Assembly (NCBI GenBank): GCA_002163135.1
Contig: MAAN01000013.1
Location: 62,001-126,000 of the forward strand
DNA: 64,000 bases
Reading direction: 5' to 3'
Source: Alphaproteobacteria bacterium 46_93_T64
GTDB lineage: Bacteria > Pseudomonadota > Alphaproteobacteria > Sneathiellales > Sneathiellaceae
Shown: piece by piece, positions 1-64,000 of the stretch
How positions within the stretch are numbered: position 1 is the first letter of the stretch
Layout: each line of letters begins with the position of its first letter
The notes under the pieces: generated by a model
The model's database searches: none
Told to the model about the DNA's origin: nothing
What the model saw: only the letters and a program-made list of their open reading frames with translations
Made by a program: the position numbers and the translations under genes

Positions 1-685
1 ACTCCAACAGCGACCTAAACAGATGCGACTGACATTTTACTCTCAATCGGCTGTTGTTATTAATAAATAGCTCCTTAGTCCGGTAACTTATCATGTGATC
101 CTCCCCCATCTTAATGAAAGGCACATTATCAAGATCCCGTGGACCAATTTCGGCCAGGTCCACCAAAGGACTGTTTTCTGGAATAGCCAGCTGACAGATA
201 AATCGCATCGGATACCATTCAAGGTTTTTCTCGAGAATAGGAAGCTCCGAGATTCCGATTTCAGTGAGACCTGATAAGACCCATTGCTGAATATTTTGAG
301 AATACCGAGTTTGAAAGGACACATCCACATCAGGGTTTTCAGCAACGAAATCAGACACTAGGCTTGTCATAAATCCGAATGAAACAGCGTGCGTACAGGC
401 AACTTGCAGGGTTCCTATCCGTTGGCTTTGCAAATTTGAAATTGCCAGATTCACCTGACTAAGACCACGTACAACGGTATCGATCTCACGATATAGAATA
501 TTTGCTTCTGGAGTTGGCACCAACCGCCCGTTTTCGCGTTCGAATAGTTTGAGTTTGGTTTGATCTTGCAGCTGTGCCAACAGATTGCTGATCGCCGGCT
601 GTGAAATCCCCAAGCTGTGGGCAGCTGCCGTAACAGTTCCCTTTTCAATGACGGCATGTAAGGCCTGTAGGGGTCGATATCTCAT
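1..685 (-). CDS. LysR-family transcriptional regulator, partial (3' end beyond left edge)
   Basis: The reverse strand is open from the ATG at 685 to the window edge, giving about 228 residues of a LysR-type regulator (family length about 300). The N-terminus shows the usual winged helix-turn-helix: residues ~15-35 carry TVTAAAHSLGISQPAISNLL and are followed by the LFERENGRLVPTPEA segment. The effector domain starts near residue 90 (GTLQVACTHAVSFGFM) and is cut off. An in-frame stop just upstream makes this ATG the first possible start. The gene diverges from the FAD oxidase/TRAP operon with about 90 bp between the starts, the classic LysR arrangement, so it probably controls that operon. The effector is unknown. 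Confidence 0.9.
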   Translation of the reverse strand, partial: MRYRPLQALHAVIEKGTVTAAAHSLGISQPAISNLLAQLQDQTKLKLFERENGRLVPTPEANILYREIDTVVRGLSQVNLAISNLQSQRIGTLQVACTHAVSFGFMTSLVSDFVAENPDVDVSFQTRYSQNIQQWVLSGLTEIGISELPILEKNLEWYPMRFICQLAIPENSPLVDLAEIGPRDLDNVPFIKMGEDHMISYRTKELFINNNSRLRVKCQSHLFRSLLE

Positions 686-772
686 GGGGTATCACTTATT
701 CTGATGTTGGGACAAAATATTTGTATTTGCAATTATGCCTTAGTCAAGAAAAAATGCACCGCAGGGGGAATA

Positions 773-2026
773 ATGAGCTCAAATACTGTCCAAAATATTT
801 TAGTCGTCGGCGCTGGCATCGTTGGCGTGTCCACAGCCATATGGCTGCAACGCGCCGGACACAAGGTTACGTTGATGGACCGTGAAGGTCCTTCCGCAGG
901 GGCATCCTATGGTAATGCGGGTGTCATTGCATCAGGCTCACTGGTTCCAATAACCGTACCCGGCCTTCTTCGCAAAGCGCCGGGAATGCTATTTAGTTCG
1001 AACCAACCCTTGTTCTTACGCTGGCGATATTTGCCAAAATTACTTCCGTTTCTGAAGGATTATCTAAAACACGCAAACGCAGAATCTGTCGAGCGTATTT
1101 CAGACGGGCTCGCGACATTGTTGCATGATGCGCCAGATCAACATTTGGCCTTGGCAGCGGGAACGCTTGCAGAAAAGTATATTGATACGATGGATTATCT
1201 GTTTGGATACGCAGATAAGGCCGCTTTTGATGCAGACCATTTTGGCTGGGGGGTTCGAAAAAGCCGAGGGGTAGAATTTGAACCATTGGACGCGAAGGCC
1301 CTTGCCGAATATGACCCTGCTCTAAAAGGCAGATTTAACTATGGAGTTCGCTGTAAAAACCATGGCCGGATTTCGGACCCTGGGGCCTACGTCACCGCGT
1401 TGGCGGATCACTTTACGGACAATGGCGGAACATTTTTACAAGGTGAATTGAAGAGTTTCCTTATCCAGAACGATCATTGTTTACAAATTCAAACTGCCGA
1501 AGGACCTATTACAGCCGACAAGTTCGTAATTACGACAGGTGCATGGAGTAGTAGTTGGGCGGAAGAGCTCGGTATTTCGGTGCCAATGGAATCTGAGCGT
1601 GGATACCATATTGAATTCGTAAATCCGTCGATCACTCTTAAATCACCATTGATGGTTGCAGGAGGGAAATTCGTCGTCAACTCCATGAACGGACGCTTGC
1701 GTTGTGCCGGCGTGATTGAGTTTGGCGGACTGAGCCCGGATCGATCTCAGGCACCGATTGATTTACTGAAAAATCAAATGGCTGAGTTATTTCCCGATTT
1801 AGAGTATGATCGTATCGATGAGTGGATGGGACACCGCCCTGCGACAGCAGATTCGTTACCGATTATAGGAGTAAGCCCGAAAGCCAAAAACATCTACCTT
1901 GGCTATGGGCACCATCATATTGGCCTCACTGGTGGGCCAAAAACTGGGCGTTGGTTAGCTAGTCTAATAACCGGCACCCCAATAAATACCGATCTGACTG
2001 CATATGCGGCTGATCGGAAAGTATGA
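773..2026 (+). CDS. DadA-type FAD-dependent amino-acid oxidase/dehydrogenase
   Basis: A 417-residue FAD-dependent oxidoreductase of the D-amino-acid dehydrogenase (DAO/DadA) family. The dinucleotide-binding motif VVGAGIVGVSTAIWL sits at residues ~12-26, with a C-terminal GYGHHHIGLTGGPKTGRW FAD-contact segment as in DadA. The ATG at 773 is preferred over the in-frame ATG at 704 because AGGGGG lies just upstream and the N-terminus then fits the family. It is expected to oxidise a D-amino acid or an imino acid such as a proline derivative to the 2-oxo acid and pass electrons to the respiratory chain. First gene of the TRAP operon; dctP follows 31 bp later. Substrate not determinable from sequence. 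Confidence 0.85.
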   Translation: MSSNTVQNILVVGAGIVGVSTAIWLQRAGHKVTLMDREGPSAGASYGNAGVIASGSLVPITVPGLLRKAPGMLFSSNQPLFLRWRYLPKLLPFLKDYLKHANAESVERISDGLATLLHDAPDQHLALAAGTLAEKYIDTMDYLFGYADKAAFDADHFGWGVRKSRGVEFEPLDAKALAEYDPALKGRFNYGVRCKNHGRISDPGAYVTALADHFTDNGGTFLQGELKSFLIQNDHCLQIQTAEGPITADKFVITTGAWSSSWAEELGISVPMESERGYHIEFVNPSITLKSPLMVAGGKFVVNSMNGRLRCAGVIEFGGLSPDRSQAPIDLLKNQMAELFPDLEYDRIDEWMGHRPATADSLPIIGVSPKAKNIYLGYGHHHIGLTGGPKTGRWLASLITGTPINTDLTAYAADRKV

Positions 2027-2057
2027 GAATTATAACTTTAACAGGGAGCGATCTAAC

Positions 2058-3032
2058 ATGAACACAGTAAAAATTGTGATGGGTGCCGTACTGGCAGCCG
2101 CAACTTTCGCAGGTACAGCGTCAGCAGAAAAATGGGATATGCCGATGGCATATTCTGCAACAAATTTTCATTCTGAGCATGGTGTTATTTTCGCAAACAA
2201 AGTGAAAGAATACACAAAAGGTGGTCTGGAAATTACAGTGCATCCAGGGGGATCACTCTTTAAAGGTGGAGAAATCAAACGTGCAGTCCAGACAGGACAG
2301 GCGCCAATTGGTGAGCGCTTTATGTCAGCGCACGCGAACGAAGCTCCTATTCTAGGCTGGGACAATCTACCGTTCTTAGCGACAACATACGCCGACAATG
2401 AAAAACTTTGGGGCGCAGCTAAAGGTAAAGTGAACGCAGCACTTTCCAAGCAAAATTTGGTAGCTCTGTATACCTGCCCTTGGCCAGGACAAGGCTTCTA
2501 TTTCAATAAAGAAGTGACATCCAGCGCCGACACACAAGGTGTAAAATTCCGCTCATATAATTCGGCGACAGCTACTTTCGCTGAAGGTCTTGGGATGATC
2601 CCAGTTCAAGTTGAAGCCGCTGAACTTAGCCAAGCTTTGGCAACTGGTGTCGCAGAAGCCTTTATCTCATCTGGCTCCACTGGCTATGACCGCAAAGTGT
2701 GGGAACATTTGAGCCATTACTACAAAGTAAATGCTTGGCTTCCACGCAACTATGTGATGGTAAATAAAGGTGTTTGGGACGGCCTAGATGGCGCAACGCA
2801 AACAGCTCTTCAAAAAGCAGCTGCCGAAACAGGCGCATTATGTGCTGCCAAATCCGAAAACCTTTCCGAATTCTATTTCAAAGAACTCGCAAAAGGCGGA
2901 ATGAAAGTTGAATTTGCTGGTGAAAAGTTCCTTGGTGAGCTCAAAACTATTGGCGCGAAAATGACCGCTGATTGGCTAAAACTTGTTGGCGATGATGGAC
3001 AAGCTATTCTTGACGCCTATAAAGCAAAATAA
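2058..3032 (+). CDS. dctP: TRAP transporter solute-binding protein DctP
   Basis: A periplasmic solute receptor of the DctP family, 324 residues. The Sec signal peptide is MNTVKIVMGAVLAAATFAGTASAE, with probable cleavage after ASA. The mature part shows DctP features, including the region VKFRSYNSATATFAEGLGMIPVQVEAAELSQAL (written here from residues ~165-200) where the conserved Arg contacts a substrate carboxylate. The start at 2058 is chosen for the CAGGGAG upstream and the signal peptide; the longer frame from 2004 overlaps the previous gene. It works with the DctQ/DctM membrane subunits encoded next. The ligand is probably an organic acid or amino acid handled by the neighbouring oxidase and racemase-family enzymes. 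Confidence 0.92.
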   Translation: MNTVKIVMGAVLAAATFAGTASAEKWDMPMAYSATNFHSEHGVIFANKVKEYTKGGLEITVHPGGSLFKGGEIKRAVQTGQAPIGERFMSAHANEAPILGWDNLPFLATTYADNEKLWGAAKGKVNAALSKQNLVALYTCPWPGQGFYFNKEVTSSADTQGVKFRSYNSATATFAEGLGMIPVQVEAAELSQALATGVAEAFISSGSTGYDRKVWEHLSHYYKVNAWLPRNYVMVNKGVWDGLDGATQTALQKAAAETGALCAAKSENLSEFYFKELAKGGMKVEFAGEKFLGELKTIGAKMTADWLKLVGDDGQAILDAYKAK

Positions 3033-3052
3033 GCATAAGTAGTATTTAACTT

Positions 3053-3077
3053 CGGCTTCCTCTGATTGAGGAAGCCG
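3053..3077 (+). terminator. Hairpin between dctP and dctQ (attenuator-like)
   Basis: A perfect 10-bp stem CGGCTTCCTC/GAGGAAGCCG with a TGATT loop is followed by ATTTTTC. It lies 20 bases after the dctP stop and just before dctQ. It probably acts as a partial terminator or as an mRNA stabiliser, so that the binding protein is made in excess over the permease. Confidence 0.75.
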
Positions 3078-3099
3078 ATTTTTCATGAGGGTTTTCACG

Positions 3100-3813
3100 A
3101 TGAATGATTGGCAATCAGTGATGGGTTTGCCGCTCTGGGCGTTACTATTTGTCATCCCAACATTATTGGCAGCCCTTAGCCTAAAGTTTCGAACAACAGC
3201 CTTGAAGATCTATCCCCCGATCTGGAGAATTCTAGACCGGGTTTACGTTGCTGGTGGTGTCCTTGCAGCTACATTTATGTGCATTATTTTGCTCATAATC
3301 GTTGCGCAGATGATCTCGCGGTGGACAGGCACAACCTTCCAAGGATCCACTGAGTTTGCAGGCTATGCTATGGCTGCAACATCGTTTTTCGCGTTTGCAC
3401 ATGCTTTAAACCATGGCGCACATATCCGCGTATCGATCCTGCTCAACATTAATGATTTCACACGGTTTTGGGTAGATGCCGGCGCGACATTGATCGCGGC
3501 CATTACGGCAACCTATTTCGCGCGATATGCCGTTAAAACAAATTTTATGTCTGATCTTTTAAATGATCGCACGCAAGGACAAGACCAAGTTCCGGAATGG
3601 TTACTTGCGCTCTTTAACATGATTATCTCCTCCCCGACAGAATGGGGAACGATATGGAGCAGCGCTGGTAGTGGTTGGGTTTACACACCCGTCTGGCTAC
3701 CCCAATTGCCCATGTCGATCGGCACAATTATACTCGCCATTGCACTGTGGGACAATTTAGTCAGGCTTTTGGTGAACGGTAAAACCAGCATTGTAGGCGA
3801 GATTTTAGAATGA
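3100..3813 (+). CDS. dctQ: TRAP transporter small permease DctQ
   Basis: The small membrane subunit of a TRAP transporter, about 237 residues, with four main hydrophobic segments. The central region holds the DctQ-type sequence TTFQGSTEFAGYAMAATSFF followed by HGAHIRVSILL. The ATG at 3100 is chosen because GAGGG precedes it at a good distance; an alternative ATG at 3085 adds five residues. The protein is longer than most DctQ proteins (about 170-200) and has an extra segment between the last two membrane helices. It overlaps dctM by the four bases ATGA, so the two are translationally coupled. Confidence 0.88.
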   Translation: MNDWQSVMGLPLWALLFVIPTLLAALSLKFRTTALKIYPPIWRILDRVYVAGGVLAATFMCIILLIIVAQMISRWTGTTFQGSTEFAGYAMAATSFFAFAHALNHGAHIRVSILLNINDFTRFWVDAGATLIAAITATYFARYAVKTNFMSDLLNDRTQGQDQVPEWLLALFNMIISSPTEWGTIWSSAGSGWVYTPVWLPQLPMSIGTIILAIALWDNLVRLLVNGKTSIVGEILE

Positions 3814-5120
3814 CCGAACTTTACGCAACTGCAATTTTCCTTTTTGTTCTATTCGCTTTGCTGGGCAGCTCTGTTTGGGTCGGTCTGGCTCTTATGGGCG
3901 TGGCTTGGGTTGGGATGGAACTGTTTACCGGCCGTCCGGCTGGCGATGCGATGATCACAACTATATGGACAGGGGCATCGAGCTGGACGCTAACAGCACT
4001 ACCGCTCTTTATCTGGATGGGCGAAATACTCTATCGAACCCGTTTGTCACAAGATTTGTTTCGAGGACTCGCCCCGTGGTTGCGTTGGTTACCCGGCGGG
4101 CTTCTTCACACAAACATCGCAGGCTGTACAATTTTTGCTGCTGTCTCCGGATCTTCCGCAGCAACACTCACAACTGTCGGTAAAATGTCGATACCAGAAC
4201 TCCGCAAACGCGGATATCCGGAGTATATGATTATCGGTACGCTGGCGGGTGCGGCGACTTTGGGATTGATGATCCCCCCGTCCCTAACCTTGATCGTTTA
4301 TGGCGTTACGATTAACGAGTCGATTACCAAGTTATTTATTGCGGGACTGATCCCCGGTTTAGTTTTGGCCGGTCTCTTTATGTCTTATATTGTCGCCTGG
4401 CATTTCTTTAAGAAAGACGAACGGCCTGCCCCCGACCCAAAAATGAGTTTTGGGGAGATGATGAAGGAGAGCCGTTTTCTTATTCCGGTACTGATGCTTG
4501 TCTTTACCGTCATCGGATCGATGTACTTTGGATGGGCAACCGCAACCGAAGCCGCCGCCGTTGGTGTTATAGGAGCCCTAACCTTAGCCGCCATCCAAAG
4601 ATCGCTTAACTGGGCAACATTTAGTGCCAGTCTCATGGGAGCGACACGCACATCGGCAATGATCGCCTTGATCTTGATGGGTGCAGCTTTCTTATCCTTG
4701 GCCATGGGTTTCACTGGCTTGCCGCGAGCCCTTGCGGCTTGGATCGACGGAATGGATTTATCTCCAGTTATTCTAATTGCGGCCCTTACCGTTTTTTATC
4801 TTGTCCTTGGCATGTTTCTAGACGGATTGTCCTCTGTCGTGCTTACAATGGCAATTGTTGAACCCATGATAAGGCAGGCAGGTATTGATGTTATTTGGTT
4901 CGGCATTTTCATTGTTGTCGTTGTAGAAACCGCACAAGTTACGCCGCCTATTGGCTTCAATCTGTTTGTATTGCAAGGCATGACAAAACACGAAATTTCC
5001 TACATTGCTAAGACCGCTATCCCGATGGTGTTTTTAATGCTTTTGATGGTCGTTCTTTTGGTCATTTGGCCTGAGATTGCAACATGGTTGCCGGATAACA
5101 TGCGCCAAATCGGCAGATAA
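3810..5120 (+). CDS. dctM: TRAP transporter large permease DctM
   Basis: The 436-residue large permease of the TRAP transporter, the Na+- or H+-coupled transport channel in the inner membrane. It has about 12 hydrophobic segments and the family signatures GCTIFAAVSGSSAATLTTVG and GTLAGAATLGLMIPPSLTLI. The length is typical of DctM. It overlaps dctQ by four bases and is followed by the racemase-family gene after a single base, so it is firmly inside the operon. Confidence 0.95.
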   Translation: MTELYATAIFLFVLFALLGSSVWVGLALMGVAWVGMELFTGRPAGDAMITTIWTGASSWTLTALPLFIWMGEILYRTRLSQDLFRGLAPWLRWLPGGLLHTNIAGCTIFAAVSGSSAATLTTVGKMSIPELRKRGYPEYMIIGTLAGAATLGLMIPPSLTLIVYGVTINESITKLFIAGLIPGLVLAGLFMSYIVAWHFFKKDERPAPDPKMSFGEMMKESRFLIPVLMLVFTVIGSMYFGWATATEAAAVGVIGALTLAAIQRSLNWATFSASLMGATRTSAMIALILMGAAFLSLAMGFTGLPRALAAWIDGMDLSPVILIAALTVFYLVLGMFLDGLSSVVLTMAIVEPMIRQAGIDVIWFGIFIVVVVETAQVTPPIGFNLFVLQGMTKHEISYIAKTAIPMVFLMLLMVVLLVIWPEIATWLPDNMRQIGR

Positions 5121-5121
5121 G

Positions 5122-5820
5122 ATGACAAAAGACATGCCGTCTTTTCTTGGTGTTTTGATGCTTGATACTGCTTTCCCCCGAATTTTGGGGGATGCAGGAA
5201 ATATTGAAAGTTATGACTGTCCGGCCCGCCTTAAAATTGTTCAAGGCGCGGGGAGCATGGAGATTGTGAAAGATGGCAAACCTTTTGAAGATATAGTTTT
5301 GGCCTTTTGCAATGCGGCCCAAGAGTTGGAAGCAGAGGGTGCAACCGCAATCGTCTCAACTTGCGGGTTCTTGGTAACGGTACAAGAGCAGATTGCGAAA
5401 TCAGTTTCCATTCCGGTTATGGTTTCCAGTCTGTCTCTATACCCTGTCATTCGCTCAGTCACTGCGTGCCGGAAAATCGGGATCCTGACAGCATCTAAAA
5501 GTGCACTTGGAACGACGGCATTGGATGCCGCGGCAATTGACCCCGCCGATGTCGTCATTATGGGTCTTGAGGATTGCCACGCGTTTTCAAATGCTATTTT
5601 AACAGAAAAGCAAAACCAGCCTGACGAAATGGATGTACGAGCAATCGAGGACGATGTCGTTAGAAAATCCAAAGAGTTGCTCAAACTCTGCCCAGAGATA
5701 TCCGTGATACTGTTAGAATGCGGAAATTTACCTCCCTATGCGGCGGCAGTCACAAAAGCTACTGGTCTTCCTGTATTCTCCATCTTGGATGGAGCCCGAT
5801 TGATATGGAGAACAAAATGA
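5122..5820 (+). CDS. Aspartate/glutamate/hydantoin racemase-family protein
   Basis: A 232-residue protein of the Asp/Glu racemase superfamily. The two catalytic cysteines expected for this fold are visible in STCGFL (about residue 78) and LLECGNLPPY (near residue 200). The start at 5122 directly follows the dctM stop; an ATG at 5134 is also possible. It may racemise an amino acid taken up by the adjacent TRAP system, producing the enantiomer used by the FAD oxidase. Other members of the superfamily are decarboxylases and isomerases, so the reaction is inferred. It overlaps the next gene by ATGA. Confidence 0.75.
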   Translation: MTKDMPSFLGVLMLDTAFPRILGDAGNIESYDCPARLKIVQGAGSMEIVKDGKPFEDIVLAFCNAAQELEAEGATAIVSTCGFLVTVQEQIAKSVSIPVMVSSLSLYPVIRSVTACRKIGILTASKSALGTTALDAAAIDPADVVIMGLEDCHAFSNAILTEKQNQPDEMDVRAIEDDVVRKSKELLKLCPEISVILLECGNLPPYAAAVTKATGLPVFSILDGARLIWRTK

Positions 5821-6770
5821 ATAGTTATATTCCAATCGTTGATATTTCGACTTTCAAAAATGGATCTCTCGATCAAAAGAAAAGCATCGCAAACCAAATT
5901 CTTGAAACAGCCGAAAATTCTGGTTTTTTCTACATTTCTGGTCATGGAATACCGGAAGAACTCACTGAACAGGCTTTTGCAACATCCAAGCGGTTCTTTG
6001 CCTTAGATCAACAGCAAAAAGCAAGTATCAGCGTGAATACTGACCAGCGTGGGTGGATGGCTCAGGGCTTAGCAACACTTGAAGGGTCAAAATCCTATGA
6101 CGCCAAAGAGATATTTTTTTGGGGATATGATGTTGATGCAAATGACCCTGATTTAGCTCTCCCCATGGTAGCCCCGAACTTGTGGCCAAACAAACATGCA
6201 CCATGGCTAAAACAAGAGCTTTCACCTTATTATCAAGCAACCTGCGCTGTTGGCGGAATAGTGATGAGGGCGCTTGCACTTGCATTCGGTCTTGAAGAAG
6301 ATTTCTTTGAAAATGTCTATAAGAAACCTCTCGCCCGTGGTCAGCTTGTCTATTACCCGCCTTTCACTGCAAAAGACGAGGCCTCCGAACGGTTTAGCGC
6401 TGCACCGCATACTGATTTCGGTGTCTTAACGCTCCTTTTGCAAGACAATAATGGTGGCCTGCAAGTTCGTGCAAGCGATGGAAACTGGATTGACGCTCCC
6501 CCTGTTGAAGGGACACTCATTTGTAATATCGGCGATCTACTGCAACGTTGGTCAAACAGAAGATTGGTCTCGACAGTACATCGTGTCATTAATAGATCTG
6601 GAAATGAGAGATACTCCATTCCCGTTTTCTTTGATCCACATTCAGCAACCAAAATCGACCCCTGTGATCTTGGAGTTTCAAGCGAAACATCTCTATATGA
6701 ACCTATTACAGCTGGTGCATATATAGCCGGGAAAAATACAAAAAATTTCAGCCAGTATTCTGAAGATTAG
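5817..6770 (+). CDS. 2-oxoglutarate/Fe(II)-dependent oxygenase, isopenicillin-N-synthase-like
   Basis: A 317-residue cytoplasmic non-haem iron oxygenase. The N-terminal DIOX_N-type domain starts with IPIVDISTF and has GFFYISGHGIP. The catalytic half has the iron ligands in APHTDFGVLTLL (H-x-D) and STVHRVIN (distal His), and RYSIPVFFDP gives the Arg-x-Ser that binds the 2-oxoglutarate carboxylate. The ATG at 5817 overlaps the upstream stop as ATGA and is preceded by TGGAG. Likely role: hydroxylation or oxidative cleavage of the compound imported by the TRAP system. It is the last gene before a hairpin. Confidence 0.85.
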   Translation: MNSYIPIVDISTFKNGSLDQKKSIANQILETAENSGFFYISGHGIPEELTEQAFATSKRFFALDQQQKASISVNTDQRGWMAQGLATLEGSKSYDAKEIFFWGYDVDANDPDLALPMVAPNLWPNKHAPWLKQELSPYYQATCAVGGIVMRALALAFGLEEDFFENVYKKPLARGQLVYYPPFTAKDEASERFSAAPHTDFGVLTLLLQDNNGGLQVRASDGNWIDAPPVEGTLICNIGDLLQRWSNRRLVSTVHRVINRSGNERYSIPVFFDPHSATKIDPCDLGVSSETSLYEPITAGAYIAGKNTKNFSQYSED

Positions 6771-6772
6771 AA

Positions 6773-6827
6773 CTGCCCGCAAGTTTCCACTTCGGCGTAT
6801 CAAATCACACGCCCACTTTGCGGGCAG
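6773..6827. terminator. Inverted repeat between convergent operons
   Basis: Arms CTGCCCGCAA (6773-6782) and TTGCGGGCAG (6818-6827) pair perfectly, with a further GGCGT/ACGCC pair inside the loop. It lies between the stop of the oxygenase gene and the stop of the leftward Gfo/Idh gene, so it probably terminates both transcripts. There is no long T-run. Confidence 0.5.
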
Positions 6828-6833
6828 ACGTAT

Positions 6834-7910
6834 TTACAGTTGTACTTGAACACCAGTTCGAATGGATTTATCTGCGGCAAAAACAATGCGAAGACTGTTC
6901 AACGCGTCTGTCATATGGTCCTGCAAATCAACATCTTCGGTTATGGCCTTCAGGAAATAAACCTGTTCCATTTGGCATAGATCGTCATGGTCTGGCTCAT
7001 CCGACATTCGAATAATTTCATCTTCCCGGACAAAATTACCGTTTGCATCAGTCTTGCCGTGATGCAGCCGTAGTGAATTTGTCTTCGTATGGGCATCCAC
7101 ATCATCTGACTTGGCGCCTTGTCCAGCCTCTTCAGCAGCGACAATGCTGACGCAGCCTTTTGGACCGATCACGTCCTTCACAAAGAAAGCTGTCTCGCTC
7201 ATCATGGGCCCCCAACCAGCCTCGTACCATCCAACGGATCCATCATCAAATGTGACCTGCAAATGACCATAATTATACATATCTTCAGCGATTTCAGAGC
7301 TAAGTCTGGCACCGACCGCATGAACCGTAACGGGGTTTGCACGGCTCATCAGACACATCATGTCCACATAATGAACCCCGCAATCGACGATAGGGGAGAT
7401 TGTTTCCATTAATTGCTTATGGGTCTTCCAGGTCTCACCGCTGGATTGCTGATTTAGGTTCATTCGCATCACCAGAGGTTTACCAAGATCTCCCGCAAGC
7501 TCCACAAACTTCATCCAAGAAGGGTGGTGCCGTAATATGTACCCAACGACCAGTTTTCGGTTCGATCTCTGTGCCGCAGCAACCACTTTTTCTGCATCTT
7601 CGATATTGGTGGCGATGGGCTTTTCCAGAAAAACATGAGCTCCAGCTTCAAAAGCCATCACAGTAAACGCGGCATGGGTATCTGGCCATGTATTGATCGA
7701 AACAGCATCCGGCTGAAGATCTTTCAGTGCCAGTTCATAATCAGTAAATCTGGGGTAATTTTGAAGTTCAGGAGGAAGTACCGTTTCACTATCCAGCGAA
7801 CGTGCACACAGCCCCACGATCTCAAACCCATCCAGCTTATGATATGCCTTCGCATGAGACAGCCCCATATTGCCAAGGCCAACAACTAAAACCCGCACAG
7901 CTTTCGCCAT
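6834..7910 (-). CDS. Gfo/Idh/MocA-family NAD(P)-dependent oxidoreductase in the amino-sugar operon
   Basis: A 358-residue cytoplasmic protein. It has an N-terminal Rossmann fold (VLVVGLGNMGLSHAKAY), the family EKP motif with Lys97 (HVFLEKPIAT), and the substrate-side DCGVHYVD motif in the C-terminal domain. The ATG at 7910 is chosen for GAGGAGA upstream. It is the last gene of the leftward nag operon, 21 bp after nagA. The family includes sugar 3-dehydrogenases, levoglucosan dehydrogenase and the NAD-dependent GH109 glycosidases, so an activity on an amino sugar or 1,6-anhydro sugar is plausible but unproven. Confidence 0.85.
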   Translation of the reverse strand: MAKAVRVLVVGLGNMGLSHAKAYHKLDGFEIVGLCARSLDSETVLPPELQNYPRFTDYELALKDLQPDAVSINTWPDTHAAFTVMAFEAGAHVFLEKPIATNIEDAEKVVAAAQRSNRKLVVGYILRHHPSWMKFVELAGDLGKPLVMRMNLNQQSSGETWKTHKQLMETISPIVDCGVHYVDMMCLMSRANPVTVHAVGARLSSEIAEDMYNYGHLQVTFDDGSVGWYEAGWGPMMSETAFFVKDVIGPKGCVSIVAAEEAGQGAKSDDVDAHTKTNSLRLHHGKTDANGNFVREDEIIRMSDEPDHDDLCQMEQVYFLKAITEDVDLQDHMTDALNSLRIVFAADKSIRTGVQVQL

Positions 7911-7931
7911 GTTATCTCTCCTCATCTGGGA

Positions 7932-9095
7932 TCACAATCCGTGTTTTTCGCTTTCACCCCGTATCCAGGTTTCCTGAACAACGAGATCATCGGACAAATG
8001 AACCAGATCCGCACGGTAGCTCGAACCAATTCTGCCAAGCTCTTCATCTAGTTGTAGAAAGGTTGCTGGGTAAAGACTTGCCATTCGCAAAGCTTCTTCA
8101 AGCGGGAGGTCCAATAAGTCCACACAATTACGCACGGCACCGATCATATCAAGATCTGATCCAGCGAGAACACCGTCCCGAGTTGTACAGCGCCCGCCGT
8201 CGACGATAATTTCCTGCCCATAAATTTTAAACGCCTTATGTTGAGATCCGACAGAAGGCATTGCATCCGTCACCAACATCATCCGCCCACGCTTTTTGGC
8301 AGCGATCGCTACTTTCAATGTCGCAGGGTGGATATGAAATCCATCGGCGATGATACCGCAATAACTTTCATCATCTTCCAACGCCGCCCCGACAACCCCC
8401 GGCGCGCGGCTTTCCATGGGTGTCATTGCATTGAACAGATGAGTGAACCCAGACAGCTCTTCATCCAAAGCCGCCCTTATTTCCTCATAGGTTCCAGCTG
8501 TGTGACCTGCACAAACTTTAAGGCCCTGTTCTATCAGTCGCCTTACCGTTCCAGAAGGCAATGTTTCAGGAGCAAGTGTAAGTATATTCTTACCCAAACT
8601 GTCTTCAGGCATCAGTTGAAAAATTTCGGTCTCGAACGCGCGAATGAAGTCAGCGTCATGAACGCCTTTTCGCTTTTTATTCAGGAATGGGCCTTCAAGA
8701 TGAACCCCGAGAACGCCCGGCGTATTCTCTTGCAGCGCTAATTGCACAGCGTCACAGGCAAGTCTCATCGTGTCAAAGCTGTCGCTGATTAAGGTGGGCA
8801 AAAAGCCGGTTGTTCCGAATTGCCTATGGGCTTTTGCAATAACGCCAATCGTCTCTATCGTTGGGTTATTATTAAACAACAAGCCACCACCGCCATTAAC
8901 CTGAACGTCAATAAAACCGGGTGTGAGAAGTCCTCCGTTCAAAGTGACAATCGGGCAACCTGCTGGAACCGTGTCCTCAGGGAGCACTGAGCGGATAGTT
9001 TCTCCGTCCAAAATGACGGCAAATCCCTCTTTGATGACGTCACCGTCAAAAATTTTGGCACCCACAAGTGCTCTCTGCTGGCCGGTTCGTGTCAT
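7932..9095 (-). CDS. nagA: N-acetylglucosamine-6-phosphate deacetylase
   Basis: NagA removes acetate from GlcNAc-6-phosphate, giving glucosamine-6-phosphate. The 387-residue length is typical. The amidohydrolase signatures are present: GVHLEGPF (metal-binding Glu), CAGHTAGTYEE, GFTHLFNAM, and the catalytic Asp in LVTDAMPSVG, with the substrate-binding histidine in IADGFHIHP. The start overlaps the upstream nagB-II stop by ATGA. In this operon it acts after the BadF-type kinase and before the deaminase. Confidence 0.95.
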   Translation of the reverse strand: MTRTGQQRALVGAKIFDGDVIKEGFAVILDGETIRSVLPEDTVPAGCPIVTLNGGLLTPGFIDVQVNGGGGLLFNNNPTIETIGVIAKAHRQFGTTGFLPTLISDSFDTMRLACDAVQLALQENTPGVLGVHLEGPFLNKKRKGVHDADFIRAFETEIFQLMPEDSLGKNILTLAPETLPSGTVRRLIEQGLKVCAGHTAGTYEEIRAALDEELSGFTHLFNAMTPMESRAPGVVGAALEDDESYCGIIADGFHIHPATLKVAIAAKKRGRMMLVTDAMPSVGSQHKAFKIYGQEIIVDGGRCTTRDGVLAGSDLDMIGAVRNCVDLLDLPLEEALRMASLYPATFLQLDEELGRIGSSYRADLVHLSDDLVVQETWIRGESEKHGL

Positions 9096-10111
9096 ATTGT
9101 CTCCGTCACTTTCGATAGAAGCGGCGGGCGATCGGGATCCAGACCCCGGTTAAGCGAAACCTGATTGACCAAATTATAGAAACTTTGGACCATGGTAATC
9201 GGAGCACAAACTGGGTGAACATCTTGCACATGGGGCAGTTTATTTTGCACGTTTTCTTCAATCCCAGCTGTGTACACAGCCCCTCCTTGGGCTTCAAGTA
9301 AGGGAATGAGTTCTTTCACGCTCGCTTGGGTTTCGTCTTGTTGAGAAAATACCAATGTCGCAATTTTGTTTTTTAAAATCGCCATTGGTCCATGGCGAAT
9401 TTCCGCTGCGCTAAAGGCTTCTGCGTGCAACATACAGGTTTCCTTAAACTTGAGAGCGGCTTCCTGCGCAATGCCAAAACTAGCCGCGCGACCAACAACA
9501 AGTAGATGCTCCGCCTTTGCAAGATCTTGCGTTGCCACCGACCAATCCAGCGTGTTGGCTGCCTCCAACTGCTCAGGCAGTATTTTTAGGGCTTCAATTA
9601 GTTCGTTGTTTTGAGACCAGTGAGCCACCAGTTGAACAACCGCAGCAAGGGTTGTGATATAGGACTTGGTCGCCGCAACACTGATTTCTGGTCCGGCACA
9701 AAGGGGAAGGACTGTATCTGCAATCTTTGCAAGCGGTGAGTTTTCTACGTTAACAATTGCAACAACAGTGGCGCCGGCTTTGCTTGCAGCTTGAGCTGCA
9801 GCCAATAGGTCCGGGCTTTGACCAGATTGCGATATTGCAATGAATAACGCGCCCTCCATTTGCGGTTCGACTTTATAAATTGAACTAATTGAGGGGGCGG
9901 CCGAGGCTGTGATTATTCCTGTTTGGGTTTCGATCACATATTTTGCAAAGGTAGCTCCGTGATCTGAACTTCCTCTTGCACAAGTCGCCACAAATTTTGG
10001 CGGATTTTTTCTCAGCTTCTCGCCCAATATCTTACAAATACTTTCATTATTTTGAAGCATTCTACGGACAGCGCTCGGCGCTTCAGCTGTCTCAATTGAC
10101 ATTTGGCTCAT
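9092..10111 (-). CDS. Glucosamine-6-phosphate deaminase, SIS-domain type (NagB-II)
   Basis: A 339-residue protein of two SIS domains, resembling the isomerase half of GlmS without its glutaminase domain. Family motifs include ATCARGSSDHGATFAKY near residue 40 and ISQSGQSPDLL around residue 90 (sugar-phosphate-binding serines), with FKETCMLHAEAFSAAEIRHGP in the C-terminal half. This is the NagB-II type, which converts glucosamine-6-phosphate to fructose-6-phosphate and ammonia. It sits between the GntR regulator and nagA, overlapping both by four bases. A GlmS-like role is excluded by the missing N-terminal amidotransferase domain. Confidence 0.88.
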   Translation of the reverse strand: MSQMSIETAEAPSAVRRMLQNNESICKILGEKLRKNPPKFVATCARGSSDHGATFAKYVIETQTGIITASAAPSISSIYKVEPQMEGALFIAISQSGQSPDLLAAAQAASKAGATVVAIVNVENSPLAKIADTVLPLCAGPEISVAATKSYITTLAAVVQLVAHWSQNNELIEALKILPEQLEAANTLDWSVATQDLAKAEHLLVVGRAASFGIAQEAALKFKETCMLHAEAFSAAEIRHGPMAILKNKIATLVFSQQDETQASVKELIPLLEAQGGAVYTAGIEENVQNKLPHVQDVHPVCAPITMVQSFYNLVNQVSLNRGLDPDRPPLLSKVTETI

Positions 10112-10863
10112 AGATGTAGCTCCGCCAAGAAGTCGTAGGAGTCTCCACGATAGTGTGACCTTACAAATTCAGCCGCAGTACCATCGGCAAGAAAAGATTG
10201 CCGTTCAATATACAAACATGCGCTTCCTGTCTGCACTCCAAGCAAATGGGCATGCTCCATATCAAATAATTCTGCTCTGATTTTTTGTTTGGCCCGAACA
10301 GGGCGCCCAGCATGTTTTCCCAAATAATCATAAAGAGACCGATCAACCTTGTTTGGATCTGGCAACAAATTATTGGGTAAACAAGCATACTCCAGACACA
10401 TGGCCACACCTTCGGCACTTCGAATGCGATAGAGGCGGCTTACTTTTGCTCCGGTCTGCAAGTTCAGCATCTCGGCCTCATGCGGTGATGCTGTTCCCAC
10501 TGACCGATCAAGCCAAGTAATATCTGATTTCATACCCCGTTTTGCCATATCCTCAGTGAAACCTGTAAGTCGAGACAGCAACTGCTCCACCCGCGGACTT
10601 ACAAAAGTTCCAGCCCCCCGTTTTTGGGTGAGCAAACCACTTTCAGCAAGCCCGGTAACCGCCCGGCGGACTGTAATCCGAGAGACACCGAGGCTGGCGG
10701 CCAAATCTCTTTCACTTGGAAGCGCATCCTTTTCGTTAATCAGCCCTTCTTCCACCGCTTTTCGAATGCCTCTTTGCAGTTTTTTATATAATGGCTGACT
10801 AACTTCTTCCCGGCTCTCAAATTCGGATTTTAAAAGATCAAGAAAAGGTGCAGGATCAAGCAT
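10108..10863 (-). CDS. GntR/HutC-family regulator with UTRA domain, NagR-like
   Basis: A 251-residue repressor. The N-terminal winged helix spans residues ~15-85 (ALPSERDLAASLGVSRITVRRA), and the C-terminal UTRA ligand domain includes YRIRSAEGVAMCLEYACLP and a final SHYRGDSYDFLAEL segment. Such regulators of GlcNAc operons respond to GlcN-6-P or GlcNAc-6-P. The ATG at 10863 is preferred over 10887 because it is preceded by GGGTGG and overlaps the kinase stop by eight bases. The likely target is the divergent control region at 11774-12035. Confidence 0.85.
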   Translation of the reverse strand: MLDPAPFLDLLKSEFESREEVSQPLYKKLQRGIRKAVEEGLINEKDALPSERDLAASLGVSRITVRRAVTGLAESGLLTQKRGAGTFVSPRVEQLLSRLTGFTEDMAKRGMKSDITWLDRSVGTASPHEAEMLNLQTGAKVSRLYRIRSAEGVAMCLEYACLPNNLLPDPNKVDRSLYDYLGKHAGRPVRAKQKIRAELFDMEHAHLLGVQTGSACLYIERQSFLADGTAAEFVRSHYRGDSYDFLAELHL

Positions 10864-11773
10864 GTTTTCCACCCGTTGTCTGGTCATGCGTCGATATTGC
10901 TAATTTGTGGCCTTGCTCTGCCAACAAACACGCACCATCGAGAGCATCGCCCATGGGGGCCGCAAGAACGCTTTTGATTTGTTCAGACAACCAAGGCATT
11001 AAGGGTTCCGCCATTCCGCCGACCAGAACCACAGAATTCGCGCCCACATCCAAAAGGCTTTTTACTAAAAGTTCCACCTCTTTGACTGTGTGTTCAATCA
11101 ACTCCACCGCCAAATCATCCTGTCCACTCAGCTCAAAAATTCGAGGAACAAAGGCCCCGTAATCAGTTGGGCGTGCGGTTTTCGCCCAGTCGATTATTTT
11201 CACTACGGAGTAATCGAACTCTGAAAGAATTGCGTCGCAAAGGGAGGTTCGAGGCAAAATGTTTTCTGCTCCCTGCACTGCTCTTCTAAGTGCCATACGA
11301 CCTAAATACGCACCGCTAGCATGATCGGAAATCAGAAATCCATGCCCGCCGCGCACAAATGTTTGCTCCCTTACCACTGCATATCCACAGCTACCTGTGC
11401 CAATGATCAATATGGCACCATCGTTGCCACCGAATGCGCCGAGCTGTGCTATATGAGCATCTGTTTCAGCACGTGTCGTCTTAAAAATATGGGTGTATGC
11501 ATCAAAAGCTGCCTTCGCTTCCGGAGAGCATAATCCAGCCATCCCAATACCGGCATGAATGTTATGAAAAGGAACGTCGGACATATCAGCTTGCTTTAAC
11601 GCCCCCGCAACGGCGCGCTTTATTTCCGCAAAAACAACATCCATTCCAAGCAATGCATTCGCCGGACCAGCGGCACCCTCACCCAGACGTTTGCCCGAAC
11701 TATCCGTCAAACGAGCCCGACATTGCGTACCACCGCAATCCAGCCCTACAAAAAGTGTTCCCGTATGATCCAA
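10856..11773 (-). CDS. BadF/BadG-type N-acetylhexosamine kinase (GlcNAc/MurNAc kinase), TTG start
   Basis: A 305-residue sugar kinase of the BadF/BcrA ATPase family, actin-like fold. Phosphate-binding motifs are LFVGLDCGGTQCRARL at the N-terminus and IIGTGSCGYAV near residue 130. The first codon is TTG at 11773 with GAGGGAG about ten bases upstream; an in-frame stop excludes a longer form. Kinases of this type phosphorylate GlcNAc, and the MurK branch also accepts MurNAc. With nagA, nagB-II and murQ nearby, both products would be usable here. It is the first gene of the leftward operon. Confidence 0.82.
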   Translation of the reverse strand: MDHTGTLFVGLDCGGTQCRARLTDSSGKRLGEGAAGPANALLGMDVVFAEIKRAVAGALKQADMSDVPFHNIHAGIGMAGLCSPEAKAAFDAYTHIFKTTRAETDAHIAQLGAFGGNDGAILIIGTGSCGYAVVREQTFVRGGHGFLISDHASGAYLGRMALRRAVQGAENILPRTSLCDAILSEFDYSVVKIIDWAKTARPTDYGAFVPRIFELSGQDDLAVELIEHTVKEVELLVKSLLDVGANSVVLVGGMAEPLMPWLSEQIKSVLAAPMGDALDGACLLAEQGHKLAISTHDQTTGGKHA

Positions 11774-12035
11774 GTGGGTTTTGCTCCCTCAGCGGCCCAA
11801 GTCAGCAGTGACGTCGGCCGAGCATAATTTCATGAGAAGATTACTCCAATGTATAACCAATTTCAATACCATTTATAATTTTAAAATGAACATTCCTGCA
11901 GATCTCGATTTTAAGTCACTCACCACTTACATTTAACTAACTGAAAAATAACAATAAATTTTTATTTATTAAAAAATGTTAAGCATTTTAGAAAAAAGGA
12001 CTCTCATTTTTTTATTCTTGATATACAATATTGGT
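11774..12035. promoter_or_regulatory. Divergent control region of the amino-sugar operons
   Basis: About 260 AT-rich bases separate the TTG of the kinase gene and the preferred ATG of murQ. A TATACA box at 12022-12027 lies so close to the murQ ATG that the mRNA could be leaderless; no Shine-Dalgarno sequence precedes that ATG. Similar tracts CCAATGTATAACCAA (11846-11860) and the sequence around TTGGTATGCATATTGG (12031-12046) could be sites for the GntR regulator, but this is only a guess. Confidence 0.4.
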
Positions 12036-12962
12036 ATGCATATTGGACCTTATAGTGAAATTTGGGATGAAAACATCCCTGAAACAGAGCAACCTGATCC
12101 AACCCTAAAGGGGCTGGATTTACGCTCGAACACATCCATATTGCGCACAATGCTCGACAGCCAAACCAAGGCGATACAATCTATTGAAGCTGCCCTTCCG
12201 GCTCTTAGCTCAGCCGCTGATGCGATAGTGACCAAACTCTCCGATCCAAGTAGCCGCCTAATCCATGGTGGGGCTGGATCATCAGGCTTGCTCGCCATGC
12301 AAGATGCCATGGAACTTAATCCAACTTTTGACTGGCCGCTGGAGCGACAAGTGTTCCTGATGGCCGGAGGTGATAAAGCTCGATTGACGCCAATAGGTCC
12401 TGAGGAAGATAATATCCGCACCGTCGATGACGCGGTAAAAGATAACAATATATGCAACAAAGATGTTGTGATCATCGTTGCTGCAAGCGGCACCACTCCT
12501 TTCAGCGTTCGTTTGCTAAAGGCGGCTAATAAAGTGGGCGCTCTTACAATCTCAATCGCTAACAATCCGGACACTGAATTACTAAATCTCGCCGATCATG
12601 GCATTTGCTTGAAGTCAGGACCCGAGATCATAGCTGGATCTACACGTCTGGCTGCTGGGACAGCACAAAAAGCGGCGCTTGGCATGTTATCAAGTTTGAT
12701 CATGACAAGACTAGGTCACGTGATCGACGGCTTCATGGTCAACATGGTGGCAAACAATCAAAAATTGTATGAACGCGCAAGTCGTATAGTCGCCAGTATC
12801 TCGCAATGCAGTCTTGAAAAAGCGACGAATGCATTGGACGAGACAAAAGGGGCAATCAAACCGGCCATTCTAGTCTGTCTGGGGTTAAACCAAGCGGATG
12901 CCAAAATCATGCTGGAAAAAACAGGGGGTGATCTACGGCATGCAATGGAAGGCCTTGTATAG
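12036..12962 (+). CDS. murQ: N-acetylmuramic acid 6-phosphate etherase
   Basis: MurQ cleaves the D-lactyl ether of MurNAc-6-phosphate to give GlcNAc-6-phosphate and lactate. The 308-residue protein contains the SIS-domain motifs HGGAGSSGLLAMQDAMEL and VAASGTTPFSV, and the IGPEEDN region with the catalytic acid. KSGPEIIAGSTRLAAGTAQK matches the conserved MurQ block. The ATG at 12036 gives the family N-terminus; the in-frame ATG at 11976 would add a hydrophobic stretch not expected for a cytoplasmic enzyme. It heads the rightward ABC-transporter operon, with the binding-protein gene 36 bp downstream. Confidence 0.9.
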   Translation: MHIGPYSEIWDENIPETEQPDPTLKGLDLRSNTSILRTMLDSQTKAIQSIEAALPALSSAADAIVTKLSDPSSRLIHGGAGSSGLLAMQDAMELNPTFDWPLERQVFLMAGGDKARLTPIGPEEDNIRTVDDAVKDNNICNKDVVIIVAASGTTPFSVRLLKAANKVGALTISIANNPDTELLNLADHGICLKSGPEIIAGSTRLAAGTAQKAALGMLSSLIMTRLGHVIDGFMVNMVANNQKLYERASRIVASISQCSLEKATNALDETKGAIKPAILVCLGLNQADAKIMLEKTGGDLRHAMEGLV

Positions 12963-12998
12963 AAAATATTGGGAAATCGATACTAACAGGAGGGTAAA

Positions 12999-14261
12999 AT
13001 GGGAATTCAACGAAAGATTACTTTAGCCGCAGCTTTGGCTGGGTTGATGGCACTACTACCAATTACCGCAAGTGCGGAGACATCACTGACCATCGAAAGT
13101 TGGCGTAATGATGATCTAGAAATATGGAGTGATAAAATCATTCCGGCCTTCAATAAAGATCACCCGGAAATCAAGGTGGTTTTTGAACCGTCTCCGCCTG
13201 CCGATTACAATGCCAGCCTAAACGCAAGGCTTGCTGGTGGAACAGCTGGTGATCTAATCACCTGCCGCCCGTTCGACGCATCACTCGAACTGTTTAAAAA
13301 TGGCACTCTTGAGCCACTCACGGGTTTGTCAGGATTGGACAGTTTTTCAAACGTCGCAAAAAGTGCCTGGACTACCGATGATGGCGCCACCACATTTTGT
13401 ATGCCTATGGCGTCAGTGATCCACGGCTTTATGTATAACAAAGAAATCTTCAAAGAACTTAACCTTAGCGTCCCCAAAACGCGTGATGAATTCATGGCTG
13501 TTTTGGAAAAAATCAAATCCGGAAGCCGCTATACACCGATTGCACTTGGGACAGCAGATCAATGGGAAGCCGCTACAATGGGCTTTCAAAATGTCGGTCC
13601 AAATTTTTGGAAGGGTGAAGAAGGGCGACTAGCTCTGATCAAAGGTTCTGCAAAATATACAGATGCTGCATATGTTGACACGTTCAAACATCTGGCAAAA
13701 TGGGCGCCTTATATGGGCAAAGGATATACGGCGCAGAAATACCCGGACACTCAAAACCTGTTCACATTGGGTCGCGCCGCGATTTATCCAGCTGGATCTT
13801 GGGATATTGCCACATTTAATGCACAAGCAGATTTCGAATTCGGTGCATTTCCACCACCAACAGGAAAAGCAGGGGATGATTGCTACATCTCTGATCATAC
13901 AGATATTGGTCTTGGCATAAATAAAGCGTCCAAGAACAAAGAAGCCGCAAAGACCTTCCTTAACTGGATGGCAACATCTGAGTTCGCAGACTTGTTCGCC
14001 AACTCACTTCCAGGCTTCTTCCCGCTTTCTAATGCTAAAGTGACAATCGAAGATCCCGTTGCTAGTGAATTTGTTAGCTGGCGCGGTAAATGCAAATCAA
14101 CAATTCGGAATTCATATCAAATTCTATCGCGGGGTACACCCAATTTGGAAAATGAACTTTGGAATGTCAGTGCGCAGGTCATAAATGGTAAAATGACACC
14201 GCAAGATGCTGCTAAGCAGGCTGAAACAGGCCTCGCGAAATGGTACGCACCGCATAAATAA
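12999..14261 (+). CDS. Sugar ABC transporter solute-binding protein (CUT1 family)
   Basis: A 420-residue family-1 extracellular sugar-binding protein. The signal peptide is the first ~26 residues, ending ITASA. The body has the typical pattern WRNDDLEIWSDKIIPAFNKD, then GDLITCRPFD, with AAIYPAGSWDIATFN in the C-terminal lobe. Translation signal AGGAGG is ideal. It probably delivers an amino sugar or a GlcNAc-containing disaccharide to the permeases encoded downstream, judging from murQ just upstream and the nag genes across the divergent promoter. Confidence 0.9.
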   Translation: MGIQRKITLAAALAGLMALLPITASAETSLTIESWRNDDLEIWSDKIIPAFNKDHPEIKVVFEPSPPADYNASLNARLAGGTAGDLITCRPFDASLELFKNGTLEPLTGLSGLDSFSNVAKSAWTTDDGATTFCMPMASVIHGFMYNKEIFKELNLSVPKTRDEFMAVLEKIKSGSRYTPIALGTADQWEAATMGFQNVGPNFWKGEEGRLALIKGSAKYTDAAYVDTFKHLAKWAPYMGKGYTAQKYPDTQNLFTLGRAAIYPAGSWDIATFNAQADFEFGAFPPPTGKAGDDCYISDHTDIGLGINKASKNKEAAKTFLNWMATSEFADLFANSLPGFFPLSNAKVTIEDPVASEFVSWRGKCKSTIRNSYQILSRGTPNLENELWNVSAQVINGKMTPQDAAKQAETGLAKWYAPHK

Positions 14262-14270
14262 GTAACAGCA

Positions 14271-14303
14271 AGCCCCAGTTTCTAACGCATAGAAACTGGG
14301 GCT
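14271..14303 (+). terminator. Strong hairpin between binding-protein and permease genes
   Basis: A 14-bp perfect stem, AGCCCCAGTTTCTA (14271-14284) with TAGAAACTGGGGCT (14290-14303), loop ACGCA, followed by a T-run. It has full terminator form, yet the permease genes follow directly with their own ribosome site, so read-through must occur or the mRNA is processed here. Confidence 0.85.
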
Positions 14304-14331
14304 TTTTTCCAGAAAACAGGAGAGATTAAGC

Positions 14332-15261
14332 ATGGAAAAGGGGGTATCTGCACGGCGGTTTCCAATTCACATTGCTGTTTTTTTGGCGCCAGCTGTTCTG
14401 ATCTACTCTTTGTTTATGATCTACCCCTTAATCGACACTTTTCGGTTTTCATTGTTCAGTCCCAATGAAGCTGGAAACTTGAATTTTGTCGCTTTTGATA
14501 ATTACGTTAAACTATTAACAGATCCGGATTGGTCCAGTTCATTCTGGAACGCCTTGTACAACAACTTCATACTCTTTCTCGTGCATATGCTGGTGCAAAA
14601 CCCCATTGGGCTACTTCTCGCGGCACTCTTGAGCCTGCCTGTCTTGAAGGGTCGGCAGATCTACCGTACGGCAATTTTTATGCCGACAATGATGTCAGTG
14701 GTGATTATCGGGTTTATCTGGCAACTCATATTAAACCCGCTTTGGGGTGTTGCAGAAACCTTGATGTGGCATGTGGGCCTCGACGCCTTTTTCTATCCAT
14801 GGCTCGGCGATGAAGCTACAGCACTGATCACATTATCCCTTATATCTGTATGGCAATGGGTCGGCATTCCCATGATGCTGATCTATGCCGCGCTTCTGGG
14901 TATTCCCGAAGACCTGACGGAAGCTGCCGAAATTGATGGCGCCAGTCACATGCAAATATTCTGGAAGATAAAATTACCGCTTATCCTGCCCACATTGGGA
15001 GTTGTATCGGTTTTAACGTTTGTTGCCAACTTCAATGCTTTTGATCTGATTTATGCCGTAAAAGGAGCACTCGCAGGACCCAATTTTTCTACAGACATCA
15101 TGGGAACCCTGTTTTACCGGGTCTTCTTTGGGTTCCAGCTGCAAATTGGAGATGCCAGTATGGGCGCGACAGTGGCAACAACGATGTTCCTAATCATTCT
15201 GGTCGGGATATTATTTTATCTATTTGTCATTCAACGACGCATGCAGCGTTATACTTTTTAG
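14332..15261 (+). CDS. Sugar ABC transporter permease, MalF/UgpA type
   Basis: A 309-residue inner-membrane permease with six hydrophobic segments. The EAA-type cytoplasmic loop that contacts the ATPase is EDLTEAAEIDGASHMQIFWK near residues 200-220. AGGAGAG precedes the start. It pairs with the next permease to form the CUT1 channel. Confidence 0.93.
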   Translation: MEKGVSARRFPIHIAVFLAPAVLIYSLFMIYPLIDTFRFSLFSPNEAGNLNFVAFDNYVKLLTDPDWSSSFWNALYNNFILFLVHMLVQNPIGLLLAALLSLPVLKGRQIYRTAIFMPTMMSVVIIGFIWQLILNPLWGVAETLMWHVGLDAFFYPWLGDEATALITLSLISVWQWVGIPMMLIYAALLGIPEDLTEAAEIDGASHMQIFWKIKLPLILPTLGVVSVLTFVANFNAFDLIYAVKGALAGPNFSTDIMGTLFYRVFFGFQLQIGDASMGATVATTMFLIILVGILFYLFVIQRRMQRYTF

Positions 15262-15267
15262 GGCCTG

Positions 15268-16131
15268 ATGCATATGTCCATTCTAACATCAGCCTCCAGG
15301 AAAATTAATAAACCGCTTGGCAAACTTGGCGTACACACCATCTTGCTGTGCTATATGATCATCGCTCTCTGGCCAATTTTTCTAGTCATTTCAAACGCGT
15401 TTAAAAGCAGAAAAGCTATATTTCGCGATCCAATGGCCCTTCCAGATGTGGATAGTTTTTCGATCGTCGGATTTGAAAAAGTGCTGGCTCGCAGTAATTT
15501 CGATCTATATTTTCTGAACTCCTTTACTGTTATGACGGTCTCTCTTGCCATCACTTTGGTTGCTGGCGCAATGGCAGCATGGGCACTATCTGAATACAAA
15601 TTTCGAGGAAATACCCTTCTTGGGTTATATCTTGCCATCGGGATTATGGTGCCTATTCGCTTGGGAAGTGTCAGCATTCTCAAGCTCATAGTAGATTTGG
15701 ATCTCACCAATACACTCACAGCCCTAATATTGGTCTATGTTGCGCAGAGTCTGCCTCTTACCATCTTCATCCTAAACGAGTTTATGAGCCAGATCCCCAA
15801 AGATTTGAAAGAGGCTGCACGTTGCGATGGTGTCAGTGAATATCGTATCTTTTTTCAAATAATACTTCCCCTAACCCGGCCGGCTATTGCAACTGTAGGT
15901 ATATTCACCATGGTCCCCGTGTGGAACGACTTGTGGTTCCCTCTGATCCTGGCTCCGGGCGAGTCTACACGAACAGTGACGTTAGGCGTCCAGCAATTTG
16001 TCGGTCAGTATGTGACGGATTGGAACGCGGTTCTCGCATCACTCACACTTGCGATCATTCCCATAATGATTGTGTATCTCATTTTCTCTCGTCAATTGAT
16101 ACGTGGTATCACCTCCGGCGCGGTAAAGTAG
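15268..16131 (+). CDS. Sugar ABC transporter permease, MalG/UgpE type
   Basis: A 287-residue permease with six hydrophobic segments and the EAA loop KDLKEAARCDGVSEYRIFFQ around residues 178-197. Two ATGs (15268 and 15274) are possible starts; AGGG lies before both. It is six bases behind the first permease gene and is its channel partner. Confidence 0.93.
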   Translation: MHMSILTSASRKINKPLGKLGVHTILLCYMIIALWPIFLVISNAFKSRKAIFRDPMALPDVDSFSIVGFEKVLARSNFDLYFLNSFTVMTVSLAITLVAGAMAAWALSEYKFRGNTLLGLYLAIGIMVPIRLGSVSILKLIVDLDLTNTLTALILVYVAQSLPLTIFILNEFMSQIPKDLKEAARCDGVSEYRIFFQIILPLTRPAIATVGIFTMVPVWNDLWFPLILAPGESTRTVTLGVQQFVGQYVTDWNAVLASLTLAIIPIMIVYLIFSRQLIRGITSGAVK

Positions 16132-16144
16132 TAAAGGTCGGTTC

Positions 16145-17161
16145 ATGGCAAATATCAAACTGGATGCTATTCAGAAATCATATGGAACTATCGAAGTTAT
16201 CCATGGCGTAGACATTGATATCAAAGACGGCGAATTTTGTGTTTTTGTCGGCCCCTCGGGATGCGGAAAATCAACGTTACTCCGGATGATTGCCGGACTT
16301 GAAGAAATCACTAGTGGTGAAATGAAGATCGGCGGAAATCGTGTGAACGAATTGCCGCCAGCGGATCGCGGCATCGCTATGGTATTTCAGTCCTATGCAC
16401 TCTATCCCCATATGAGCGTTTATAAAAATATGGCCTTTGGTCTATCCATTAAAAAATTCAGCAAGACGGACGTAAAAAAACGTGTTCATGAGGCAGCTGA
16501 AATTCTGCAACTTACGGATCTCTTAACCAGAAAACCCGCTCAACTCTCTGGGGGCCAACGTCAGCGTGTTGCTATCGGCCGCGCTATTGTCAGGGATCCG
16601 GAAGTATTTTTGTTCGATGAGCCGCTGTCCAACCTTGATGCAGCCCTTCGAGTGCAAACACGTATTGAAATTGCGAAACTTCATACCAAATTGAAGAACA
16701 CCGTCATCTATGTCACCCACGATCAGGTGGAGGCTATGACCTTGGCCGATAAGATTGTCGTTCTGAATGACGGTCGCGTAGAACAAATCGGAAGCCCACT
16801 CGATCTCTACGACAAACCGCAAAATCTCTTCGTGGCGGGCTTCATTGGCTCTCCAAAAATGAATTTCCTTAAAGCCAGTCAAACTGAATTTTCATCTGCG
16901 AGTGTAGAGACTATTGGTGTTCGCCCGGAACATCTTCGGCAAACGACTGAGGCTGACCTCTTGCTGACTGGCACAGCAGATGTGGTCGAGCGCCTTGGGG
17001 ATGTAAGTTATGTCTATCTGACAACAACTGACGGCACCAACATTATCATCGCCACTCCTGGCGCCAGCAAGGTGGAACCTGGTGACACAGTTACTTTTGG
17101 CGCAGACAAACAGTCTCTGCATTTCTTTAACGCAGACGGCATCCGGTGCGAAGGAGACTAA
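16145..17161 (+). CDS. Sugar ABC transporter ATP-binding protein, UgpC/MsmK type
   Basis: A 338-residue ATPase that energises the CUT1 permease pair. Walker A is GPSGCGKST (residues ~37-45), the Q-loop FQSYALYPHM, the signature LSGGQRQRVAIGRA and Walker B VFLFDEP, followed by a TOBE-type C-terminal regulatory domain. Proteins of this group can serve several sugar transporters. It is the last gene of the murQ operon. Confidence 0.95.
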   Translation: MANIKLDAIQKSYGTIEVIHGVDIDIKDGEFCVFVGPSGCGKSTLLRMIAGLEEITSGEMKIGGNRVNELPPADRGIAMVFQSYALYPHMSVYKNMAFGLSIKKFSKTDVKKRVHEAAEILQLTDLLTRKPAQLSGGQRQRVAIGRAIVRDPEVFLFDEPLSNLDAALRVQTRIEIAKLHTKLKNTVIYVTHDQVEAMTLADKIVVLNDGRVEQIGSPLDLYDKPQNLFVAGFIGSPKMNFLKASQTEFSSASVETIGVRPEHLRQTTEADLLLTGTADVVERLGDVSYVYLTTTDGTNIIIATPGASKVEPGDTVTFGADKQSLHFFNADGIRCEGD

Positions 17162-17250
17162 GACTAATTTTTGACCCTCTGAACAGTGACAATAAGAAAT
17201 ATTTTGAACAAACAATTATAGTGCCAAAAGTCTGATACCCTTCAGTGCTG

Positions 17251-17754
17251 TTAGCGATCCTCGTTGCCTTCTGTCGGTGTCATGTCATGGAAAAGCCAGA
17301 CCATGCGATCGAGAAACCACAATTTACCGCCCATTGAGATTACCAGACCAACTAGGGTTAAGTACAAATCCAGTTGCCACAATCCCAGTGCTAGCAGGGC
17401 CACACCAATACCAATGAAGACAATAAGAACACGTGTCACTTGAGTATGGTGCTTTGGGATTGGAACCTCCTTGGAAGCGATCCAGTACCTTTCTCCCATG
17501 ACGCCCTGCGACATCCACGAATTCGTAGATAGTGGAACCTTAAAAAGGCGTGGATTTATCCAGTTCCATAACAAGACCAAGGCGACGGATACTAATGCCC
17601 ACCAGTCTAGCCACTCACGGCTCCAGATTGCCAACGCAAGCAGAGGAAGAATACTTAATCTCGACCAACCGCTCAACGGATTGGCGTGACGGGCCCAGGT
17701 GGCATCGTCCATGCGCATAAACCGCTCAAAAATTTTCCCAACGCTTTTTGCCAT
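17251..17754 (-). CDS. Small membrane protein, DUF6653-like
   Basis: A 167-residue protein with three or four hydrophobic segments (LSILPLLALAIWS, WWALVSVALVLLW, VLIVFIGIGVALLALGLW). The N-terminal RFMRMDDATWARHANPLSGWSR looks like the family I know as DUF6653, function unknown. The ATG at 17754 is chosen because AAGGAG lies 11 bases upstream; the GTG at 17766 overlaps that site. It is convergent with the ABC operon and near the MocR gene. Confidence 0.65.
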   Translation of the reverse strand: MAKSVGKIFERFMRMDDATWARHANPLSGWSRLSILPLLALAIWSREWLDWWALVSVALVLLWNWINPRLFKVPLSTNSWMSQGVMGERYWIASKEVPIPKHHTQVTRVLIVFIGIGVALLALGLWQLDLYLTLVGLVISMGGKLWFLDRMVWLFHDMTPTEGNEDR

Positions 17755-17788
17755 GCTTTCGCTCACTCCTTAATGTTGAGAAATCGAA

Positions 17789-19207
17789 CTACTTAAGATC
17801 TATCGCTTCTTTCAATTGAATGCAAAGTCTATAGGCCTCGTTTTCCGGCACATTCGTAAAGCCGAAAATCAACGCATTTTGCCCCTGCGACATAAGAGAA
17901 TTTGCCGACAAAGCTTGTAGCTGTATCCCTTTTTGGGCGGCTCGCTCCACAAGTTCTACGTCTCGGATAGTTTCGGGGAGCGCTGCTATAATATTCATGC
18001 CACCGCCTTGCAGCGATATATTTAGAAGATCTGGAAACACATTGCGCAACGCCTCTGCCAATGCATTTCTACGCTGCGCATAGATCGTCCTCATTCGTTT
18101 AAGGTGACGTGTAAAATGCCCTTCCGACATGAATTGGGCGGTAACCGCCTGTTGAAGAGTTGCAACACCAGAATTACGTAAATCCATCGCATGCTCTACC
18201 TCATGCAGTATCTTATCCGTTACGACTAAATAACCCAGCCGTAAACTTGGGAATAGCGTCTTGCTGAAACTGCCCGAATAGAGAATATTATTTTGCGTGT
18301 CCAAGCTTTTCAAAGCTGGAAGCAACTTTCCTGAATAATGAAATTCGCCGTCGTAGTCGTCTTCCAAGATCCACGAACCTTGATCATTTGCCCAAGCCAA
18401 CAACTCCATCCGGCGTGATAATGGCATGGTTACACACGTCGGGCTGTGATGAGAGGGTGTCACGATGGCAAGCTTGGCATCAGGAGCCCTACTAATTCCC
18501 ACCTGTACACACAAGCCGCTTGCATCCGTGGGAACCGGCACAACATGTGCGGAAGAGTTTCCGATGAGTTGTTGAGCCCTGTAATAACCCGGATCTTCAA
18601 GCCATACTTTATCACCAGAACGCAAAATCAAATTGCTAATCAGATCAAGTGCGCCTTGATAACCGTCAGTCACGACGACATTGTTGGGCGAGCATTGAAT
18701 ACCTCGTGACAGAGCAAGATATTGTGCAATAGCTTCTCTCAACGGCCAAAAACCTAATGGATCGGGATATGTCATTTCCGCAGCCGAAAATCTACGTGAT
18801 TGGCTGGTCGTTATCCGGGACCATATTTTTCGTGGAAAAAGATCCAGAGCCGGCACCCCCAATTGGAACGGTGACAATGAAGCAGGGCTGAGTTGCTGAT
18901 CATTGGCCTCTGCAATATTTTCTGAAGCACGGGATTTACGAAGTGTTGGCAACGCTGGCAAATGCGTTGATATTTTGCTTCCGCGCTTACCATTACGCAT
19001 TAGGTATCCTTCAGCTGAAAGAAGACTGTATGCTTCTTCCACTGTCCCTCGTGCGACGCCTAATTCGCTTGCAAGGCTTCTCGATGACGGTATTTGATCA
19101 CCGGCTTGCAACGAACCAGAATGAACCGCATCCCGAAATCGCTCATAGATTTGTCTATAGATCGGAACGCCGGTTTGCCGATCGATCTTCAATTTTCTGT
19201 TTTTCAT
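17789..19207 (-). CDS. MocR-type regulator (GntR helix-turn-helix fused to PLP aminotransferase-like domain)
   Basis: A 472-residue transcription factor with a GntR winged helix at residues ~10-80 (IPSSRSLASELGVARGTVEEAY), joined to a fold-type-I aminotransferase-like domain. The PLP lysine is Lys316 in GSFSKTLFP. MocR proteins such as PdxR and GabR sense PLP or an amino-acid/PLP adduct. It diverges from the CMD/GNAT/azoreductase genes across 117 bp that contain a clear inverted repeat, so it probably controls that operon and its own gene. Confidence 0.93.
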   Translation of the reverse strand: MKNRKLKIDRQTGVPIYRQIYERFRDAVHSGSLQAGDQIPSSRSLASELGVARGTVEEAYSLLSAEGYLMRNGKRGSKISTHLPALPTLRKSRASENIAEANDQQLSPASLSPFQLGVPALDLFPRKIWSRITTSQSRRFSAAEMTYPDPLGFWPLREAIAQYLALSRGIQCSPNNVVVTDGYQGALDLISNLILRSGDKVWLEDPGYYRAQQLIGNSSAHVVPVPTDASGLCVQVGISRAPDAKLAIVTPSHHSPTCVTMPLSRRMELLAWANDQGSWILEDDYDGEFHYSGKLLPALKSLDTQNNILYSGSFSKTLFPSLRLGYLVVTDKILHEVEHAMDLRNSGVATLQQAVTAQFMSEGHFTRHLKRMRTIYAQRRNALAEALRNVFPDLLNISLQGGGMNIIAALPETIRDVELVERAAQKGIQLQALSANSLMSQGQNALIFGFTNVPENEAYRLCIQLKEAIDLK

Positions 19208-19227
19208 ACTGGGTTAAAGGTCATATT

Positions 19228-19277
19228 TTATGGTCTAGAAGTTTACTCATCTTATGGGCCTTATCAATAGACCATAA
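19228..19277. promoter_or_regulatory. Probable MocR operator
   Basis: A perfect inverted repeat, TTATGGTCTA (19228-19237) and TAGACCATAA (19268-19277), lies midway between the divergent mocR and CMD genes. A third partial half-site, TTATGG, begins at 19252, 24 bases after the first. The arm start-to-start distance of 40 bases (about four helical turns) suits binding by a dimeric MocR regulator. Confidence 0.65.
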
Positions 19278-19324
19278 TTCTGTATTTTAAAATCCATTAT
19301 GTTTGAAGTTAAAAGGATGAGTAC

Positions 19325-19777
19325 ATGTCAATTGAACGAATAGATTTTGCAAAAGTCGCTCCTGCTGCAATGCAGCCATTTTATTCTGTCGAAAAATACT
19401 TGGGACAATGCCCGTTGGAACCCAACCTTGTTGAATTGGTAAAGCTGCGTGCATCTCAAATCAACGGCTGTGGCTATTGTCTGGACATGCACACAAAAGC
19501 AGCGCGCCAGAATGGAGAGAATGAACAGCGACTGGATGTGTTAAACGGCTGGAGGGAGGTCAACCTGTATTCTTCAAGAGAGCGAGCTGCCCTTGCATGG
19601 ACTGAATCCCTAACTTTACTATCAAATAATAACGTGCCGGACGAAGTGTATGAACCGTTAGAAAAGAATTTTTCTGAAACGGAGATTGTTGATTTGACTG
19701 TTCTAATTGCACAGATAAATTCATGGAATCGGCTAGCAATAGCATTGCGTAAACCACTACCAGTTGATGCCACATGA
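19325..19777 (+). CDS. Carboxymuconolactone decarboxylase-family (AhpD-like) protein
   Basis: A 150-residue all-helical protein with the AhpD-type redox motif NGCGYCLDMH (Cys-x-x-Cys with a following His) at residues ~50-59. Such proteins act as alkylhydroperoxidases or thiol reductants. AAGG lies upstream of the ATG. It overlaps the GNAT gene by four bases and is first in an operon divergent from the MocR gene, a gene combination seen in many bacteria. Confidence 0.88.
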   Translation: MSIERIDFAKVAPAAMQPFYSVEKYLGQCPLEPNLVELVKLRASQINGCGYCLDMHTKAARQNGENEQRLDVLNGWREVNLYSSRERAALAWTESLTLLSNNNVPDEVYEPLEKNFSETEIVDLTVLIAQINSWNRLAIALRKPLPVDAT

Positions 19778-20238
19778 CTACTCATATTAAAAATGCAGAT
19801 GATATTGTAATACGGCCTGTTGAAAAGGAAGATGACATTAGATCTATCTTCAATTTAATGCAGGAATTGCGACCAAATTTAAAAGAAATGGGAGAATATG
19901 TTGATCAAATTTTTCGTCAAATTAAATCCGGTTACAAGCTACTTGTTGCTTACCAGAAAGATCTTCCCATAGGTCTAGCTGGCTATCGATTTTCAGAGAA
20001 CACGATACGTGGCCGCTTTGTCTATGTAGATGATCTTGTCGTAACTTCAGCAGCGCGAGGCTACAAAGTCGGTGAAGTTTTGCTCAAAACCGTATCGGCA
20101 GAAGGGGCCAAGTATGATTGCAGCCATTTAGTTCTCGACACTGGTATCGATAATAAACTCGGGCAACGTTTCTATACAAACTTTGGTATGGAGCCGACCG
20201 GCCTTCACTTTTCTCAAACCATCCCTAACACTGATTAG
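19774..20238 (+). CDS. GNAT-family N-acetyltransferase
   Basis: A 154-residue GNAT protein. The core has the acetyl-CoA-binding strand-loop-helix FVYVDDLVVTSAARGYKVGEVLL (the pyrophosphate loop is the AARGYKVG part) and the late LDTGIDNKLGQRFYTNFGM segment typical of the fold. The acceptor substrate is unknown. It is coupled by ATGA overlap to the CMD gene and followed 13 bp later by the azoreductase gene. Confidence 0.88.
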   Translation: MTTHIKNADDIVIRPVEKEDDIRSIFNLMQELRPNLKEMGEYVDQIFRQIKSGYKLLVAYQKDLPIGLAGYRFSENTIRGRFVYVDDLVVTSAARGYKVGEVLLKTVSAEGAKYDCSHLVLDTGIDNKLGQRFYTNFGMEPTGLHFSQTIPNTD

Positions 20239-20251
20239 AAAGGCGCCGATA

Positions 20252-20857
20252 ATGGAAAAAATTCTATGGCTTATCAGCAGCCCGCGCGGTGACGCTTCCG
20301 TTAGCCAACAAGCTGGAAATAAGGTGATCGAACTCTTAACTCACCGCTATCCAGATGTTCAGGTTGTTGTGCGTGAGTTAGTGAAGAACCCGGTTCCGTT
20401 TATCGATACGGAATTTGCAGAAAAAATGTTCATGACAGCAGAAGATGCGTTAAATGAACCCAGCCTACAAGTGTCAGAAACATTGATTGCAGAGGTGGTG
20501 GACGCCGACGCCATAATTCTGTCAACGCCGATGCATAACTTCACAGTTCCAGCACCACTTAAAGCCTGGATTGATCAAGTGGTTCGTGCAGATCGTACTT
20601 TCAAACGGACGCCCGTGGGTAAGGCGGGATTATTAAAAGATAAGCCGGTATATATACTGGTGGCATCCGGAGGCATCGTCTTGGGAGACGATGCGACGCA
20701 GCCAGATTTTCTAACTCCCTATTTGAAGGCCATTTTCTCAACCATTGGCATCCATGATATCTCCTTCGCCCATTTAGAAAGAGCCGGAGCTGAAAAAGCG
20801 TCCTTTGACACAATTCTCAATAATCTAAGGGCTGAGTTAGAAATTGTCTGGGGATAG
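20252..20857 (+). CDS. azoR: FMN-dependent NADH-azoreductase-like flavoprotein
   Basis: A 201-residue flavodoxin-fold quinone reductase/azoreductase. It has the phosphate loop SSPRGDASVSQQ near the N-terminus, then ADAIILSTPMHNFTVPAPLKAWIDQV, where PMHNF contacts the FMN ring, and VASGGIV. The ATG at 20252 fits the family start and has AAAGG upstream; the longer frame from 20183 overlaps the GNAT gene. It is the last gene of the MocR-controlled operon. The likely cellular role is two-electron reduction of quinones. Confidence 0.88.
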   Translation: MEKILWLISSPRGDASVSQQAGNKVIELLTHRYPDVQVVVRELVKNPVPFIDTEFAEKMFMTAEDALNEPSLQVSETLIAEVVDADAIILSTPMHNFTVPAPLKAWIDQVVRADRTFKRTPVGKAGLLKDKPVYILVASGGIVLGDDATQPDFLTPYLKAIFSTIGIHDISFAHLERAGAEKASFDTILNNLRAELEIVWG

Positions 20858-20897
20858 AGATCTGAATGAACGTCAAAACTACATTCCAATTGCCACA

Positions 20898-21374
20898 TCA
20901 GGACCAAATCATTGCAGAGATATACAGTCCAAGACCAAATGAAAAATGAGCAATAAGACTCCGTAGTCGGGATATATTGGGGTTAGGTGTCCTTGAAGCC
21001 GCCACACCTGCCCCCATGGCCGGCTGCAGTATAAAAAATGGAGCCATCACAGTAAGAAGGCCAACAGTTATTGCAGGCATCAATGTTGGAGAAAATGCCC
21101 ACTCTGGGCCCCAAAAAACCAGAAGTCCGGCGGCGAATATAATGCCAATGACATAATGAGCACCCCACCCAAGCATTTTCTCCCCGTGAATAGGGACTGC
21201 TTTGCCAATGTTATCATGAATAAAATGCCCTCGCGGCAGATGCCCAATCCAGCGCCCGACCATCGCGTAATTAAGGGCTGGCACGCCAAACACTCGTTTC
21301 TGAAACAAGGCCCACAGGTCCATGATGACAGTTGCCCCAGTTCCAATCAAAACCGCGTTTATCTCAAATTCCAT
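20898..21374 (-). CDS. DUF2938 membrane protein
   Basis: A 158-residue protein with four hydrophobic segments, matching what I recognise as DUF2938 (VLIGTGATVIMDLWALFQKR at the start, GHFIHDNIGKAVPIHGE in the middle). Function unknown. The ATG at 21374 is preferred over the GTG at 21386 because GTGGGTG precedes it. It diverges from a MerR-family gene and its promoter overlaps a MerR-type operator, so it is the likely target of that regulator. Confidence 0.8.
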   Translation of the reverse strand: MEFEINAVLIGTGATVIMDLWALFQKRVFGVPALNYAMVGRWIGHLPRGHFIHDNIGKAVPIHGEKMLGWGAHYVIGIIFAAGLLVFWGPEWAFSPTLMPAITVGLLTVMAPFFILQPAMGAGVAASRTPNPNISRLRSLIAHFSFGLGLYISAMIWS

Positions 21375-21440
21375 TAGTTCACCCACTTTTCATATTTCTT
21401 TCTTCAAAACAATTTTACTGAACTGCCAATATTGATAGGT

Positions 21441-21468
21441 TACCTCTTCAAGTTAACTTGAGGTCAAG
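21441..21468 (-). promoter_or_regulatory. MerR-type promoter/operator with 19-bp spacer and SoxR-box-like palindrome
   Basis: On the reverse strand TTGACC (-35) and TAACCT (-10) are separated by 19 bp, the abnormal spacing used by MerR-family activators. The spacer contains the palindrome TCAAGTTAACTTGA (21448-21461). The 18 bases at 21446-21463 differ at one position from the E. coli SoxR box CCTCAAGTTAACTTGAGG as I remember it. It drives the DUF2938 gene and lies only five bases before the merR ATG. Confidence 0.7.
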
Positions 21469-21906
21469 ATGAAAATTCTGGAAAAATACACATTGGATAT
21501 TGGGGATGTCGTGAAACGCTCGGGATTGCCGGCGTCAACACTTCGCTTCTATGAAGAGAAAGGGCTTATTAAGTCTGTTGGGCGAAATGGTTTACGTAGG
21601 ATCTTTGATGCCAATGTACTGGATCAATTGGCAATAATCGCTTTGGGCCGGAGTGCCGGTTTCTCTCTTGATGAGAATGCGGACATGTTTACAGATAGAG
21701 TTCCAAAAATCGATCGAAAGCAGCTATTGGGCAAGGCAGAGCAACTCGATAAAACAATTAAACAGCTCGCGGCTATGCGCGACGGACTCCGACACGCAGC
21801 GGACTGCTCTGCCCCAAGCCATATTGAATGCCCCAAGTTTCAACGCCTACTTCGTGCCGCGAATAATCAACAGATTAAACGGCGGAGTAGGCCCTCAGCT
21901 AAATGA
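21469..21906 (+). CDS. MerR-family transcriptional regulator
   Basis: A 145-residue regulator. The N-terminal winged helix is DVVKRSGLPASTLRFYEEKGLI followed by RNGLRRIFD, and a coiled-coil dimer helix follows at residues ~80-115. The C-terminus contains ADCSAPSHIECPKF with two cysteines and a histidine, which could bind a metal or a reactive compound. It lacks the four-Cys cluster of SoxR. It is divergent from the DUF2938 gene with a MerR-type operator between them, and convergent with ppc. Confidence 0.88.
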   Translation: MKILEKYTLDIGDVVKRSGLPASTLRFYEEKGLIKSVGRNGLRRIFDANVLDQLAIIALGRSAGFSLDENADMFTDRVPKIDRKQLLGKAEQLDKTIKQLAAMRDGLRHAADCSAPSHIECPKFQRLLRAANNQQIKRRSRPSAK

Positions 21907-21916
21907 GGCGGTATCC

Positions 21917-24670
21917 TTATCCACTATTTCTCAAGCCCGCTGCGATCCCGTTAATCGACAATTGTATTCCAGTCAGGATTTTGGCGTCATCTTGCTTTGC
22001 CCTATAACGTTCTAACAATTGAACTTGCAGATGGTTCAATGGATCAATGTACGGGAAGCGATTATGGATAGAGCGATCCAGAAGCGGATTGGTTTCAAGT
22101 AGCTTTGATTGTTCCATGATTGATAACAGGGCTTCTACAGTTGCCTCATGCTCATCTGAAATGCGGCCGAATATTTTTTCCCTCAATTCAACATCTTCCA
22201 CAAGTTCGGCGTAGCGCGATGCGATGACCAGACTACTTTTCGCCAGAACCATATCCATATTGGAAAGCTGTGCTTGAAAGAACGGCCAATTTTTATACAT
22301 ATCCCGGAGGCAATCCAATCCGTCTTCAGGCCTCGCCGCTAGAAACGACTTTATGGCTGAGCCAAATCCATACCAGCCGGGCAACATAAGACGGCACTGC
22401 GACCAACTAAACACCCAGGGAATTGCTCGTAAATCTTCTATGCGGCGCGTTTTTTTTCGCGAGGCAGGTCGGCTTCCGATATTTAGACTTGCGATCTCAC
22501 TGATAACTGTAGATGACCAAAAGTATTCAACAAACCCTTCAGTTCCATATACCAAATCACGATAACCGGCATAGGCGCTTGCCGATAATGTCTCCATAAT
22601 ATCAAGGTATTCCTGAGGGGGTTTTGAAATTTCGTCGGATAACAAAGAGCTTTCTAATGTCGCCGCAGCTAAAATACCAATATTGCGTTTACCAAGCTCC
22701 GGGTTTGTATATTTACTGGATATAATTTCGCCTTGTTCAGTAACGCGAATATGCCCATCAACGGCACCGCTCGGCTGCGCTAATATGGCTTCATAACTTG
22801 GGCCGCCGCCACGTCCAACGGTTCCGCCTCTACCGTGGAAAAGGCGCATTCGAACGCCATGATGCTTAAAAACTTCAATTAACCTAATTTCAGCTTTGTA
22901 GAGCTCCCAACCGGACGTAACAAATCCGCCATCTTTATTACTGTCAGAATACCCGAGCATAACTTCCTGCACTCCACCCAGACTATCGACCAATTTCCGA
23001 TAAGCCGGAATGGACAACAATTTGTCCATAATCTCGGGGCAAATACGTAGATCCTCAATGGTTTCAAACAGGGGCACAATATGCATATTGCTAACGCCTT
23101 CTGCGCTGACAATACCAACTTCTTTTAGCAATACCGCGAGCTCCAGAATATCTGACACACTTTCGGTGTTTGAGATAATTGCTGTCGACAAAGCAACTGA
23201 TCCATAGGTTTTCTGAATGGTAGCCGCTGTTTGCAGGATATCCATTTCGGAACGGGTTTGATCTGAATACTGCCAGCTTGTCCTCAGCAACGGGCGCGCA
23301 TTGACAAGTTCGTTCACGAGTAGGTCAATGCGATTTTCTTCTGAGAGGTTAGCGTAATCGGCTTCAGCTTTGATCGCGGATAACAACTCAGCCACCGACG
23401 CGCCATAAATACTGGAATTTTGCCGTAAATCTACACATGACAAATGAAAGCCAAAACAGTCTACAGTTCGTTGCAGATCTCTCAGGCGGCCATCGGCAAG
23501 GGCACGGGATCCATTCTCTACAAGTGACTTCTCGATGATCTGCAAGTCATGAAGCAGCTCTTCTGGATGCTCATATGCTACCGCGGCACCAATTGGCGCA
23601 CGTAAGGCGTCTTCATCATCTAATTTGCGCAAAGTCGCCGCGACGCGGGCATATATGCCGACAATCACGCGGCGGTAGGGTTCTTCAATTCTATGGTGCG
23701 ATGGATCTTGTGATTTGTCAGATAACGCCATCAGTTCGCTAGACACTTTAACCAATCGAGTGGAAAGTGACAAAGACCCTCCAAGTTCGTGTAATTCGGT
23801 TAGATAATGATTTAGCGCTACGCTGCTTTGGCGTTCGAATACTTCACCCAGAACGTCTGCCGTGACAAAAGGGTTTCCATCTCTATCGCCCCCGATCCAA
23901 CTCCCAATTCTGAAAAATGACGGCAACTTTACAGAAGTTCCATCCCCTATTAAGTCAGATAAGCTATTTTCCAAAGTGCGATAGAATTTCGGCAGTTCTT
24001 TTAGGAATGTATAATCGAAATAAGTTAGCCCGTTTTTAAGTTCATCAATAACGCTCATCTTTGATTGGCGGAGCAAGTTGGTCTGCCACAATGTTAGGAT
24101 GGAACGACGTAATTCGGATTCCATTTCCTCCAGTTCTTGTGGCGTATGTGTACCTTGCTCAAGTTCCAGCAACAAGGTTGCGATACGCATTTCGCGTGTC
24201 ATCGTACTTTTACGCCTGACTTCCGTTGGATGAGCGGTCAGCACTGGGCTGATCTGGCTTTGACCAAAGAAAGTAACAATTTCTTGCGCGCTATAACCTG
24301 CTGCCAATACCTTATTTAGGGCGTATTCCATGCTTGTGGTACGCGATGGGGAATTGGCAACACCGTGAAATCGAATACGGCGAATGTGGTGTTGATCTTC
24401 GGCAATGTTGGCCAGATGAGAGAAATAGCTGAACGCCCTTAAGATTTGAACGGTGAGTTCTGGTGACAGCGAATTGAGAATTTTTTCAAGCTCGGCCCGC
24501 GCCGGCGCATCGTTTTCACGGTGAAATTTTGTCGAGGTCTTTCGAATGGTTTCAACAAATTCGTAGACATCCACCCCTTCCTGCTCACGCACAGTATCTC
24601 CCAACATCCGGCCAAGTAGACGAATATTATCGATAAGTGGTTGGTCTTTTGAAGGTTCTGATGGTTTCAT
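21917..24670 (-). CDS. ppc: Phosphoenolpyruvate carboxylase
   Basis: A full-length 917-residue Ppc, which carboxylates PEP to oxaloacetate to refill the TCA cycle. Signatures: VLTAHPTEVRRKS with the catalytic His near residue 145, VMLGYSDSNKDGG, and FHGRGGTVGRGGGP with the flexible catalytic loop. The C-terminus ends GLRNSG, close to the canonical RNTG allosteric tail. It is a single gene; its stop is ten bases from the convergent merR stop. The anaplerotic role fits a heterotroph growing on amino acids and sugars. Confidence 0.97.
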   Translation of the reverse strand: MKPSEPSKDQPLIDNIRLLGRMLGDTVREQEGVDVYEFVETIRKTSTKFHRENDAPARAELEKILNSLSPELTVQILRAFSYFSHLANIAEDQHHIRRIRFHGVANSPSRTTSMEYALNKVLAAGYSAQEIVTFFGQSQISPVLTAHPTEVRRKSTMTREMRIATLLLELEQGTHTPQELEEMESELRRSILTLWQTNLLRQSKMSVIDELKNGLTYFDYTFLKELPKFYRTLENSLSDLIGDGTSVKLPSFFRIGSWIGGDRDGNPFVTADVLGEVFERQSSVALNHYLTELHELGGSLSLSTRLVKVSSELMALSDKSQDPSHHRIEEPYRRVIVGIYARVAATLRKLDDEDALRAPIGAAVAYEHPEELLHDLQIIEKSLVENGSRALADGRLRDLQRTVDCFGFHLSCVDLRQNSSIYGASVAELLSAIKAEADYANLSEENRIDLLVNELVNARPLLRTSWQYSDQTRSEMDILQTAATIQKTYGSVALSTAIISNTESVSDILELAVLLKEVGIVSAEGVSNMHIVPLFETIEDLRICPEIMDKLLSIPAYRKLVDSLGGVQEVMLGYSDSNKDGGFVTSGWELYKAEIRLIEVFKHHGVRMRLFHGRGGTVGRGGGPSYEAILAQPSGAVDGHIRVTEQGEIISSKYTNPELGKRNIGILAAATLESSLLSDEISKPPQEYLDIMETLSASAYAGYRDLVYGTEGFVEYFWSSTVISEIASLNIGSRPASRKKTRRIEDLRAIPWVFSWSQCRLMLPGWYGFGSAIKSFLAARPEDGLDCLRDMYKNWPFFQAQLSNMDMVLAKSSLVIASRYAELVEDVELREKIFGRISDEHEATVEALLSIMEQSKLLETNPLLDRSIHNRFPYIDPLNHLQVQLLERYRAKQDDAKILTGIQLSINGIAAGLRNSG

Positions 24671-24841
24671 TTGTTCAATCTTACATTAGAGTCATGCCGA
24701 GAAGTGACTGAGATCGGGGAGCTTTAGAAGATACTACGCTGAAACCCCTATGCCATCTACAGCATTTAATCGGCAGCAAATTGCAACTAACACAGATCAA
24801 GAAAACGGACACCCATCCAACACTTTTCCACGTAGAAAATT

Positions 24842-24865
24842 AAGGGCCCGACAGATCGGGCCCTT
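24842..24865 (-). terminator. Rho-independent terminator of the nine-gene sugar/polyol operon
   Basis: A 10-bp perfect stem, AAGGGCCCGA/TCGGGCCCTT, with loop CAGA. Read leftward it is followed by AATTTTC. It lies about 20 bp after the stop of the MDR dehydrogenase gene. Confidence 0.8.
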
Positions 24866-24883
24866 GTCAGGTTCGCCTTACAA

Positions 24884-25897
24884 TCAGTATTCGATTACTA
24901 GCTTTCCAATGGCAGAGCCGGTTTCTATCCGCCGATGGGCTTCTTTCAACACGTCAGCTGAAAACCCTTTCAAAGTATGCTGTAATGTTGTCTTGATAGC
25001 ACCGCTATCCACCAAATCAGCCAAGCGGGTCAAAATTTTGTTTTGTTCAGCCATATCTTCGGTTTGGAACAAGGCTCTCGTAAACATCAGTTCCCAATGC
25101 AATGCGGCAGATTTTCCCTGAAGCTTCGTAATATCGATCAAATCATTGGTCTCAACAATTGTTCCAATTTTGCCTTGTGGCGCGACGAGCTCGCACATGG
25201 CATCCCAATGCTGGGAAGTATCAGCATACTGAGTAATGTAATGTGCTTGTTCGACACCTTTTGCTTTCATGTCAGCGACAAGATCACGATGATCAACAAC
25301 AACATCTGCTCCCATTTCCATACACCACGCTGCAGATTCCGGGCGCGATGCTGTTGCGACAATTTTCAATTTGGTAAGTTTCCGGGCAATTTGAATTGTC
25401 AGAGAGCCAACACCACCAGCGCCGCCAATCACAAGCAAGGTTTTACCTTCTCCGCCGCCTTCTACAATACCAAACCGGTCAAAAAGCATTTCCCAAGCAG
25501 TTAGACCTGTTAGGGGCATAGCAGCTGCTTCTGCATTTGAAAGTGATTTTGGTTTAGGGCCAACAACACGTTCGTCAACTAATTGAAATTCGGCGTTCGA
25601 GCCTGGACGTGTTGGATCGCCCGCATACCAAACTTCATCACCTTCTTTAAACAGTGACACATCACTGCCAGTAGCAATAACAACACCAACCGCGTCATAT
25701 CCTAATACCAATGGTTCTGCATGTGGGGCATCAACCGCAGTCCGAATGCGCCGCTTGGCATCAGCTGGATTCACGGAAACAGCTTTAAGCTCTACCAATA
25801 AATCGTGAGCTGCCGGTTTAGGCATGGGCCCGTCAAATTCATAGAGACTGTTTGCTTCATCAATTGCAAGCGAGTGGGTAAATCCAATGGATTTCAT
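24884..25897 (-). CDS. MDR-family NAD(P)H-dependent alcohol dehydrogenase/quinone reductase
   Basis: A 337-residue medium-chain dehydrogenase/reductase resembling the zinc-type ADH family 1 (TIGR02817-like). The GroES-like domain begins MKSIGFTHSLAIDEANSLYEF and has VLGYDAVGVV and GDEVWYAGDPTRPGSNAEF. The Rossmann motif is VIGGAGGVGSLTIQIA. The usual catalytic zinc cysteine of ADH is not evident, so it may be a quinone or enone reductase. AAGGA precedes the start. It lies only 23 bp after the FGGY kinase and just before a terminator, so it is probably the last gene of the polyol operon. Confidence 0.85.
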   Translation of the reverse strand: MKSIGFTHSLAIDEANSLYEFDGPMPKPAAHDLLVELKAVSVNPADAKRRIRTAVDAPHAEPLVLGYDAVGVVIATGSDVSLFKEGDEVWYAGDPTRPGSNAEFQLVDERVVGPKPKSLSNAEAAAMPLTGLTAWEMLFDRFGIVEGGGEGKTLLVIGGAGGVGSLTIQIARKLTKLKIVATASRPESAAWCMEMGADVVVDHRDLVADMKAKGVEQAHYITQYADTSQHWDAMCELVAPQGKIGTIVETNDLIDITKLQGKSAALHWELMFTRALFQTEDMAEQNKILTRLADLVDSGAIKTTLQHTLKGFSADVLKEAHRRIETGSAIGKLVIEY

Positions 25898-25920
25898 GGT
25901 ATATTCCTTATTACATTTGG

Positions 25921-27447
25921 TTATTTTGAATTGATTTTATTCTCGAACTGCGCCCAAACAGTTTCCATAGCGTGACCAATCTCCAGAAACAGATCAAACC
26001 GTGTCTGGAAAAACTGTGTCTTGCTTGGGTCGGGCATATAGACTTTATCGATACTGGTCATTTGACGAACTGCACTCGAATATGTGGGCAGAATTCCAGC
26101 GCCAACACCGGCAGTTATGGCGGCGCCAAGCGCACCGGTTTCACGAGCTTGTGCGACCGAAACTTTTACCCCTAGTATATCTGCAAACATTTGCGGCCAT
26201 ATCGGACTTCGTGAACCACCGCCTGACAGAATGACACTGTCAATCTCGATGCCATTTCGCTTCAATTTTTCTACATGTAGGCGATGACCAAACACGACCC
26301 CTTCGAAAAGCCCATAAAGCATATGCGCACGACCATGCCAGCCGCTCAGTCCATAAAAGCCTCCGCGCGCGTTCGCAGTTGTCGCTCCGCCATAAATATA
26401 GGGATGGAAAAATGGGAGCTCGAGTGAAGGCTCCACGGTCTGAACTAGCTCATTACATAAATCAAAAATAGAGCCGCCGGCTGCGGATAAACTTCCGATT
26501 TCAGCCCCCATCAATTCATGGGCGAACCATTCAAGGTTTACCGCAGAAGTTGCACTTGCTTCGATTTCCAAAAACCGTGCCCCATCAAAAGATGACGCCA
26601 TAAAGATATCACTATTTTTTACGGGCTCTTTAACGACGACCTGATTAATGCTCCAGGTTCCTGCAATAATCGACGCCTGACCTGTTTCTATCGTTCCCGA
26701 TCCAAGTGCACTGGCCACGATGTCGAAAAGCCCTCCGACAACAGGTGTTCCTATACTTAGCCCCGTATGCTCCGCTGCTTCAGTGTTTACAAACCCAACA
26801 ACATCAGTTGACTGATACAAAGGAGGGAGCAAAGCTTCAGCATCTGCGAGATCATAAGCGCCGAGCAAATCCGAAGAATAAGTGTTTTCAGGCATCTTCA
26901 ACAGGCCGCATCCACTCATGTCCGTAACTTCGGATGAACGGTTTCCTGTTAATTTAAAGGCCACAAAATCCTTACATAAAAATACTGTTCCAATATTTGA
27001 ATATAAATCTGGGTCATTGCGTTTTATCCATGCAAGCAACGTTGGCGTTTGAGACGGCCAAGGGCGTTGCAAGCATAAGGATTGCAGTAAATCATCATTC
27101 CCGCCAGCCGATAGATCAGCGGCGATCTTCACCGCTCGCGTGTCCAACGACTGTATTGCAAGCAATGGCTGTTGTTCCTGATCTAAAAGATACAAACCGT
27201 TGCCATGTCCCGCACATCCTATAGCCGCTATTTCGGCCGGATCGATGGAGGCACTAGAAATGCACTTTTTGATGGCTGTACCCGCCTGCCTCCAAAGCCC
27301 GTTCAGGTCACGCTCCACGTGACCCGGTTTTGATGCCAGCGATGCCCCGTTTTCTTCTGCAGACGCAATTTGCTTTCCAGTAAGATCAAACAGAACAGCT
27401 TTGATCACTGTGTTTCCGGCATCTAACCCCAGTAAATATTTACCCAT
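25921..27447 (-). CDS. FGGY-family carbohydrate kinase
   Basis: A 508-residue kinase of the FGGY family. ATP-binding motifs are YLLGLDAGNTVIKAVLFDLTG at the N-terminus and VILSGGGSRSPIWPQMFADILG near residue 400. The start ATG at 27447 has TTTGGA upstream; the GTG at 27465 is less likely. The family contains erythritol, xylulose, glycerol and AI-2 (LsrK) kinases. With the GlpD-like enzyme and SorC regulator in the same operon, a polyol kinase in the manner of EryA is my best guess; LsrK-type is the alternative. Confidence 0.88.
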   Translation of the reverse strand: MGKYLLGLDAGNTVIKAVLFDLTGKQIASAEENGASLASKPGHVERDLNGLWRQAGTAIKKCISSASIDPAEIAAIGCAGHGNGLYLLDQEQQPLLAIQSLDTRAVKIAADLSAGGNDDLLQSLCLQRPWPSQTPTLLAWIKRNDPDLYSNIGTVFLCKDFVAFKLTGNRSSEVTDMSGCGLLKMPENTYSSDLLGAYDLADAEALLPPLYQSTDVVGFVNTEAAEHTGLSIGTPVVGGLFDIVASALGSGTIETGQASIIAGTWSINQVVVKEPVKNSDIFMASSFDGARFLEIEASATSAVNLEWFAHELMGAEIGSLSAAGGSIFDLCNELVQTVEPSLELPFFHPYIYGGATTANARGGFYGLSGWHGRAHMLYGLFEGVVFGHRLHVEKLKRNGIEIDSVILSGGGSRSPIWPQMFADILGVKVSVAQARETGALGAAITAGVGAGILPTYSSAVRQMTSIDKVYMPDPSKTQFFQTRFDLFLEIGHAMETVWAQFENKINSK

Positions 27448-27480
27448 ACCAATTCCAAACCGCACATTAGAGTTATTGTT

Positions 27481-28320
27481 CTAATTCTTGTAAATATCCC
27501 AAGCTTCCGCATCCGTCGCATCGTTGTGGATCATCGACATCAAACCATCGACCACCCGCTTTGGGTTGTCGTGCTGATATATATTACGTCCATAAACCAT
27601 GCCTTTCGCCCCTTGCTGCATCAATTGATACGATTTGGCGAACACGTTGCGAAGATCCTCTTTACCCCCGCCCCGAACGAGAACCGGGCATCGGGCAGCC
27701 TCGATAACTTTGTGGAAATCTTCTGTGATATCAGTGGGATCTGCTTTGATTATGTCGGCTCCCATTTCACGCGCAAGTCGCACTAAGGTAACAACTTTCT
27801 CTGTATCACCGTCGACCAGATACCCTCCTTTGTCGCTGTTCGGTTGCATCACCAATGGCTCGATCATTAAAGGCATACCGTATTTTTCACAGTCGGCCCG
27901 AACGCGAGAGATGTTTTCAACGCATTCGCGAAAAAGGTCTGGCTCGTCCGGCAGCATGAACAGATTTACCACAACGCAGGCGGCATCCATTTGCAAGGCG
28001 CCTAGAATAGGCTCATCGGAATTTTGTAGTTGTGACCACATAACCCGATGGCGCTCCTTATTATAGGGATTTCCCATATCAATACGCATGACCAGCGCGG
28101 GTTTAACTTTACCGTCTATGTTCTGAAGTAAATCCGATTGCCCATAATTCATTTGAATTGCATCCGGGCCCGCATCGACCAATTGCCTTACAACGCCGCC
28201 AATATCTTCCAATCCACCGAGAAAGCTTGCCTCATTGCAAACGCCATGATCAATGGCAACATCAAGGCAGCGACCCTTACCGAACATTCGGTTCATGCGT
28301 ACTTTTTTTGATAGATACAT
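27481..28320 (-). CDS. Class I aldolase of the DhnA/LsrF family
   Basis: A 279-residue TIM-barrel aldolase. Features: LDVAIDHGV at residues ~19-27, the Schiff-base lysine at ~190 in MGADIIKADPTD, and VLVRGGGKEDLR phosphate-binding loop, ending in GMVYGRNIYQHDNP as in LsrF. It would cleave or rearrange a ketose phosphate made by the kinase and GlpD-like dehydrogenase of the same operon. Known relatives include archaeal-type fructose-bisphosphate aldolase and LsrF thiolase. The exact substrate is not predictable. Confidence 0.87.
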   Translation of the reverse strand: MYLSKKVRMNRMFGKGRCLDVAIDHGVCNEASFLGGLEDIGGVVRQLVDAGPDAIQMNYGQSDLLQNIDGKVKPALVMRIDMGNPYNKERHRVMWSQLQNSDEPILGALQMDAACVVVNLFMLPDEPDLFRECVENISRVRADCEKYGMPLMIEPLVMQPNSDKGGYLVDGDTEKVVTLVRLAREMGADIIKADPTDITEDFHKVIEAARCPVLVRGGGKEDLRNVFAKSYQLMQQGAKGMVYGRNIYQHDNPKRVVDGLMSMIHNDATDAEAWDIYKN

Positions 28321-28330
28321 GATTTAATTC

Positions 28331-30079
28331 CTATGAAATTTGTCTGTTTGAAAGGTTGGCTTCACTCAATCCGTGAAAATGGGAAAGGCGCCAAAGTAGG
28401 TTGGTTCGCTCTTGAGATTTTTTATCATCTGTCCAGGATTTTTCCCGCACAAGTATGTCCAAGATCTCGTCAATTAACGGCATGTTCAATTCACCGCTGA
28501 TGGCCAGTGCTGTACGCCGGAAAAGAATATCACTGAGGGATTCCACGCATTCATTCCGAATGATATGTCGTATTTCCGCTTTGCTGTATCCAGAATGATT
28601 TTCAAGCGGAACGTCATTCTCACCTGCAATAGTCCCCACAAAATCGATTGATCTTGTGCCATATCGCTCTAGCAAAATTTTGAGGCGACTTTCCTCAATC
28701 TCATGGGATTTGGCATGATGACTGATCCACTTATCAATCCCGCCGTTCATCAATGGGTGAGACTTCCCTCCGCCTATGGCCAAATCAGCTGTGGAGACCT
28801 TTCGGCTCTCACCGAGCAATTCAAGTACATGATCTGCCGCTTGCTCTCCAAATGCCCGAAACGTGGTCCATTTTCCGCCGATTAAGCACACTGTGGGAAA
28901 GGGTGTATTTTCTGACTTGGGTATGGTTTCGCAATAATGTTCTCTGGAAATCTGCCCGGTGACCGAACTCGTGCTGTTGACCAAGGGGCGGACACCGCTA
29001 AAGCGATACAAAATCTGTTCTGGCTTTATCTCGATATTTGGAAAAACGCAGGATAGACTTTGTAGAATATAGTCTTGCTCATCCGCTTCACATCTGATGT
29101 CTTCAGGGTTATCAATTTTGATATCTGTGGACCCGACCAGAACATTATTGAAATAGCGAAACAGAATGCAAATCCGACCTTCATGATTTTCGTAATACAC
29201 CATCTGATCTCCGAGCGCGTCGAACAGCTGAGCATTATTGACAATTAAATGTGACCCTTTTGTACCGCCAACCAAATTCGTGCGATTGAGTTCAATGTCA
29301 TTTTCTGATCCAGATAAGCGGCCATTAGTGAAGTCAATCCAGGCGCCTGTTGCATTAACAACAACTTGTGGCATCAGTTCGATTTTCGTTCCATCGACCA
29401 AATCCTCAAGGATGACTTTACCGTCTTGTACTTCTGCGACTTCAAGATAGTTAAAAGCTTGAGCTGTTTCTTCAAACTCACTCATATCGGTGATCATTTC
29501 CAAGCCTAAACGCTCCGGATAAGTTATCCAAGCATCATAGTAAGTAGCACTGCAGATAATCTTCTCGTCAAAATCTGGCCAGTCACGGAACGTATCTGCT
29601 CGTTTATGGAATTTGTGGGCAGGCATCACCTGATTACGGCGCGTAAACAGGTCATATAATGTTAGTCCGATTTTAATAATCAAGGCACCGCGACGGCTTG
29701 GTTTTTCTGACAATCCAATAAATTTCTTCACAGAATTTGTAATTCCGGAAAATCTCCGAAAAATTGGAATGGTTGTCGCTAGTGGAAAGACGTAATGCGG
29801 TGCGTTTTTGAGAAGCAAATTCCTTTCCTGCAAAGCTTCTCGTACAAGTTTGAAATCTCCCTGCTCCATGTATCGCAAACCACCATGAACCATCCGGGAT
29901 AACGCTGCACTGGCGCCAATGCAAAAATCACCTCTCTCTGCCAGTACAACGTTCACGCCTTGCAATGCCAGCTCTCGATACAGGCTGATTCCATTAATAC
30001 CGCCGCCAACGATCAACACCGCAGGCGCTGGGCTTTTTTTCAGCGCATCCATTCGGTTTTGTCGTGTTCCTTTGGTCAT
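28331..30079 (-). CDS. GlpD/EryB-like FAD-dependent (poly)ol-phosphate dehydrogenase
   Basis: A 582-residue FAD oxidoreductase of the glycerol-3-phosphate dehydrogenase family. It shows VLIVGGGINGISLYRELALQG and the family signature ALSRMVHGGLRYME, with KGSHLIV in the middle and a C-terminal helical domain. The ATG at 30079 is preferred to 30091 because GAGAG precedes it. EryB, erythritol-phosphate dehydrogenase, belongs to this family, and the operon also has a kinase and a SorC regulator. It may therefore oxidise a polyol phosphate rather than glycerol-3-phosphate. Membrane-associated, delivering electrons to quinone. Confidence 0.87.
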   Translation of the reverse strand: MTKGTRQNRMDALKKSPAPAVLIVGGGINGISLYRELALQGVNVVLAERGDFCIGASAALSRMVHGGLRYMEQGDFKLVREALQERNLLLKNAPHYVFPLATTIPIFRRFSGITNSVKKFIGLSEKPSRRGALIIKIGLTLYDLFTRRNQVMPAHKFHKRADTFRDWPDFDEKIICSATYYDAWITYPERLGLEMITDMSEFEETAQAFNYLEVAEVQDGKVILEDLVDGTKIELMPQVVVNATGAWIDFTNGRLSGSENDIELNRTNLVGGTKGSHLIVNNAQLFDALGDQMVYYENHEGRICILFRYFNNVLVGSTDIKIDNPEDIRCEADEQDYILQSLSCVFPNIEIKPEQILYRFSGVRPLVNSTSSVTGQISREHYCETIPKSENTPFPTVCLIGGKWTTFRAFGEQAADHVLELLGESRKVSTADLAIGGGKSHPLMNGGIDKWISHHAKSHEIEESRLKILLERYGTRSIDFVGTIAGENDVPLENHSGYSKAEIRHIIRNECVESLSDILFRRTALAISGELNMPLIDEILDILVREKSWTDDKKSQERTNLLWRLSHFHGLSEANLSNRQIS

Positions 30080-30111
30080 AAAATCTCTCATTTTGAGTTA
30101 GCAATAGCGTT

Positions 30112-30126
30112 CGCACAGACTGTGCG
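30112..30126. repeat. Short perfect hairpin between the AKR and GlpD-like genes
   Basis: CGCACA (30112-30117) and TGTGCG (30121-30126) pair around GAC in the 76-bp gap. There is no T-run, so it may be an mRNA processing or stability element rather than a terminator. Confidence 0.35.
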
Positions 30127-30155
30127 GTTTGAAATTCAGACGAAAAATTTGAAGT

Positions 30156-31151
30156 TTAGCTGTCCATATTTTCCAAATAATGATCGACAGATTTGTCGAT
30201 GCTTGCGACATCACCGGCACTCAAATGAACTCGGCCTGCTTTAGCATTTTCAATTGCTTGTTCAGGGTTTCTCGCTCCACATAGTGCAAATGTAATACCC
30301 GGGCGGGAAATCGTCCATGCGATTACCAGTTGCGCAATTGTCAGTGAATGCTCATCGGCAATCGGTTTAATTTCTTCAAACAACGCTGAGATTTTGCGGC
30401 GGTTTTCAGGGCTGAAACGCGGATTGTCTTTACGCTGGTCATCTCCTTCAAACTGGCGATCAGGTCCAACCTTTCCGCTAAGGAGCCCCAGTGCCAAAGA
30501 CGAATAACTAAGACAGGAAATTGTGTTATCAGCACATGTTGGCAGCAGAGTTTTTTCCACACCGCGGTCGATCATACTGTAGCATTCCTGAATGGCGTCG
30601 ATTTGCCCTGCATCGATATACCCATTCAGATCCTCAAGACTAACATTACTCACCCCAATGGAGCGAATTTTCCCCTGTTCCTTAAGCTTGATCAACGCTT
30701 CAAGAGTTTCAGAAATTGGTGTAGTTGGATCCTGCCAATGAGTAATGTAGTGATCCACATAATCAGTTCCCAAGCGTTTCAGACTTTGCTCTAGCTCATA
30801 GGCGATTGATGCTGCGCCCAAATAGCGATGAACCGGCTTACCAGCTTGATCAAAGAAATGATTTCCTTGGGTTGTATGCCAGGCAAGGCCACACTTGGTT
30901 GATAGAATAACTTTATCGCGCCGCCCTTTGATCGCGGCTCCAACAAGTTCCTCAGATTTACCCATCCCATAGGCTGGCGCGGTATCAATCAGACTAACAC
31001 CTTCGTCAATGGCGGCTTGAACAGCAGAAATCGATTGTGCTTCGTCCGTTCCCCCCCACATCCAGCCACCCATAGCCCATGTTCCCAGACCAACAGCGGA
31101 TGCCTCAATATCTGAATTACCAATTTTTCTTGTAATTGTAGCGCTACTCAT
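30156..31151 (-). CDS. Aldo/keto reductase
   Basis: A 331-residue (beta/alpha)8 NADPH-dependent reductase. The catalytic tetrad is visible: Asp and Tyr in LIDTAPAYGMGKSEE, Lys in KVILSTKCGL and His in VDHYITHWQDP. The ATG at 31151 has AAAGGA eight bases upstream; the ATG at 31160 overlaps that signal. In the operon it probably reduces or oxidises a sugar or aldehyde formed by the aldolase, in the manner of aldose dehydrogenases of this family. Confidence 0.9.
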   Translation of the reverse strand: MSSATITRKIGNSDIEASAVGLGTWAMGGWMWGGTDEAQSISAVQAAIDEGVSLIDTAPAYGMGKSEELVGAAIKGRRDKVILSTKCGLAWHTTQGNHFFDQAGKPVHRYLGAASIAYELEQSLKRLGTDYVDHYITHWQDPTTPISETLEALIKLKEQGKIRSIGVSNVSLEDLNGYIDAGQIDAIQECYSMIDRGVEKTLLPTCADNTISCLSYSSLALGLLSGKVGPDRQFEGDDQRKDNPRFSPENRRKISALFEEIKPIADEHSLTIAQLVIAWTISRPGITFALCGARNPEQAIENAKAGRVHLSAGDVASIDKSVDHYLENMDS

Positions 31152-31163
31152 TTTTGTCATCCT

Positions 31164-32129
31164 TTAAAGATCGTCAAGAACGGCGGTGGCAGTTGCTTCA
31201 TCAACGACCAAAGCTTTTAGATGGTTACCGCGCAGCATTGCGCGAATAGGTGCAATTTTATTTTCGCCTGATGCGACACCAATGGTCAGCGGCACTTTGG
31301 AAAATTCCTTGGGACTTAAGGCGACAAGGCGTGAATTCAGCTCGTACTTACACAATTCCCCATTTTCATCGAATAAGTGGGCTAACAATTCACCAGTAGC
31401 GCCCGATTTCTGAATTTCATTTCTATCGTCCTTTGCCATTGGGTGTAGGTCGTAATAGCTGGAATCCCCAGACAGAATGGATCCGACACCAACAATGGCA
31501 ATAGTTGCATTACGAGCGCGATCCAACACTTCTTCGACGGATTTCATGCTCATTAACATTTCTTTTTGATCTTTTGTCTCAGCGAACAAGGGGGCATGGA
31601 TTTGATAGGCGCGACCGCCCAATTTCTCTGCCATCAATGTCGCTACATGATTGACATCTGTATAATGTTTACCTTGAACGCATCCCGTGGCAGGTACGAC
31701 TTCCACATCGTAGGCGCGTTCAGGATTTAGAGCATCAACAACTGCCCCGACACCCTTGCCTCCAGTGATACAGATTGTGTCCCCATCTTTCAGATTTTCC
31801 AGAAGGAAACTGGCCGCAGCTTCTCCAACAGTATTAAGCACGACATCAGGATTTTCCGAGACAGTTGGCGTCACCATTGCCTCACTAATTCCGCCGGTCT
31901 CGATTAGCCGCGCTTCAACATCGATCAACGGCTGAAATGGTGTTTTGATATTGATCTCAACCATTCCACTTTTCCGGCCTTCTTTTATCAATCGGTTTAC
32001 CTTCGCCGTGGATAAATCCAGCAACTTGGCAATCTCCGACTGTTTCAGTCCTTCCAGATAATGCATAATCAGAACACGGTGAATTTGCCTTGCAGCCTCG
32101 TATTCTTGAAAGTCATTGCTATAGATCAT
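31164..32129 (-). CDS. SorC/DeoR-family sugar-binding regulator (EryD/LsrR-like)
   Basis: A 321-residue regulator with a helix-turn-helix at residues ~25-50 (EGLKQSEIAKLLDLSTAKVNRLI) and a sugar-phosphate-binding domain (TICITGGKGVGAVVDAL, VVPATGCVQG, IAIVGVGSILSG). SorC regulators sense the phosphorylated product of their operon, as EryD and LsrR do. It lies inside the operon between the permease and the aldo/keto reductase, which implies autoregulation from the promoter upstream of the binding-protein gene. Confidence 0.92.
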   Translation of the reverse strand: MIYSNDFQEYEAARQIHRVLIMHYLEGLKQSEIAKLLDLSTAKVNRLIKEGRKSGMVEINIKTPFQPLIDVEARLIETGGISEAMVTPTVSENPDVVLNTVGEAAASFLLENLKDGDTICITGGKGVGAVVDALNPERAYDVEVVPATGCVQGKHYTDVNHVATLMAEKLGGRAYQIHAPLFAETKDQKEMLMSMKSVEEVLDRARNATIAIVGVGSILSGDSSYYDLHPMAKDDRNEIQKSGATGELLAHLFDENGELCKYELNSRLVALSPKEFSKVPLTIGVASGENKIAPIRAMLRGNHLKALVVDEATATAVLDDL

Positions 32130-32156
32130 ATGTTTATACCCAGCATCTGAATTTGA

Positions 32157-33164
32157 TTAGCTTGCAGCTTTTTTCTTGTTCATGTAGTGATCGAAAATGA
32201 CAGCGATCAGCAGAATTGATCCACGAATGATATCCTGCCAATAAGAAGAAACATCCAAAAGGGCGAGAGAACTTGTGACAACAGATAGTAAAATCACACC
32301 CAAGATCGCGCCCAAAATTGTGCCGGTCCCCCCTTGAAGACTAGCGCCACCAATAACCACAGCGGCGATCACATTCAACTCCATACCCAAGCCGAAATAC
32401 GGCGGCGCAGACGAAAAACGAGCCATATAAATAACACCGGCGATGCCACACATGGTGGAACACAAAACTGTAGACAGGAAAATTACTTTCTTTGTACGGA
32501 TCCCTGAATAGGCCGCCGCTTTTTCGTTGCTACCCGTATAGAATACCTTGCGAAAGACCGTTGAGCGCCTTAGCAGAAAATCAAACGCGACAACAATGAC
32601 AAAGAACAAAATGATAACAACTGGAATGGCGCCAATTGATCCCTGTCCGATAAATTTAAACTCCGCGGGCAGGGTAAATAGTCCGAGGGGGCGGCCTTGC
32701 GTTATCAATAGACAGACACCCCTGAATATAACCATAAAGGCGAGCGACACGATAAAGTGGTGTAGCCCAATTTTTGTGACGCAGTACCCCATTGCCGCAC
32801 CAACTGCTGCACAAGCCACAATAGCGATCGCAGACGCCGTCCAAGGATCAACACCCTGCAGAAAGAGCCACCCCGCCAGAACCATGGAAAAGGTCACAAT
32901 CGATCCAACCGATAAATCAATGCCACCAGATATTAGAAGGACACACATTCCCACGACTACAATGCCTTCAACGGCAAAGGCCATCGCCATGGCCCTCATA
33001 TTCAACCATGTCAAAAAATAAGGTGAGGCAAATGACATCGCAATGAACAAGGCTAGAATAATCAGGACGAGGGCTGTTTCCCGCATGGCGGCAATACGGC
33101 GCAGTCTTGATATAAAGCCCATTTCGTGGGCAAGCCTATGGCCACTATCCACTGCATTACTCAT
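32157..33164 (-). CDS. Ribose/polyol-type ABC transporter permease (RbsC family)
   Basis: A 335-residue permease with eight to ten hydrophobic segments and the family motifs [14 protein letters not shown] and [17 protein letters not shown]. It overlaps the ATPase gene by four bases. A single permease gene suggests a homodimeric channel, as in RbsC, unlike the LsrC/LsrD pair. Confidence 0.93.
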
Positions 33165-34705
33165 GCTCTGCCCCCTTGTGCAGTTTGCATTAAAATTGGA
33201 TCGCTTTGAGCGATCGATGCCAAATGCATTATGTTCTCTTCCGTCATTGCATCCCCAGTTACTTCCCCACCAATCGTGCCTTCGCGAATGACAAGAACAC
33301 GGTCACACAACCCAATCAGTTCCGGCAGCTCAGATGAGATAACAATTATTCCAACGCCTTCACGGCTGAGATCACGCAATATTTTATGAATTTCAGATTT
33401 AGCCCCAACATCCACACCGCGGGTGGGTTCATCCAAAAAGATAATGCGCGGTTTGATCGAAAGCATCTTGGCAATCGCAACTTTTTGCTGATTTCCACCA
33501 CTTAAGGATGACACAGAGTGTGTGATATGCCCGCGCTTCAGATTTAGGCGATCACCAAGCTCGCGAGCCTGGCTAAGCTCCTGATCTTTATCGATAAATC
33601 CAGCGGATGTGGAGACTCGATCGACATCAAGTGCAGAAATGTTCGCCGCAATGGACATATCTAGAAAAACACCGTCCCCTTTTCTGTCTTCAGACAAGTA
33701 GACAATGCCATTTGCAATGCTGTCTTGATAGGAGTTGATGGAGAGTGTGACGTTATCCAGTTTTAGCTCTCCTGTCACATCCCCTTCCAAACCACAGATA
33801 CCTTTAGCAATCTCACTGCGCCCTGCTCCGATAAGTCCGGAAAAACCTAATATTTCGCCCTTTTTTAGTGCAAATGATATGTCTCTGAACCATGACGTTT
33901 CATTGTAATTGCAAGCTTCGAAGATAATCTCTTCAGATTTTTCTTCGGTTGTTTGTTTTGGTGGGTATAGATCTGTGATGACCCGCCCTACCATACTGTT
34001 CACCACATCATCGGGTGTGATGTCTTTGACGAAATCGGTCGTAATATGCGCGCCGTCCCGAAAAACCGAAACCCGGTCACAATTGTCAAAAATTTCCACC
34101 ATCCGGTGAGAAATATAGATAATTGAAATACCTGTCGCTGCGAGAGATTTCATTATGCCAAACAGAATTTGTGCTTCTTTTTCAGTAAGCGCAGCCGTTG
34201 GCTCATCCAGAATGAGTATCTGACAATCAAGGGTCAGAGCCTTTGCAATTTCCACAAGTTGCTGGTTCGATATGGACAATTCCCGAACCATGGTTGCAGG
34301 ATCGATAGGGCTAAGTTTTGCAAAAACCTCTCTCGCACGATCATGTAAATTTGAATAATTCATAAGCAGAGATTTACTGGCATTTGTTTGCGCCATGAAA
34401 ATATTTTCTGCTACTGAAATATCTGGACAAAGAGCGATTTCCTGATGAACAAACCCAATTCCCAGCTTTTGTGCCTCAGCGGGTGATGAAATCGTGACTT
34501 TTTCTTCATTGATATAAATGTCACCGCTGTCAGGCTGAAGTATGCCATCTATGATATTCATCAACGTCGATTTGCCTGCACCGTTTTCACCGGCTAGGGC
34601 ATGAATCTCCCCCTTAAGGAGATCAAAATCTACAGCCTTCAAGGCTTTGGTTGCGCCGAAAGACTTGCTAACTTTTGATATTTTCAACAATGTCTGAGAG
34701 CACAT
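33161..34705 (-). CDS. Ribose/polyol-type ABC transporter ATP-binding protein (RbsA family)
   Basis: A 514-residue protein with two tandem ABC domains. Domain 1 has Walker [10 protein letters not shown], signature [15 protein letters not shown] and Walker B ILILDEPT. Domain 2 has a degenerate Walker A (GLIGAGRSE) as usual in RbsA/MglA, with signature [13 protein letters not shown] and Walker [15 protein letters not shown]. It drives uptake through the RbsC-like permease. Confidence 0.94.
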
Positions 34706-34744
34706 GATCTTAACTTTCGGAAAACAAATCGAACTTTAGAAATA

Positions 34745-34792
34745 CTGCCCGCCAATTATATTGGCCCCTTTACCGCAAGAAATAGCGGACAG
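34745..34792 (-). terminator. Hairpin between binding-protein and ATPase genes
   Basis: Outer arms CTGCCCGC (34745-34752) and GCGGACAG (34785-34792) pair with one G-U, and an alternative stem GCCAAT/ATTGGC (34751-34765) overlaps the outer one. It lies in the 118-bp gap after the solute-binding-protein gene, read leftward. The T-run is weak, so attenuation or stabilisation is more likely than full termination. Confidence 0.5.
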
Positions 34793-34823
34793 TTTATTCG
34801 AGATACAAATTACGTATGACTTC

Positions 34824-35852
34824 TTAGTTGGCGGAGCGATTCTTCATATATGCACCAAGATCAAAGTCGTCTGCATTTGCTTTGGTCACTACAGCAAACC
34901 CGTTATCAACGAACGGAACTCCCATAGGATTAAACCCTGTACGTTTATAGTCGTTAAACGGATCAATAAGGTCAGGATGCTTTGCCATAAACGTCAACAT
35001 GAAACCCATATATCCTTGCATACCCTGATTAGGGCTTAGCGCTTGATGGATATTTCCGGCCTTAATGTGCTCGCGTGTCACTGGGCTAATATCCGCATGC
35101 ATGATGATGACTTTAGCTTTAGCTTCCAATACCGCTTGCACAGCGCCTTCAGCGGATCCTGCTTCTGGAATCCAAAGTGCACCGAGATCAGGATGGGCTT
35201 GCAACATCGACGATACAGATGTGTATGCTTTTGTTGCATCTTGGTTGGTAGCTTGGCGACCAACAAGTTTCATGTTTGGATAATGCTTTTCCATATAGGA
35301 GAGGAAAGCTGTAATACGTAAATCGTGATTACTTTGTCCAGGATTTTCCAAAACGGCAAATTTACCCTTATGGTCCATCAGTCCTGCGATTTCATCAGCA
35401 GCATATTTAGCTTCAGCCAAATTGTCTGACGTAATATAGGAGACACGATTAGATTTTGGCGAGTCAGCGGCAAATGTAACAACTGTCGTGCCGCCTTCAA
35501 TCGCGCGATTGATAGGTTCAATAAACGGATCTGCATTCATTGGATGAAGCAAAATACCCGCTGGCCTTTTGGCCAAATCTTGCTCAAATGAGGCAATTTG
35601 TTTTGTAATGTCATAGTCTGGAGTACCAGAAAAAATAACTTTACAGCCCATTGCTTCCCCGGCTTGCTTATACCCTTGGAACACAGGAACCCAATATGGG
35701 TGACCTGAGACCATGACGTTCATGATATAAGTTTCGCCTGGTTCACAAGCAAATTTGCTTTCTCCAGCGTCGGCACTAATTGCAGTAACTGATGACAACG
35801 ACAATGCCATTACGGCTGATGCCACCAAGCTCTTTAAATTCACATACTTCAT
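34824..35852 (-). CDS. Sugar/polyol ABC transporter solute-binding protein (RbsB-like)
   Basis: A 342-residue periplasmic binding protein of the type-I fold. The signal peptide is roughly the first 28 residues (MKYVNLKSLVASAVMALSLS then SVTAISADA). The mature part has YIMNVMVSGHPYWVPVFQG and the hinge-region ILLHPMNADPFIEPINRA, with VTFAADSPKSNRVSYI in the second lobe. The start has GGGAGGG upstream. It is the first gene of the nine-gene operon and its ligand is probably the polyol or sugar degraded by the genes downstream. Confidence 0.92.
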   Translation of the reverse strand: MKYVNLKSLVASAVMALSLSSVTAISADAGESKFACEPGETYIMNVMVSGHPYWVPVFQGYKQAGEAMGCKVIFSGTPDYDITKQIASFEQDLAKRPAGILLHPMNADPFIEPINRAIEGGTTVVTFAADSPKSNRVSYITSDNLAEAKYAADEIAGLMDHKGKFAVLENPGQSNHDLRITAFLSYMEKHYPNMKLVGRQATNQDATKAYTSVSSMLQAHPDLGALWIPEAGSAEGAVQAVLEAKAKVIIMHADISPVTREHIKAGNIHQALSPNQGMQGYMGFMLTFMAKHPDLIDPFNDYKRTGFNPMGVPFVDNGFAVVTKANADDFDLGAYMKNRSAN

Positions 35853-36310
35853 AAAACCCTCCCGATTTTCTCAATTATGAAATTTATTTCAGTTGACGTA
35901 TTTTATTTCACTTCACGCACCGTAAGTTAATTTTCCCACATATGTCAATAGTATTTTATTCGCTAAACAAGAAATATGTTAAAGGGAAAACAGAGCTTAA
36001 AAAAAATCTTAAATATTTGTTTTTAAACGCTTAAATATACAATTCATTTTCGTCATATGTATCCTTTCCATACAATCGAACTTGAATTTATTGTTTGATA
36101 TGATTTTATTTGCGCCGCAATATTTCGTTATTGCAATTTCTAGTGCACTGATAATGGCGTTTATATTTAGTCAATAAGATGCAGAAAAAAGGAAGCTATT
36201 CCTTCAACCACTTGTGCAACTATCAGCGGAAACGCCTTGGGCTTTTAATCCCTCTAAAAGTCTTTGTTAAAAATCTCACGGTTGCAGTGGAAATTTGATT
36301 CCATCACTGA
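35853..36310. promoter_or_regulatory. Upstream region of the polyol operon; no gene
   Basis: About 460 AT-rich bases with no credible coding frame. Close to the operon start lie TGAAATTTATTTCA (35878-35891), an inverted repeat, and a second copy of TTATTTCA at 35103-35110 relative to the thousand, that is 35903-35910. These repeated half-sites may be SorC operators. The rest, up to the stop of the VPLPA-like gene, shows nothing I can identify. Confidence 0.4.
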
Positions 36311-37081
36311 CTATTTGATGTTTAAACGGCGGCGGCCTGCGAAGCCAATTAGGGCAAGAGCGGAACCAAATAGTAAAAGGGCTGGCGGCAGCGGAATAGC
36401 CGTTATTATGAGATTATCAAAACGTAAATCTAGTCCGTCGCGTGAATTCCCGCTAAAACCTGCATTCATTGAAATGGGTAAACTCATGGCGTCGAATAAA
36501 GGGACACTTATTGCCAAGACACCGTCCACATACCCGCTCAGGCCGCCCACCGCACTGATCAAAAGACTTAGATGGTAAAATTGTTCGACCCCTACAACGA
36601 GGGGTGCGTCATAGCGAGTGAAAGCACCACCGACAATCGTGTCCAGAATCACTCTATTTTCATCCAGTTGCAATCCAAGTGTGATCTGATTTTGCTGCGT
36701 CGCATCTCGCCAAAGAATTGAAGCATTTGCCCGTCTTTCTGTCGGAAAATCAAACTTCACGTCACCTTCGAGTAACCTGTCCTTCACCACCAGAGACGTT
36801 GCCGTCACGGTGTGTGCGACCCCGAAACCACCGAGATGTTCAAATCTCAGCTCTTCACTATTGATAGCGACACCCATCGCCGTCTGACCAGAACCTGAAC
36901 CACCAGGCGGGTTGAAAACATTAAAACCACCGAGCGGGTTTACACCTGAAAAATCCTCACACAACACCGTATCCGGACCTGCTGCACCAGCACAATAAGT
37001 AGAACCGTGTGCAATCCCGGTTATTAACCCAACGAGGGCCATAGTTACAACTGCGATCATTGATTTCCATATAACGTACAT
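36311..37081 (-). CDS. Secreted protein with VPLPA/PEP-CTERM-like sorting signal
   Basis: A 256-residue exported protein. A signal peptide covers about the first 26 residues (ending IAHG). The C-terminus has the sorting-signal form: IPLPP, then a hydrophobic helix ALLLFGSALALIGFAG, then basic RRRLNIK. The middle part, with YHLSLLISAVGGLSGYVDGVL, looks like a beta-sandwich (lectin- or laminin-G-like) domain, inferred only from pattern. Such proteins are usually processed by an exosortase/archaeosortase-type system and displayed or secreted. No such enzyme is in the window. AGGAGAG precedes the start. Confidence 0.75.
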   Translation of the reverse strand: MYVIWKSMIAVVTMALVGLITGIAHGSTYCAGAAGPDTVLCEDFSGVNPLGGFNVFNPPGGSGSGQTAMGVAINSEELRFEHLGGFGVAHTVTATSLVVKDRLLEGDVKFDFPTERRANASILWRDATQQNQITLGLQLDENRVILDTIVGGAFTRYDAPLVVGVEQFYHLSLLISAVGGLSGYVDGVLAISVPLFDAMSLPISMNAGFSGNSRDGLDLRFDNLIITAIPLPPALLLFGSALALIGFAGRRRLNIK

Positions 37082-37862
37082 TACCCTCTCCTGTAAAGCT
37101 TGTAGGCAAGCTTTTCAAAGACCTGAATATTGTGAGTTAGCTGTTCCCATACATTTTGCACTTGCGAATATCAAATACAACAATTTCGGAAAAATTCCTG
37201 ATTAGTAACAAGGACTAAGTCAAAAATTATGATTTAAAGATTTGCACAAATGAGTGGGAATATTGCTGTGTTGAACCCAAAAATTGTCTGGCGGGCAAAC
37301 TCAATATTTGATGATGCTTATATAAATTATGACGCCAATAATGTCAACCAATAGTCAACTAAATGCCCGTGTATTTCATAGGAAAAAATTCTCAGTTTGA
37401 GCGTAAAAGCCCGGTGGCGACTTCCACTAAAACAGATAGTTTCCACTCACCGCAATAGCCTAATTTTGATTATTTACCACAAGAACAAAACTGAACATCA
37501 ATAGAGTCGTACCATTAGTGTTCCAAACATCTATTTTGCGCATACTTGATCAACGCCCGTAAATTAGAAACTTCATTCCAGATCAAGATCCAGCGTTCTA
37601 ATCAAACTGACCAGAGGCTGTATCTCTTAAATCAAGCAACATTAGAAGAGCTAATAACACTCAAAAACCCTCTACCAACGACCTTCATTGGTGGTTGGGC
37701 TCGCATTTCAGTCTTTCGCATCGACTAGCTTTCTTTAATTGTAGGCATACCCTTATGGCATCTCAGTAATCTACAGATTGTTGCGTAGGAATTGTTAACC
37801 AAATTGCAGTAATACATAACAATAGTAGTTGTATTGAAGTAACAATAGGTTTGAGAAACATC
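37082..37862. other. Long AT-rich intergenic region; no gene recognised
   Basis: About 780 bases between the divergent VPLPA-like and chemoreceptor genes. Short open frames (for example 37546-37728) have no ribosome site or recognisable sequence. It must hold both promoters; I see no clear operator or RNA element. Confidence 0.5.
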
Positions 37863-39971
37863 ATGCTTGGCAAAGCGATAGCACTCCTGTTCTCCATTAA
37901 GGGCAGAATTTCATCCGGTTTTCTATTATTACTAGTTTTCGTCGGTTTGATCGGCATTTCTTCCTTTATCGCATTTGAACGAACGACAGATAAAACCCGA
38001 GATTTTGCCAACGCTGCGTCAAATGTTGAAAACATCCTGATATTGATCCGCGACATGACGACGCTCAAAAACGCTGCCTACAGATTTGTCTGGGAGGGGG
38101 ATGCTGCCGTATTGGAAGAGTATAACGAAGTAGCCTCTCGAATGAGCGCTTCCTTAGATATTATGACAGAACAAAATCAATCGGATGACGCCGAAAATAA
38201 GCTCACCGAGCTCAAAAACCTCTTCAACGGATTCTCAACCAATTTCCAACAAGTTGTTGAATTACGAAAGAAAAGAGATAAGGAAGTAACGGACGGAATT
38301 GATGCAATTGGCAAGCAGACACGAGAAAATTTGCAGTTTGTATTGAAGACTGCTCTTGAAACCGAAAAATTCGAACTTGCAGCGCGTGCTGGTCAGTCAT
38401 TAAGTGCACTTCTGTTGGCTGAAGGTGATGCCGCCAGGTTCCTCGCTAATCCGGCACCTGAACAACTCGTAAAGGTTCAGGAAGGAATTAAGTCATTCCG
38501 GGAAATAGTCACGCTTATGATCCGGAAAATAAAATACGCAAAACTAAAAAAACCTGGTCGTGCGACCCGCAAACTTGCCAAAGCATACGATAAATCATTT
38601 GCAAAGGTCGTGAAGACCAACATCGCATATCTTGATCTCGTCAATAATGTAATGTCGAAACAAGCGAGAGACTTTGCCCGTGTCAGCTCAGACCTTGAAC
38701 AACTTGCCACACAGTATGGCGAACAGATCGAAGCAGAAACGATTGAAGTTGCCTCTAAGTCGCAAAATGTAGTCGGTATCATCATTCTTGTTGCTGTGGT
38801 TGTTGGTACAGGCTTAGCGATCGTCACCATCAGAAGTATTTCAAACCCGATAACGGTGATTACGAAAGCAATGGACAGGCTTTCTCATGGCCATCCTGAA
38901 ACTGAAGTCCCCGGCCTAACGCGGCGTGATGAAATCGGTAAAATGGCACAATCCGTACAAATTTTCAAAACCCATGAACTCGAACGTCTGAAATTAGAGG
39001 AAGAGGCTAAACAGGCCTTAAAGAGCAACATGGAGAAAGACGAAGAACAAGCCAGAAAAGAGGCTGACCGACAGATAAAGGAAAAACAGATCGCTGAAAC
39101 AGAGGCGCTAGAGAAACAAGAACAAGCAAGAATTCTAAACGAACATATTCAAAATTTTGATGGTGAAGTCGGCCAGATTCTTGAAAAACTTGGACATTCT
39201 GCAAATCAAATGCAAGATACGGCAAAGACACTAGAGGAGAATTCGGAAGCGACGAACCATCAATCTGTATCCGCTTCGTCGGAATCCGAAACGACACTAC
39301 AAAATGTGAATTCTGTATCGGCTGCGACTGAAGAAATGTCATCTTCTATCATGGAAATAAATCGACAAGTGGAAGAAGCAAGCTCAATTGCCAAAACTGG
39401 CGTAAAACAAGCAGAAAAAAGCAATCAGATGGTTGATGGGCTCGCGACATCAGCTCGGAAGATTGATGAAATTGTTATTATTATCCGAGACATCGCCGAA
39501 CAGACAAATTTGTTGGCTTTAAACGCAACCATCGAGGCTGCACGGGCCGGTGACGCAGGCAAAGGATTTGCGGTTGTTGCTGCAGAGGTCAAGAACTTGG
39601 CCAGCCAGACAGCGAAGGCAACTGAAGACATTTCAGGACAGGTGTCCCAGATTCAAACAGCAACAGATGAAGCTGTTTTGACAATAAAGGACGTGACTGC
39701 AACTGTTGACCAATTAAGTGTTATATCAACATCTCTTTCCGATACGATTAATGAACAGACTGCGGCAACCGCCGAAATCAGCCAAAATGCACAAAATGCG
39801 GCGCAAGGAACCAGTCGGGTTAATGACAATATTTCAAAAGTAATGGCCAATGCAGCGAGCACGGGGACAGCCGTTGGTAAAGTCCGTGAGGCAACAGAAC
39901 AAATGGCCGCAGAATCTAATAACTTGCGAACTGCGGTATCTGGGTTCTTAAAAAGTGTCGGTAACGGCTAG
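37863..39971 (+). CDS. Methyl-accepting chemotaxis protein
   Basis: A 702-residue transmembrane chemoreceptor. TM1 lies at residues ~15-38 and TM2 at ~301-320, enclosing a long helical periplasmic sensor domain of roughly 260 residues. HAMP follows at ~322-375 ([19 protein letters not shown]), then a charged coiled coil and the MA signalling domain, with the hairpin tip [20 protein letters not shown] written across residues ~535-560. The ATG at 37863 is chosen; an in-frame TTG at 37851 would add four residues. There is no C-terminal CheR/CheB pentapeptide. It stands alone; the signal is unknown. Confidence 0.93.
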
Positions 39972-40143
39972 TGGTTTTACTGGGTCGGTTTCTGTCTTCG
40001 GTGTGTTGCGCATAATCCAGAATAAGAACAGTCCTTTGGGACAATCAGCCCAAGTGTTTCATTCCCGGAATTGCGAGTTATCGTCGTAGCTTTTTTATGA
40101 TTACGTTGTACAGTTAGCTTTCTGAACTTCCGCGAGGAAAGAA

Positions 40144-41055
40144 ATGAATTTTATTCGTGATAACTGGCACGGTAACTTTTCACTGTTTTGGTCATTTTGG
40201 GTCAATCTTGTGTTGGTCAGGGTCTTAATTCTTTATCTCGAACAATTTACCCATCCCCCGTATACAGAACAGACAACATCGGCTGTCATCCAGACAACTG
40301 TATTTTTTGTTGTCTTTCATCTTATCGTTTACGCATGGCAGGCCAGAGGCGTAATAAAAACCTGTGACCGTCTCATGGCCGAGCGCAACCCCTACATCAC
40401 AGTCCTAATGGTACAACTGGGTTTAGTTGTAAGCCTATTCATCACAATTTTCTTTGTATTAGGTGCCTTTCAAGCACTATTCGAAGATCCTAGTGCTCTA
40501 CAAAAAAACAAAGTTCAACGGAGCGCACCATTACTCAAAACATACACTCTGACTGTCACGCCTAATGACAAATGGATTGATATGAAGGGCGATTTCAGGA
40601 TCGGTGTAACAAAAAGCTTGGAAGCGTTACTACAACAAAACCCACAAGTAGAAGGTGTTGTCTTCAGCAGTAACGGAGGGCGTATAACGGAGAGCCGCGG
40701 GGTCGCCCGTCTAATACTGGAGAATAACCTAAATACCTACGTATTCGACGTTTGTAAGTCTGCCTGTGCAACTGCTTTCATAGCGGGCAGAATACGGACG
40801 TTGGGGGCTGATGCCAAATTGGGGTTTCACCAGTTTTCAATGAAATCCAGACTTAAGACGCCCTATATCGATCCTGTTGCCGAACAAGAGATAGATTTGG
40901 CCTTTTATGCGTCGCAGAATATTAAGGCATCTTTTCTTGAAAAAGCCTTTGGCGCATCGCAATCCAGCATTTGGTATCCGAGTTTCGAGGAACTTCTACA
41001 AGCGGGAATCGTGCATAAAATCATCCCAAATAGATACCTTCAAACATATGAATGA
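40144..41055 (+). CDS. Membrane-anchored ClpP/crotonase-fold protein (COG3904-like)
   Basis: A 303-residue protein. Three hydrophobic segments occupy the first ~120 residues. The rest resembles the ClpP-like periplasmic protein group COG3904: VEGVVFSSNGGRITESRGVARLI gives the oxyanion strand-turn, VCKSACATAFIAG carries a candidate nucleophilic Ser, and LGFHQF a candidate His. GCGAGGAAAG precedes the ATG. It may cleave membrane-associated peptides, but activity is inferred only from these motifs. It stands between the chemoreceptor and the convergent racemase-family gene. Confidence 0.6.
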   Translation: MNFIRDNWHGNFSLFWSFWVNLVLVRVLILYLEQFTHPPYTEQTTSAVIQTTVFFVVFHLIVYAWQARGVIKTCDRLMAERNPYITVLMVQLGLVVSLFITIFFVLGAFQALFEDPSALQKNKVQRSAPLLKTYTLTVTPNDKWIDMKGDFRIGVTKSLEALLQQNPQVEGVVFSSNGGRITESRGVARLILENNLNTYVFDVCKSACATAFIAGRIRTLGADAKLGFHQFSMKSRLKTPYIDPVAEQEIDLAFYASQNIKASFLEKAFGASQSSIWYPSFEELLQAGIVHKIIPNRYLQTYE

Positions 41056-41067
41056 TAATTCGAAGCC

Positions 41068-41820
41068 CTACGCGCCGGCAGAGTTAAATAGTCGGCCTGG
41101 ACCCATCGAAAGCGTTGGGAGGCCGGAGAGACTAAGCATATGCCATGCCAGAGCTTGATTACTTGAGATAACGGCTTTGCCGATTGTTGCCTCAGCTTTT
41201 TCAATAATCTCAAAACTCCGGAGATTTGTGCAGGAAGCGAATACCGCGTCAACATCTTCAAGTTCGCCAACTCGGCAAATAGCCTCATAGACCGATTGAG
41301 GCGATATTCGGGCGACCACAGCTTCTTCACTTTGTTCAAAAGATCCGAAAGTGGATATCGTGAACCCGCTTTCCTCTATCAACATCTGCATCGCCTTCGA
41401 AACGTCAGCAACATATGGTGATACAAATCCCAGTCTTTTGACACCAAGAAACTCAAAAGCAGCTCTTGCGGCTGTAATAGGATCCGTTGTTTTTGCGTTT
41501 GGGTGATATTGGTGAATGGCAGCAGCAATCTTTTCGGGCCCAATGACCGTTGCACCAGACGTACAAGCGTAACCAACGACATCCATCTCACGAGCAGAGG
41601 GAAGCAATGAGGCCGTATAGGGCAGGTCCGCCTCCATCTGCGCCAAGGTTTCTGCTGTCACTTCCCGTGCACAAGGAATACGTGAATGATAGAGAGCCGC
41701 CTCGCTTTTACCGATCACGTGGCTAACTTCAGATTCCAGTGTTTCGTCGTTCTGCAGAACAATCACACCAATTGCCGCCTTGGCAGAAGCACCGTCATCG
41801 AGGGAGAAAGATAGTTTCAT
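41068..41820 (-). CDS. Asp/Glu racemase / maleate isomerase-family protein (EutA-like)
   Basis: A 250-residue protein of the superfamily that includes maleate cis-trans isomerase, arylmalonate decarboxylase and EutA of ectoine clusters. The two expected cysteines are in VVGYACTSGATVIG (near residue 87) and VFASCTNLRSF (near residue 200), with FVSPYVADVS between. It is the last gene of the Pot-type transporter operon, ten bases after the M24 hydrolase gene. EutA-like function in breakdown of an ectoine-related compound is a reasonable inference, not proved. Confidence 0.78.
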   Translation of the reverse strand: MKLSFSLDDGASAKAAIGVIVLQNDETLESEVSHVIGKSEAALYHSRIPCAREVTAETLAQMEADLPYTASLLPSAREMDVVGYACTSGATVIGPEKIAAAIHQYHPNAKTTDPITAARAAFEFLGVKRLGFVSPYVADVSKAMQMLIEESGFTISTFGSFEQSEEAVVARISPQSVYEAICRVGELEDVDAVFASCTNLRSFEIIEKAEATIGKAVISSNQALAWHMLSLSGLPTLSMGPGRLFNSAGA

Positions 41821-41829
41821 CGAAATTGC

Positions 41830-42966
41830 CTATAGTATGGGAAGCTCTGGTGCCGCTCGCTTCGTCAGAAAACGAGCTTCTCCATCGGTGATCAAAATAT
41901 TCTCTTCATGAACCATCATCTTGTCCTCGCCGATCTGCATGCTCGGCTCAAGAGTAATGACCATATTCTCTTTTAAAACTGTCTCATCAAATGAGATAAG
42001 AGAGGGTGCTTCTGTCAATTGCATTCCGAGGCCATGCCCAAAACGACCGACACTACCGCCAACGTTGCCAACGACTTCACCCATGGCTGCAAAAACTTCA
42101 CGGCACGTCACACCTGGACGCGCGATCTGTATAGCCGCGTCAGTTGCTTTAAATAGACGCTCATACGTAAATTTGGATCTGTCATCCGCGGCTCCAATGG
42201 CATAATTGCGGTCAAAATCGCAAAAATAGCCGGCGAGCGTTGCCCCGGTATCCAGCATCAAAATATCGCCTTTTTCAAGAGGCTTCATGCTTGGCGGTGA
42301 AATGACATCGCCATATCCGCCCTGCCCTGCACCGCCAACTAGATAAGGGACATCCTCAGCCCCTTGCTGCAGTAAGTCTATTTTGAAGGACGTAAAACAC
42401 TCCCTCAATGGTTTACCTTCATAAAACAGTTCAGATGCCCGTCCAAAACTTGCAGACGCGATATCACAAATCTCTGAAATCTTTTCAATTTCGGCTGTTG
42501 ATTTCACCATGCGCACAGATTGAATAAGCGGACTAATATCAACGATATCCGTATGCTTCAATTCAGTTTGAATTTTTTGAAAATCGGCGAGCGGCATGCG
42601 CAGATAGCTCTCCCGCCCCATCATCATTCCAATTCGTGATAACCCTCGCAATGTGTCCGTTACCAACGATACTCCATCGTCATCCGCATGCGGAGACGCC
42701 CAGCTCCGAATATCGTCAATCCAGGTCGCCTGCATCAAAGCTGCACCAATTTCAGGAATGATCGTAATCGGCTTACCAGTAGCGGGGACGATCAGAAACC
42801 ACGGCCTTGTTGGGCTTTGCCAAAACAGTGTCCGAAATCCGGTAAAATACCGCATTTCGGCTTCACTGGTGAAAAGGGCCGCGTCTACCCCTAGACTATG
42901 CAGGCCCTTTTGAAAGCACTCCAGCCGGGCTTCATATTCGCTGACTTGGAAATCGACTTCCGCCAT
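41830..42966 (-). CDS. M24-family metallohydrolase (Xaa-Pro peptidase/ectoine hydrolase type)
   Basis: A 378-residue creatinase/aminopeptidase-P-fold protein. The N-terminal domain has MRYFTGFRTLFWQSPTRPWF. The catalytic pita-bread domain carries the metal ligands: the two aspartates in MLDTGATLAGYFCDFDRN, His in GRFGHGLGMQLTE, Glu in ITLEPSMQ and Glu in MVHEENILIT. It is a distant paralogue of DoeA at 54852-56033. It follows the permeases in the Pot-type operon and probably hydrolyses the imported compound, for example an amide or cyclic amidine. Confidence 0.85.
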   Translation of the reverse strand: MAEVDFQVSEYEARLECFQKGLHSLGVDAALFTSEAEMRYFTGFRTLFWQSPTRPWFLIVPATGKPITIIPEIGAALMQATWIDDIRSWASPHADDDGVSLVTDTLRGLSRIGMMMGRESYLRMPLADFQKIQTELKHTDIVDISPLIQSVRMVKSTAEIEKISEICDIASASFGRASELFYEGKPLRECFTSFKIDLLQQGAEDVPYLVGGAGQGGYGDVISPPSMKPLEKGDILMLDTGATLAGYFCDFDRNYAIGAADDRSKFTYERLFKATDAAIQIARPGVTCREVFAAMGEVVGNVGGSVGRFGHGLGMQLTEAPSLISFDETVLKENMVITLEPSMQIGEDKMMVHEENILITDGEARFLTKRAAPELPIL

Positions 42967-43006
42967 TCCAACCTCCAGAGTGTATTATACGTGCTAAAAA
43001 AGTAGG

Positions 43007-43849
43007 TTAGACGATCCCACGCAGCCGTTCATTTCGTCTTCTCAGGAGTTCGAGTGTTGCCAAGAGCGCTATGGAAATCATCACCAGAATAGTCGCGACA
43101 GCAAGGATGGTCGGACTAATTTGCTCGCGAATACCCGCCCACATTTGACGTGGAATAGTCCGCTGTTCAAATCCGGACAAGAATAACGCCACAACAACCT
43201 CGTCGAACGATGTGATGAAAGCAAAAAGGCTCCCTGAAATCATACCAGGCATGATCAAAGGCATCGTCACTTTGAAAAAAGCATAGGTTGGTGTCGCACC
43301 CAGATTGTTTGCTGCACGAATAAGGCTTTGATCAAAACCTGTCAGTGTCGCAGTGACTGTAATCACCACAAATGGTGTCCCCAGCGCAGCATGTGCCAAC
43401 ACCATGCCAATCATCGTTTGCGCTAACCCTACATGAGAGTAAAAGAAATACATGCCCGCGCCAGAAATAATCAGTGGCACAATCATTGGCGAGATCAGCA
43501 AGCCCATAATCGCACCGCGATATGGCATTTCAGGGCGGCTCAATCCAAGCGCCGCCAAAGTTCCTAACGTGGTGGCCATGATAGTAGCAAAGAAAGCAAT
43601 TATAACGCTGTTTTTCGCTGAGTGGATCCATTGCTTATTGTTGATAATGTCCTCATACCAACGCATGGAAAAAGCGTCAGGGTTCAGAGTCAACATACCC
43701 TCGGTAAAGCTGAAATAAGGTTCGGCATTAAATGAGAGCGGAATAACCACAAGAATAGGGGCTATCAGGAATAGGAGAATTAGAGCGCAAATTACTCTAA
43801 AGCTGTAATACCAAGTTGTCTCAAGTGGTCCTGCATAACTAGGTAACAT
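43007..43849 (-). CDS. ABC transporter permease, PotC type
   Basis: A 280-residue permease with six hydrophobic segments and the cytoplasmic loop DQSLIRAANNLGATPTYAFFKV, the EAA-equivalent of spermidine/putrescine-type systems. GGGAT precedes the ATG. It partners with the PotB-type permease just upstream. Confidence 0.92.
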   Translation of the reverse strand: MLPSYAGPLETTWYYSFRVICALILLFLIAPILVVIPLSFNAEPYFSFTEGMLTLNPDAFSMRWYEDIINNKQWIHSAKNSVIIAFFATIMATTLGTLAALGLSRPEMPYRGAIMGLLISPMIVPLIISGAGMYFFYSHVGLAQTMIGMVLAHAALGTPFVVITVTATLTGFDQSLIRAANNLGATPTYAFFKVTMPLIMPGMISGSLFAFITSFDEVVVALFLSGFEQRTIPRQMWAGIREQISPTILAVATILVMISIALLATLELLRRRNERLRGIV

Positions 43850-43855
43850 AATTTT

Positions 43856-45121
43856 TTATCCCAATTTCATGTTATCAACACCGACGATCTTCGTATAAGC
43901 CCAATACAGAACCATAACGCCGACCAACAATAGACCACCAAGCGCAGCCGCTAATCCCCAGTTCAATGATTTCTGCATATGGAATGCGATGAAATTGGAA
44001 ATCATTTGTCCTGTTCGTCCACCAACCAGTGCCGGTGTAATGTAATATCCAACAGATAGAATGAATACTAACAGTGATCCTGCGCCGATCCCTGGAACTG
44101 TTTGAGGCGCATAAACCTTGACGAAAGCACGAACTGGATTGGCCCCAAGAGACAATGCTGCTCGCATGTAACTGGGCGGTATCGTTTTCATGACTGAAAA
44201 GAGAGGTAATATCATGAAGGGCAGCAATATATGAGTCATTGCGATTACCGTACCCGTCTGGTTGTACATCATCTGGAGCCGATCTTCATCAGCCACAACG
44301 TGTAACCAAACCAATAGCTCGTTTATCACCCCATTGGTTTGTAACAGAACAATCCACGATGTTGTCCGTACCAGCAACGATGTCCAGAAGGGCAGCAAAA
44401 CCATAATCATTAAAAGGTTGGAGTATTTTGCCGGTAGTGTCGCAAGCAGATAAGCCACAGGGTAGCCAAGCACAAGGCACAAAAGAGTAACAGCCAAACT
44501 GATCCATAAGGTTCGGCCGAAAATCGTCACATAAATCTGGCGGTCTTCGTCCTGTTGGACAATGTTATTATCTGAGTCATAGCGCATATCAACAGCGGCA
44601 AGATATTGGGTCGCCGTATATTCGTTGCCCAGCCGTTTAAACGTAACCCAGATATCCCGTTCGCCCCAGATGGGGTTCGCTTTTATAAGGGCGTCCTTGA
44701 ACGGCGGCTGCATCTTTTTGGCTTTACGAGCGCTTGAAGTAATTAGGCTTCTAACGCCGCTCATTTCAAAGTTCATGCGTGTCGCAACACGACCAATTGT
44801 TTTATTTTTTCTTGCCTCTACCATGTCCCTTACCAAGGCTGCATAAGCCGCCTCTTCGGGCACGCCCTTGCCATCCCATTGTTCGAGAATAGCGACGGTT
44901 TGCGGCATATTCTCATGAATAATGGGGTTGTCTACGCTTCTGAAAAGCATCAGAAAAATAGGAAAAAGAAAAGTAACAAAAACGAATACGCCTAAAGGAA
45001 GAACCAATCCCGCCGCAATCAACTTGCGCCGACGAAGTGTTTTTTGCAGACGCTGCTTGAGCGGTGTTCCGTCCGCTGCAAGAACCGCATGTGGCGTGGC
45101 TGCCATAACTTGTTCGCTCAC
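43856..45121 (-). CDS. ABC transporter permease, PotB type, with large periplasmic insertion; GTG start
   Basis: A 421-residue permease, longer than typical PotB (about 285) because about 130 mainly polar residues lie between the first and second membrane segments. The transport core has the loop SYMRAALSLGANPVRAFVKVY. The start is GTG at 45121 with AGGAG seven bases upstream; an internal ATG at 45106 is less well placed. It is separated from the binding-protein gene by a hairpin. Confidence 0.9.
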   Translation of the reverse strand: MSEQVMAATPHAVLAADGTPLKQRLQKTLRRRKLIAAGLVLPLGVFVFVTFLFPIFLMLFRSVDNPIIHENMPQTVAILEQWDGKGVPEEAAYAALVRDMVEARKNKTIGRVATRMNFEMSGVRSLITSSARKAKKMQPPFKDALIKANPIWGERDIWVTFKRLGNEYTATQYLAAVDMRYDSDNNIVQQDEDRQIYVTIFGRTLWISLAVTLLCLVLGYPVAYLLATLPAKYSNLLMIMVLLPFWTSLLVRTTSWIVLLQTNGVINELLVWLHVVADEDRLQMMYNQTGTVIAMTHILLPFMILPLFSVMKTIPPSYMRAALSLGANPVRAFVKVYAPQTVPGIGAGSLLVFILSVGYYITPALVGGRTGQMISNFIAFHMQKSLNWGLAAALGGLLLVGVMVLYWAYTKIVGVDNMKLG

Positions 45122-45174
45122 GTCTGGTCTCCTAATACGTCAATTCGAAAAATTCAGAAAACAAATCAAAAAAT

Positions 45175-45207
45175 AGGGCCGGGTATGATTAACTCATTCC
45201 CGGCCCT
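45175..45207 (-). terminator. Hairpin between binding-protein and permease genes
   Basis: A 9-bp perfect stem AGGGCCGGG (45175-45183) with CCCGGCCCT (45199-45207). Read leftward it is followed by ATTTTTT, so it has terminator form although the two permease genes continue downstream in the same direction. Confidence 0.8.
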
Positions 45208-45211
45208 TGTT

Positions 45212-46294
45212 TTATTTAGCTAACCAAGCGCTAAATTTTTCGTTCAACTCATCTTGATGATCAGCCCAGAATGCAAAGTCATTTTGAAGTGCATTTTTGA
45301 AGTTTGCTGGTGCTGTCGGCATATGAGGCTTCATATCAATACCGGCTTCAGCATGTTTACCAACAAGCGGTGCCGCTGATTTGCGGACCGGACCATATGA
45401 AATCCATCTTGCTTGATCAGCATTGCGTTTAGTATCTGTAGAAAAAGCAATAAATTTCAAAGCTTCTGCTTTGTTTGGCGCACCTTTTGGAATGACCCAA
45501 AGATCAAGATCCCAAACCTGTCCGTCCCAAACAATTACAAACGGTTTTTTCTCAGTGACTTGCGCACCGAAAATACGGCCGTTATAGGCAGTTGTCATGG
45601 TAACTTCACCATCAGCCAGCATCTGTGCTGGCTGCGCACCAGTTTCCCACCAAACTGTGACATCTTTAATAGTATCAAGTTTAGCCAACGCCCGAGCAAC
45701 GCCTGTTTTTGTAGTCAAAGTGCTATAAACATCTGCTGGCGCTACACCGTCAGCCATCAACGCCATTTCAAGATTGGCTTTTGGACCTTTACGAAGACCA
45801 CGTTTGCCAGGGAAATCTTTTACGTTAAAGAAGTCAGCCATAGTTTGTGGCGCACTGCCAGAAAACTTTGTCTTGTCATAGGCGTAAACTGTTGACCAAA
45901 CGATTGAAGCAACGCCGCAATCAACAAGTGTACCTTGAATGAAGTCATCTGTTGCTGCAGTTCCGTCATCACCCGCTGGCAAGATGGATGGATCAATTTC
46001 TTCAAGAAGACCCTCATCGCAGCCACGAACAGCGTCGGACAATTCAACATCAACAAGATCCCAAATGACCTTACCGGATTCAACCTGGGCTTTCACCTCA
46101 GCCAGACCGCCATTATAGTCTTCGGAATTAATCTTTTTGCCGCCCATGGCTTCCCATGGCTTGTGGTAGGCTTCTACCTGGCTTTTTGTGTATCCGCCGC
46201 CCCACGAAACAACTGTAAGGTTGCCCGCAAAAGCAGTAGTGGCAGCAAATAACCCAACTGCCGCAATGCTTGTTAATAAGAGTGATTTTTTCAT
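45212..46294 (-). CDS. ABC transporter solute-binding protein, PotD type
   Basis: A 360-residue periplasmic binding protein of the spermidine/putrescine family. The signal peptide is MKKSLLLTSIAAVGLFAATT plus AFA. The mature start LTVVSWGGGYTKSQVEAYHKPW is typical, as is VWWETGAQPAQMLADGEVTMTTAYN in the second lobe. It feeds the PotB/PotC-type permeases. Catabolic neighbours suggest an amino-acid-derived ligand rather than a polyamine for growth. Confidence 0.93.
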   Translation of the reverse strand: MKKSLLLTSIAAVGLFAATTAFAGNLTVVSWGGGYTKSQVEAYHKPWEAMGGKKINSEDYNGGLAEVKAQVESGKVIWDLVDVELSDAVRGCDEGLLEEIDPSILPAGDDGTAATDDFIQGTLVDCGVASIVWSTVYAYDKTKFSGSAPQTMADFFNVKDFPGKRGLRKGPKANLEMALMADGVAPADVYSTLTTKTGVARALAKLDTIKDVTVWWETGAQPAQMLADGEVTMTTAYNGRIFGAQVTEKKPFVIVWDGQVWDLDLWVIPKGAPNKAEALKFIAFSTDTKRNADQARWISYGPVRKSAAPLVGKHAEAGIDMKPHMPTAPANFKNALQNDFAFWADHQDELNEKFSAWLAK

Positions 46295-46427
46295 AATACT
46301 TCACTTCTCCCTGTCTCAAAATACTGCCGCTTCAAGAGCGACATTTCCCAAAATTTGTTCTGATTGCTTCCAGATTTTTAAAATCAATGTTACCGGAGGC
46401 AATTAGCAGAATATTCTATTTCACTTA

Positions 46428-47519
46428 TTACGCATCAAGCGCACGGCAATCTTCGAGCGCCCATCCGATTTTTACTGGACTGCCTTCAACCAACTGAGTT
46501 AGGCCAGACGCATTAGGCACCTTGATGATAAAATCATCACGTCCGCAGACATTTATCCGGGTCCGAATATGATCGCCCAGATAAATTAGTTCTTCAACTT
46601 TCCCATTGAAAATATTCGGATATTTTCCATCTTCCGGATTTATCTCAACTCTCTCAGGCCTCAAAGACAAAGAGGATCGTTCACCAACGTTTCCGGCATT
46701 AACATCCAGAGCGCTAACCACACCGCCGCCTGGTATTTCGACAACACAACCAGATCCATTCTTTTCTTTTATTATGCCTTCAAGCTTATTGTTCTCGCCA
46801 ATAAACTGGGCAACAAACGCGTTTTCAGGTTGTTCATACAGCTCATCTGGCGGCGCGATCTGCTGGATAACACCGTCATTGAAGACCGCCACTCGCGACG
46901 ACATTGTCAAAGCTTCCGACTGATCATGTGTCACATAGACAACAGTAACACCCAGGCTTTCATGAATATGCTTGATCTCATACTGCATCTGCTCGCGCAG
47001 TTGCTTATCAAGCGCTCCCAACGGCTCATCCATCAGTACGAGTTCTGGATCAAACACTAGCGCTCTGGCTACAGCCACACGTTGCTGCTGACCACCTGAA
47101 AGTTGAGCTGGACGCCGATTACCAAAATCACCGAGCTGCACCATATCTAGGGCTCTCTTAACTTTGGTTTCCATCTCCGCCTTATTCATGCCGCGAACCT
47201 GCAAAGGAAATGCTAGGTTCTCAAACACTGTCATGTGCGGGAAAAGCGCGTAATTTTGGAAAACCATACCAATACCGCGCTTGTGGGGCGCCACGTCGTT
47301 AATTGATTTTCCATCCAAGGTGATCTCACCATGGGTAGCGGGCTCAAATCCGGCCAGCATCATCAGACAGGTTGTCTTTCCTGATCCCGATGGGCCGAGC
47401 ATGGTCAGGAATTCGCCACGTGCAACATCTAAATTTAAGTTCTTTACGACGAGTGTTTCACCGTCATAGCTCTTCTGGACTTCTTGAAACCGCACCAGCG
47501 GATCATTCGAGTCTGACAT
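46428..47519 (-). CDS. ABC transporter ATP-binding protein, PotA type
   Basis: A 363-residue ATPase. Walker A GPSGSGKTT, Q-loop FQNYALFPHM, signature LSGGQQQRVAVARAL and Walker B LVLMDEPLGALD are all intact, with a C-terminal TOBE domain. It is the first gene of the operon that continues with binding protein, two permeases, M24 hydrolase and racemase-family protein. Confidence 0.95.
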   Translation of the reverse strand: MSDSNDPLVRFQEVQKSYDGETLVVKNLNLDVARGEFLTMLGPSGSGKTTCLMMLAGFEPATHGEITLDGKSINDVAPHKRGIGMVFQNYALFPHMTVFENLAFPLQVRGMNKAEMETKVKRALDMVQLGDFGNRRPAQLSGGQQQRVAVARALVFDPELVLMDEPLGALDKQLREQMQYEIKHIHESLGVTVVYVTHDQSEALTMSSRVAVFNDGVIQQIAPPDELYEQPENAFVAQFIGENNKLEGIIKEKNGSGCVVEIPGGGVVSALDVNAGNVGERSSLSLRPERVEINPEDGKYPNIFNGKVEELIYLGDHIRTRINVCGRDDFIIKVPNASGLTQLVEGSPVKIGWALEDCRALDA

Positions 47520-47857
47520 GTGCTCTCCCAGCTGGCAGTATTTTTACTGCCGTAATTTTAAAAGCCGCCCCAATCGGCCATCGTTGCTTAATCGTCTATA
47601 TAGTCCGGGTTGTTCCTTTGCGGAACTTCACCTCAAAACGATCAGCTTTTTTACGGTAACACATTGTTTACAATTTTCACAAACCATAATTTGAACTCTA
47701 TTATTAGTAGAATGTGGAATAAATATTTTTTCCAATTGGGATATAACCATATCGGCCCGTTTTTCAGAGATCCTCAACAAATTCTCCAGAAAATCTCACA
47801 AAACCACTAAAAATAAATCGTTGTCCCGCCGCCTTTATTAAACTCAAAATACGTAAT
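47520..47857. promoter_or_regulatory. Gap upstream of the Pot-type operon; no gene
   Basis: About 340 AT-rich bases between the oxidase stop and the ATPase start, both leftward. It must contain the operon promoter. I see no clear terminator, operator or RNA element. Confidence 0.4.
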
Positions 47858-49123
47858 TTAGCTAAACCGCTGCGGACTATAGGGCGCAATATCGAGCGAG
47901 AGTTTTTCCCCATTTACAATTGATGCAACTATTTTTCCAGTGATCCCGCCAAGTGTTAGTCCGACATGCTGGTGCCCAAATGCGAGAATAACGTTTCTGT
48001 TTTCTGGTAATTGACCAATTACAGGCAAGGCATCAGGCATTGACGGTCGAAAACCAAGCCAACGACTTTCAATGGCGCCCAGATCTGGAAGCACCTGCTT
48101 CGCCGATTTTTCTAAATACTGCAATACATTCCCTGAGTATTCTGTATCAAGTCCCCCGAGTTCCACAGTACCCGCAATCCGAATTTGTTGATCCAAAGGG
48201 GTCATGTAAAAGCCCTTTTCTGCCCAACCAACAGGACGGCTAAGAGACGTCTTTTCTGCGTTTAGCATTAGATGGTACCCCCGTTCAGTATCCAGCGGTG
48301 TTCTGCTGGAAAATGACGGGAGCAACGCCTTGGAATGAGCACCGGCTGCTACAACGACTTTGCTTGCTTGAAGTTCGTTTTCACCATGACAAATACGAAC
48401 ATCTTCTGTGCCGTTGGGTTCTATGGTCTTCACGTCATCACGTATAAATGTCCCGCCGTTTGCAATAAAATTTTCTACCAGTCGCTCCATTAATTTTCCA
48501 GGAGAAAGAAACTGAAAGGCTTGGTCAAAAAGCACGCCTTTGTGAAATATGGGTTGTAGGCAAGGCTCCAGATCATGGATCTCATGCGCGGAAACTTCCT
48601 GAAGTGAAACGTCACGTTCTTGCCGGGCTAGTATACCCGAGTAGGCTTCCTTATACCCTTTCTCTGTGCTGTAGAGATACAGGCACCCCCGACGTCGAAT
48701 GAGGTCCAGCGCATTCGCGGCCTCAATCAATGGCATAAGGCCACTTTCCGCATGCGCAAGTAAAACGGACAAAGCATCAATAATATGTGCCACTTTGTTG
48801 GGACGGCAGTTGGCAAGGAATTCCGCGAGCCAAGGTATCATTCGATGGATCGTGCGCCATTTAACCGAGAGCGGACTATCTTTGCTCAAGATCATACCCA
48901 GCGCCTGTAATGGTAGAGACGGTGAGTTTATTGGAATGCAGGCGTAATTCGCAAATGTGCAGGCGCTACCGCTTGCCGTGCTTTCACCCGGCGCACCTCG
49001 ATCCAGAAGACAAACGTTTTTTCCAGATTTCTGCAACCATAACGCACAAGAAATACCGACCATCCCGGCCCCGACAACAGCGACATCATACTTTGCGCCT
49101 ATTTTACTGGAAAATTTACTAAT
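47858..49123 (-). CDS. DadA-type FAD-dependent amino-acid oxidase with probable ATT start codon
   Basis: A D-amino-acid dehydrogenase-family flavoprotein. The first ATG in frame (49063) falls inside the FAD-binding motif. The frame is open upstream to a stop at 49124-49126 and encodes SKFSSKIGAKYDVAVVGAG, which completes the expected GxGxxG motif. No ATG, GTG or TTG exists in that stretch; the first codon, ATT at 49123, has GGAGG nine bases upstream, so ATT is the likely start (421 residues). The C-terminus has FGHQHVGLTLGGITGK. It is 70 bp after the Lrp gene, same strand. It probably deaminates a D- or imino acid related to the Pot/DpaL pathway. Confidence 0.8.
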   Translation of the reverse strand: MSKFSSKIGAKYDVAVVGAGMVGISCALWLQKSGKNVCLLDRGAPGESTASGSACTFANYACIPINSPSLPLQALGMILSKDSPLSVKWRTIHRMIPWLAEFLANCRPNKVAHIIDALSVLLAHAESGLMPLIEAANALDLIRRRGCLYLYSTEKGYKEAYSGILARQERDVSLQEVSAHEIHDLEPCLQPIFHKGVLFDQAFQFLSPGKLMERLVENFIANGGTFIRDDVKTIEPNGTEDVRICHGENELQASKVVVAAGAHSKALLPSFSSRTPLDTERGYHLMLNAEKTSLSRPVGWAEKGFYMTPLDQQIRIAGTVELGGLDTEYSGNVLQYLEKSAKQVLPDLGAIESRWLGFRPSMPDALPVIGQLPENRNVILAFGHQHVGLTLGGITGKIVASIVNGEKLSLDIAPYSPQRFS

Positions 49124-49193
49124 CTATACATTCCTCCATAATACCCTGAATCACAGGTTCGACATTATTCTCTCTAGCGAGCTGATATGCCGT

Positions 49194-49667
49194 TTATGGC
49201 ATACCTACCGGTATACTAAGACCAACTTTTACACTGTCCATAACAACATTTGTGTGGAAACGCTTCACGTTCGAATTGTGAAAGAAGAAGCGACGTGTAA
49301 AGTCTTCATAGTCTTTCATGTCTCGTGCCGTGAGGATCAAGATAAAATCAGCATTTCCTGTCACATAATAACATTGCATAACCTCTGGTGTGTTCAGCAT
49401 GGTTTCCTTAAATTGATCCAAAAATTCAGGACGCTCCCTCTCCAACGTTACTTCCACTATCATGGTCAAGCTACGCCCAATGAGTTCTCGATTTAAAACA
49501 GCAATTTCTTCAGCGATTACGCCTGTATCACGCATTTTTTTGAGCCGTTTTTGGCAAGTTGTCGGGGACAACCCAACCTTCTCGCTCAATTGTTCAGCCG
49601 TTAGGCGGCTGTTCTTTTGAACCAGTGTCAGCAGCTTTAAGTCAAATTCATCCAAAGAAAACTCCAC
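49194..49667 (-). CDS. Lrp/AsnC-family transcriptional regulator
   Basis: A 157-residue regulator with an N-terminal helix-turn-helix (DLKLLTLVQKNSRLTAEQLS, then EKVGLSPTTCQKRLKK) and a C-terminal RAM domain for amino-acid binding (MQCYYVTGNADFILILTARD). It lies between divergent dpaL and the DadA-type oxidase gene, and probably controls both. It is a paralogue of DoeX at 53362-53838. Confidence 0.92.
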   Translation of the reverse strand: MEFSLDEFDLKLLTLVQKNSRLTAEQLSEKVGLSPTTCQKRLKKMRDTGVIAEEIAVLNRELIGRSLTMIVEVTLERERPEFLDQFKETMLNTPEVMQCYYVTGNADFILILTARDMKDYEDFTRRFFFHNSNVKRFHTNVVMDSVKVGLSIPVGMP

Positions 49668-49798
49668 CGATTAAATTATGCATATATTGATCAAAACTAG
49701 ACTTTTTTCATCCCTACTACGGAACTATTATATTATTTTAATCAAAAAAAACAAAATATAGTTACGTTTATTGTTATTTATTTTTTGCGAGGCCGAGC

Positions 49799-51025
49799 AT
49801 GGACATACAGGATTTCACGGGTGCAACATTGAAGCATCATCACAATGAAAATTATGACCAAAGTCCCGATTACTCGGCGGAACTCGCATCTGTTTTAGAT
49901 AAAGAGAGTTGTGACAATGCCTATCGCACCATCAGTGACTGGGATGGCTACGCACCTTCTCCACTGGTTGCTCTTTCCGGACTGGCCAAAAAAATCGGTA
50001 TTGCCGACATTCTTTATAAACACGAAGGCGGGCGGTTCGGTCTTGGCAGTTTCAAAGCTTTGGGCGGTGCCTACTCGGTTCTACAACTTCTCATTCAAGA
50101 AGTATCTAAAGCAACATCGATGCAAATCAGCGCAGATGACATTATTTCCGGAGAATATGCGACCATCATTCGTGAAATTACAGTCGTAACTGCGACCGAT
50201 GGAAATCATGGACGATCCGTTGCATGGGGCGCCGAGAAATTTGGATGTAACTGTTTTATTTACATGCATGCGGGCGTGAGTAACGGGCGTGCAAAAGCGG
50301 TTGAAGCGTTTGGTGCTACCGTCATCTGGGTGGATGGGAATTATGACCAATCCGTCCATGAGGCCGCAGAGGCTGCCGCAAAAAACGATTGGTTCGTAGT
50401 CTCTGATACTTCCTATGAAGGTTATACAGAACTCCCCAAAAATGTTATGGCGGGTTACACGGTAATGACAACAGAAATCATCCAGCAACTGCCAAAAGAC
50501 AAGCTACCAACGCATGTCTTTGTGCAAGGAGGCGTTGGAGGGCTGGCAGGTGCCGTTTGCGCACATCTATGGCAATCTTTGGGGGCCGAACGCCCTCGGT
50601 TCGTAATTGTTGAGCCCGATCGCGCGGATTGTTTGTTTCAAAGTGGCCTTCGAGGGGAAATAACGGATGTTTCCATCGAGGAAGAGACCATTATGGCGGG
50701 CTTATCATGCGGTGAAGTTTCTAGCTTAGCATGGCAAATTCTTCTCGGCGGCACCAATGATTTTGTGACGATTGAGGATGAACTGATTGCGCCGACTATG
50801 AAACTTTTGGCAAAAGGTGTTGGAGAGGATCAACCGCTTGTCGCTGGCGAATCGGCTGTTGCTGGACTTGCTGGCGCAATTGCTGCGCGGATGAACAACG
50901 AGCTGACCGCAAAACTTGGCCTTGATGCGTCTTCACGTATTCTAATTTTTGGAACAGAAGGGGCAACAGATCCGGCTATCTATGAAAAGATAGTGGGTTT
51001 GTCTCCTGCCGATGTTGGAGTCTGA
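49799..51025 (+). CDS. dpaL: Diaminopropionate ammonia-lyase
   Basis: A 408-residue fold-type-II PLP enzyme that converts 2,3-diaminopropionate to pyruvate and two ammonia. The Schiff-base lysine is Lys86 in GLGSFKALGGAY; TATDGNHGRSVAWGA and the PLP-phosphate loop FVQGGVGGLAGAV are characteristic, and the C-terminal FGTEGATD is conserved. GCGAGG lies upstream of the ATG. It is monocistronic and divergent from the Lrp regulator. It suggests that a diamino acid is an intermediate of the pathway served by the nearby Pot-type transporter. Confidence 0.9.
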   Translation: MDIQDFTGATLKHHHNENYDQSPDYSAELASVLDKESCDNAYRTISDWDGYAPSPLVALSGLAKKIGIADILYKHEGGRFGLGSFKALGGAYSVLQLLIQEVSKATSMQISADDIISGEYATIIREITVVTATDGNHGRSVAWGAEKFGCNCFIYMHAGVSNGRAKAVEAFGATVIWVDGNYDQSVHEAAEAAAKNDWFVVSDTSYEGYTELPKNVMAGYTVMTTEIIQQLPKDKLPTHVFVQGGVGGLAGAVCAHLWQSLGAERPRFVIVEPDRADCLFQSGLRGEITDVSIEEETIMAGLSCGEVSSLAWQILLGGTNDFVTIEDELIAPTMKLLAKGVGEDQPLVAGESAVAGLAGAIAARMNNELTAKLGLDASSRILIFGTEGATDPAIYEKIVGLSPADVGV

Positions 51026-51053
51026 GCAGGGATAAAGCTTGGGGGGAGGGCGT

Positions 51054-51192
51054 GATCGATGCAATCGGGCATCGATCCATAGCATCCTATTGAGGCAGGC
51101 TTACTTGGTGCCTGCTGTTTCCCGGAAAGCAACAATAGCTCTCAGCTGAGCTTTGCCAGCTTAACGCTATTGGTACTGTATGATTTCCGGGA
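51054..51192. ncRNA. Highly structured intergenic segment, candidate RNA element
   Basis: Three perfect stems follow one another: GATCGATGC/GCATCGATC (51054-51077), GCAGGC/GCCTGC (51095-51115), and TCCCGGAAA/TTTCCGGGA (51120-51128 with 51184-51192). The last encloses CAATAGC/GCTATTG (51133-51139 with 51166-51172) and AGCTG/CAGCT within it. It lies after the dpaL stop and immediately beyond the DUF1127 stop on the other strand. It could be a 3' UTR structure or terminator region for both genes, or an independent small RNA; strand is uncertain. Confidence 0.4.
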
Positions 51193-51209
51193 CTTAGGGA
51201 ATTAGAAAA

Positions 51210-51431
51210 TTAGCTTTTCAGGCTTTCTGCAATACGGACGATATCGCTGCGAATCAGACCTATATCGGAAAGTTCACGATCATCCAAAGCGCTTAATTCT
51301 AAAACAGTTTTACGGTACTGTTTATATTGCTGCATTTTTGCAAAAAGGGTTTCAATAGAGTTCAGCGCAACAAAAGTAGTCCGCTGAATTCCTTCAGAAA
51401 TATAACCAGGTGTTGGTGTTAGTACGTTCAT
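51210..51431 (-). CDS. DUF1127 small protein
   Basis: A 73-residue protein ending in the DUF1127 (YjiS-like) motif: YRKTVLELSALDDRELSDIG then LIRSDIVRIAE. Such small arginine-rich proteins are common in alphaproteobacteria, and some bind RNA or affect phosphate and carbon metabolism. The ATG at 51431 has AGGAGG seven bases upstream. It stands alone between two structured intergenic segments. Confidence 0.88.
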   Translation of the reverse strand: MNVLTPTPGYISEGIQRTTFVALNSIETLFAKMQQYKQYRKTVLELSALDDRELSDIGLIRSDIVRIAESLKS

Positions 51432-51740
51432 CACTTTTCCTCCTATCGAGTTGATATCCCCTATCTAGTCGGAAAAATTCATGTTGACTTGCTTAATTAC
51501 CTCACTGCATCTATGCAATTTACGCATAGCTACATTAGTTATTTTTTAATCTTCCCAGACCCGCCAAGAAATTCACCGAAAACGGGGCTTTCTGATCTGT
51601 AAACAACCCAGTCTTATTCGCTTTTTTGAAGGGAACTGCAGAGCCATATGCCCTCTTCGTTCGTGAAAAGCCTGGATCAGTAGTTACTGGCTAAGGAATC
51701 ACGTGATTAAGTATCACAAAAACCTTAGCCAGAGAGTTAC
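51432..51740. promoter_or_regulatory. Promoter region of the DUF1127 gene plus 3' flank of doeD
   Basis: About 310 bases without a gene. The left part must carry the DUF1127 promoter; the right part holds the hairpin at 51687-51732 after doeD. I see nothing else identifiable. Confidence 0.4.
51687..51732 (-). terminator. Inverted repeat after doeD
   Basis: Perfect 10-bp arms CTGGCTAAGG (51687-51696) and CCTTAGCCAG (51723-51732). The loop contains a 12-bp palindrome AATCACGTGATT, so two nested stems can form. It lies just past the doeD stop and probably ends the doe transcript, but no T-run follows. Confidence 0.5.
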
Positions 51741-53117
51741 TTAGATAATTGCGAAGACTTCTTTGACCGCTTCAGCCATGGCGCCCACAATAACATCTGC
51801 CTCGTTTTTGGTTAGGCAGAGCGGCGGTGCGAATCCCAGAATATCACCCTGCGGCATAGCCCGTGCGATAACACCGCGTTTCAAAAGGGCCGCCGCAATT
51901 TTAGGACCCGTCATCTGTGACGGATCCAGAAATGTTCGTTTTTCCTTATCGGCTATTAATTCAACAGCCAACATCAACCCTTCACCGCGAACGTCACCCA
52001 CATTCGCATGATCACCAATCGCGTCTGCCATTGCCTGTTTGAAATAGGGACCAATCTTACCCGCATTATCGACCAATCCCATGCTGTCAATAAGCTTCAA
52101 ATTGGCGACACCGGCCGCAGCGCAAACAGGATGTGCGGAATATGTCCATCCATGACCGATCGCGCCATATTCATCTGTCCCTTGTTCCAGAACTTTCCAG
52201 ACTTTGTCAGACACGATAGAGGCGGATAAAGGCGCGTAAGCAGACGTCAGGCCCTTTGCAGAAGTGATAATATCCGCTTCAATTCCATAATGATCAGAAC
52301 CGAACATGGTGCCCAACCGGCCAAATCCTGTTACGACTTCATCCGCAATCAGCAAAATGTCGTATTTTTTCAAAACAGCCTGGATGGCGCCCCAGTAACC
52401 TGAGGGTGGTGGGACAAGACCACCTGTTCCCAAAACTGGCTCTCCAATAAAGGCTGCGATGGTGTCAGGTCCTTCTTTTTGGATCAGCTCATCCAATTTT
52501 GCAGCACACTGCGCGGAAAACTCTTCTTCACTCAGACTTAGATCATCCCGGCGGTAATAATAGGGCGCTTCGGTATGAACAACTTGCGTTAGCGGTAGAT
52601 CGAATTTTTTATGAAACAGCTCAAGTCCTGTCAAAGAGCCTGTCATCAAACCTGATCCGTGATAGCCCCTCCAACGCGAAATAATTTTCTTCTTTTCAGG
52701 GCGGCCGAGGACATTGTTGTAATACCAGACCAGTTTGATATTGGTTTCATTGGCATCGGATCCAGATAGACCAAAATAAACCTTACTCATATTGTCTGGC
52801 GCACGGTCAATAATCATTTTTGACAACGTGATCGACGCTTCTGTGCCATGTCCGACATAAGAATGGTAATACGCAAGTTCTTTAGCTTGGGCAGCCATGG
52901 CATCCGCGATTTCAGAACGACCATACCCAACATTCACACAATAAAGACCCGCAAAGGCGTCGAGAAATTTGTTTCCGTCCCGGTCTTCAATGTGCACACC
53001 TGAACCGCCTGTAATGATGCGATTAGAAAGTTCACCACGGGAAAATTGAGCCAAATGCGTAGATGGATGGAAGAAATTCTCGCGATCCCATTGGCTGAGT
53101 TGATCATTTGTAAGCAT
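51741..53117 (-). CDS. doeD: L-2,4-diaminobutyrate transaminase (class III aminotransferase)
   Basis: A 458-residue PLP-dependent class III aminotransferase. The PLP lysine is Lys288 in TSAKGLTSAYAPL; ILLIADEVVTGFGR and SGSDANETNIKLVWYY are typical. The ATG at 53117 has GGAGA upstream and fits the family start; the frame extends to 53219 without a ribosome site. Next to doeA, doeB and doeX it most likely converts 2,4-diaminobutyrate to aspartate semialdehyde in ectoine breakdown. A gene for the following step (DoeC, semialdehyde dehydrogenase) is not in the window. Confidence 0.85.
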   Translation of the reverse strand: MLTNDQLSQWDRENFFHPSTHLAQFSRGELSNRIITGGSGVHIEDRDGNKFLDAFAGLYCVNVGYGRSEIADAMAAQAKELAYYHSYVGHGTEASITLSKMIIDRAPDNMSKVYFGLSGSDANETNIKLVWYYNNVLGRPEKKKIISRWRGYHGSGLMTGSLTGLELFHKKFDLPLTQVVHTEAPYYYRRDDLSLSEEEFSAQCAAKLDELIQKEGPDTIAAFIGEPVLGTGGLVPPPSGYWGAIQAVLKKYDILLIADEVVTGFGRLGTMFGSDHYGIEADIITSAKGLTSAYAPLSASIVSDKVWKVLEQGTDEYGAIGHGWTYSAHPVCAAAGVANLKLIDSMGLVDNAGKIGPYFKQAMADAIGDHANVGDVRGEGLMLAVELIADKEKRTFLDPSQMTGPKIAAALLKRGVIARAMPQGDILGFAPPLCLTKNEADVIVGAMAEAVKEVFAII

Positions 53118-53361
53118 TGATTTCTCCAGAATTATTGCGACCGGCTCATATCCGATCGTGGCAGTTATATTTAGTGTCAGAAAAGGCCTCGATACCCTGT
53201 CGCGATCCCTCGCGGCCAAAATCGGATTTGGACACTAGAGGAATTTCTGTAGTGAGTGCTTTTATAATCGCCCAGAATTTCAGTGGAGAATTCGCGGAAG
53301 AGGTCAAAAATCAGTGTAATCATCCGAAGACCCGAAAAGTCTTCCGATTTGCGCTTATCTG

Positions 53362-53838
53362 CTACTCATCCAAAATAGAGAGCGGAACAATCGAGATATC
53401 TTTCACCGGCTTTGTAACCACGTAAGTATAGTAGCGCTTGAGACCGATATCTGCCTCCAGCATTTCATCCACTTTACGCTGATAGGCGTCAACCCCTTTG
53501 CAAACCAGCTTCAGAAAGTAGTCGATGCCTCCGCCAACGGCCCAGCATTCGAACACCTCGTCCATTTCCATAACAGCTTTTTCAAACCGTTCGAAATCTT
53601 CAGCCCGATGGCTGACAAGTTCTACTTGCATAAAAATAGTTGTCGAAGAGCCTAATTTCGCAAGCGAAAGGCGGGCTCCATATCCCTCAATTATCCCCAG
53701 TTTTTCAAGTCTCTTTAGTCTCTCCCAACAAGCCGTGGGGGAGAGATGAACCTGAACTGCCAGTTGATTTTTTGGGATACGGCCATCCTGTTGCAGAACG
53801 CTCAATATTTTCAGATCACGGTCATCAAGTTTAATCAT
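53362..53838 (-). CDS. doeX: Lrp/AsnC-family regulator of ectoine degradation
   Basis: A 158-residue regulator with a helix-turn-helix (LKILSVLQQDGRIPKNQLAV, then QVHLSPTACWERLKRL) and a RAM domain (VFECWAVGGGIDYFLKLVCK). It lies between doeB and doeD in the same direction, the usual place of doeX/asnC in ectoine-use operons. It probably senses an ectoine-derived intermediate such as N-acetyl-diaminobutyrate or diaminobutyrate. Confidence 0.9.
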   Translation of the reverse strand: MIKLDDRDLKILSVLQQDGRIPKNQLAVQVHLSPTACWERLKRLEKLGIIEGYGARLSLAKLGSSTTIFMQVELVSHRAEDFERFEKAVMEMDEVFECWAVGGGIDYFLKLVCKGVDAYQRKVDEMLEADIGLKRYYTYVVTKPVKDISIVPLSILDE

Positions 53839-53857
53839 ATCATTCTACTACCCAGCT

Positions 53858-54847
53858 TCAAACTGTAACGGAGACAACACCGACAATGTCACCCATACCA
53901 ATCAGACCCGGAAAATGCCGTGCTGTAAAGATACCGTCAAGTGGGCTGTGATATTCTTTGGGAATGCTGCCTGTGCGATTGATATCATGAACCTTGGCAA
54001 TAAGTTGACCGGCCTTGACGGCTTCTCCCAATTCAACGCATAGCTCCATCAAACCGGTGCTTTCACTGGAAATGAAGCATCGATGATCCGGCATATCCAG
54101 ATTGGTTGTTTCCCCAATCTCAGGAGTACCTTCCATCACGCCTGCATGAAGAAGTAGATTGCGAATACCTTTCTTTGCAATCAAAACACTAGCGGCGGAG
54201 GCTGAACCGCCGCCACCAAGTTCCGTGGAGATAAAGATTTTTCCCATTTCTTCTGCTGAAGTATCATACATCCCGGCTGCATCCACCTCGAGCATCATAA
54301 GGGAATAAGGCGCGTTAAAAGCTTGCATGGCTGCCACACATTGCTCCTGCTGCTTTTTGTTATCCAAAACGTGGGCTGCGCAAAACGGCACAAAATCCAG
54401 CGTTTTTCCTCCGGAATGAATATCCAGAACATAATCTGCCATTGGCAACAATGTACGCTGAAAATAATCAGCAATCTTCTGGGTCACGGATCCGTCCGGG
54501 CTTCCCGGAAAAACCCGGTTCATATTCCCCTTATCAATTGGCGACGTACGTGTTGCACTTTTAAAGGCCGGGTAATTCATCCCGGGGACAATGATAACCC
54601 GCCCAGAGATTTCATCTGCAGTGATCTTCCCCGCAAGATCAAACAACGCAATCGGCCCCTCATATTCGTCTCCGTGATTGCCACCTGTTAGTAAGACGGT
54701 TGGGCCATCTCCATTTTTTGCTACCGTGATGGGGACCATAATTGACCCCCAAGCAGAAGTGTCATGGGAATGAGGTAGTTTCAGGAAACCATGCTGTACG
54801 CCATCTTGATCATAATCAACAGTGGCAGAAATAGGGTTTGCGCGCAT
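53858..54847 (-). CDS. doeB: N-alpha-acetyl-L-2,4-diaminobutyrate deacetylase
   Basis: A 329-residue zinc hydrolase of the succinylglutamate desuccinylase/aspartoacylase (AstE/AspA) family. Zinc ligands are visible in LLTGGNHGDEYEGP (His and Glu) and VLDIHSGG (His); MNRVFPGSPDGSVTQKIADY is the substrate-side loop. It removes acetate from N-acetyl-diaminobutyrate produced by DoeA, giving 2,4-diaminobutyrate. Four bases separate it from doeA, so the two are cotranscribed. Confidence 0.92.
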   Translation of the reverse strand: MRANPISATVDYDQDGVQHGFLKLPHSHDTSAWGSIMVPITVAKNGDGPTVLLTGGNHGDEYEGPIALFDLAGKITADEISGRVIIVPGMNYPAFKSATRTSPIDKGNMNRVFPGSPDGSVTQKIADYFQRTLLPMADYVLDIHSGGKTLDFVPFCAAHVLDNKKQQEQCVAAMQAFNAPYSLMMLEVDAAGMYDTSAEEMGKIFISTELGGGGSASAASVLIAKKGIRNLLLHAGVMEGTPEIGETTNLDMPDHRCFISSESTGLMELCVELGEAVKAGQLIAKVHDINRTGSIPKEYHSPLDGIFTARHFPGLIGMGDIVGVVSVTV

Positions 54848-54851
54848 ATTT

Positions 54852-56033
54852 TTAGTCTTTAATCATGAGTTGACGAGGTACAGAAGCCAGAAACTCAACT
54901 TCTCCTTCTGTAATAACAATGCTTTCTGTGGTCTCTAGGCCCCAGTTATCCATCCATAGACCCGTCATGAAATGAAACGTCATACCAGGTTCAAGGACCG
55001 TTTTATCGCCGGAGCGTAGGCTCATTGTCCGCTCGCCCCAATCTGGCGGGTAACTTAATCCAATTGGGTATCCTGTCCTGCTATCCTTGAAAATGCCGTG
55101 TTTTTTCAGAACAGCGAAAAAGGCATGCGCAATATCTTCACAAAGATTGCCGGCTTTTGCCATTTCAAGACCAGCTTCCATACCTTCTTGGATGGCTTTG
55201 TCTGCATCAATAAAGGTTTGCGATGGTTTGCCTAGAAAGATCGTGCGGGATAAGGGGGCGTGGTACCGGCGGTAACATCCTGCAATTTCAAAAAAAGTTC
55301 CCTCCCCTGCTCTGAGTGGCTTGTCATCCCAAGTAAGATGAGGCGCGGCGGCATCCTCCCCAGATGGCAGGAGGGGAACAATCGCAGGGTAATCCCCGCC
55401 AAAACCGTCCGCTCCTCTAATGCCTGTGTCATAAATTTCAGCAACCAAATCATTTTTGCGCATTCCAGGCTCGATAACATCGAAAATGCGTTTGTGCATT
55501 TCTTCAACAATCCGCCCCGCGCGGCGCATATAGACGAGTTCCTGTTCCGATTTGACGGCACGGCACCAGTTGACCATCGAGTTTGCGTCCTTGATGGTTG
55601 CGTTTGGAAGGTGCTTGACCAAAGAAAGATAGGCGGCGGCTGAAAAATAATAATTATCCATTTCAACGCCGATATTGAGAGAGCCCCAACCCCGATCAGC
55701 CAACAATCCGCTAAGGTAATCCATAGGGTGACGTTCAGTGGTCTGAATATAGGTCTCCGGATAAAAAAGAATATTTTCATCCTTCATAAAGACCGTACGT
55801 CGTGCGCCATTTGCATCTTGCTTGCGACCATACCAAATTGGTTCACCTTCAAGAGGAAGAACTACACATTGATGGACATAAAAAGACCAGCCGTCATACC
55901 CTGTAAGCCAAGCCATATTGGAAGGATCGGTAACAATCAAAAGATCGATACCTTTCGCACTCATCGCTGTTCGCGCTTTAGCAATGCGATCTTGATATTC
56001 TGCGAGAGTAAAGGGCAGATCAATGCCAGACAT
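54852..56033 (-). CDS. doeA: Ectoine hydrolase
   Basis: DoeA (EutD) opens the ectoine ring to N-acetyl-diaminobutyrate. This 393-residue M24-fold protein shows GYDGWSFYVHQCVVLPLEGE near residue 50-70 and EGTFFEIAGCYRRYHAPLSR, segments I recognise from ectoine hydrolases. The usual aspartate metal ligands of Xaa-Pro peptidases are replaced, which is normal for DoeA. The ATG at 56033 is chosen because GGAG lies six bases upstream; the ATG at 56045 has none. First gene of the doeA-doeB-doeX-doeD run. Confidence 0.93.
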   Translation of the reverse strand: MSGIDLPFTLAEYQDRIAKARTAMSAKGIDLLIVTDPSNMAWLTGYDGWSFYVHQCVVLPLEGEPIWYGRKQDANGARRTVFMKDENILFYPETYIQTTERHPMDYLSGLLADRGWGSLNIGVEMDNYYFSAAAYLSLVKHLPNATIKDANSMVNWCRAVKSEQELVYMRRAGRIVEEMHKRIFDVIEPGMRKNDLVAEIYDTGIRGADGFGGDYPAIVPLLPSGEDAAAPHLTWDDKPLRAGEGTFFEIAGCYRRYHAPLSRTIFLGKPSQTFIDADKAIQEGMEAGLEMAKAGNLCEDIAHAFFAVLKKHGIFKDSRTGYPIGLSYPPDWGERTMSLRSGDKTVLEPGMTFHFMTGLWMDNWGLETTESIVITEGEVEFLASVPRQLMIKD

Positions 56034-56594
56034 GACATACTCCATGTTATCTTAACTGTTAAAAATGACGCCGACATCCACTAAGGATCCAACATTTAGA
56101 TTACTGCTGATTAACACCCAACAAAAGTCCGAAAAAACGAAATAATCAAAGCCCTGCTATTTTTGATAAATTCCCAGCACTCCATCACCCGCATTAATTG
56201 AGAACAAAAATTGATAAAACAACTAACGGCGAGAAATTTTTGCTCATGTTAAAAATTGGCATTAAATCTTGATATTTTGTAAATTATTACACTCTAATGT
56301 AGCTGTTATTTAGTCGAGAAGCATTGTGGGGGGTCAAACAACAATACCGAAACGCCCAAGCGGCATACGCACAGGTTGAATTTGAAATAGTTTATAACTT
56401 GAAATCTAATAACTATTTATCTTCAAATGCATATGACTGTTGTCTAATTTATTGAAAATCGTAACCATCAAGGAAAAATAATCCCATACTCAAATCAATT
56501 TCGGTCAATAATTGCACCAAAATGCACTTGAGCAAACACAAAAGGAAATTGATAATCAATAGAATATGCATTCAATTTTCTCGGGAGGCCAAGA
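56034..56594. promoter_or_regulatory. AT-rich divergent region between doeA and the response regulator; no gene
   Basis: About 560 bases holding the doe promoter and the promoter of the two-component genes. No coding frame with a ribosome site and no clear palindrome stood out. Confidence 0.4.
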
Positions 56595-57503
56595 GTGCCA
56601 ATTTTAATTATCGATGATAACATTGAACTGCAAGAGGTTATGGCGACCGTGCTCGAAATGAAAGGGTACAAAGTTGTTTTTGCGAACAACGGCATAAAGG
56701 GTTTGGCCGCCATAGAAGCACACTGCCCGAGTGTGGTTATCTGTGACATCGATATGCCTGAATTGGATGGGGACGGAGTATTCAAAAAACTACGGGCAAT
56801 GGGCGGCGAAATTGCGGCGATCCCGTTCATATTTATAAGCGGTCGAATTGACGAAAAAGATCAAATCAGTAGATTGTATGGCGGCGCGGACGCATGCTTC
56901 ATAAAACCCGTCAATCTGGAATTGTTATGCGCGCAGGTAAGCTCGCTCCTTTCCACTAAATCCAGAAATACCGATCTGTTTCAGAGCAAACTCGAAAAAA
57001 TTGAAACGGCGTTGAAAATTTCGACGCAAGAAAAATTTCATCATTACCCGCCACTTTTTGACGATCTCGATGACTATGTTCATTCAATTTGCAACGTGAT
57101 TAGCTTACGTGAAATCAACGAACTTAAAGGGAGTTCGAAGCCCGACATTCTTGAAAAGGATTATCTTATTTATATCCAACTGTGGTTACAGAAAGTTGGT
57201 GAACGAAAATTTCTCCTTGAAGGCACCTCAATTGACTACTTGAACTGGCAAATAATTTACTTGGCCGCAGAAGCCGAATTCCAACAAAAAAACATCTACG
57301 TATCAGACCTGTATATTATGATTGAAGCTGCTCGCGCGACCATTAACGCCAGATTGAAAACTCTTGTTGAAAATAACATTCTTTCCAAATCTAATGATAC
57401 AGAAGATCGCCGCCGACAACTTGTCACGTTGCAAGCGCCCTTCCAAAGAAAATTAGAGGAACATATCAGAACGAGTATTTCTCAAATACGATTGGTATTT
57501 TAG
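56595..57503 (+). CDS. Response regulator with MarR-like winged-helix output; GTG start
   Basis: A 302-residue protein. The N-terminal REC domain is complete: acidic pair Asp7/Asp8, phosphorylation site Asp51 in VICDIDMPE and Lys104 in CFIKPVN. Residues ~185-295 resemble a MarR-type winged helix (VSDLYIMIEAARATINARLK, then TLVENNILSKSNDTEDRRRQL with the wing). The start is GTG with GGGAGG six bases upstream. The hybrid kinase encoded 142 bp downstream is its likely partner. The REC plus MarR-like pairing is uncommon; targets unknown. Confidence 0.85.
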   Translation: MPILIIDDNIELQEVMATVLEMKGYKVVFANNGIKGLAAIEAHCPSVVICDIDMPELDGDGVFKKLRAMGGEIAAIPFIFISGRIDEKDQISRLYGGADACFIKPVNLELLCAQVSSLLSTKSRNTDLFQSKLEKIETALKISTQEKFHHYPPLFDDLDDYVHSICNVISLREINELKGSSKPDILEKDYLIYIQLWLQKVGERKFLLEGTSIDYLNWQIIYLAAEAEFQQKNIYVSDLYIMIEAARATINARLKTLVENNILSKSNDTEDRRRQLVTLQAPFQRKLEEHIRTSISQIRLVF

Positions 57504-57511
57504 ACCGCGCC

Positions 57512-57589
57512 TCAGCAAGGTTCGACTATATAACTCTACTGCAAATACACCCAACTAGGTCAAATATTGATCCAATAATGCCTTGCTGA
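57512..57589. repeat. Inverted repeat between the response-regulator and kinase genes
   Basis: TCAGCAAGG (57512-57520) and CCTTGCTGA (57581-57589) are perfect inverted repeats 60 bases apart. They could be an operator pair for the response regulator or an mRNA structure; no T-run follows. Confidence 0.35.
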
Positions 57590-57645
57590 AGGTTTCGAAG
57601 GGTTGTTTACTTAAGCGGTCATCTTTTTTATGAGATAAATAACAT

Positions 57646-60207
57646 ATGGCTGATACTTCGACGCGATCGCCTTTCGTAATCTTATATTACACCCTTTTAT
57701 TCACATTGTTGGGCTTCGGTTGGACTATCTGGTCAATCTACCAAGTCAATTTTCAAGATGTGGTGACACAAAACCGCTGGTCACTGGAGACTACAGAGAC
57801 AAAAGAAAAAATAGTTTATCTAGACGAAGTCCTGACCATGTCTGCCCGATTGGCCGCTGAAACGGGGGATAACCGTTGGGAAATTCGATATAACAAACAT
57901 GTACCGGAGCTGGAGTTCGCGTTAAAACGAGCAATGGAACTTGTTCCCCAATTGAGTTATGCCTTAGGTGTCGACGACACCGACACAGCAAATTCCAAAT
58001 TGATAAAAATGGAGAAAGATGCATTTGAGTTCGTCCGCAATTCTCAATCAAACCTAGCCAAAAACCTTCTCTACTCCGCTGAGTACGAACGCCATAAAGA
58101 AGTTTATGCCAATGGTATGCTTCTGTTCCATCAAACAATGCAAAATGCAATTCAACGGTCTCATGATGCGCGAATTCAAGCGAATTATATTCAGATTATC
58201 GTGGTTTCGGCCATTGCTTTTGGCATTGTTGTCGCTTGGGTAAACGTCTTTTTCCTGCTTCGTAATTGGCGGAAAACTCTTTCAATAAACCAGAGAGAGC
58301 TAGAGTTTCAAAAATTCTCGTTGGATGAGCACGCAATCGTCAGCATTTCGGACGTAGAGGGGAAAATTACCTACGCAAACGAGAAATTTTGCAGGGCTAG
58401 TGGCTACAATCAAATGGAATTGCTTGGGCAAGACCACCGCATTGTAAATTCAAGAGAACATCCGCCGGGGTTTTTTGAAGAATTGTGGCAAACTATTGAA
58501 AGCGGGAAAGTCTGGCGTGGCGAGATCAAAAACGAAGCAAAGGATGGCGGGTATTACTGGGTAGATGCCACAATTGTTCCATTTTTGAATGAAGTAGGAA
58601 ATCCCTTCCAATACGTTGCAATTCGCACCGACATCACTGAACGAAAAAGAGTGGAAGATTATCTAAATTTGCTTCTTCAGACACAGACCGATTTAATTAG
58701 CCGTTATTCACCAAACGGGGTCCTTAATTTTGTAAATAAATCATATGCAGATTTTTTTGGCAAAGAAACCGAACAACTCATTGGTACGTCTATTTTTGAT
58801 ATCATGCCGCAAAACGAGCAAACAATAATACAGACCAATTTATCCCAGGCGGGAATTGATACGCCTACATTTACAACTGAAAACCGTCTCAAAAATTCTG
58901 CAGGAAAACACAAAACAATAGAATGGGTAAACCACGTCTATTTTGACGAAGGCGGAAATATTACGGAAATACAATCCGTCGGGCGGGATGTTTCAGATAT
59001 TAGACATGCGCATATTCGTGCTGAGGCTGCCAATCTTGCTAAATCAAGTTTCCTTTCAACAATGAGCCACGAAATTCGAACGCCCCTAAATGGCGTGCTC
59101 GGGTTGACGCAGTTATTGAAAGAGACGCAGCTGGACGAAGATCAGCACAGAAAAGTAAATACAATACTCTCTTCCGGGCAAACACTTCTATCCATCGTCA
59201 ATGACGTTCTTGATATGAGTAAAATCGAGGCCGGGGGATTGGAACTTGAAGAAAAGGCATTTTCTTTAAAGGAAATGATCTCAACCATTTTCTCGCCGTT
59301 TCAGACCTTGGCTGATGAAAAGGGGATAAAATTAGTCGTAACTAGCGAAATTGGGGCAGAGAACATCGTTAAAGGCGACTCTGTTCGATTACGCCAAATT
59401 CTATGGAACCTCCTGAGCAATGCCATTAAATTTACAGTGCAGGGTCACGTCACCCTGACAATTGGAATTGTCGATAACAATAAGGGCATAAGCAATTTGG
59501 CGTCAGGCGAAAAAGATTGTTTATTCTATTTCTTTGTTGAGGATACAGGAGCTGGAATCTCAGCTGACCGGATGGACGTCATTTTTGATGCCTTTACTCA
59601 AGAAGACAGCTCAATCACTCGAACACATGGAGGAACAGGGTTAGGCTTATCCATTGTGAAGCAATTGACTGAATTAATGGGCGGTACAATCAATGCCGAG
59701 AGCGAGCTGGGCAACGGGACTAAATTCTTTGTCTATATCCCATTCGACGTCCCAACAAAGACCGAAATTGATGCAATAGCATTACGCAAATCAAATACCA
59801 CCGTTCAGACAACGTCTTCCCTCAATGTGCTCATTGCTGAAGACAATGATGTGAATGCTTACATAGCCAGACAATTCCTTGAAAAACTCGGGCATGTTAC
59901 CAGACATGTGGAGAACGGAAAATTGGCGGTTGAAGCTGCGCAAGACGATTGGGCCCATGTAATTCTAATGGACATCCATATGCCGGAAATGAATGGAATT
60001 GATGCAACAAAAGCCATACGTGCAGGAAACGTAAATAGTAATATTCCAATAGTGGGATTAACTGCCGACGCATTCGCTAAAAGTCACGAGCAATTTATTG
60101 AATCGGGAATGAACGATGTCCTTACCAAGCCGTTCACGAAACAGCAATTGGCCGACATGTTCTGTAATAACGGACTAGTTGAAAGACGGAGTGCAAGGCG
60201 CCCGTGA
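57646..60207 (+). CDS. Hybrid sensor histidine kinase (TM-PAS-PAS-HisKA-HATPase-REC)
   Basis: An 853-residue inner-membrane kinase. Two membrane segments (~10-30 and ~180-205) enclose a periplasmic helical sensor. Two PAS domains follow (ITYANEKFCRASGYNQMEL and LNFVNKSYADFFGKETEQLI). HisKA has His475 in STMSHEIRTPLNG; the ATPase has ILWNLLSNAIKFT and GGTGLGLSIVKQL. The C-terminal REC domain carries Asp776 in LMDIHMPEMNG. A phosphotransfer protein would be needed to reach the upstream response regulator; none is seen here. Confidence 0.94.
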   Translation: MADTSTRSPFVILYYTLLFTLLGFGWTIWSIYQVNFQDVVTQNRWSLETTETKEKIVYLDEVLTMSARLAAETGDNRWEIRYNKHVPELEFALKRAMELVPQLSYALGVDDTDTANSKLIKMEKDAFEFVRNSQSNLAKNLLYSAEYERHKEVYANGMLLFHQTMQNAIQRSHDARIQANYIQIIVVSAIAFGIVVAWVNVFFLLRNWRKTLSINQRELEFQKFSLDEHAIVSISDVEGKITYANEKFCRASGYNQMELLGQDHRIVNSREHPPGFFEELWQTIESGKVWRGEIKNEAKDGGYYWVDATIVPFLNEVGNPFQYVAIRTDITERKRVEDYLNLLLQTQTDLISRYSPNGVLNFVNKSYADFFGKETEQLIGTSIFDIMPQNEQTIIQTNLSQAGIDTPTFTTENRLKNSAGKHKTIEWVNHVYFDEGGNITEIQSVGRDVSDIRHAHIRAEAANLAKSSFLSTMSHEIRTPLNGVLGLTQLLKETQLDEDQHRKVNTILSSGQTLLSIVNDVLDMSKIEAGGLELEEKAFSLKEMISTIFSPFQTLADEKGIKLVVTSEIGAENIVKGDSVRLRQILWNLLSNAIKFTVQGHVTLTIGIVDNNKGISNLASGEKDCLFYFFVEDTGAGISADRMDVIFDAFTQEDSSITRTHGGTGLGLSIVKQLTELMGGTINAESELGNGTKFFVYIPFDVPTKTEIDAIALRKSNTTVQTTSSLNVLIAEDNDVNAYIARQFLEKLGHVTRHVENGKLAVEAAQDDWAHVILMDIHMPEMNGIDATKAIRAGNVNSNIPIVGLTADAFAKSHEQFIESGMNDVLTKPFTKQQLADMFCNNGLVERRSARRP

Positions 60208-60384
60208 GAAACGTTGTACCGGTTCTATTGACAAGCAGCTATGGCAAACACAATAGAGTTCTGACCGTTCTCCATGATCAAAATTCATGAGAGGGGTTTA
60301 CTTGTCCAAACTGAATTGGCCAACCCTGTACCGGCATTCAAGTCTCATAACAAATTGAAGTTTTTTTGTCTGGTCCAAACGAAA

Positions 60385-60404
60385 AACGGCCCCAAAGGGC
60401 CGTT
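60385..60404. terminator. Hairpin after the VPLPA-CTERM gene
   Basis: An 8-bp perfect stem AACGGCCC/GGGCCGTT with a four-base loop. T-rich sequence flanks it on both sides (TTTTTCG leftward, AGATTTTGTTTT rightward), so it can end both the leftward sorting-signal gene and the rightward kinase transcript. Confidence 0.8.
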
Positions 60405-60426
60405 AGATTTTGTTTTATTGGGCTAG

Positions 60427-61251
60427 TTAAACTGTTGCTGCAGCCTTCTTTTTTCTCCAGCCGATGAAACCCATCACAGCAAGGCCGGCGCCGTATAGAG
60501 GCAAAGCGGCTGGAAGTGGGACCACAGAAAGCGATCCACCACGTTCTGGCGACAGATGGGTTATGATTTCGGAATTTGGGTTATCGAAGAAAGATACCAA
60601 ATTTGCCATAGCGCTCAATTCGAACATAAACTCGAACGAGAACGCCACAGAGGTCTTGCCGCAGCCGTCTATGTCACAACCGTTGGCAAGAGCCCACGTA
60701 ACGGAACTCACTGCATCGACCAGTCCCGTTCCAGAAAATTTGTCTCCTTTAAAAGTGTTGTCACTTTTTTCAACGTCCGGATCTCCTACGATGCCATTGA
60801 ACATAAGCTTCTCGGAACCAAAAGCCTTTTCAAAATCGAAATATTCTTTCGAAGTAGGATCGTTGCTCAAATCATCGTGGTGAGTGGTATACTGCTGGTT
60901 ATATTTGGCAATCTCATCAATCGATACTTTATCACCCCATACCAGACCTTTGTTGGAAACTGGTGCCTCCACATACACAAAGAAATACTGGGTAGCATCA
61001 CCGCCATCTTTCGTGCCGGTACCATACTTGACAGTTGTGGTCTGCAATGGCGAGCCGCCCGATGGAAACTTTGAGAATTTGTGGTCGTTAAACCACAATA
61101 CAGATTTTGACGTTACATATGCAGGATCAGAGCCGTCAGCTATACCGTCCAGTTTGACAGTTAAAGCATTCGCAGAACTGGAGGCTATTGTTACAACCAA
61201 TCCTGATAAAATGGCCAAGGTAGTGTTTCGAATTTTTGATATCTTAGTCAT
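60427..61251 (-). CDS. VPLPA-CTERM sorting-domain protein
   Basis: A 274-residue exported protein. The signal peptide is about the first 30 residues (NTTLAILSGLVVTIASSSAN, then ALT). The C-terminus has VVPLPAALPLYGAGLAVMGF and IGWRKKKAAATV, a clear VPLPA-CTERM signal (motif, hydrophobic helix, basic tail). The body is rich in Asp/Gly/Ser and has a Cys pair in ANGCDIDGCGK. The ATG at 61251 is chosen for GAGGA nine bases upstream; the frame extends to 61299 without a ribosome site. Function unknown. Confidence 0.82.
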   Translation of the reverse strand: MTKISKIRNTTLAILSGLVVTIASSSANALTVKLDGIADGSDPAYVTSKSVLWFNDHKFSKFPSGGSPLQTTTVKYGTGTKDGGDATQYFFVYVEAPVSNKGLVWGDKVSIDEIAKYNQQYTTHHDDLSNDPTSKEYFDFEKAFGSEKLMFNGIVGDPDVEKSDNTFKGDKFSGTGLVDAVSSVTWALANGCDIDGCGKTSVAFSFEFMFELSAMANLVSFFDNPNSEIITHLSPERGGSLSVVPLPAALPLYGAGLAVMGFIGWRKKKAAATV

Positions 61252-61916
61252 TTCAAATTTCCTCACCGCATTGAGTATATTCGGTTCTCGTTCCAACAAT
61301 CAGGAACAGTATTTCGCCAATATAGATAATCTTCAGCTTGTGGACACCGCCACCTGTTCATATCTAAAGTAGTATCCGCACCTATAGTATTAATACCTTA
61401 TGGTCAAATTGCATATGGCCCGCAGCCAATACAGCTTAAGAACAAACTACAACCAATAGTGTTATTTATTACAATTTATAATAATAACAAAAACTATATT
61501 TCAAGAGTACTAATCAATAACGACACTAATAACAGAAATATACGATATATACCGACAACAGCAAACCTATTCAGCAAATTTTAGTTAAAATTAACCATTT
61601 TTAGTTCCATTTTTGTAGACTAATTATAGTTAACGATCTGAAGGCCAACTTGCATTCACACTCAGAGTGCGATTTAGTTGCCCATTAAGCGCCAAATTGT
61701 AGAAAGAGATCAACATTTCACATGCAATCTTTACAATCTGCGCGAATGTACGGAATCATCCTATTTTTACAAGAATAATTGATAGACCCAAATTCATCCA
61801 AGTTATTGATCTAATTATAGTAAGTATCAAAATCAATCGGTAGAGGCACACCTTACGAATCGATTGTGTTGCCGACTATGCGACGGCGACACATCTCATT
61901 CACGAAAAACGCAGCT
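61252..61916. other. AT-rich intergenic region; no gene recognised
   Basis: About 660 bases between two leftward genes. It must contain the promoter of the VPLPA-CTERM gene and the 3' end of the hemY-like transcript. I see no convincing terminator, repeat or small gene. Confidence 0.5.
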
Positions 61917-63257
61917 TCAAGAGGCTTGTGGGATTTCTTCGATTATTTCGACTTTTAGAACACCTTCAACTTCACCGCGATCGGCATTGCGCCAATTGAG
62001 ACTGTCAAAGCGGTCACAAGATGGGCAGTGAGCAGACCAGCGGATTTCCTGACGGCCACAACCGTTACAAAGCCAAGTCGGATCTTGCGGGGCTTCTGTG
62101 CTTTTTATAATCCATTTTCTAGAGGCAGCCGCATCAGCGTTTGCCTTTTCCTCCAGATCCGCCAGCAATCTGTAAACAACCGCGGTTGGCTCATCCTTTG
62201 AAAGAGTATTGAGATATTTGCGGGCCTCTCCCCATTCACGGGCATCAAGCGCTGCCTTTGCAAGGGCAAGGTTGTTAATTCCATGGTCTCCGGCAGTCGG
62301 ATTAAAAATACGTTTAGCGCGCGTAAACCAGTCCCCCTCAGTTTCAAGAGGCATCAGGTTTTTAATGGCATCGACAACGTCTGGATGCGGCGTGCTTGCC
62401 CAAATGGCCGAAACCAGTTTGTCCCGTTTGCGATCTGCTGCGCTGAGTTTGAGGATCAAGACAGCTGCCGGAACAAATGCCGGATCCATCCTGTGAGCCG
62501 CCTCTGCGAGTTCCAACGCACTGGCTATGTTTTCTTTGTCCAGCTTGCTAAGCGCTAATTGGTAATTGATAACTGCCCGTAAATGCTTCAGTGCTGGATT
62601 TCTTGCAGCCTTCCCCCGTGCTATTCTTGAGGAGATCCCTTTCGCGGCCACATAATCACGGGTTTTAAGCTGCAATTCTAACAGCTCTTTTAGAACCCAT
62701 TCTGTCCCCGGCTTAAGGGCATCCGCACGCATTGCATGGGTTATCGCGCCTTGCAAATCATTATCGGATTTTGCCCGGTTAATGAGACCACGAAGACCCA
62801 TAAGCTCTGTTTCCGGCTTTTCTGCCATCTTGTCATAGTATATTTTGGCGGCCCGATTATCTTGGTTCAGCTCTGCGGCCTGTGCAGCCAACAACAATGT
62901 CATTGGCGCGCCCTTAAGATGCTTTTCAGCCTCTACCGCCGCGCGCCGCGCGCCTTCCGCATCACCGGCGGCAATCGCCACCATACCATTACTAATTGCA
63001 TCCAGACCACGGCCACGTTTGCGGCTTGCAAAAGCACCGCCGAGGCGCCCAGGACCCGCACGAAGCCATTTGTAAACATTGATCAGGATCGCAAGGATTA
63101 GGGCTGTAATCGCCGTAATCGCTACCAATACAATCATACTGGTTTCAATCACATACGCATCCCAACGAACCGATACGTTCCCCGGATTATCCGCGAGCCA
63201 CACACCGGCCAGCGCCAATAGGGCAATCAGGACAAACAAATAAATTGATCGTAACAT
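61917..63257 (-). CDS. HemY-like TPR membrane protein with C-terminal zinc ribbon
   Basis: A 446-residue protein of the HemY family found beside hem genes. Two N-terminal membrane helices (SIYLFVLIALLALAGVWLA and MIVLVAITAITALILAILI) are followed by TPR-type helical repeats over most of the length. The C-terminus carries a zinc ribbon: WLCNGCGRQEIRW then SAHCPSCDRFDSLNW, similar to the rubredoxin-like end of LapB/YciM. It is ten bases downstream of the mitofilin-like gene. Its role is unclear; it may organise envelope or haem-biosynthesis proteins. Confidence 0.88.
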   Translation of the reverse strand: MLRSIYLFVLIALLALAGVWLADNPGNVSVRWDAYVIETSMIVLVAITAITALILAILINVYKWLRAGPGRLGGAFASRKRGRGLDAISNGMVAIAAGDAEGARRAAVEAEKHLKGAPMTLLLAAQAAELNQDNRAAKIYYDKMAEKPETELMGLRGLINRAKSDNDLQGAITHAMRADALKPGTEWVLKELLELQLKTRDYVAAKGISSRIARGKAARNPALKHLRAVINYQLALSKLDKENIASALELAEAAHRMDPAFVPAAVLILKLSAADRKRDKLVSAIWASTPHPDVVDAIKNLMPLETEGDWFTRAKRIFNPTAGDHGINNLALAKAALDAREWGEARKYLNTLSKDEPTAVVYRLLADLEEKANADAAASRKWIIKSTEAPQDPTWLCNGCGRQEIRWSAHCPSCDRFDSLNWRNADRGEVEGVLKVEIIEEIPQAS

Positions 63258-63266
63258 ATCTGTCTC

Positions 63267-64000
63267 CTAATTCGTGGTTTGCTTTTCAAGAACAGCCGTT
63301 GCGGTTACTTGTGTCAGCAGTTGTTCCAACGCTATCTCTACTTGCAGCCGCCTTTCTGCACGCTTGAGCCACGGGGCAGCTGCTTTTGCAGGCTCCCCGT
63401 CCAAGTTTTTAAGCAGTGCAACACCGGCGGCGAGTTCACCGGTCATGATTTTTTCTTCAGCACCCGCAACCAGCGCATCAACATTGTCACCCTCCGTATC
63501 GCCCACACGGCGGAATTTCACCAACGACGCCAGATTGTGAAGAGTTTTTCCGTACCATGTGTCACTGCTGGGAAGTCGGGCCGCTTGTGTGCTGTCTGTC
63601 GCGACTTTTCCAAATTCTTCAGCAAGTTCAACCACAGTTGCAGCGCCCGTTTTCGCAACAGAGTTCAAGGCTGCAAGATCGCCTTGCATCGTTTCAGGCG
63701 CAACAGCCAACGTTTGTTGCAGAGCACCTGAGAACGGTTGATTAGATCGGCTTTCACGATGTAACTGGCCCAAAGCCAGCAAAATCAGAGTTTCATCGCC
63801 ATTCGCATTATTTTGAAGAGTTCTACTCGCCTGAGCTTGCAGAGCTGCACTTAAAGTCCCGAGTTGTGATTTTTGATCGGCCCTGTCAGTTAGCGCCAAC
63901 ACTTGATCACGCTGAACCTTTGAAAGCTCTGTACTTAAATTCGCCAAGGCTGCTTCGAGTTTTGCGATATTTGCTGCCGCTGCAGCTGAAGGCTCTGCCG
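63267..64000 (-). CDS. Mitofilin-like (COG4223) inner-membrane protein, partial (5' end beyond right edge)
   Basis: The last ~243 residues of a protein whose frame stays open to the right edge, so the apparent TTG at 63947 is internal. It begins in a coiled-coil, Ala-rich part (SAAAAANIAKLEAALANLST) and ends in the helical domain seen in alphaproteobacterial Mic60/mitofilin homologues (LGQLHRESRSNQPFSGALQQ). These proteins sit between hemD and hemY-like genes and shape the inner membrane. Identification rests on the hemY-like neighbour and general pattern. Confidence 0.75.
   Translation of the reverse strand, partial: AEPSAAAAANIAKLEAALANLSTELSKVQRDQVLALTDRADQKSQLGTLSAALQAQASRTLQNNANGDETLILLALGQLHRESRSNQPFSGALQQTLAVAPETMQGDLAALNSVAKTGAATVVELAEEFGKVATDSTQAARLPSSDTWYGKTLHNLASLVKFRRVGDTEGDNVDALVAGAEEKIMTGELAAGVALLKNLDGEPAKAAAPWLKRAERRLQVEIALEQLLTQVTATAVLEKQTTN

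Follow-up and report, generated by a model that had tools for sequence, protein, structure and literature searches.

A candidate catabolic module of M24 hydrolase, EutA-like protein and diaminopropionate ammonia-lyase next to the ectoine operon of Alphaproteobacteria bacterium 46_93_T64

Examination of a 64,000-nucleotide stretch of the genome of Alphaproteobacteria bacterium 46_93_T64 (the window) revealed, beside the doe operon for ectoine degradation, a set of genes coding for an M24-family hydrolase, a EutA-like protein, a diaminopropionate ammonia-lyase (DpaL), an Lrp/AsnC regulator and a Pot-type importer. On balance, and with about even confidence, we interpret this set as a catabolic module paralogous to ectoine utilisation, the substrate of which would be a compatible-solute-like molecule with a 2,3-diaminopropionate skeleton, either N-acylated or in the form of a cyclic amidine or amide. 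Gene content, conserved catalytic residues, gene linkage and an association with ectoine catabolism at the genome level, all read from sequence, carry this interpretation. The gene set is widespread among bacteria yet uncharacterised, and a search of the open-licence literature returned no description of it.

Gene content and catalytic residues

The minus strand of the locus carries genes for the EutA-like protein (41068-41820), the M24-family hydrolase (41830-42966; Pfam PF00557), a PotC-like ABC permease (43007-43849; NCBIfam PotC 169 bits, cut-off of 326 not reached), a PotB-like ABC permease (43856-45121; NCBIfam PotB 164 bits, cut-off of 348 not reached), a solute-binding protein of the SBP_bac_8 family distant from PotD (45212-46294; PF13416, 161 bits), an ABC ATPase of the PotA subfamily (46428-47519; TIGR01187 377.6 bits, above the cut-off of 355.6), a DadA-type FAD-dependent oxidase/dehydrogenase (47858 to about 49123; PF01266 192 bits, D-amino acid dehydrogenase model 167 bits, cut-off of 383 not reached) and the Lrp/AsnC regulator (49194-49667; PF01037 and PF13412). 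The dpaL gene lies on the plus strand (49799-51025), divergent from lrp, and is adjoined by the minus-strand doe operon of the known ectoine pathway (51741-56045; open reading frames for doeD, doeX, doeB and doeA, with DoeA at 765 bits against the TIGR02993 cut-off of 613). These profile matches confirm the gene content given in the first-pass annotation, which had named the Lrp, DadA-type, M24, EutA-like and DpaL genes, the Pot-type importer and the doe neighbour.

By sequence comparison, the Lrp regulator is 33% identical to DoeX. The DadA frame has no ATG, GTG or TTG ahead of its FAD motif and opens with ATT at 49123 after GGAGG; the sister genome (G007) has ATG at the equivalent site, and ATT is the probable start codon of the window gene. 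Terminator-like sites were in modest excess over shuffled sequences (18 against 11.4, sd 3.5), and promoter-like sites showed no excess (19 against 16.1, sd 4.2).

The M24 hydrolase has a complete metal site (D239, D250, H311, E340 and E354), as aligned to the ligands of the prolidase 1pv9, and 144 of 145 aligned module sequences retain all five ligands. In this count, as in the other residue counts below, some sequences occur twice, since the named and class samples overlap, with six contigs of equal length in both (L071/L150, L072/L151, L077/L164, L089/L173, L122/L176 and L125/L174). The DoeA of the same window aligns without these ligands. The predicted fold of the M24 protein (pLDDT 73.8) is closest to EutD/DoeA (6yo9, Z 29.4, rmsd 3.6, 355 aligned positions), the best non-EutD row reaching Z 27.9; the model points to the common M24 fold, by which function is not proven. 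Against the ectoine hydrolase models the protein stays below cut-off (TIGR02993 38.5 bits against 613; NF038259 51.4 against 575). Creatine degradation resembles the locus in combining an M24 fold (creatinase 1chm, Z 27.4) with a DAO-family FAD enzyme, sarcosine oxidase. Creatinase works without a metal site and, to our knowledge, that pathway contains neither a lyase nor a racemase. In L048, L050, L073, L145, L172 and L178, Pot or doe genes have a second M24 type (M24b) close by, which had no match in the genome of the window at E 1e-20.

The EutA-like protein scores 159 bits against the EutA model TIGR02990, below the cut-off of 318. Its Cys86 and Cys197 align to cysteines of the maleate isomerase 4fq7 and are both kept in 110 of 110 aligned sequences; the protein belongs to the Asp/Glu racemase / maleate isomerase superfamily and has its two active-site cysteines.

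The window DpaL exceeds the cut-offs of PRK08206 (506 bits against 276) and TIGR01747 (322.5 against 274) and reaches neither that of the narrower TIGR03528 (350 against 532) nor that of the EutB model TIGR02991 (45.5 against 413). It matches the structure of E. coli DpaL/YgeX (4d9g, E 1.7e-77), whose K77, D120 and D189, which we take to be the catalytic residues, correspond to Lys86, Asp134 and Asp203. It differs from the E. coli enzyme in standing beside hydrolase and racemase genes, and in other lineages a short, DpaL-like relative replaces it; loci with M20, M24 and eutA-like genes contain one or the other of these two lyases. With lyase class assigned by best reference match, Asp120 is missing in 43 of 43 short sequences, and the lyase reaction may therefore differ between module variants; the exceptions in the DpaL class are one sequence with Ala at the D120 position and one with a gap at the lysine. 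As judged from these alignments, the catalytic residues of the M24, EutA-like and DpaL proteins are complete.

Conservation of the neighbourhood and its variable parts

The 90 fetched M24 loci are the best matches and hence biased toward near relatives; within 7 kb of the M24 gene, 72 of them have a DpaL-type lyase, 78 a EutA-like gene, 40 an M20 hydrolase and 41 an Lrp-type gene. These counts derive from a tblastn gene listing, since a longest-ORF listing hides true genes in GC-rich loci. From 554 confirmed candidates the best 80 were taken as the named loci, and 10 of 30 plasmid matches were opened. In an even sample of the class (53 loci, all from genomes other than that of the window), a lyase or EutA-like gene was nearby in 25 of 28 loci when the M24 protein was at least 48% identical, versus 6 of 25 with a more distant M24; 48% identity or more is thus the level at which the neighbouring genes hold. 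The core grouping of lyase, M24 and EutA-like genes is beyond chance, and the two rhizobial loci opened with dpaL and M24 (L063, L068) had no EutA-like gene.

The other genes are less constant. The first-pass annotation had counted DadA and Pot in the set as well, which is not supported in that form. Among the fetched loci, only that of the sister genome showed a close relative of DadA (81%), and L066 had a distant one (24%). The oxidase does not belong to the conserved part of the module, and importer and deacylase are variable. The first-pass annotation had also turned on DpaL and Pot genes occurring together in other genomes, and they do so with the DpaL-type enzyme in G007, G324 and G401 and with the short lyase in G005, G012, G018, G046, L073 and L145. 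Pot is not the fixed importer that had been supposed, as TRAP, Ehu-like ABC, amino-acid ABC and BCCT systems are found in its place. Because all five kinds accompany the module, transporter type was rejected as a guide to substrate.

The binding protein is weakly PotD-like (22.9 bits against the NF007048 cut-off of 582). Its nearest solved chain, 8jv1, is named spermidine/putrescine-binding (E 1.3e-78), the literature search identifying no ligand for it, and is followed by chains named as GABA sensor, MotA, agropine, polyamine and mannopine binding; an AlphaFold model of the protein has a mean pLDDT of 44.2 (three sequences). Among 20 stretches fetched for 36 match rows of its relatives, seven, which come from six genomes, have the closest Pot orthologues at a distance from the module, and four of these genomes have a distant M24 only (41-46%). 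The Pot gene names and that of 8jv1 could suggest that a Pot/agmatine-type uptake operon and DpaL are neighbours without a functional relation, and Pot does occur with an agmatinase-family ureohydrolase in L073, L179 and L182. We regard this as the most improbable explanation, given the low PotD score, the presence of lyase, M24 and EutA-like genes together without Pot in most loci, and the company that Pot keeps with them in several families.

The ureohydrolase adjoins the module in six loci (the three above with L095, L136 and L178) and is present in 23 of 53 genomes with M24 versus 4 of 107 without (160 genomes searched out of 243 chosen). This distribution, and a hydantoinase/carbamoylase-family enzyme in the rhizobial modules opened, would suit breakdown of diaminopropionate derivatives of the ureido, hydantoin or guanidino type (resembling albizziin or beta-guanidinoalanine), comparable to the reductive urate pathway (ssnA-hyuA-ygeW-ygeY-ygeX). 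According to PMC12507026, the YgeY/YgeX pair of that pathway likewise ends in a DpaL step at diaminopropionate, a parallel that also speaks for our own interpretation. The likeness lies in a diaminopropionate ammonia-lyase acting last, after an M20 hydrolase; the module differs in having M24 and EutA-like proteins instead and osmolyte-type transporters in several lineages. Moreover, the genome of the window has no SsnA over cut-off (TIGR03314 134 bits against 455.5) and no ureohydrolase at E 1e-90, and the latter enzyme may serve, together with Pot, in the use of agmatine, which leaves a ureido or guanidino substrate quite unlikely.

A very unlikely substrate is a diaminopropionate carrying an N-alkyl group (N-methyl, as in BMAA, or opine-like), which the FAD oxidase would dealkylate. 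Such a compound would accord with the DadA-family enzyme of the window, with the kinship of the binding protein to opine and GABA binding proteins, and with an FAD-GcvT protein within 7 kb in 9 of the 90 best-matching loci (top matches sarcosine oxidase alpha, GcvT and demethylases, all sub-cut-off). However, the FAD enzymes are non-orthologous across lineages and not seen in most loci, and no clear role would be left for the M24 and M20 hydrolases.

Association with ectoine catabolism

Of 385 genomes sampled from the class, 53 contain the M24 family, 29 of them at 48% identity or more. DoeA occurs in 40 of these 53 genomes versus 12 of the 332 others, an odds ratio of 82 against 6.9 for the hutU control, in a comparison controlled by family and hutU stratum rather than by tree. 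It is found in 26 of 29 genomes with M24 at or above 48% and in 14 of 24 with a more distant M24, and also in 21 of 29 families with M24. Six of the 40 genomes, belonging to four families, have M24 within 15 kb of doeA (0.3 expected under random placement; 0 of 33 for the hutU control), and in one lineage (L071) lyase, M24, eutA-like, doeA and doeB genes form one operon. This linkage agrees with the earlier proposal of a second ectoine-like catabolic set made up of hydrolase, racemase-type protein, Lrp and DpaL.

Ectoine/5-hydroxyectoine utilisation (eutABCDE, doeABXD) indeed shares with the module an M24 hydrolase, to which the module M24 is closest in fold, a EutA-type racemase, a PLP fold-II lyase, an Lrp/AsnC regulator, ABC/TRAP/BCCT uptake and physical linkage to doe genes. 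In contrast, the M24, EutA-like and lyase proteins of the module fall far under the ectoine family cut-offs, its M24 retains the metal site, its lyase is DpaL-type, no aminotransferase step is included, and the genome of the window lacks EutC (best 118 bits against a cut-off of 471.65).

The missing EutC, like the adjoining doe operon, would fit an alternative route for 5-hydroxyectoine or an ectoine stereoisomer, in which the EutA-like protein, DpaL-type lyase and M24 replace EutA, EutB and EutC ahead of DoeA/DoeB. The L071 operon belongs to a lineage (G216, G308) without a EutC match at E 1e-70, and EutA followed by EutB is the order proposed for hydroxyectoine in PMC5924519. We nevertheless find this route unlikely. 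Replacement inferred from the missing EutC fits the genome of the window and not the class sample, where EutC is also present in 18 of 40 genomes with M24 and DoeA (11 of 26 at 48% or more); G012 has both EutC and DoeA about 13 kb from the module; 13 of 53 genomes with M24 have no DoeA; the DpaL family is one of diamine lyases; and PMC13188858 has hydroxyectoine converted by EutD alone. The module is not simply one for hydroxyectoine use. The first-pass annotation had put forward a hydroxyectoine-like or diaminopropionate-containing compound; hydroxyectoine as substrate is weakened because EutC is so often present too, and the earlier interpretation is, overall, partly supported.

Proposed pathway and its significance

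For the diaminopropionate-skeleton solute that we favour, we infer the following order of steps. The Pot-type ABC system would import the substrate, and the metal-dependent M24 hydrolase would open its ring or cleave its amide. Where a lineage has a linked M20 enzyme, this would take off any leftover N-acyl group; in the genome of the window, DoeB or an M20 enzyme encoded elsewhere would do so. The EutA-like racemase would then invert the alpha carbon for the lyase, and DpaL would yield pyruvate and two ammonia. Lrp would regulate the module, and DadA, a local add-on, may oxidise a D- or N-substituted form.

No M20 gene is linked to the module within the window. Against the DoeB2 model NF038260 (cut-off 550), linked M20 proteins score 318 bits in a Phaeobacter locus and 313 in a Vibrio locus, the latter behind a general amidohydrolase model (341 bits). 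Two unlinked M20 proteins of the genome of the window reach 348 and 321 bits with the DoeB2 model and have a possible role in the pathway. Matches to that model also turn up in 10 of 14 control genomes, and the resemblance of the linked enzymes to DoeB2 is not specific.

DHMICA, a synthetic five-ring ectoine analogue, is cyclised N-acetyl-diaminopropionate. A rather doubtful extension of our interpretation is that a natural, widespread and undescribed 2,3-diaminopropionate osmolyte, for example a counterpart of DHMICA, exists in the sea and root zone, and that the module is a dedicated pathway for consuming it. If the proposed pathway is correct, marine and root-associated bacteria would cycle a diaminopropionate-based, nitrogen-rich solute for which no pathway has been known so far, the module genes would serve as markers for this cycling, and many genes annotated as 'Xaa-Pro peptidase' would gain a testable function.

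The gene block and its recurrence

Examination of the window confirmed the gene set that the first-pass annotation had placed beside the ectoine (doe) operon. The block spans positions 41068-51025: lrp, a eutA-like gene and the six genes between them lie on the minus strand, and dpaL runs divergently from lrp on the plus strand. The doe operon (51741-56045) adjoins it. The GC content of this block (46.6%) is close to that of the window (45.8%) and of the doe operon (47.4%), so that base composition does not point to a recent arrival from elsewhere. No usual start codon was found for the DadA-type gene in the window, where it appears to start with ATT: the first in-frame candidate is the ATT at 49123 (49121-49123), preceded by GGAGG, and the sister genome G007 has ATG at this place. 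The parts of the module belong to known families; a search of the open-licence literature found no description of the gene set or its product route.

The proposed association proved to be a true grouping in three samples, which agree: the same genus, best-hit loci and an even sample of the class. In the genus, genes for M24 hydrolase, an EutA-like protein and a short DpaL-like lyase adjoin Pot genes in G005, G012 and G018, and in G012 also doe genes, while G007 keeps the binding protein-PotA-DadA-Lrp-DpaL-doe order of the window on one contig, whose end cuts the binding protein. Among 90 best-hit loci (80 from genomes, the best 80 of 554 candidates, and 10 from plasmids), 72 have a lyase gene of the DpaL or the short type no more than 7 kb from M24; by the same measure, an EutA-like gene accompanies M24 in 78, an M20 hydrolase gene in 40 and an Lrp-type gene in 41. 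The even class sample, which has six contigs in common with the best-hit sample, shows a lyase or EutA-like gene nearby in 25 of 28 loci whose M24 reaches 48% identity versus only 6 of 25 with a more distant M24, which marks the end of the functional M24 subfamily. Gene order varies: Aliiroseovarius has M20-dpaL-M24-eutA, and Vibrio has M24-BCCT-M20 together with dpaL-ridA, among others. In Sinorhizobium and Agrobacterium the order is dpaL-M24-ABC-carbamoylase, and the EutA-like gene is missing.

Another stretch of the window (704-6770) is possibly a further uptake and oxidation cluster. In it, TRAP transporter genes accompany a second FAD oxidase of the DadA type and a member of the Asp/Glu racemase family, which scores 219 bits to PRK07475 (cut-off 231). 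One more ORF there, which had no match in an NCBIfam search, looks to us like a 2-oxoglutarate oxygenase.

Conserved enzymes and their partners

All five metal ligands, which align to those of prolidase, are kept in 144 of 145 M24 sequences, whereas the DoeA of the window lacks them. The predicted M24 fold (model pLDDT 73.8) is nearest EutD/DoeA (Z 29.4, 29.2 and 28.6), followed by Xaa-Pro dipeptidase (Z 27.9) and creatinase (Z 27.4); the nearest solved chains by sequence are prolidases. A second M24 type neighbours the module, Pot genes or doe genes at six loci (L073, 12927-14120; L050, 5707-7035; L145; L172; L048; L178). Five copies are 55-74% identical to that of L050, and the best NCBIfam matches, PepQ and DoeA_2, fall far below cut-off.

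Both cysteines of the EutA-like protein are kept in 110 of 110 sequences. The two bases of Escherichia coli DpaL are D120 and K77. Lys-Asp-Asp is kept in 50 of 52 DpaL-class sequences, and likewise in the window DpaL; the short lyase has Lys-Ala-Asp in 43 of 43 and, lacking one of the two bases, may act on one stereoisomer only. Judging by gene setting, the two lyases look interchangeable, since M20, M24 and EutA-like genes occur together with DpaL at 19 loci and with the short lyase at 8. At loci L102 (11442-12275) and L104, what we read as a PhyH-like oxygenase directly follows the EutA-like gene; its sole NCBIfam match is to chlorinating enzymes (65 bits, cut-off 226).

The M20 partner scored 317.9 bits to DoeB2 versus 317.3 to a general amidohydrolase model at a Phaeobacter locus, and 313 versus 341 at a Vibrio locus. 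Unlinked M20 proteins of the window genome score just as high (348 and 321 bits) and the partners lie below the DoeB2 cut-off of 550, so that this likeness is weak evidence. The rhizobial partner enzyme is of the hydantoinase/carbamoylase type, which lends some support to ureido or guanidino compounds as substrates of the module, as does a ureohydrolase beside six modules, although the window genome itself has none. This agmatinase-family enzyme adjoins the module in L073 (3985-4983), L095, L136, L178, L179 and L182, the five other copies being 70-72% identical to that of L073. FAD enzymes near modules speak for N-alkyl compounds, but those of different lineages are not orthologous. In L060 (2406-5665) and similar loci, an FAD-GcvT protein adjoins an EutA-like gene; it is divergent from a GntR gene and near an EhuB-like transporter.

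Transport and the link to ectoine catabolism

A binding protein matching at E 1e-60 or better is present in 15 of 18 genomes with M24 versus 10 of 104 without, and Pot genes accompany the module in G046, G324, G401, L073, L145 and the genus of the window genome. Model scores place the window protein at a great distance from PotD; its nearest relative is 8jv1. Around binding-protein matches, M24 and EutA-like genes were found in 4 of 20 fetched stretches and DpaL, DadA and Lrp in one (G007); 15 of the 20 did not show module genes. Against a fixed tie between Pot and the module, seven stretches from six genomes, carrying the closest unlinked orthologues (59-72%) and including two on short contigs, had no module genes beside Pot; M24 is only 41-46% identical in four of these genomes. 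Elsewhere the place of the importer is taken by TRAP genes or other importers, among them a protein resembling EhuB (178 bits against a cut-off of 190.9).

Among 385 genomes of the class, M24 occurs in 53, DoeA in 52 and both in 40 (odds ratio 82). DoeA is present in 26 of 29 genomes with M24 at 48% identity or above and in 14 of 24 with distant M24, versus 12 of 332 without M24; as the distant group is also rich in DoeA, part of the link reflects a shared lifestyle. The histidine-degradation gene hutU, our control for general heterotrophy, gave odds ratios of 6.9 with M24 and 6.0 with DoeA, and the M24-DoeA ratio is 44 within hutU-positive and 87 within hutU-negative genomes. By family, 21 of the 29 with M24 also have DoeA (171 families in all). 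M24 and doeA lie 15 kb or less apart in 6 of 40 genomes, from four families (0.3 expected from random placement in 4 Mb); the same count with hutU was 0 of 33. At L071 (8395-13587), the short lyase, M24, EutA-like, DoeA and DoeB genes form a single operon in which neighbours overlap or are separated by short gaps; the contigs of L071 and L072 match those of G216 and G308 in length, and the four count as one lineage and not as four observations. Use of hydroxyectoine by the module is possible in lineages without EutC, to which the window genome belongs; EutC, however, is also found in 18 of the 40 genomes with M24 and DoeA, and in 11 of the 26 with near M24.

As far as the accessible text of a 2026 survey of ectoine catabolism goes (PMC13188858), some clusters in other phyla have a second eutD homologue, an abgB-thrA-adh operon adjoins the eut genes in Bacillota, and DpaL was seen in none of the variant clusters; ectoine clusters that differ from the usual form and hold additional M24 genes have thus already been published.

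A proposed route

The simplest order employing every conserved enzyme would begin with import of the substrate, which M24 would then hydrolyse in a metal-dependent step. After deacylation, the EutA-like enzyme would invert the product, and DpaL would convert it by elimination to pyruvate and ammonia. DHMICA, for which we know of no natural source, is a candidate for a defined substrate; by our own chemical reading, it is cyclised N-acetyl-diaminopropionate. In the accessible text of PMC5924519, it is a synthetic five-ring ectoine analogue hydrolysable by ectoine synthase. The proposed order would resemble the EutA-then-EutB proposal for hydroxyectoine in that same text, and its ending that of the reductive urate pathway, as outlined in the accessible part of PMC12507026.
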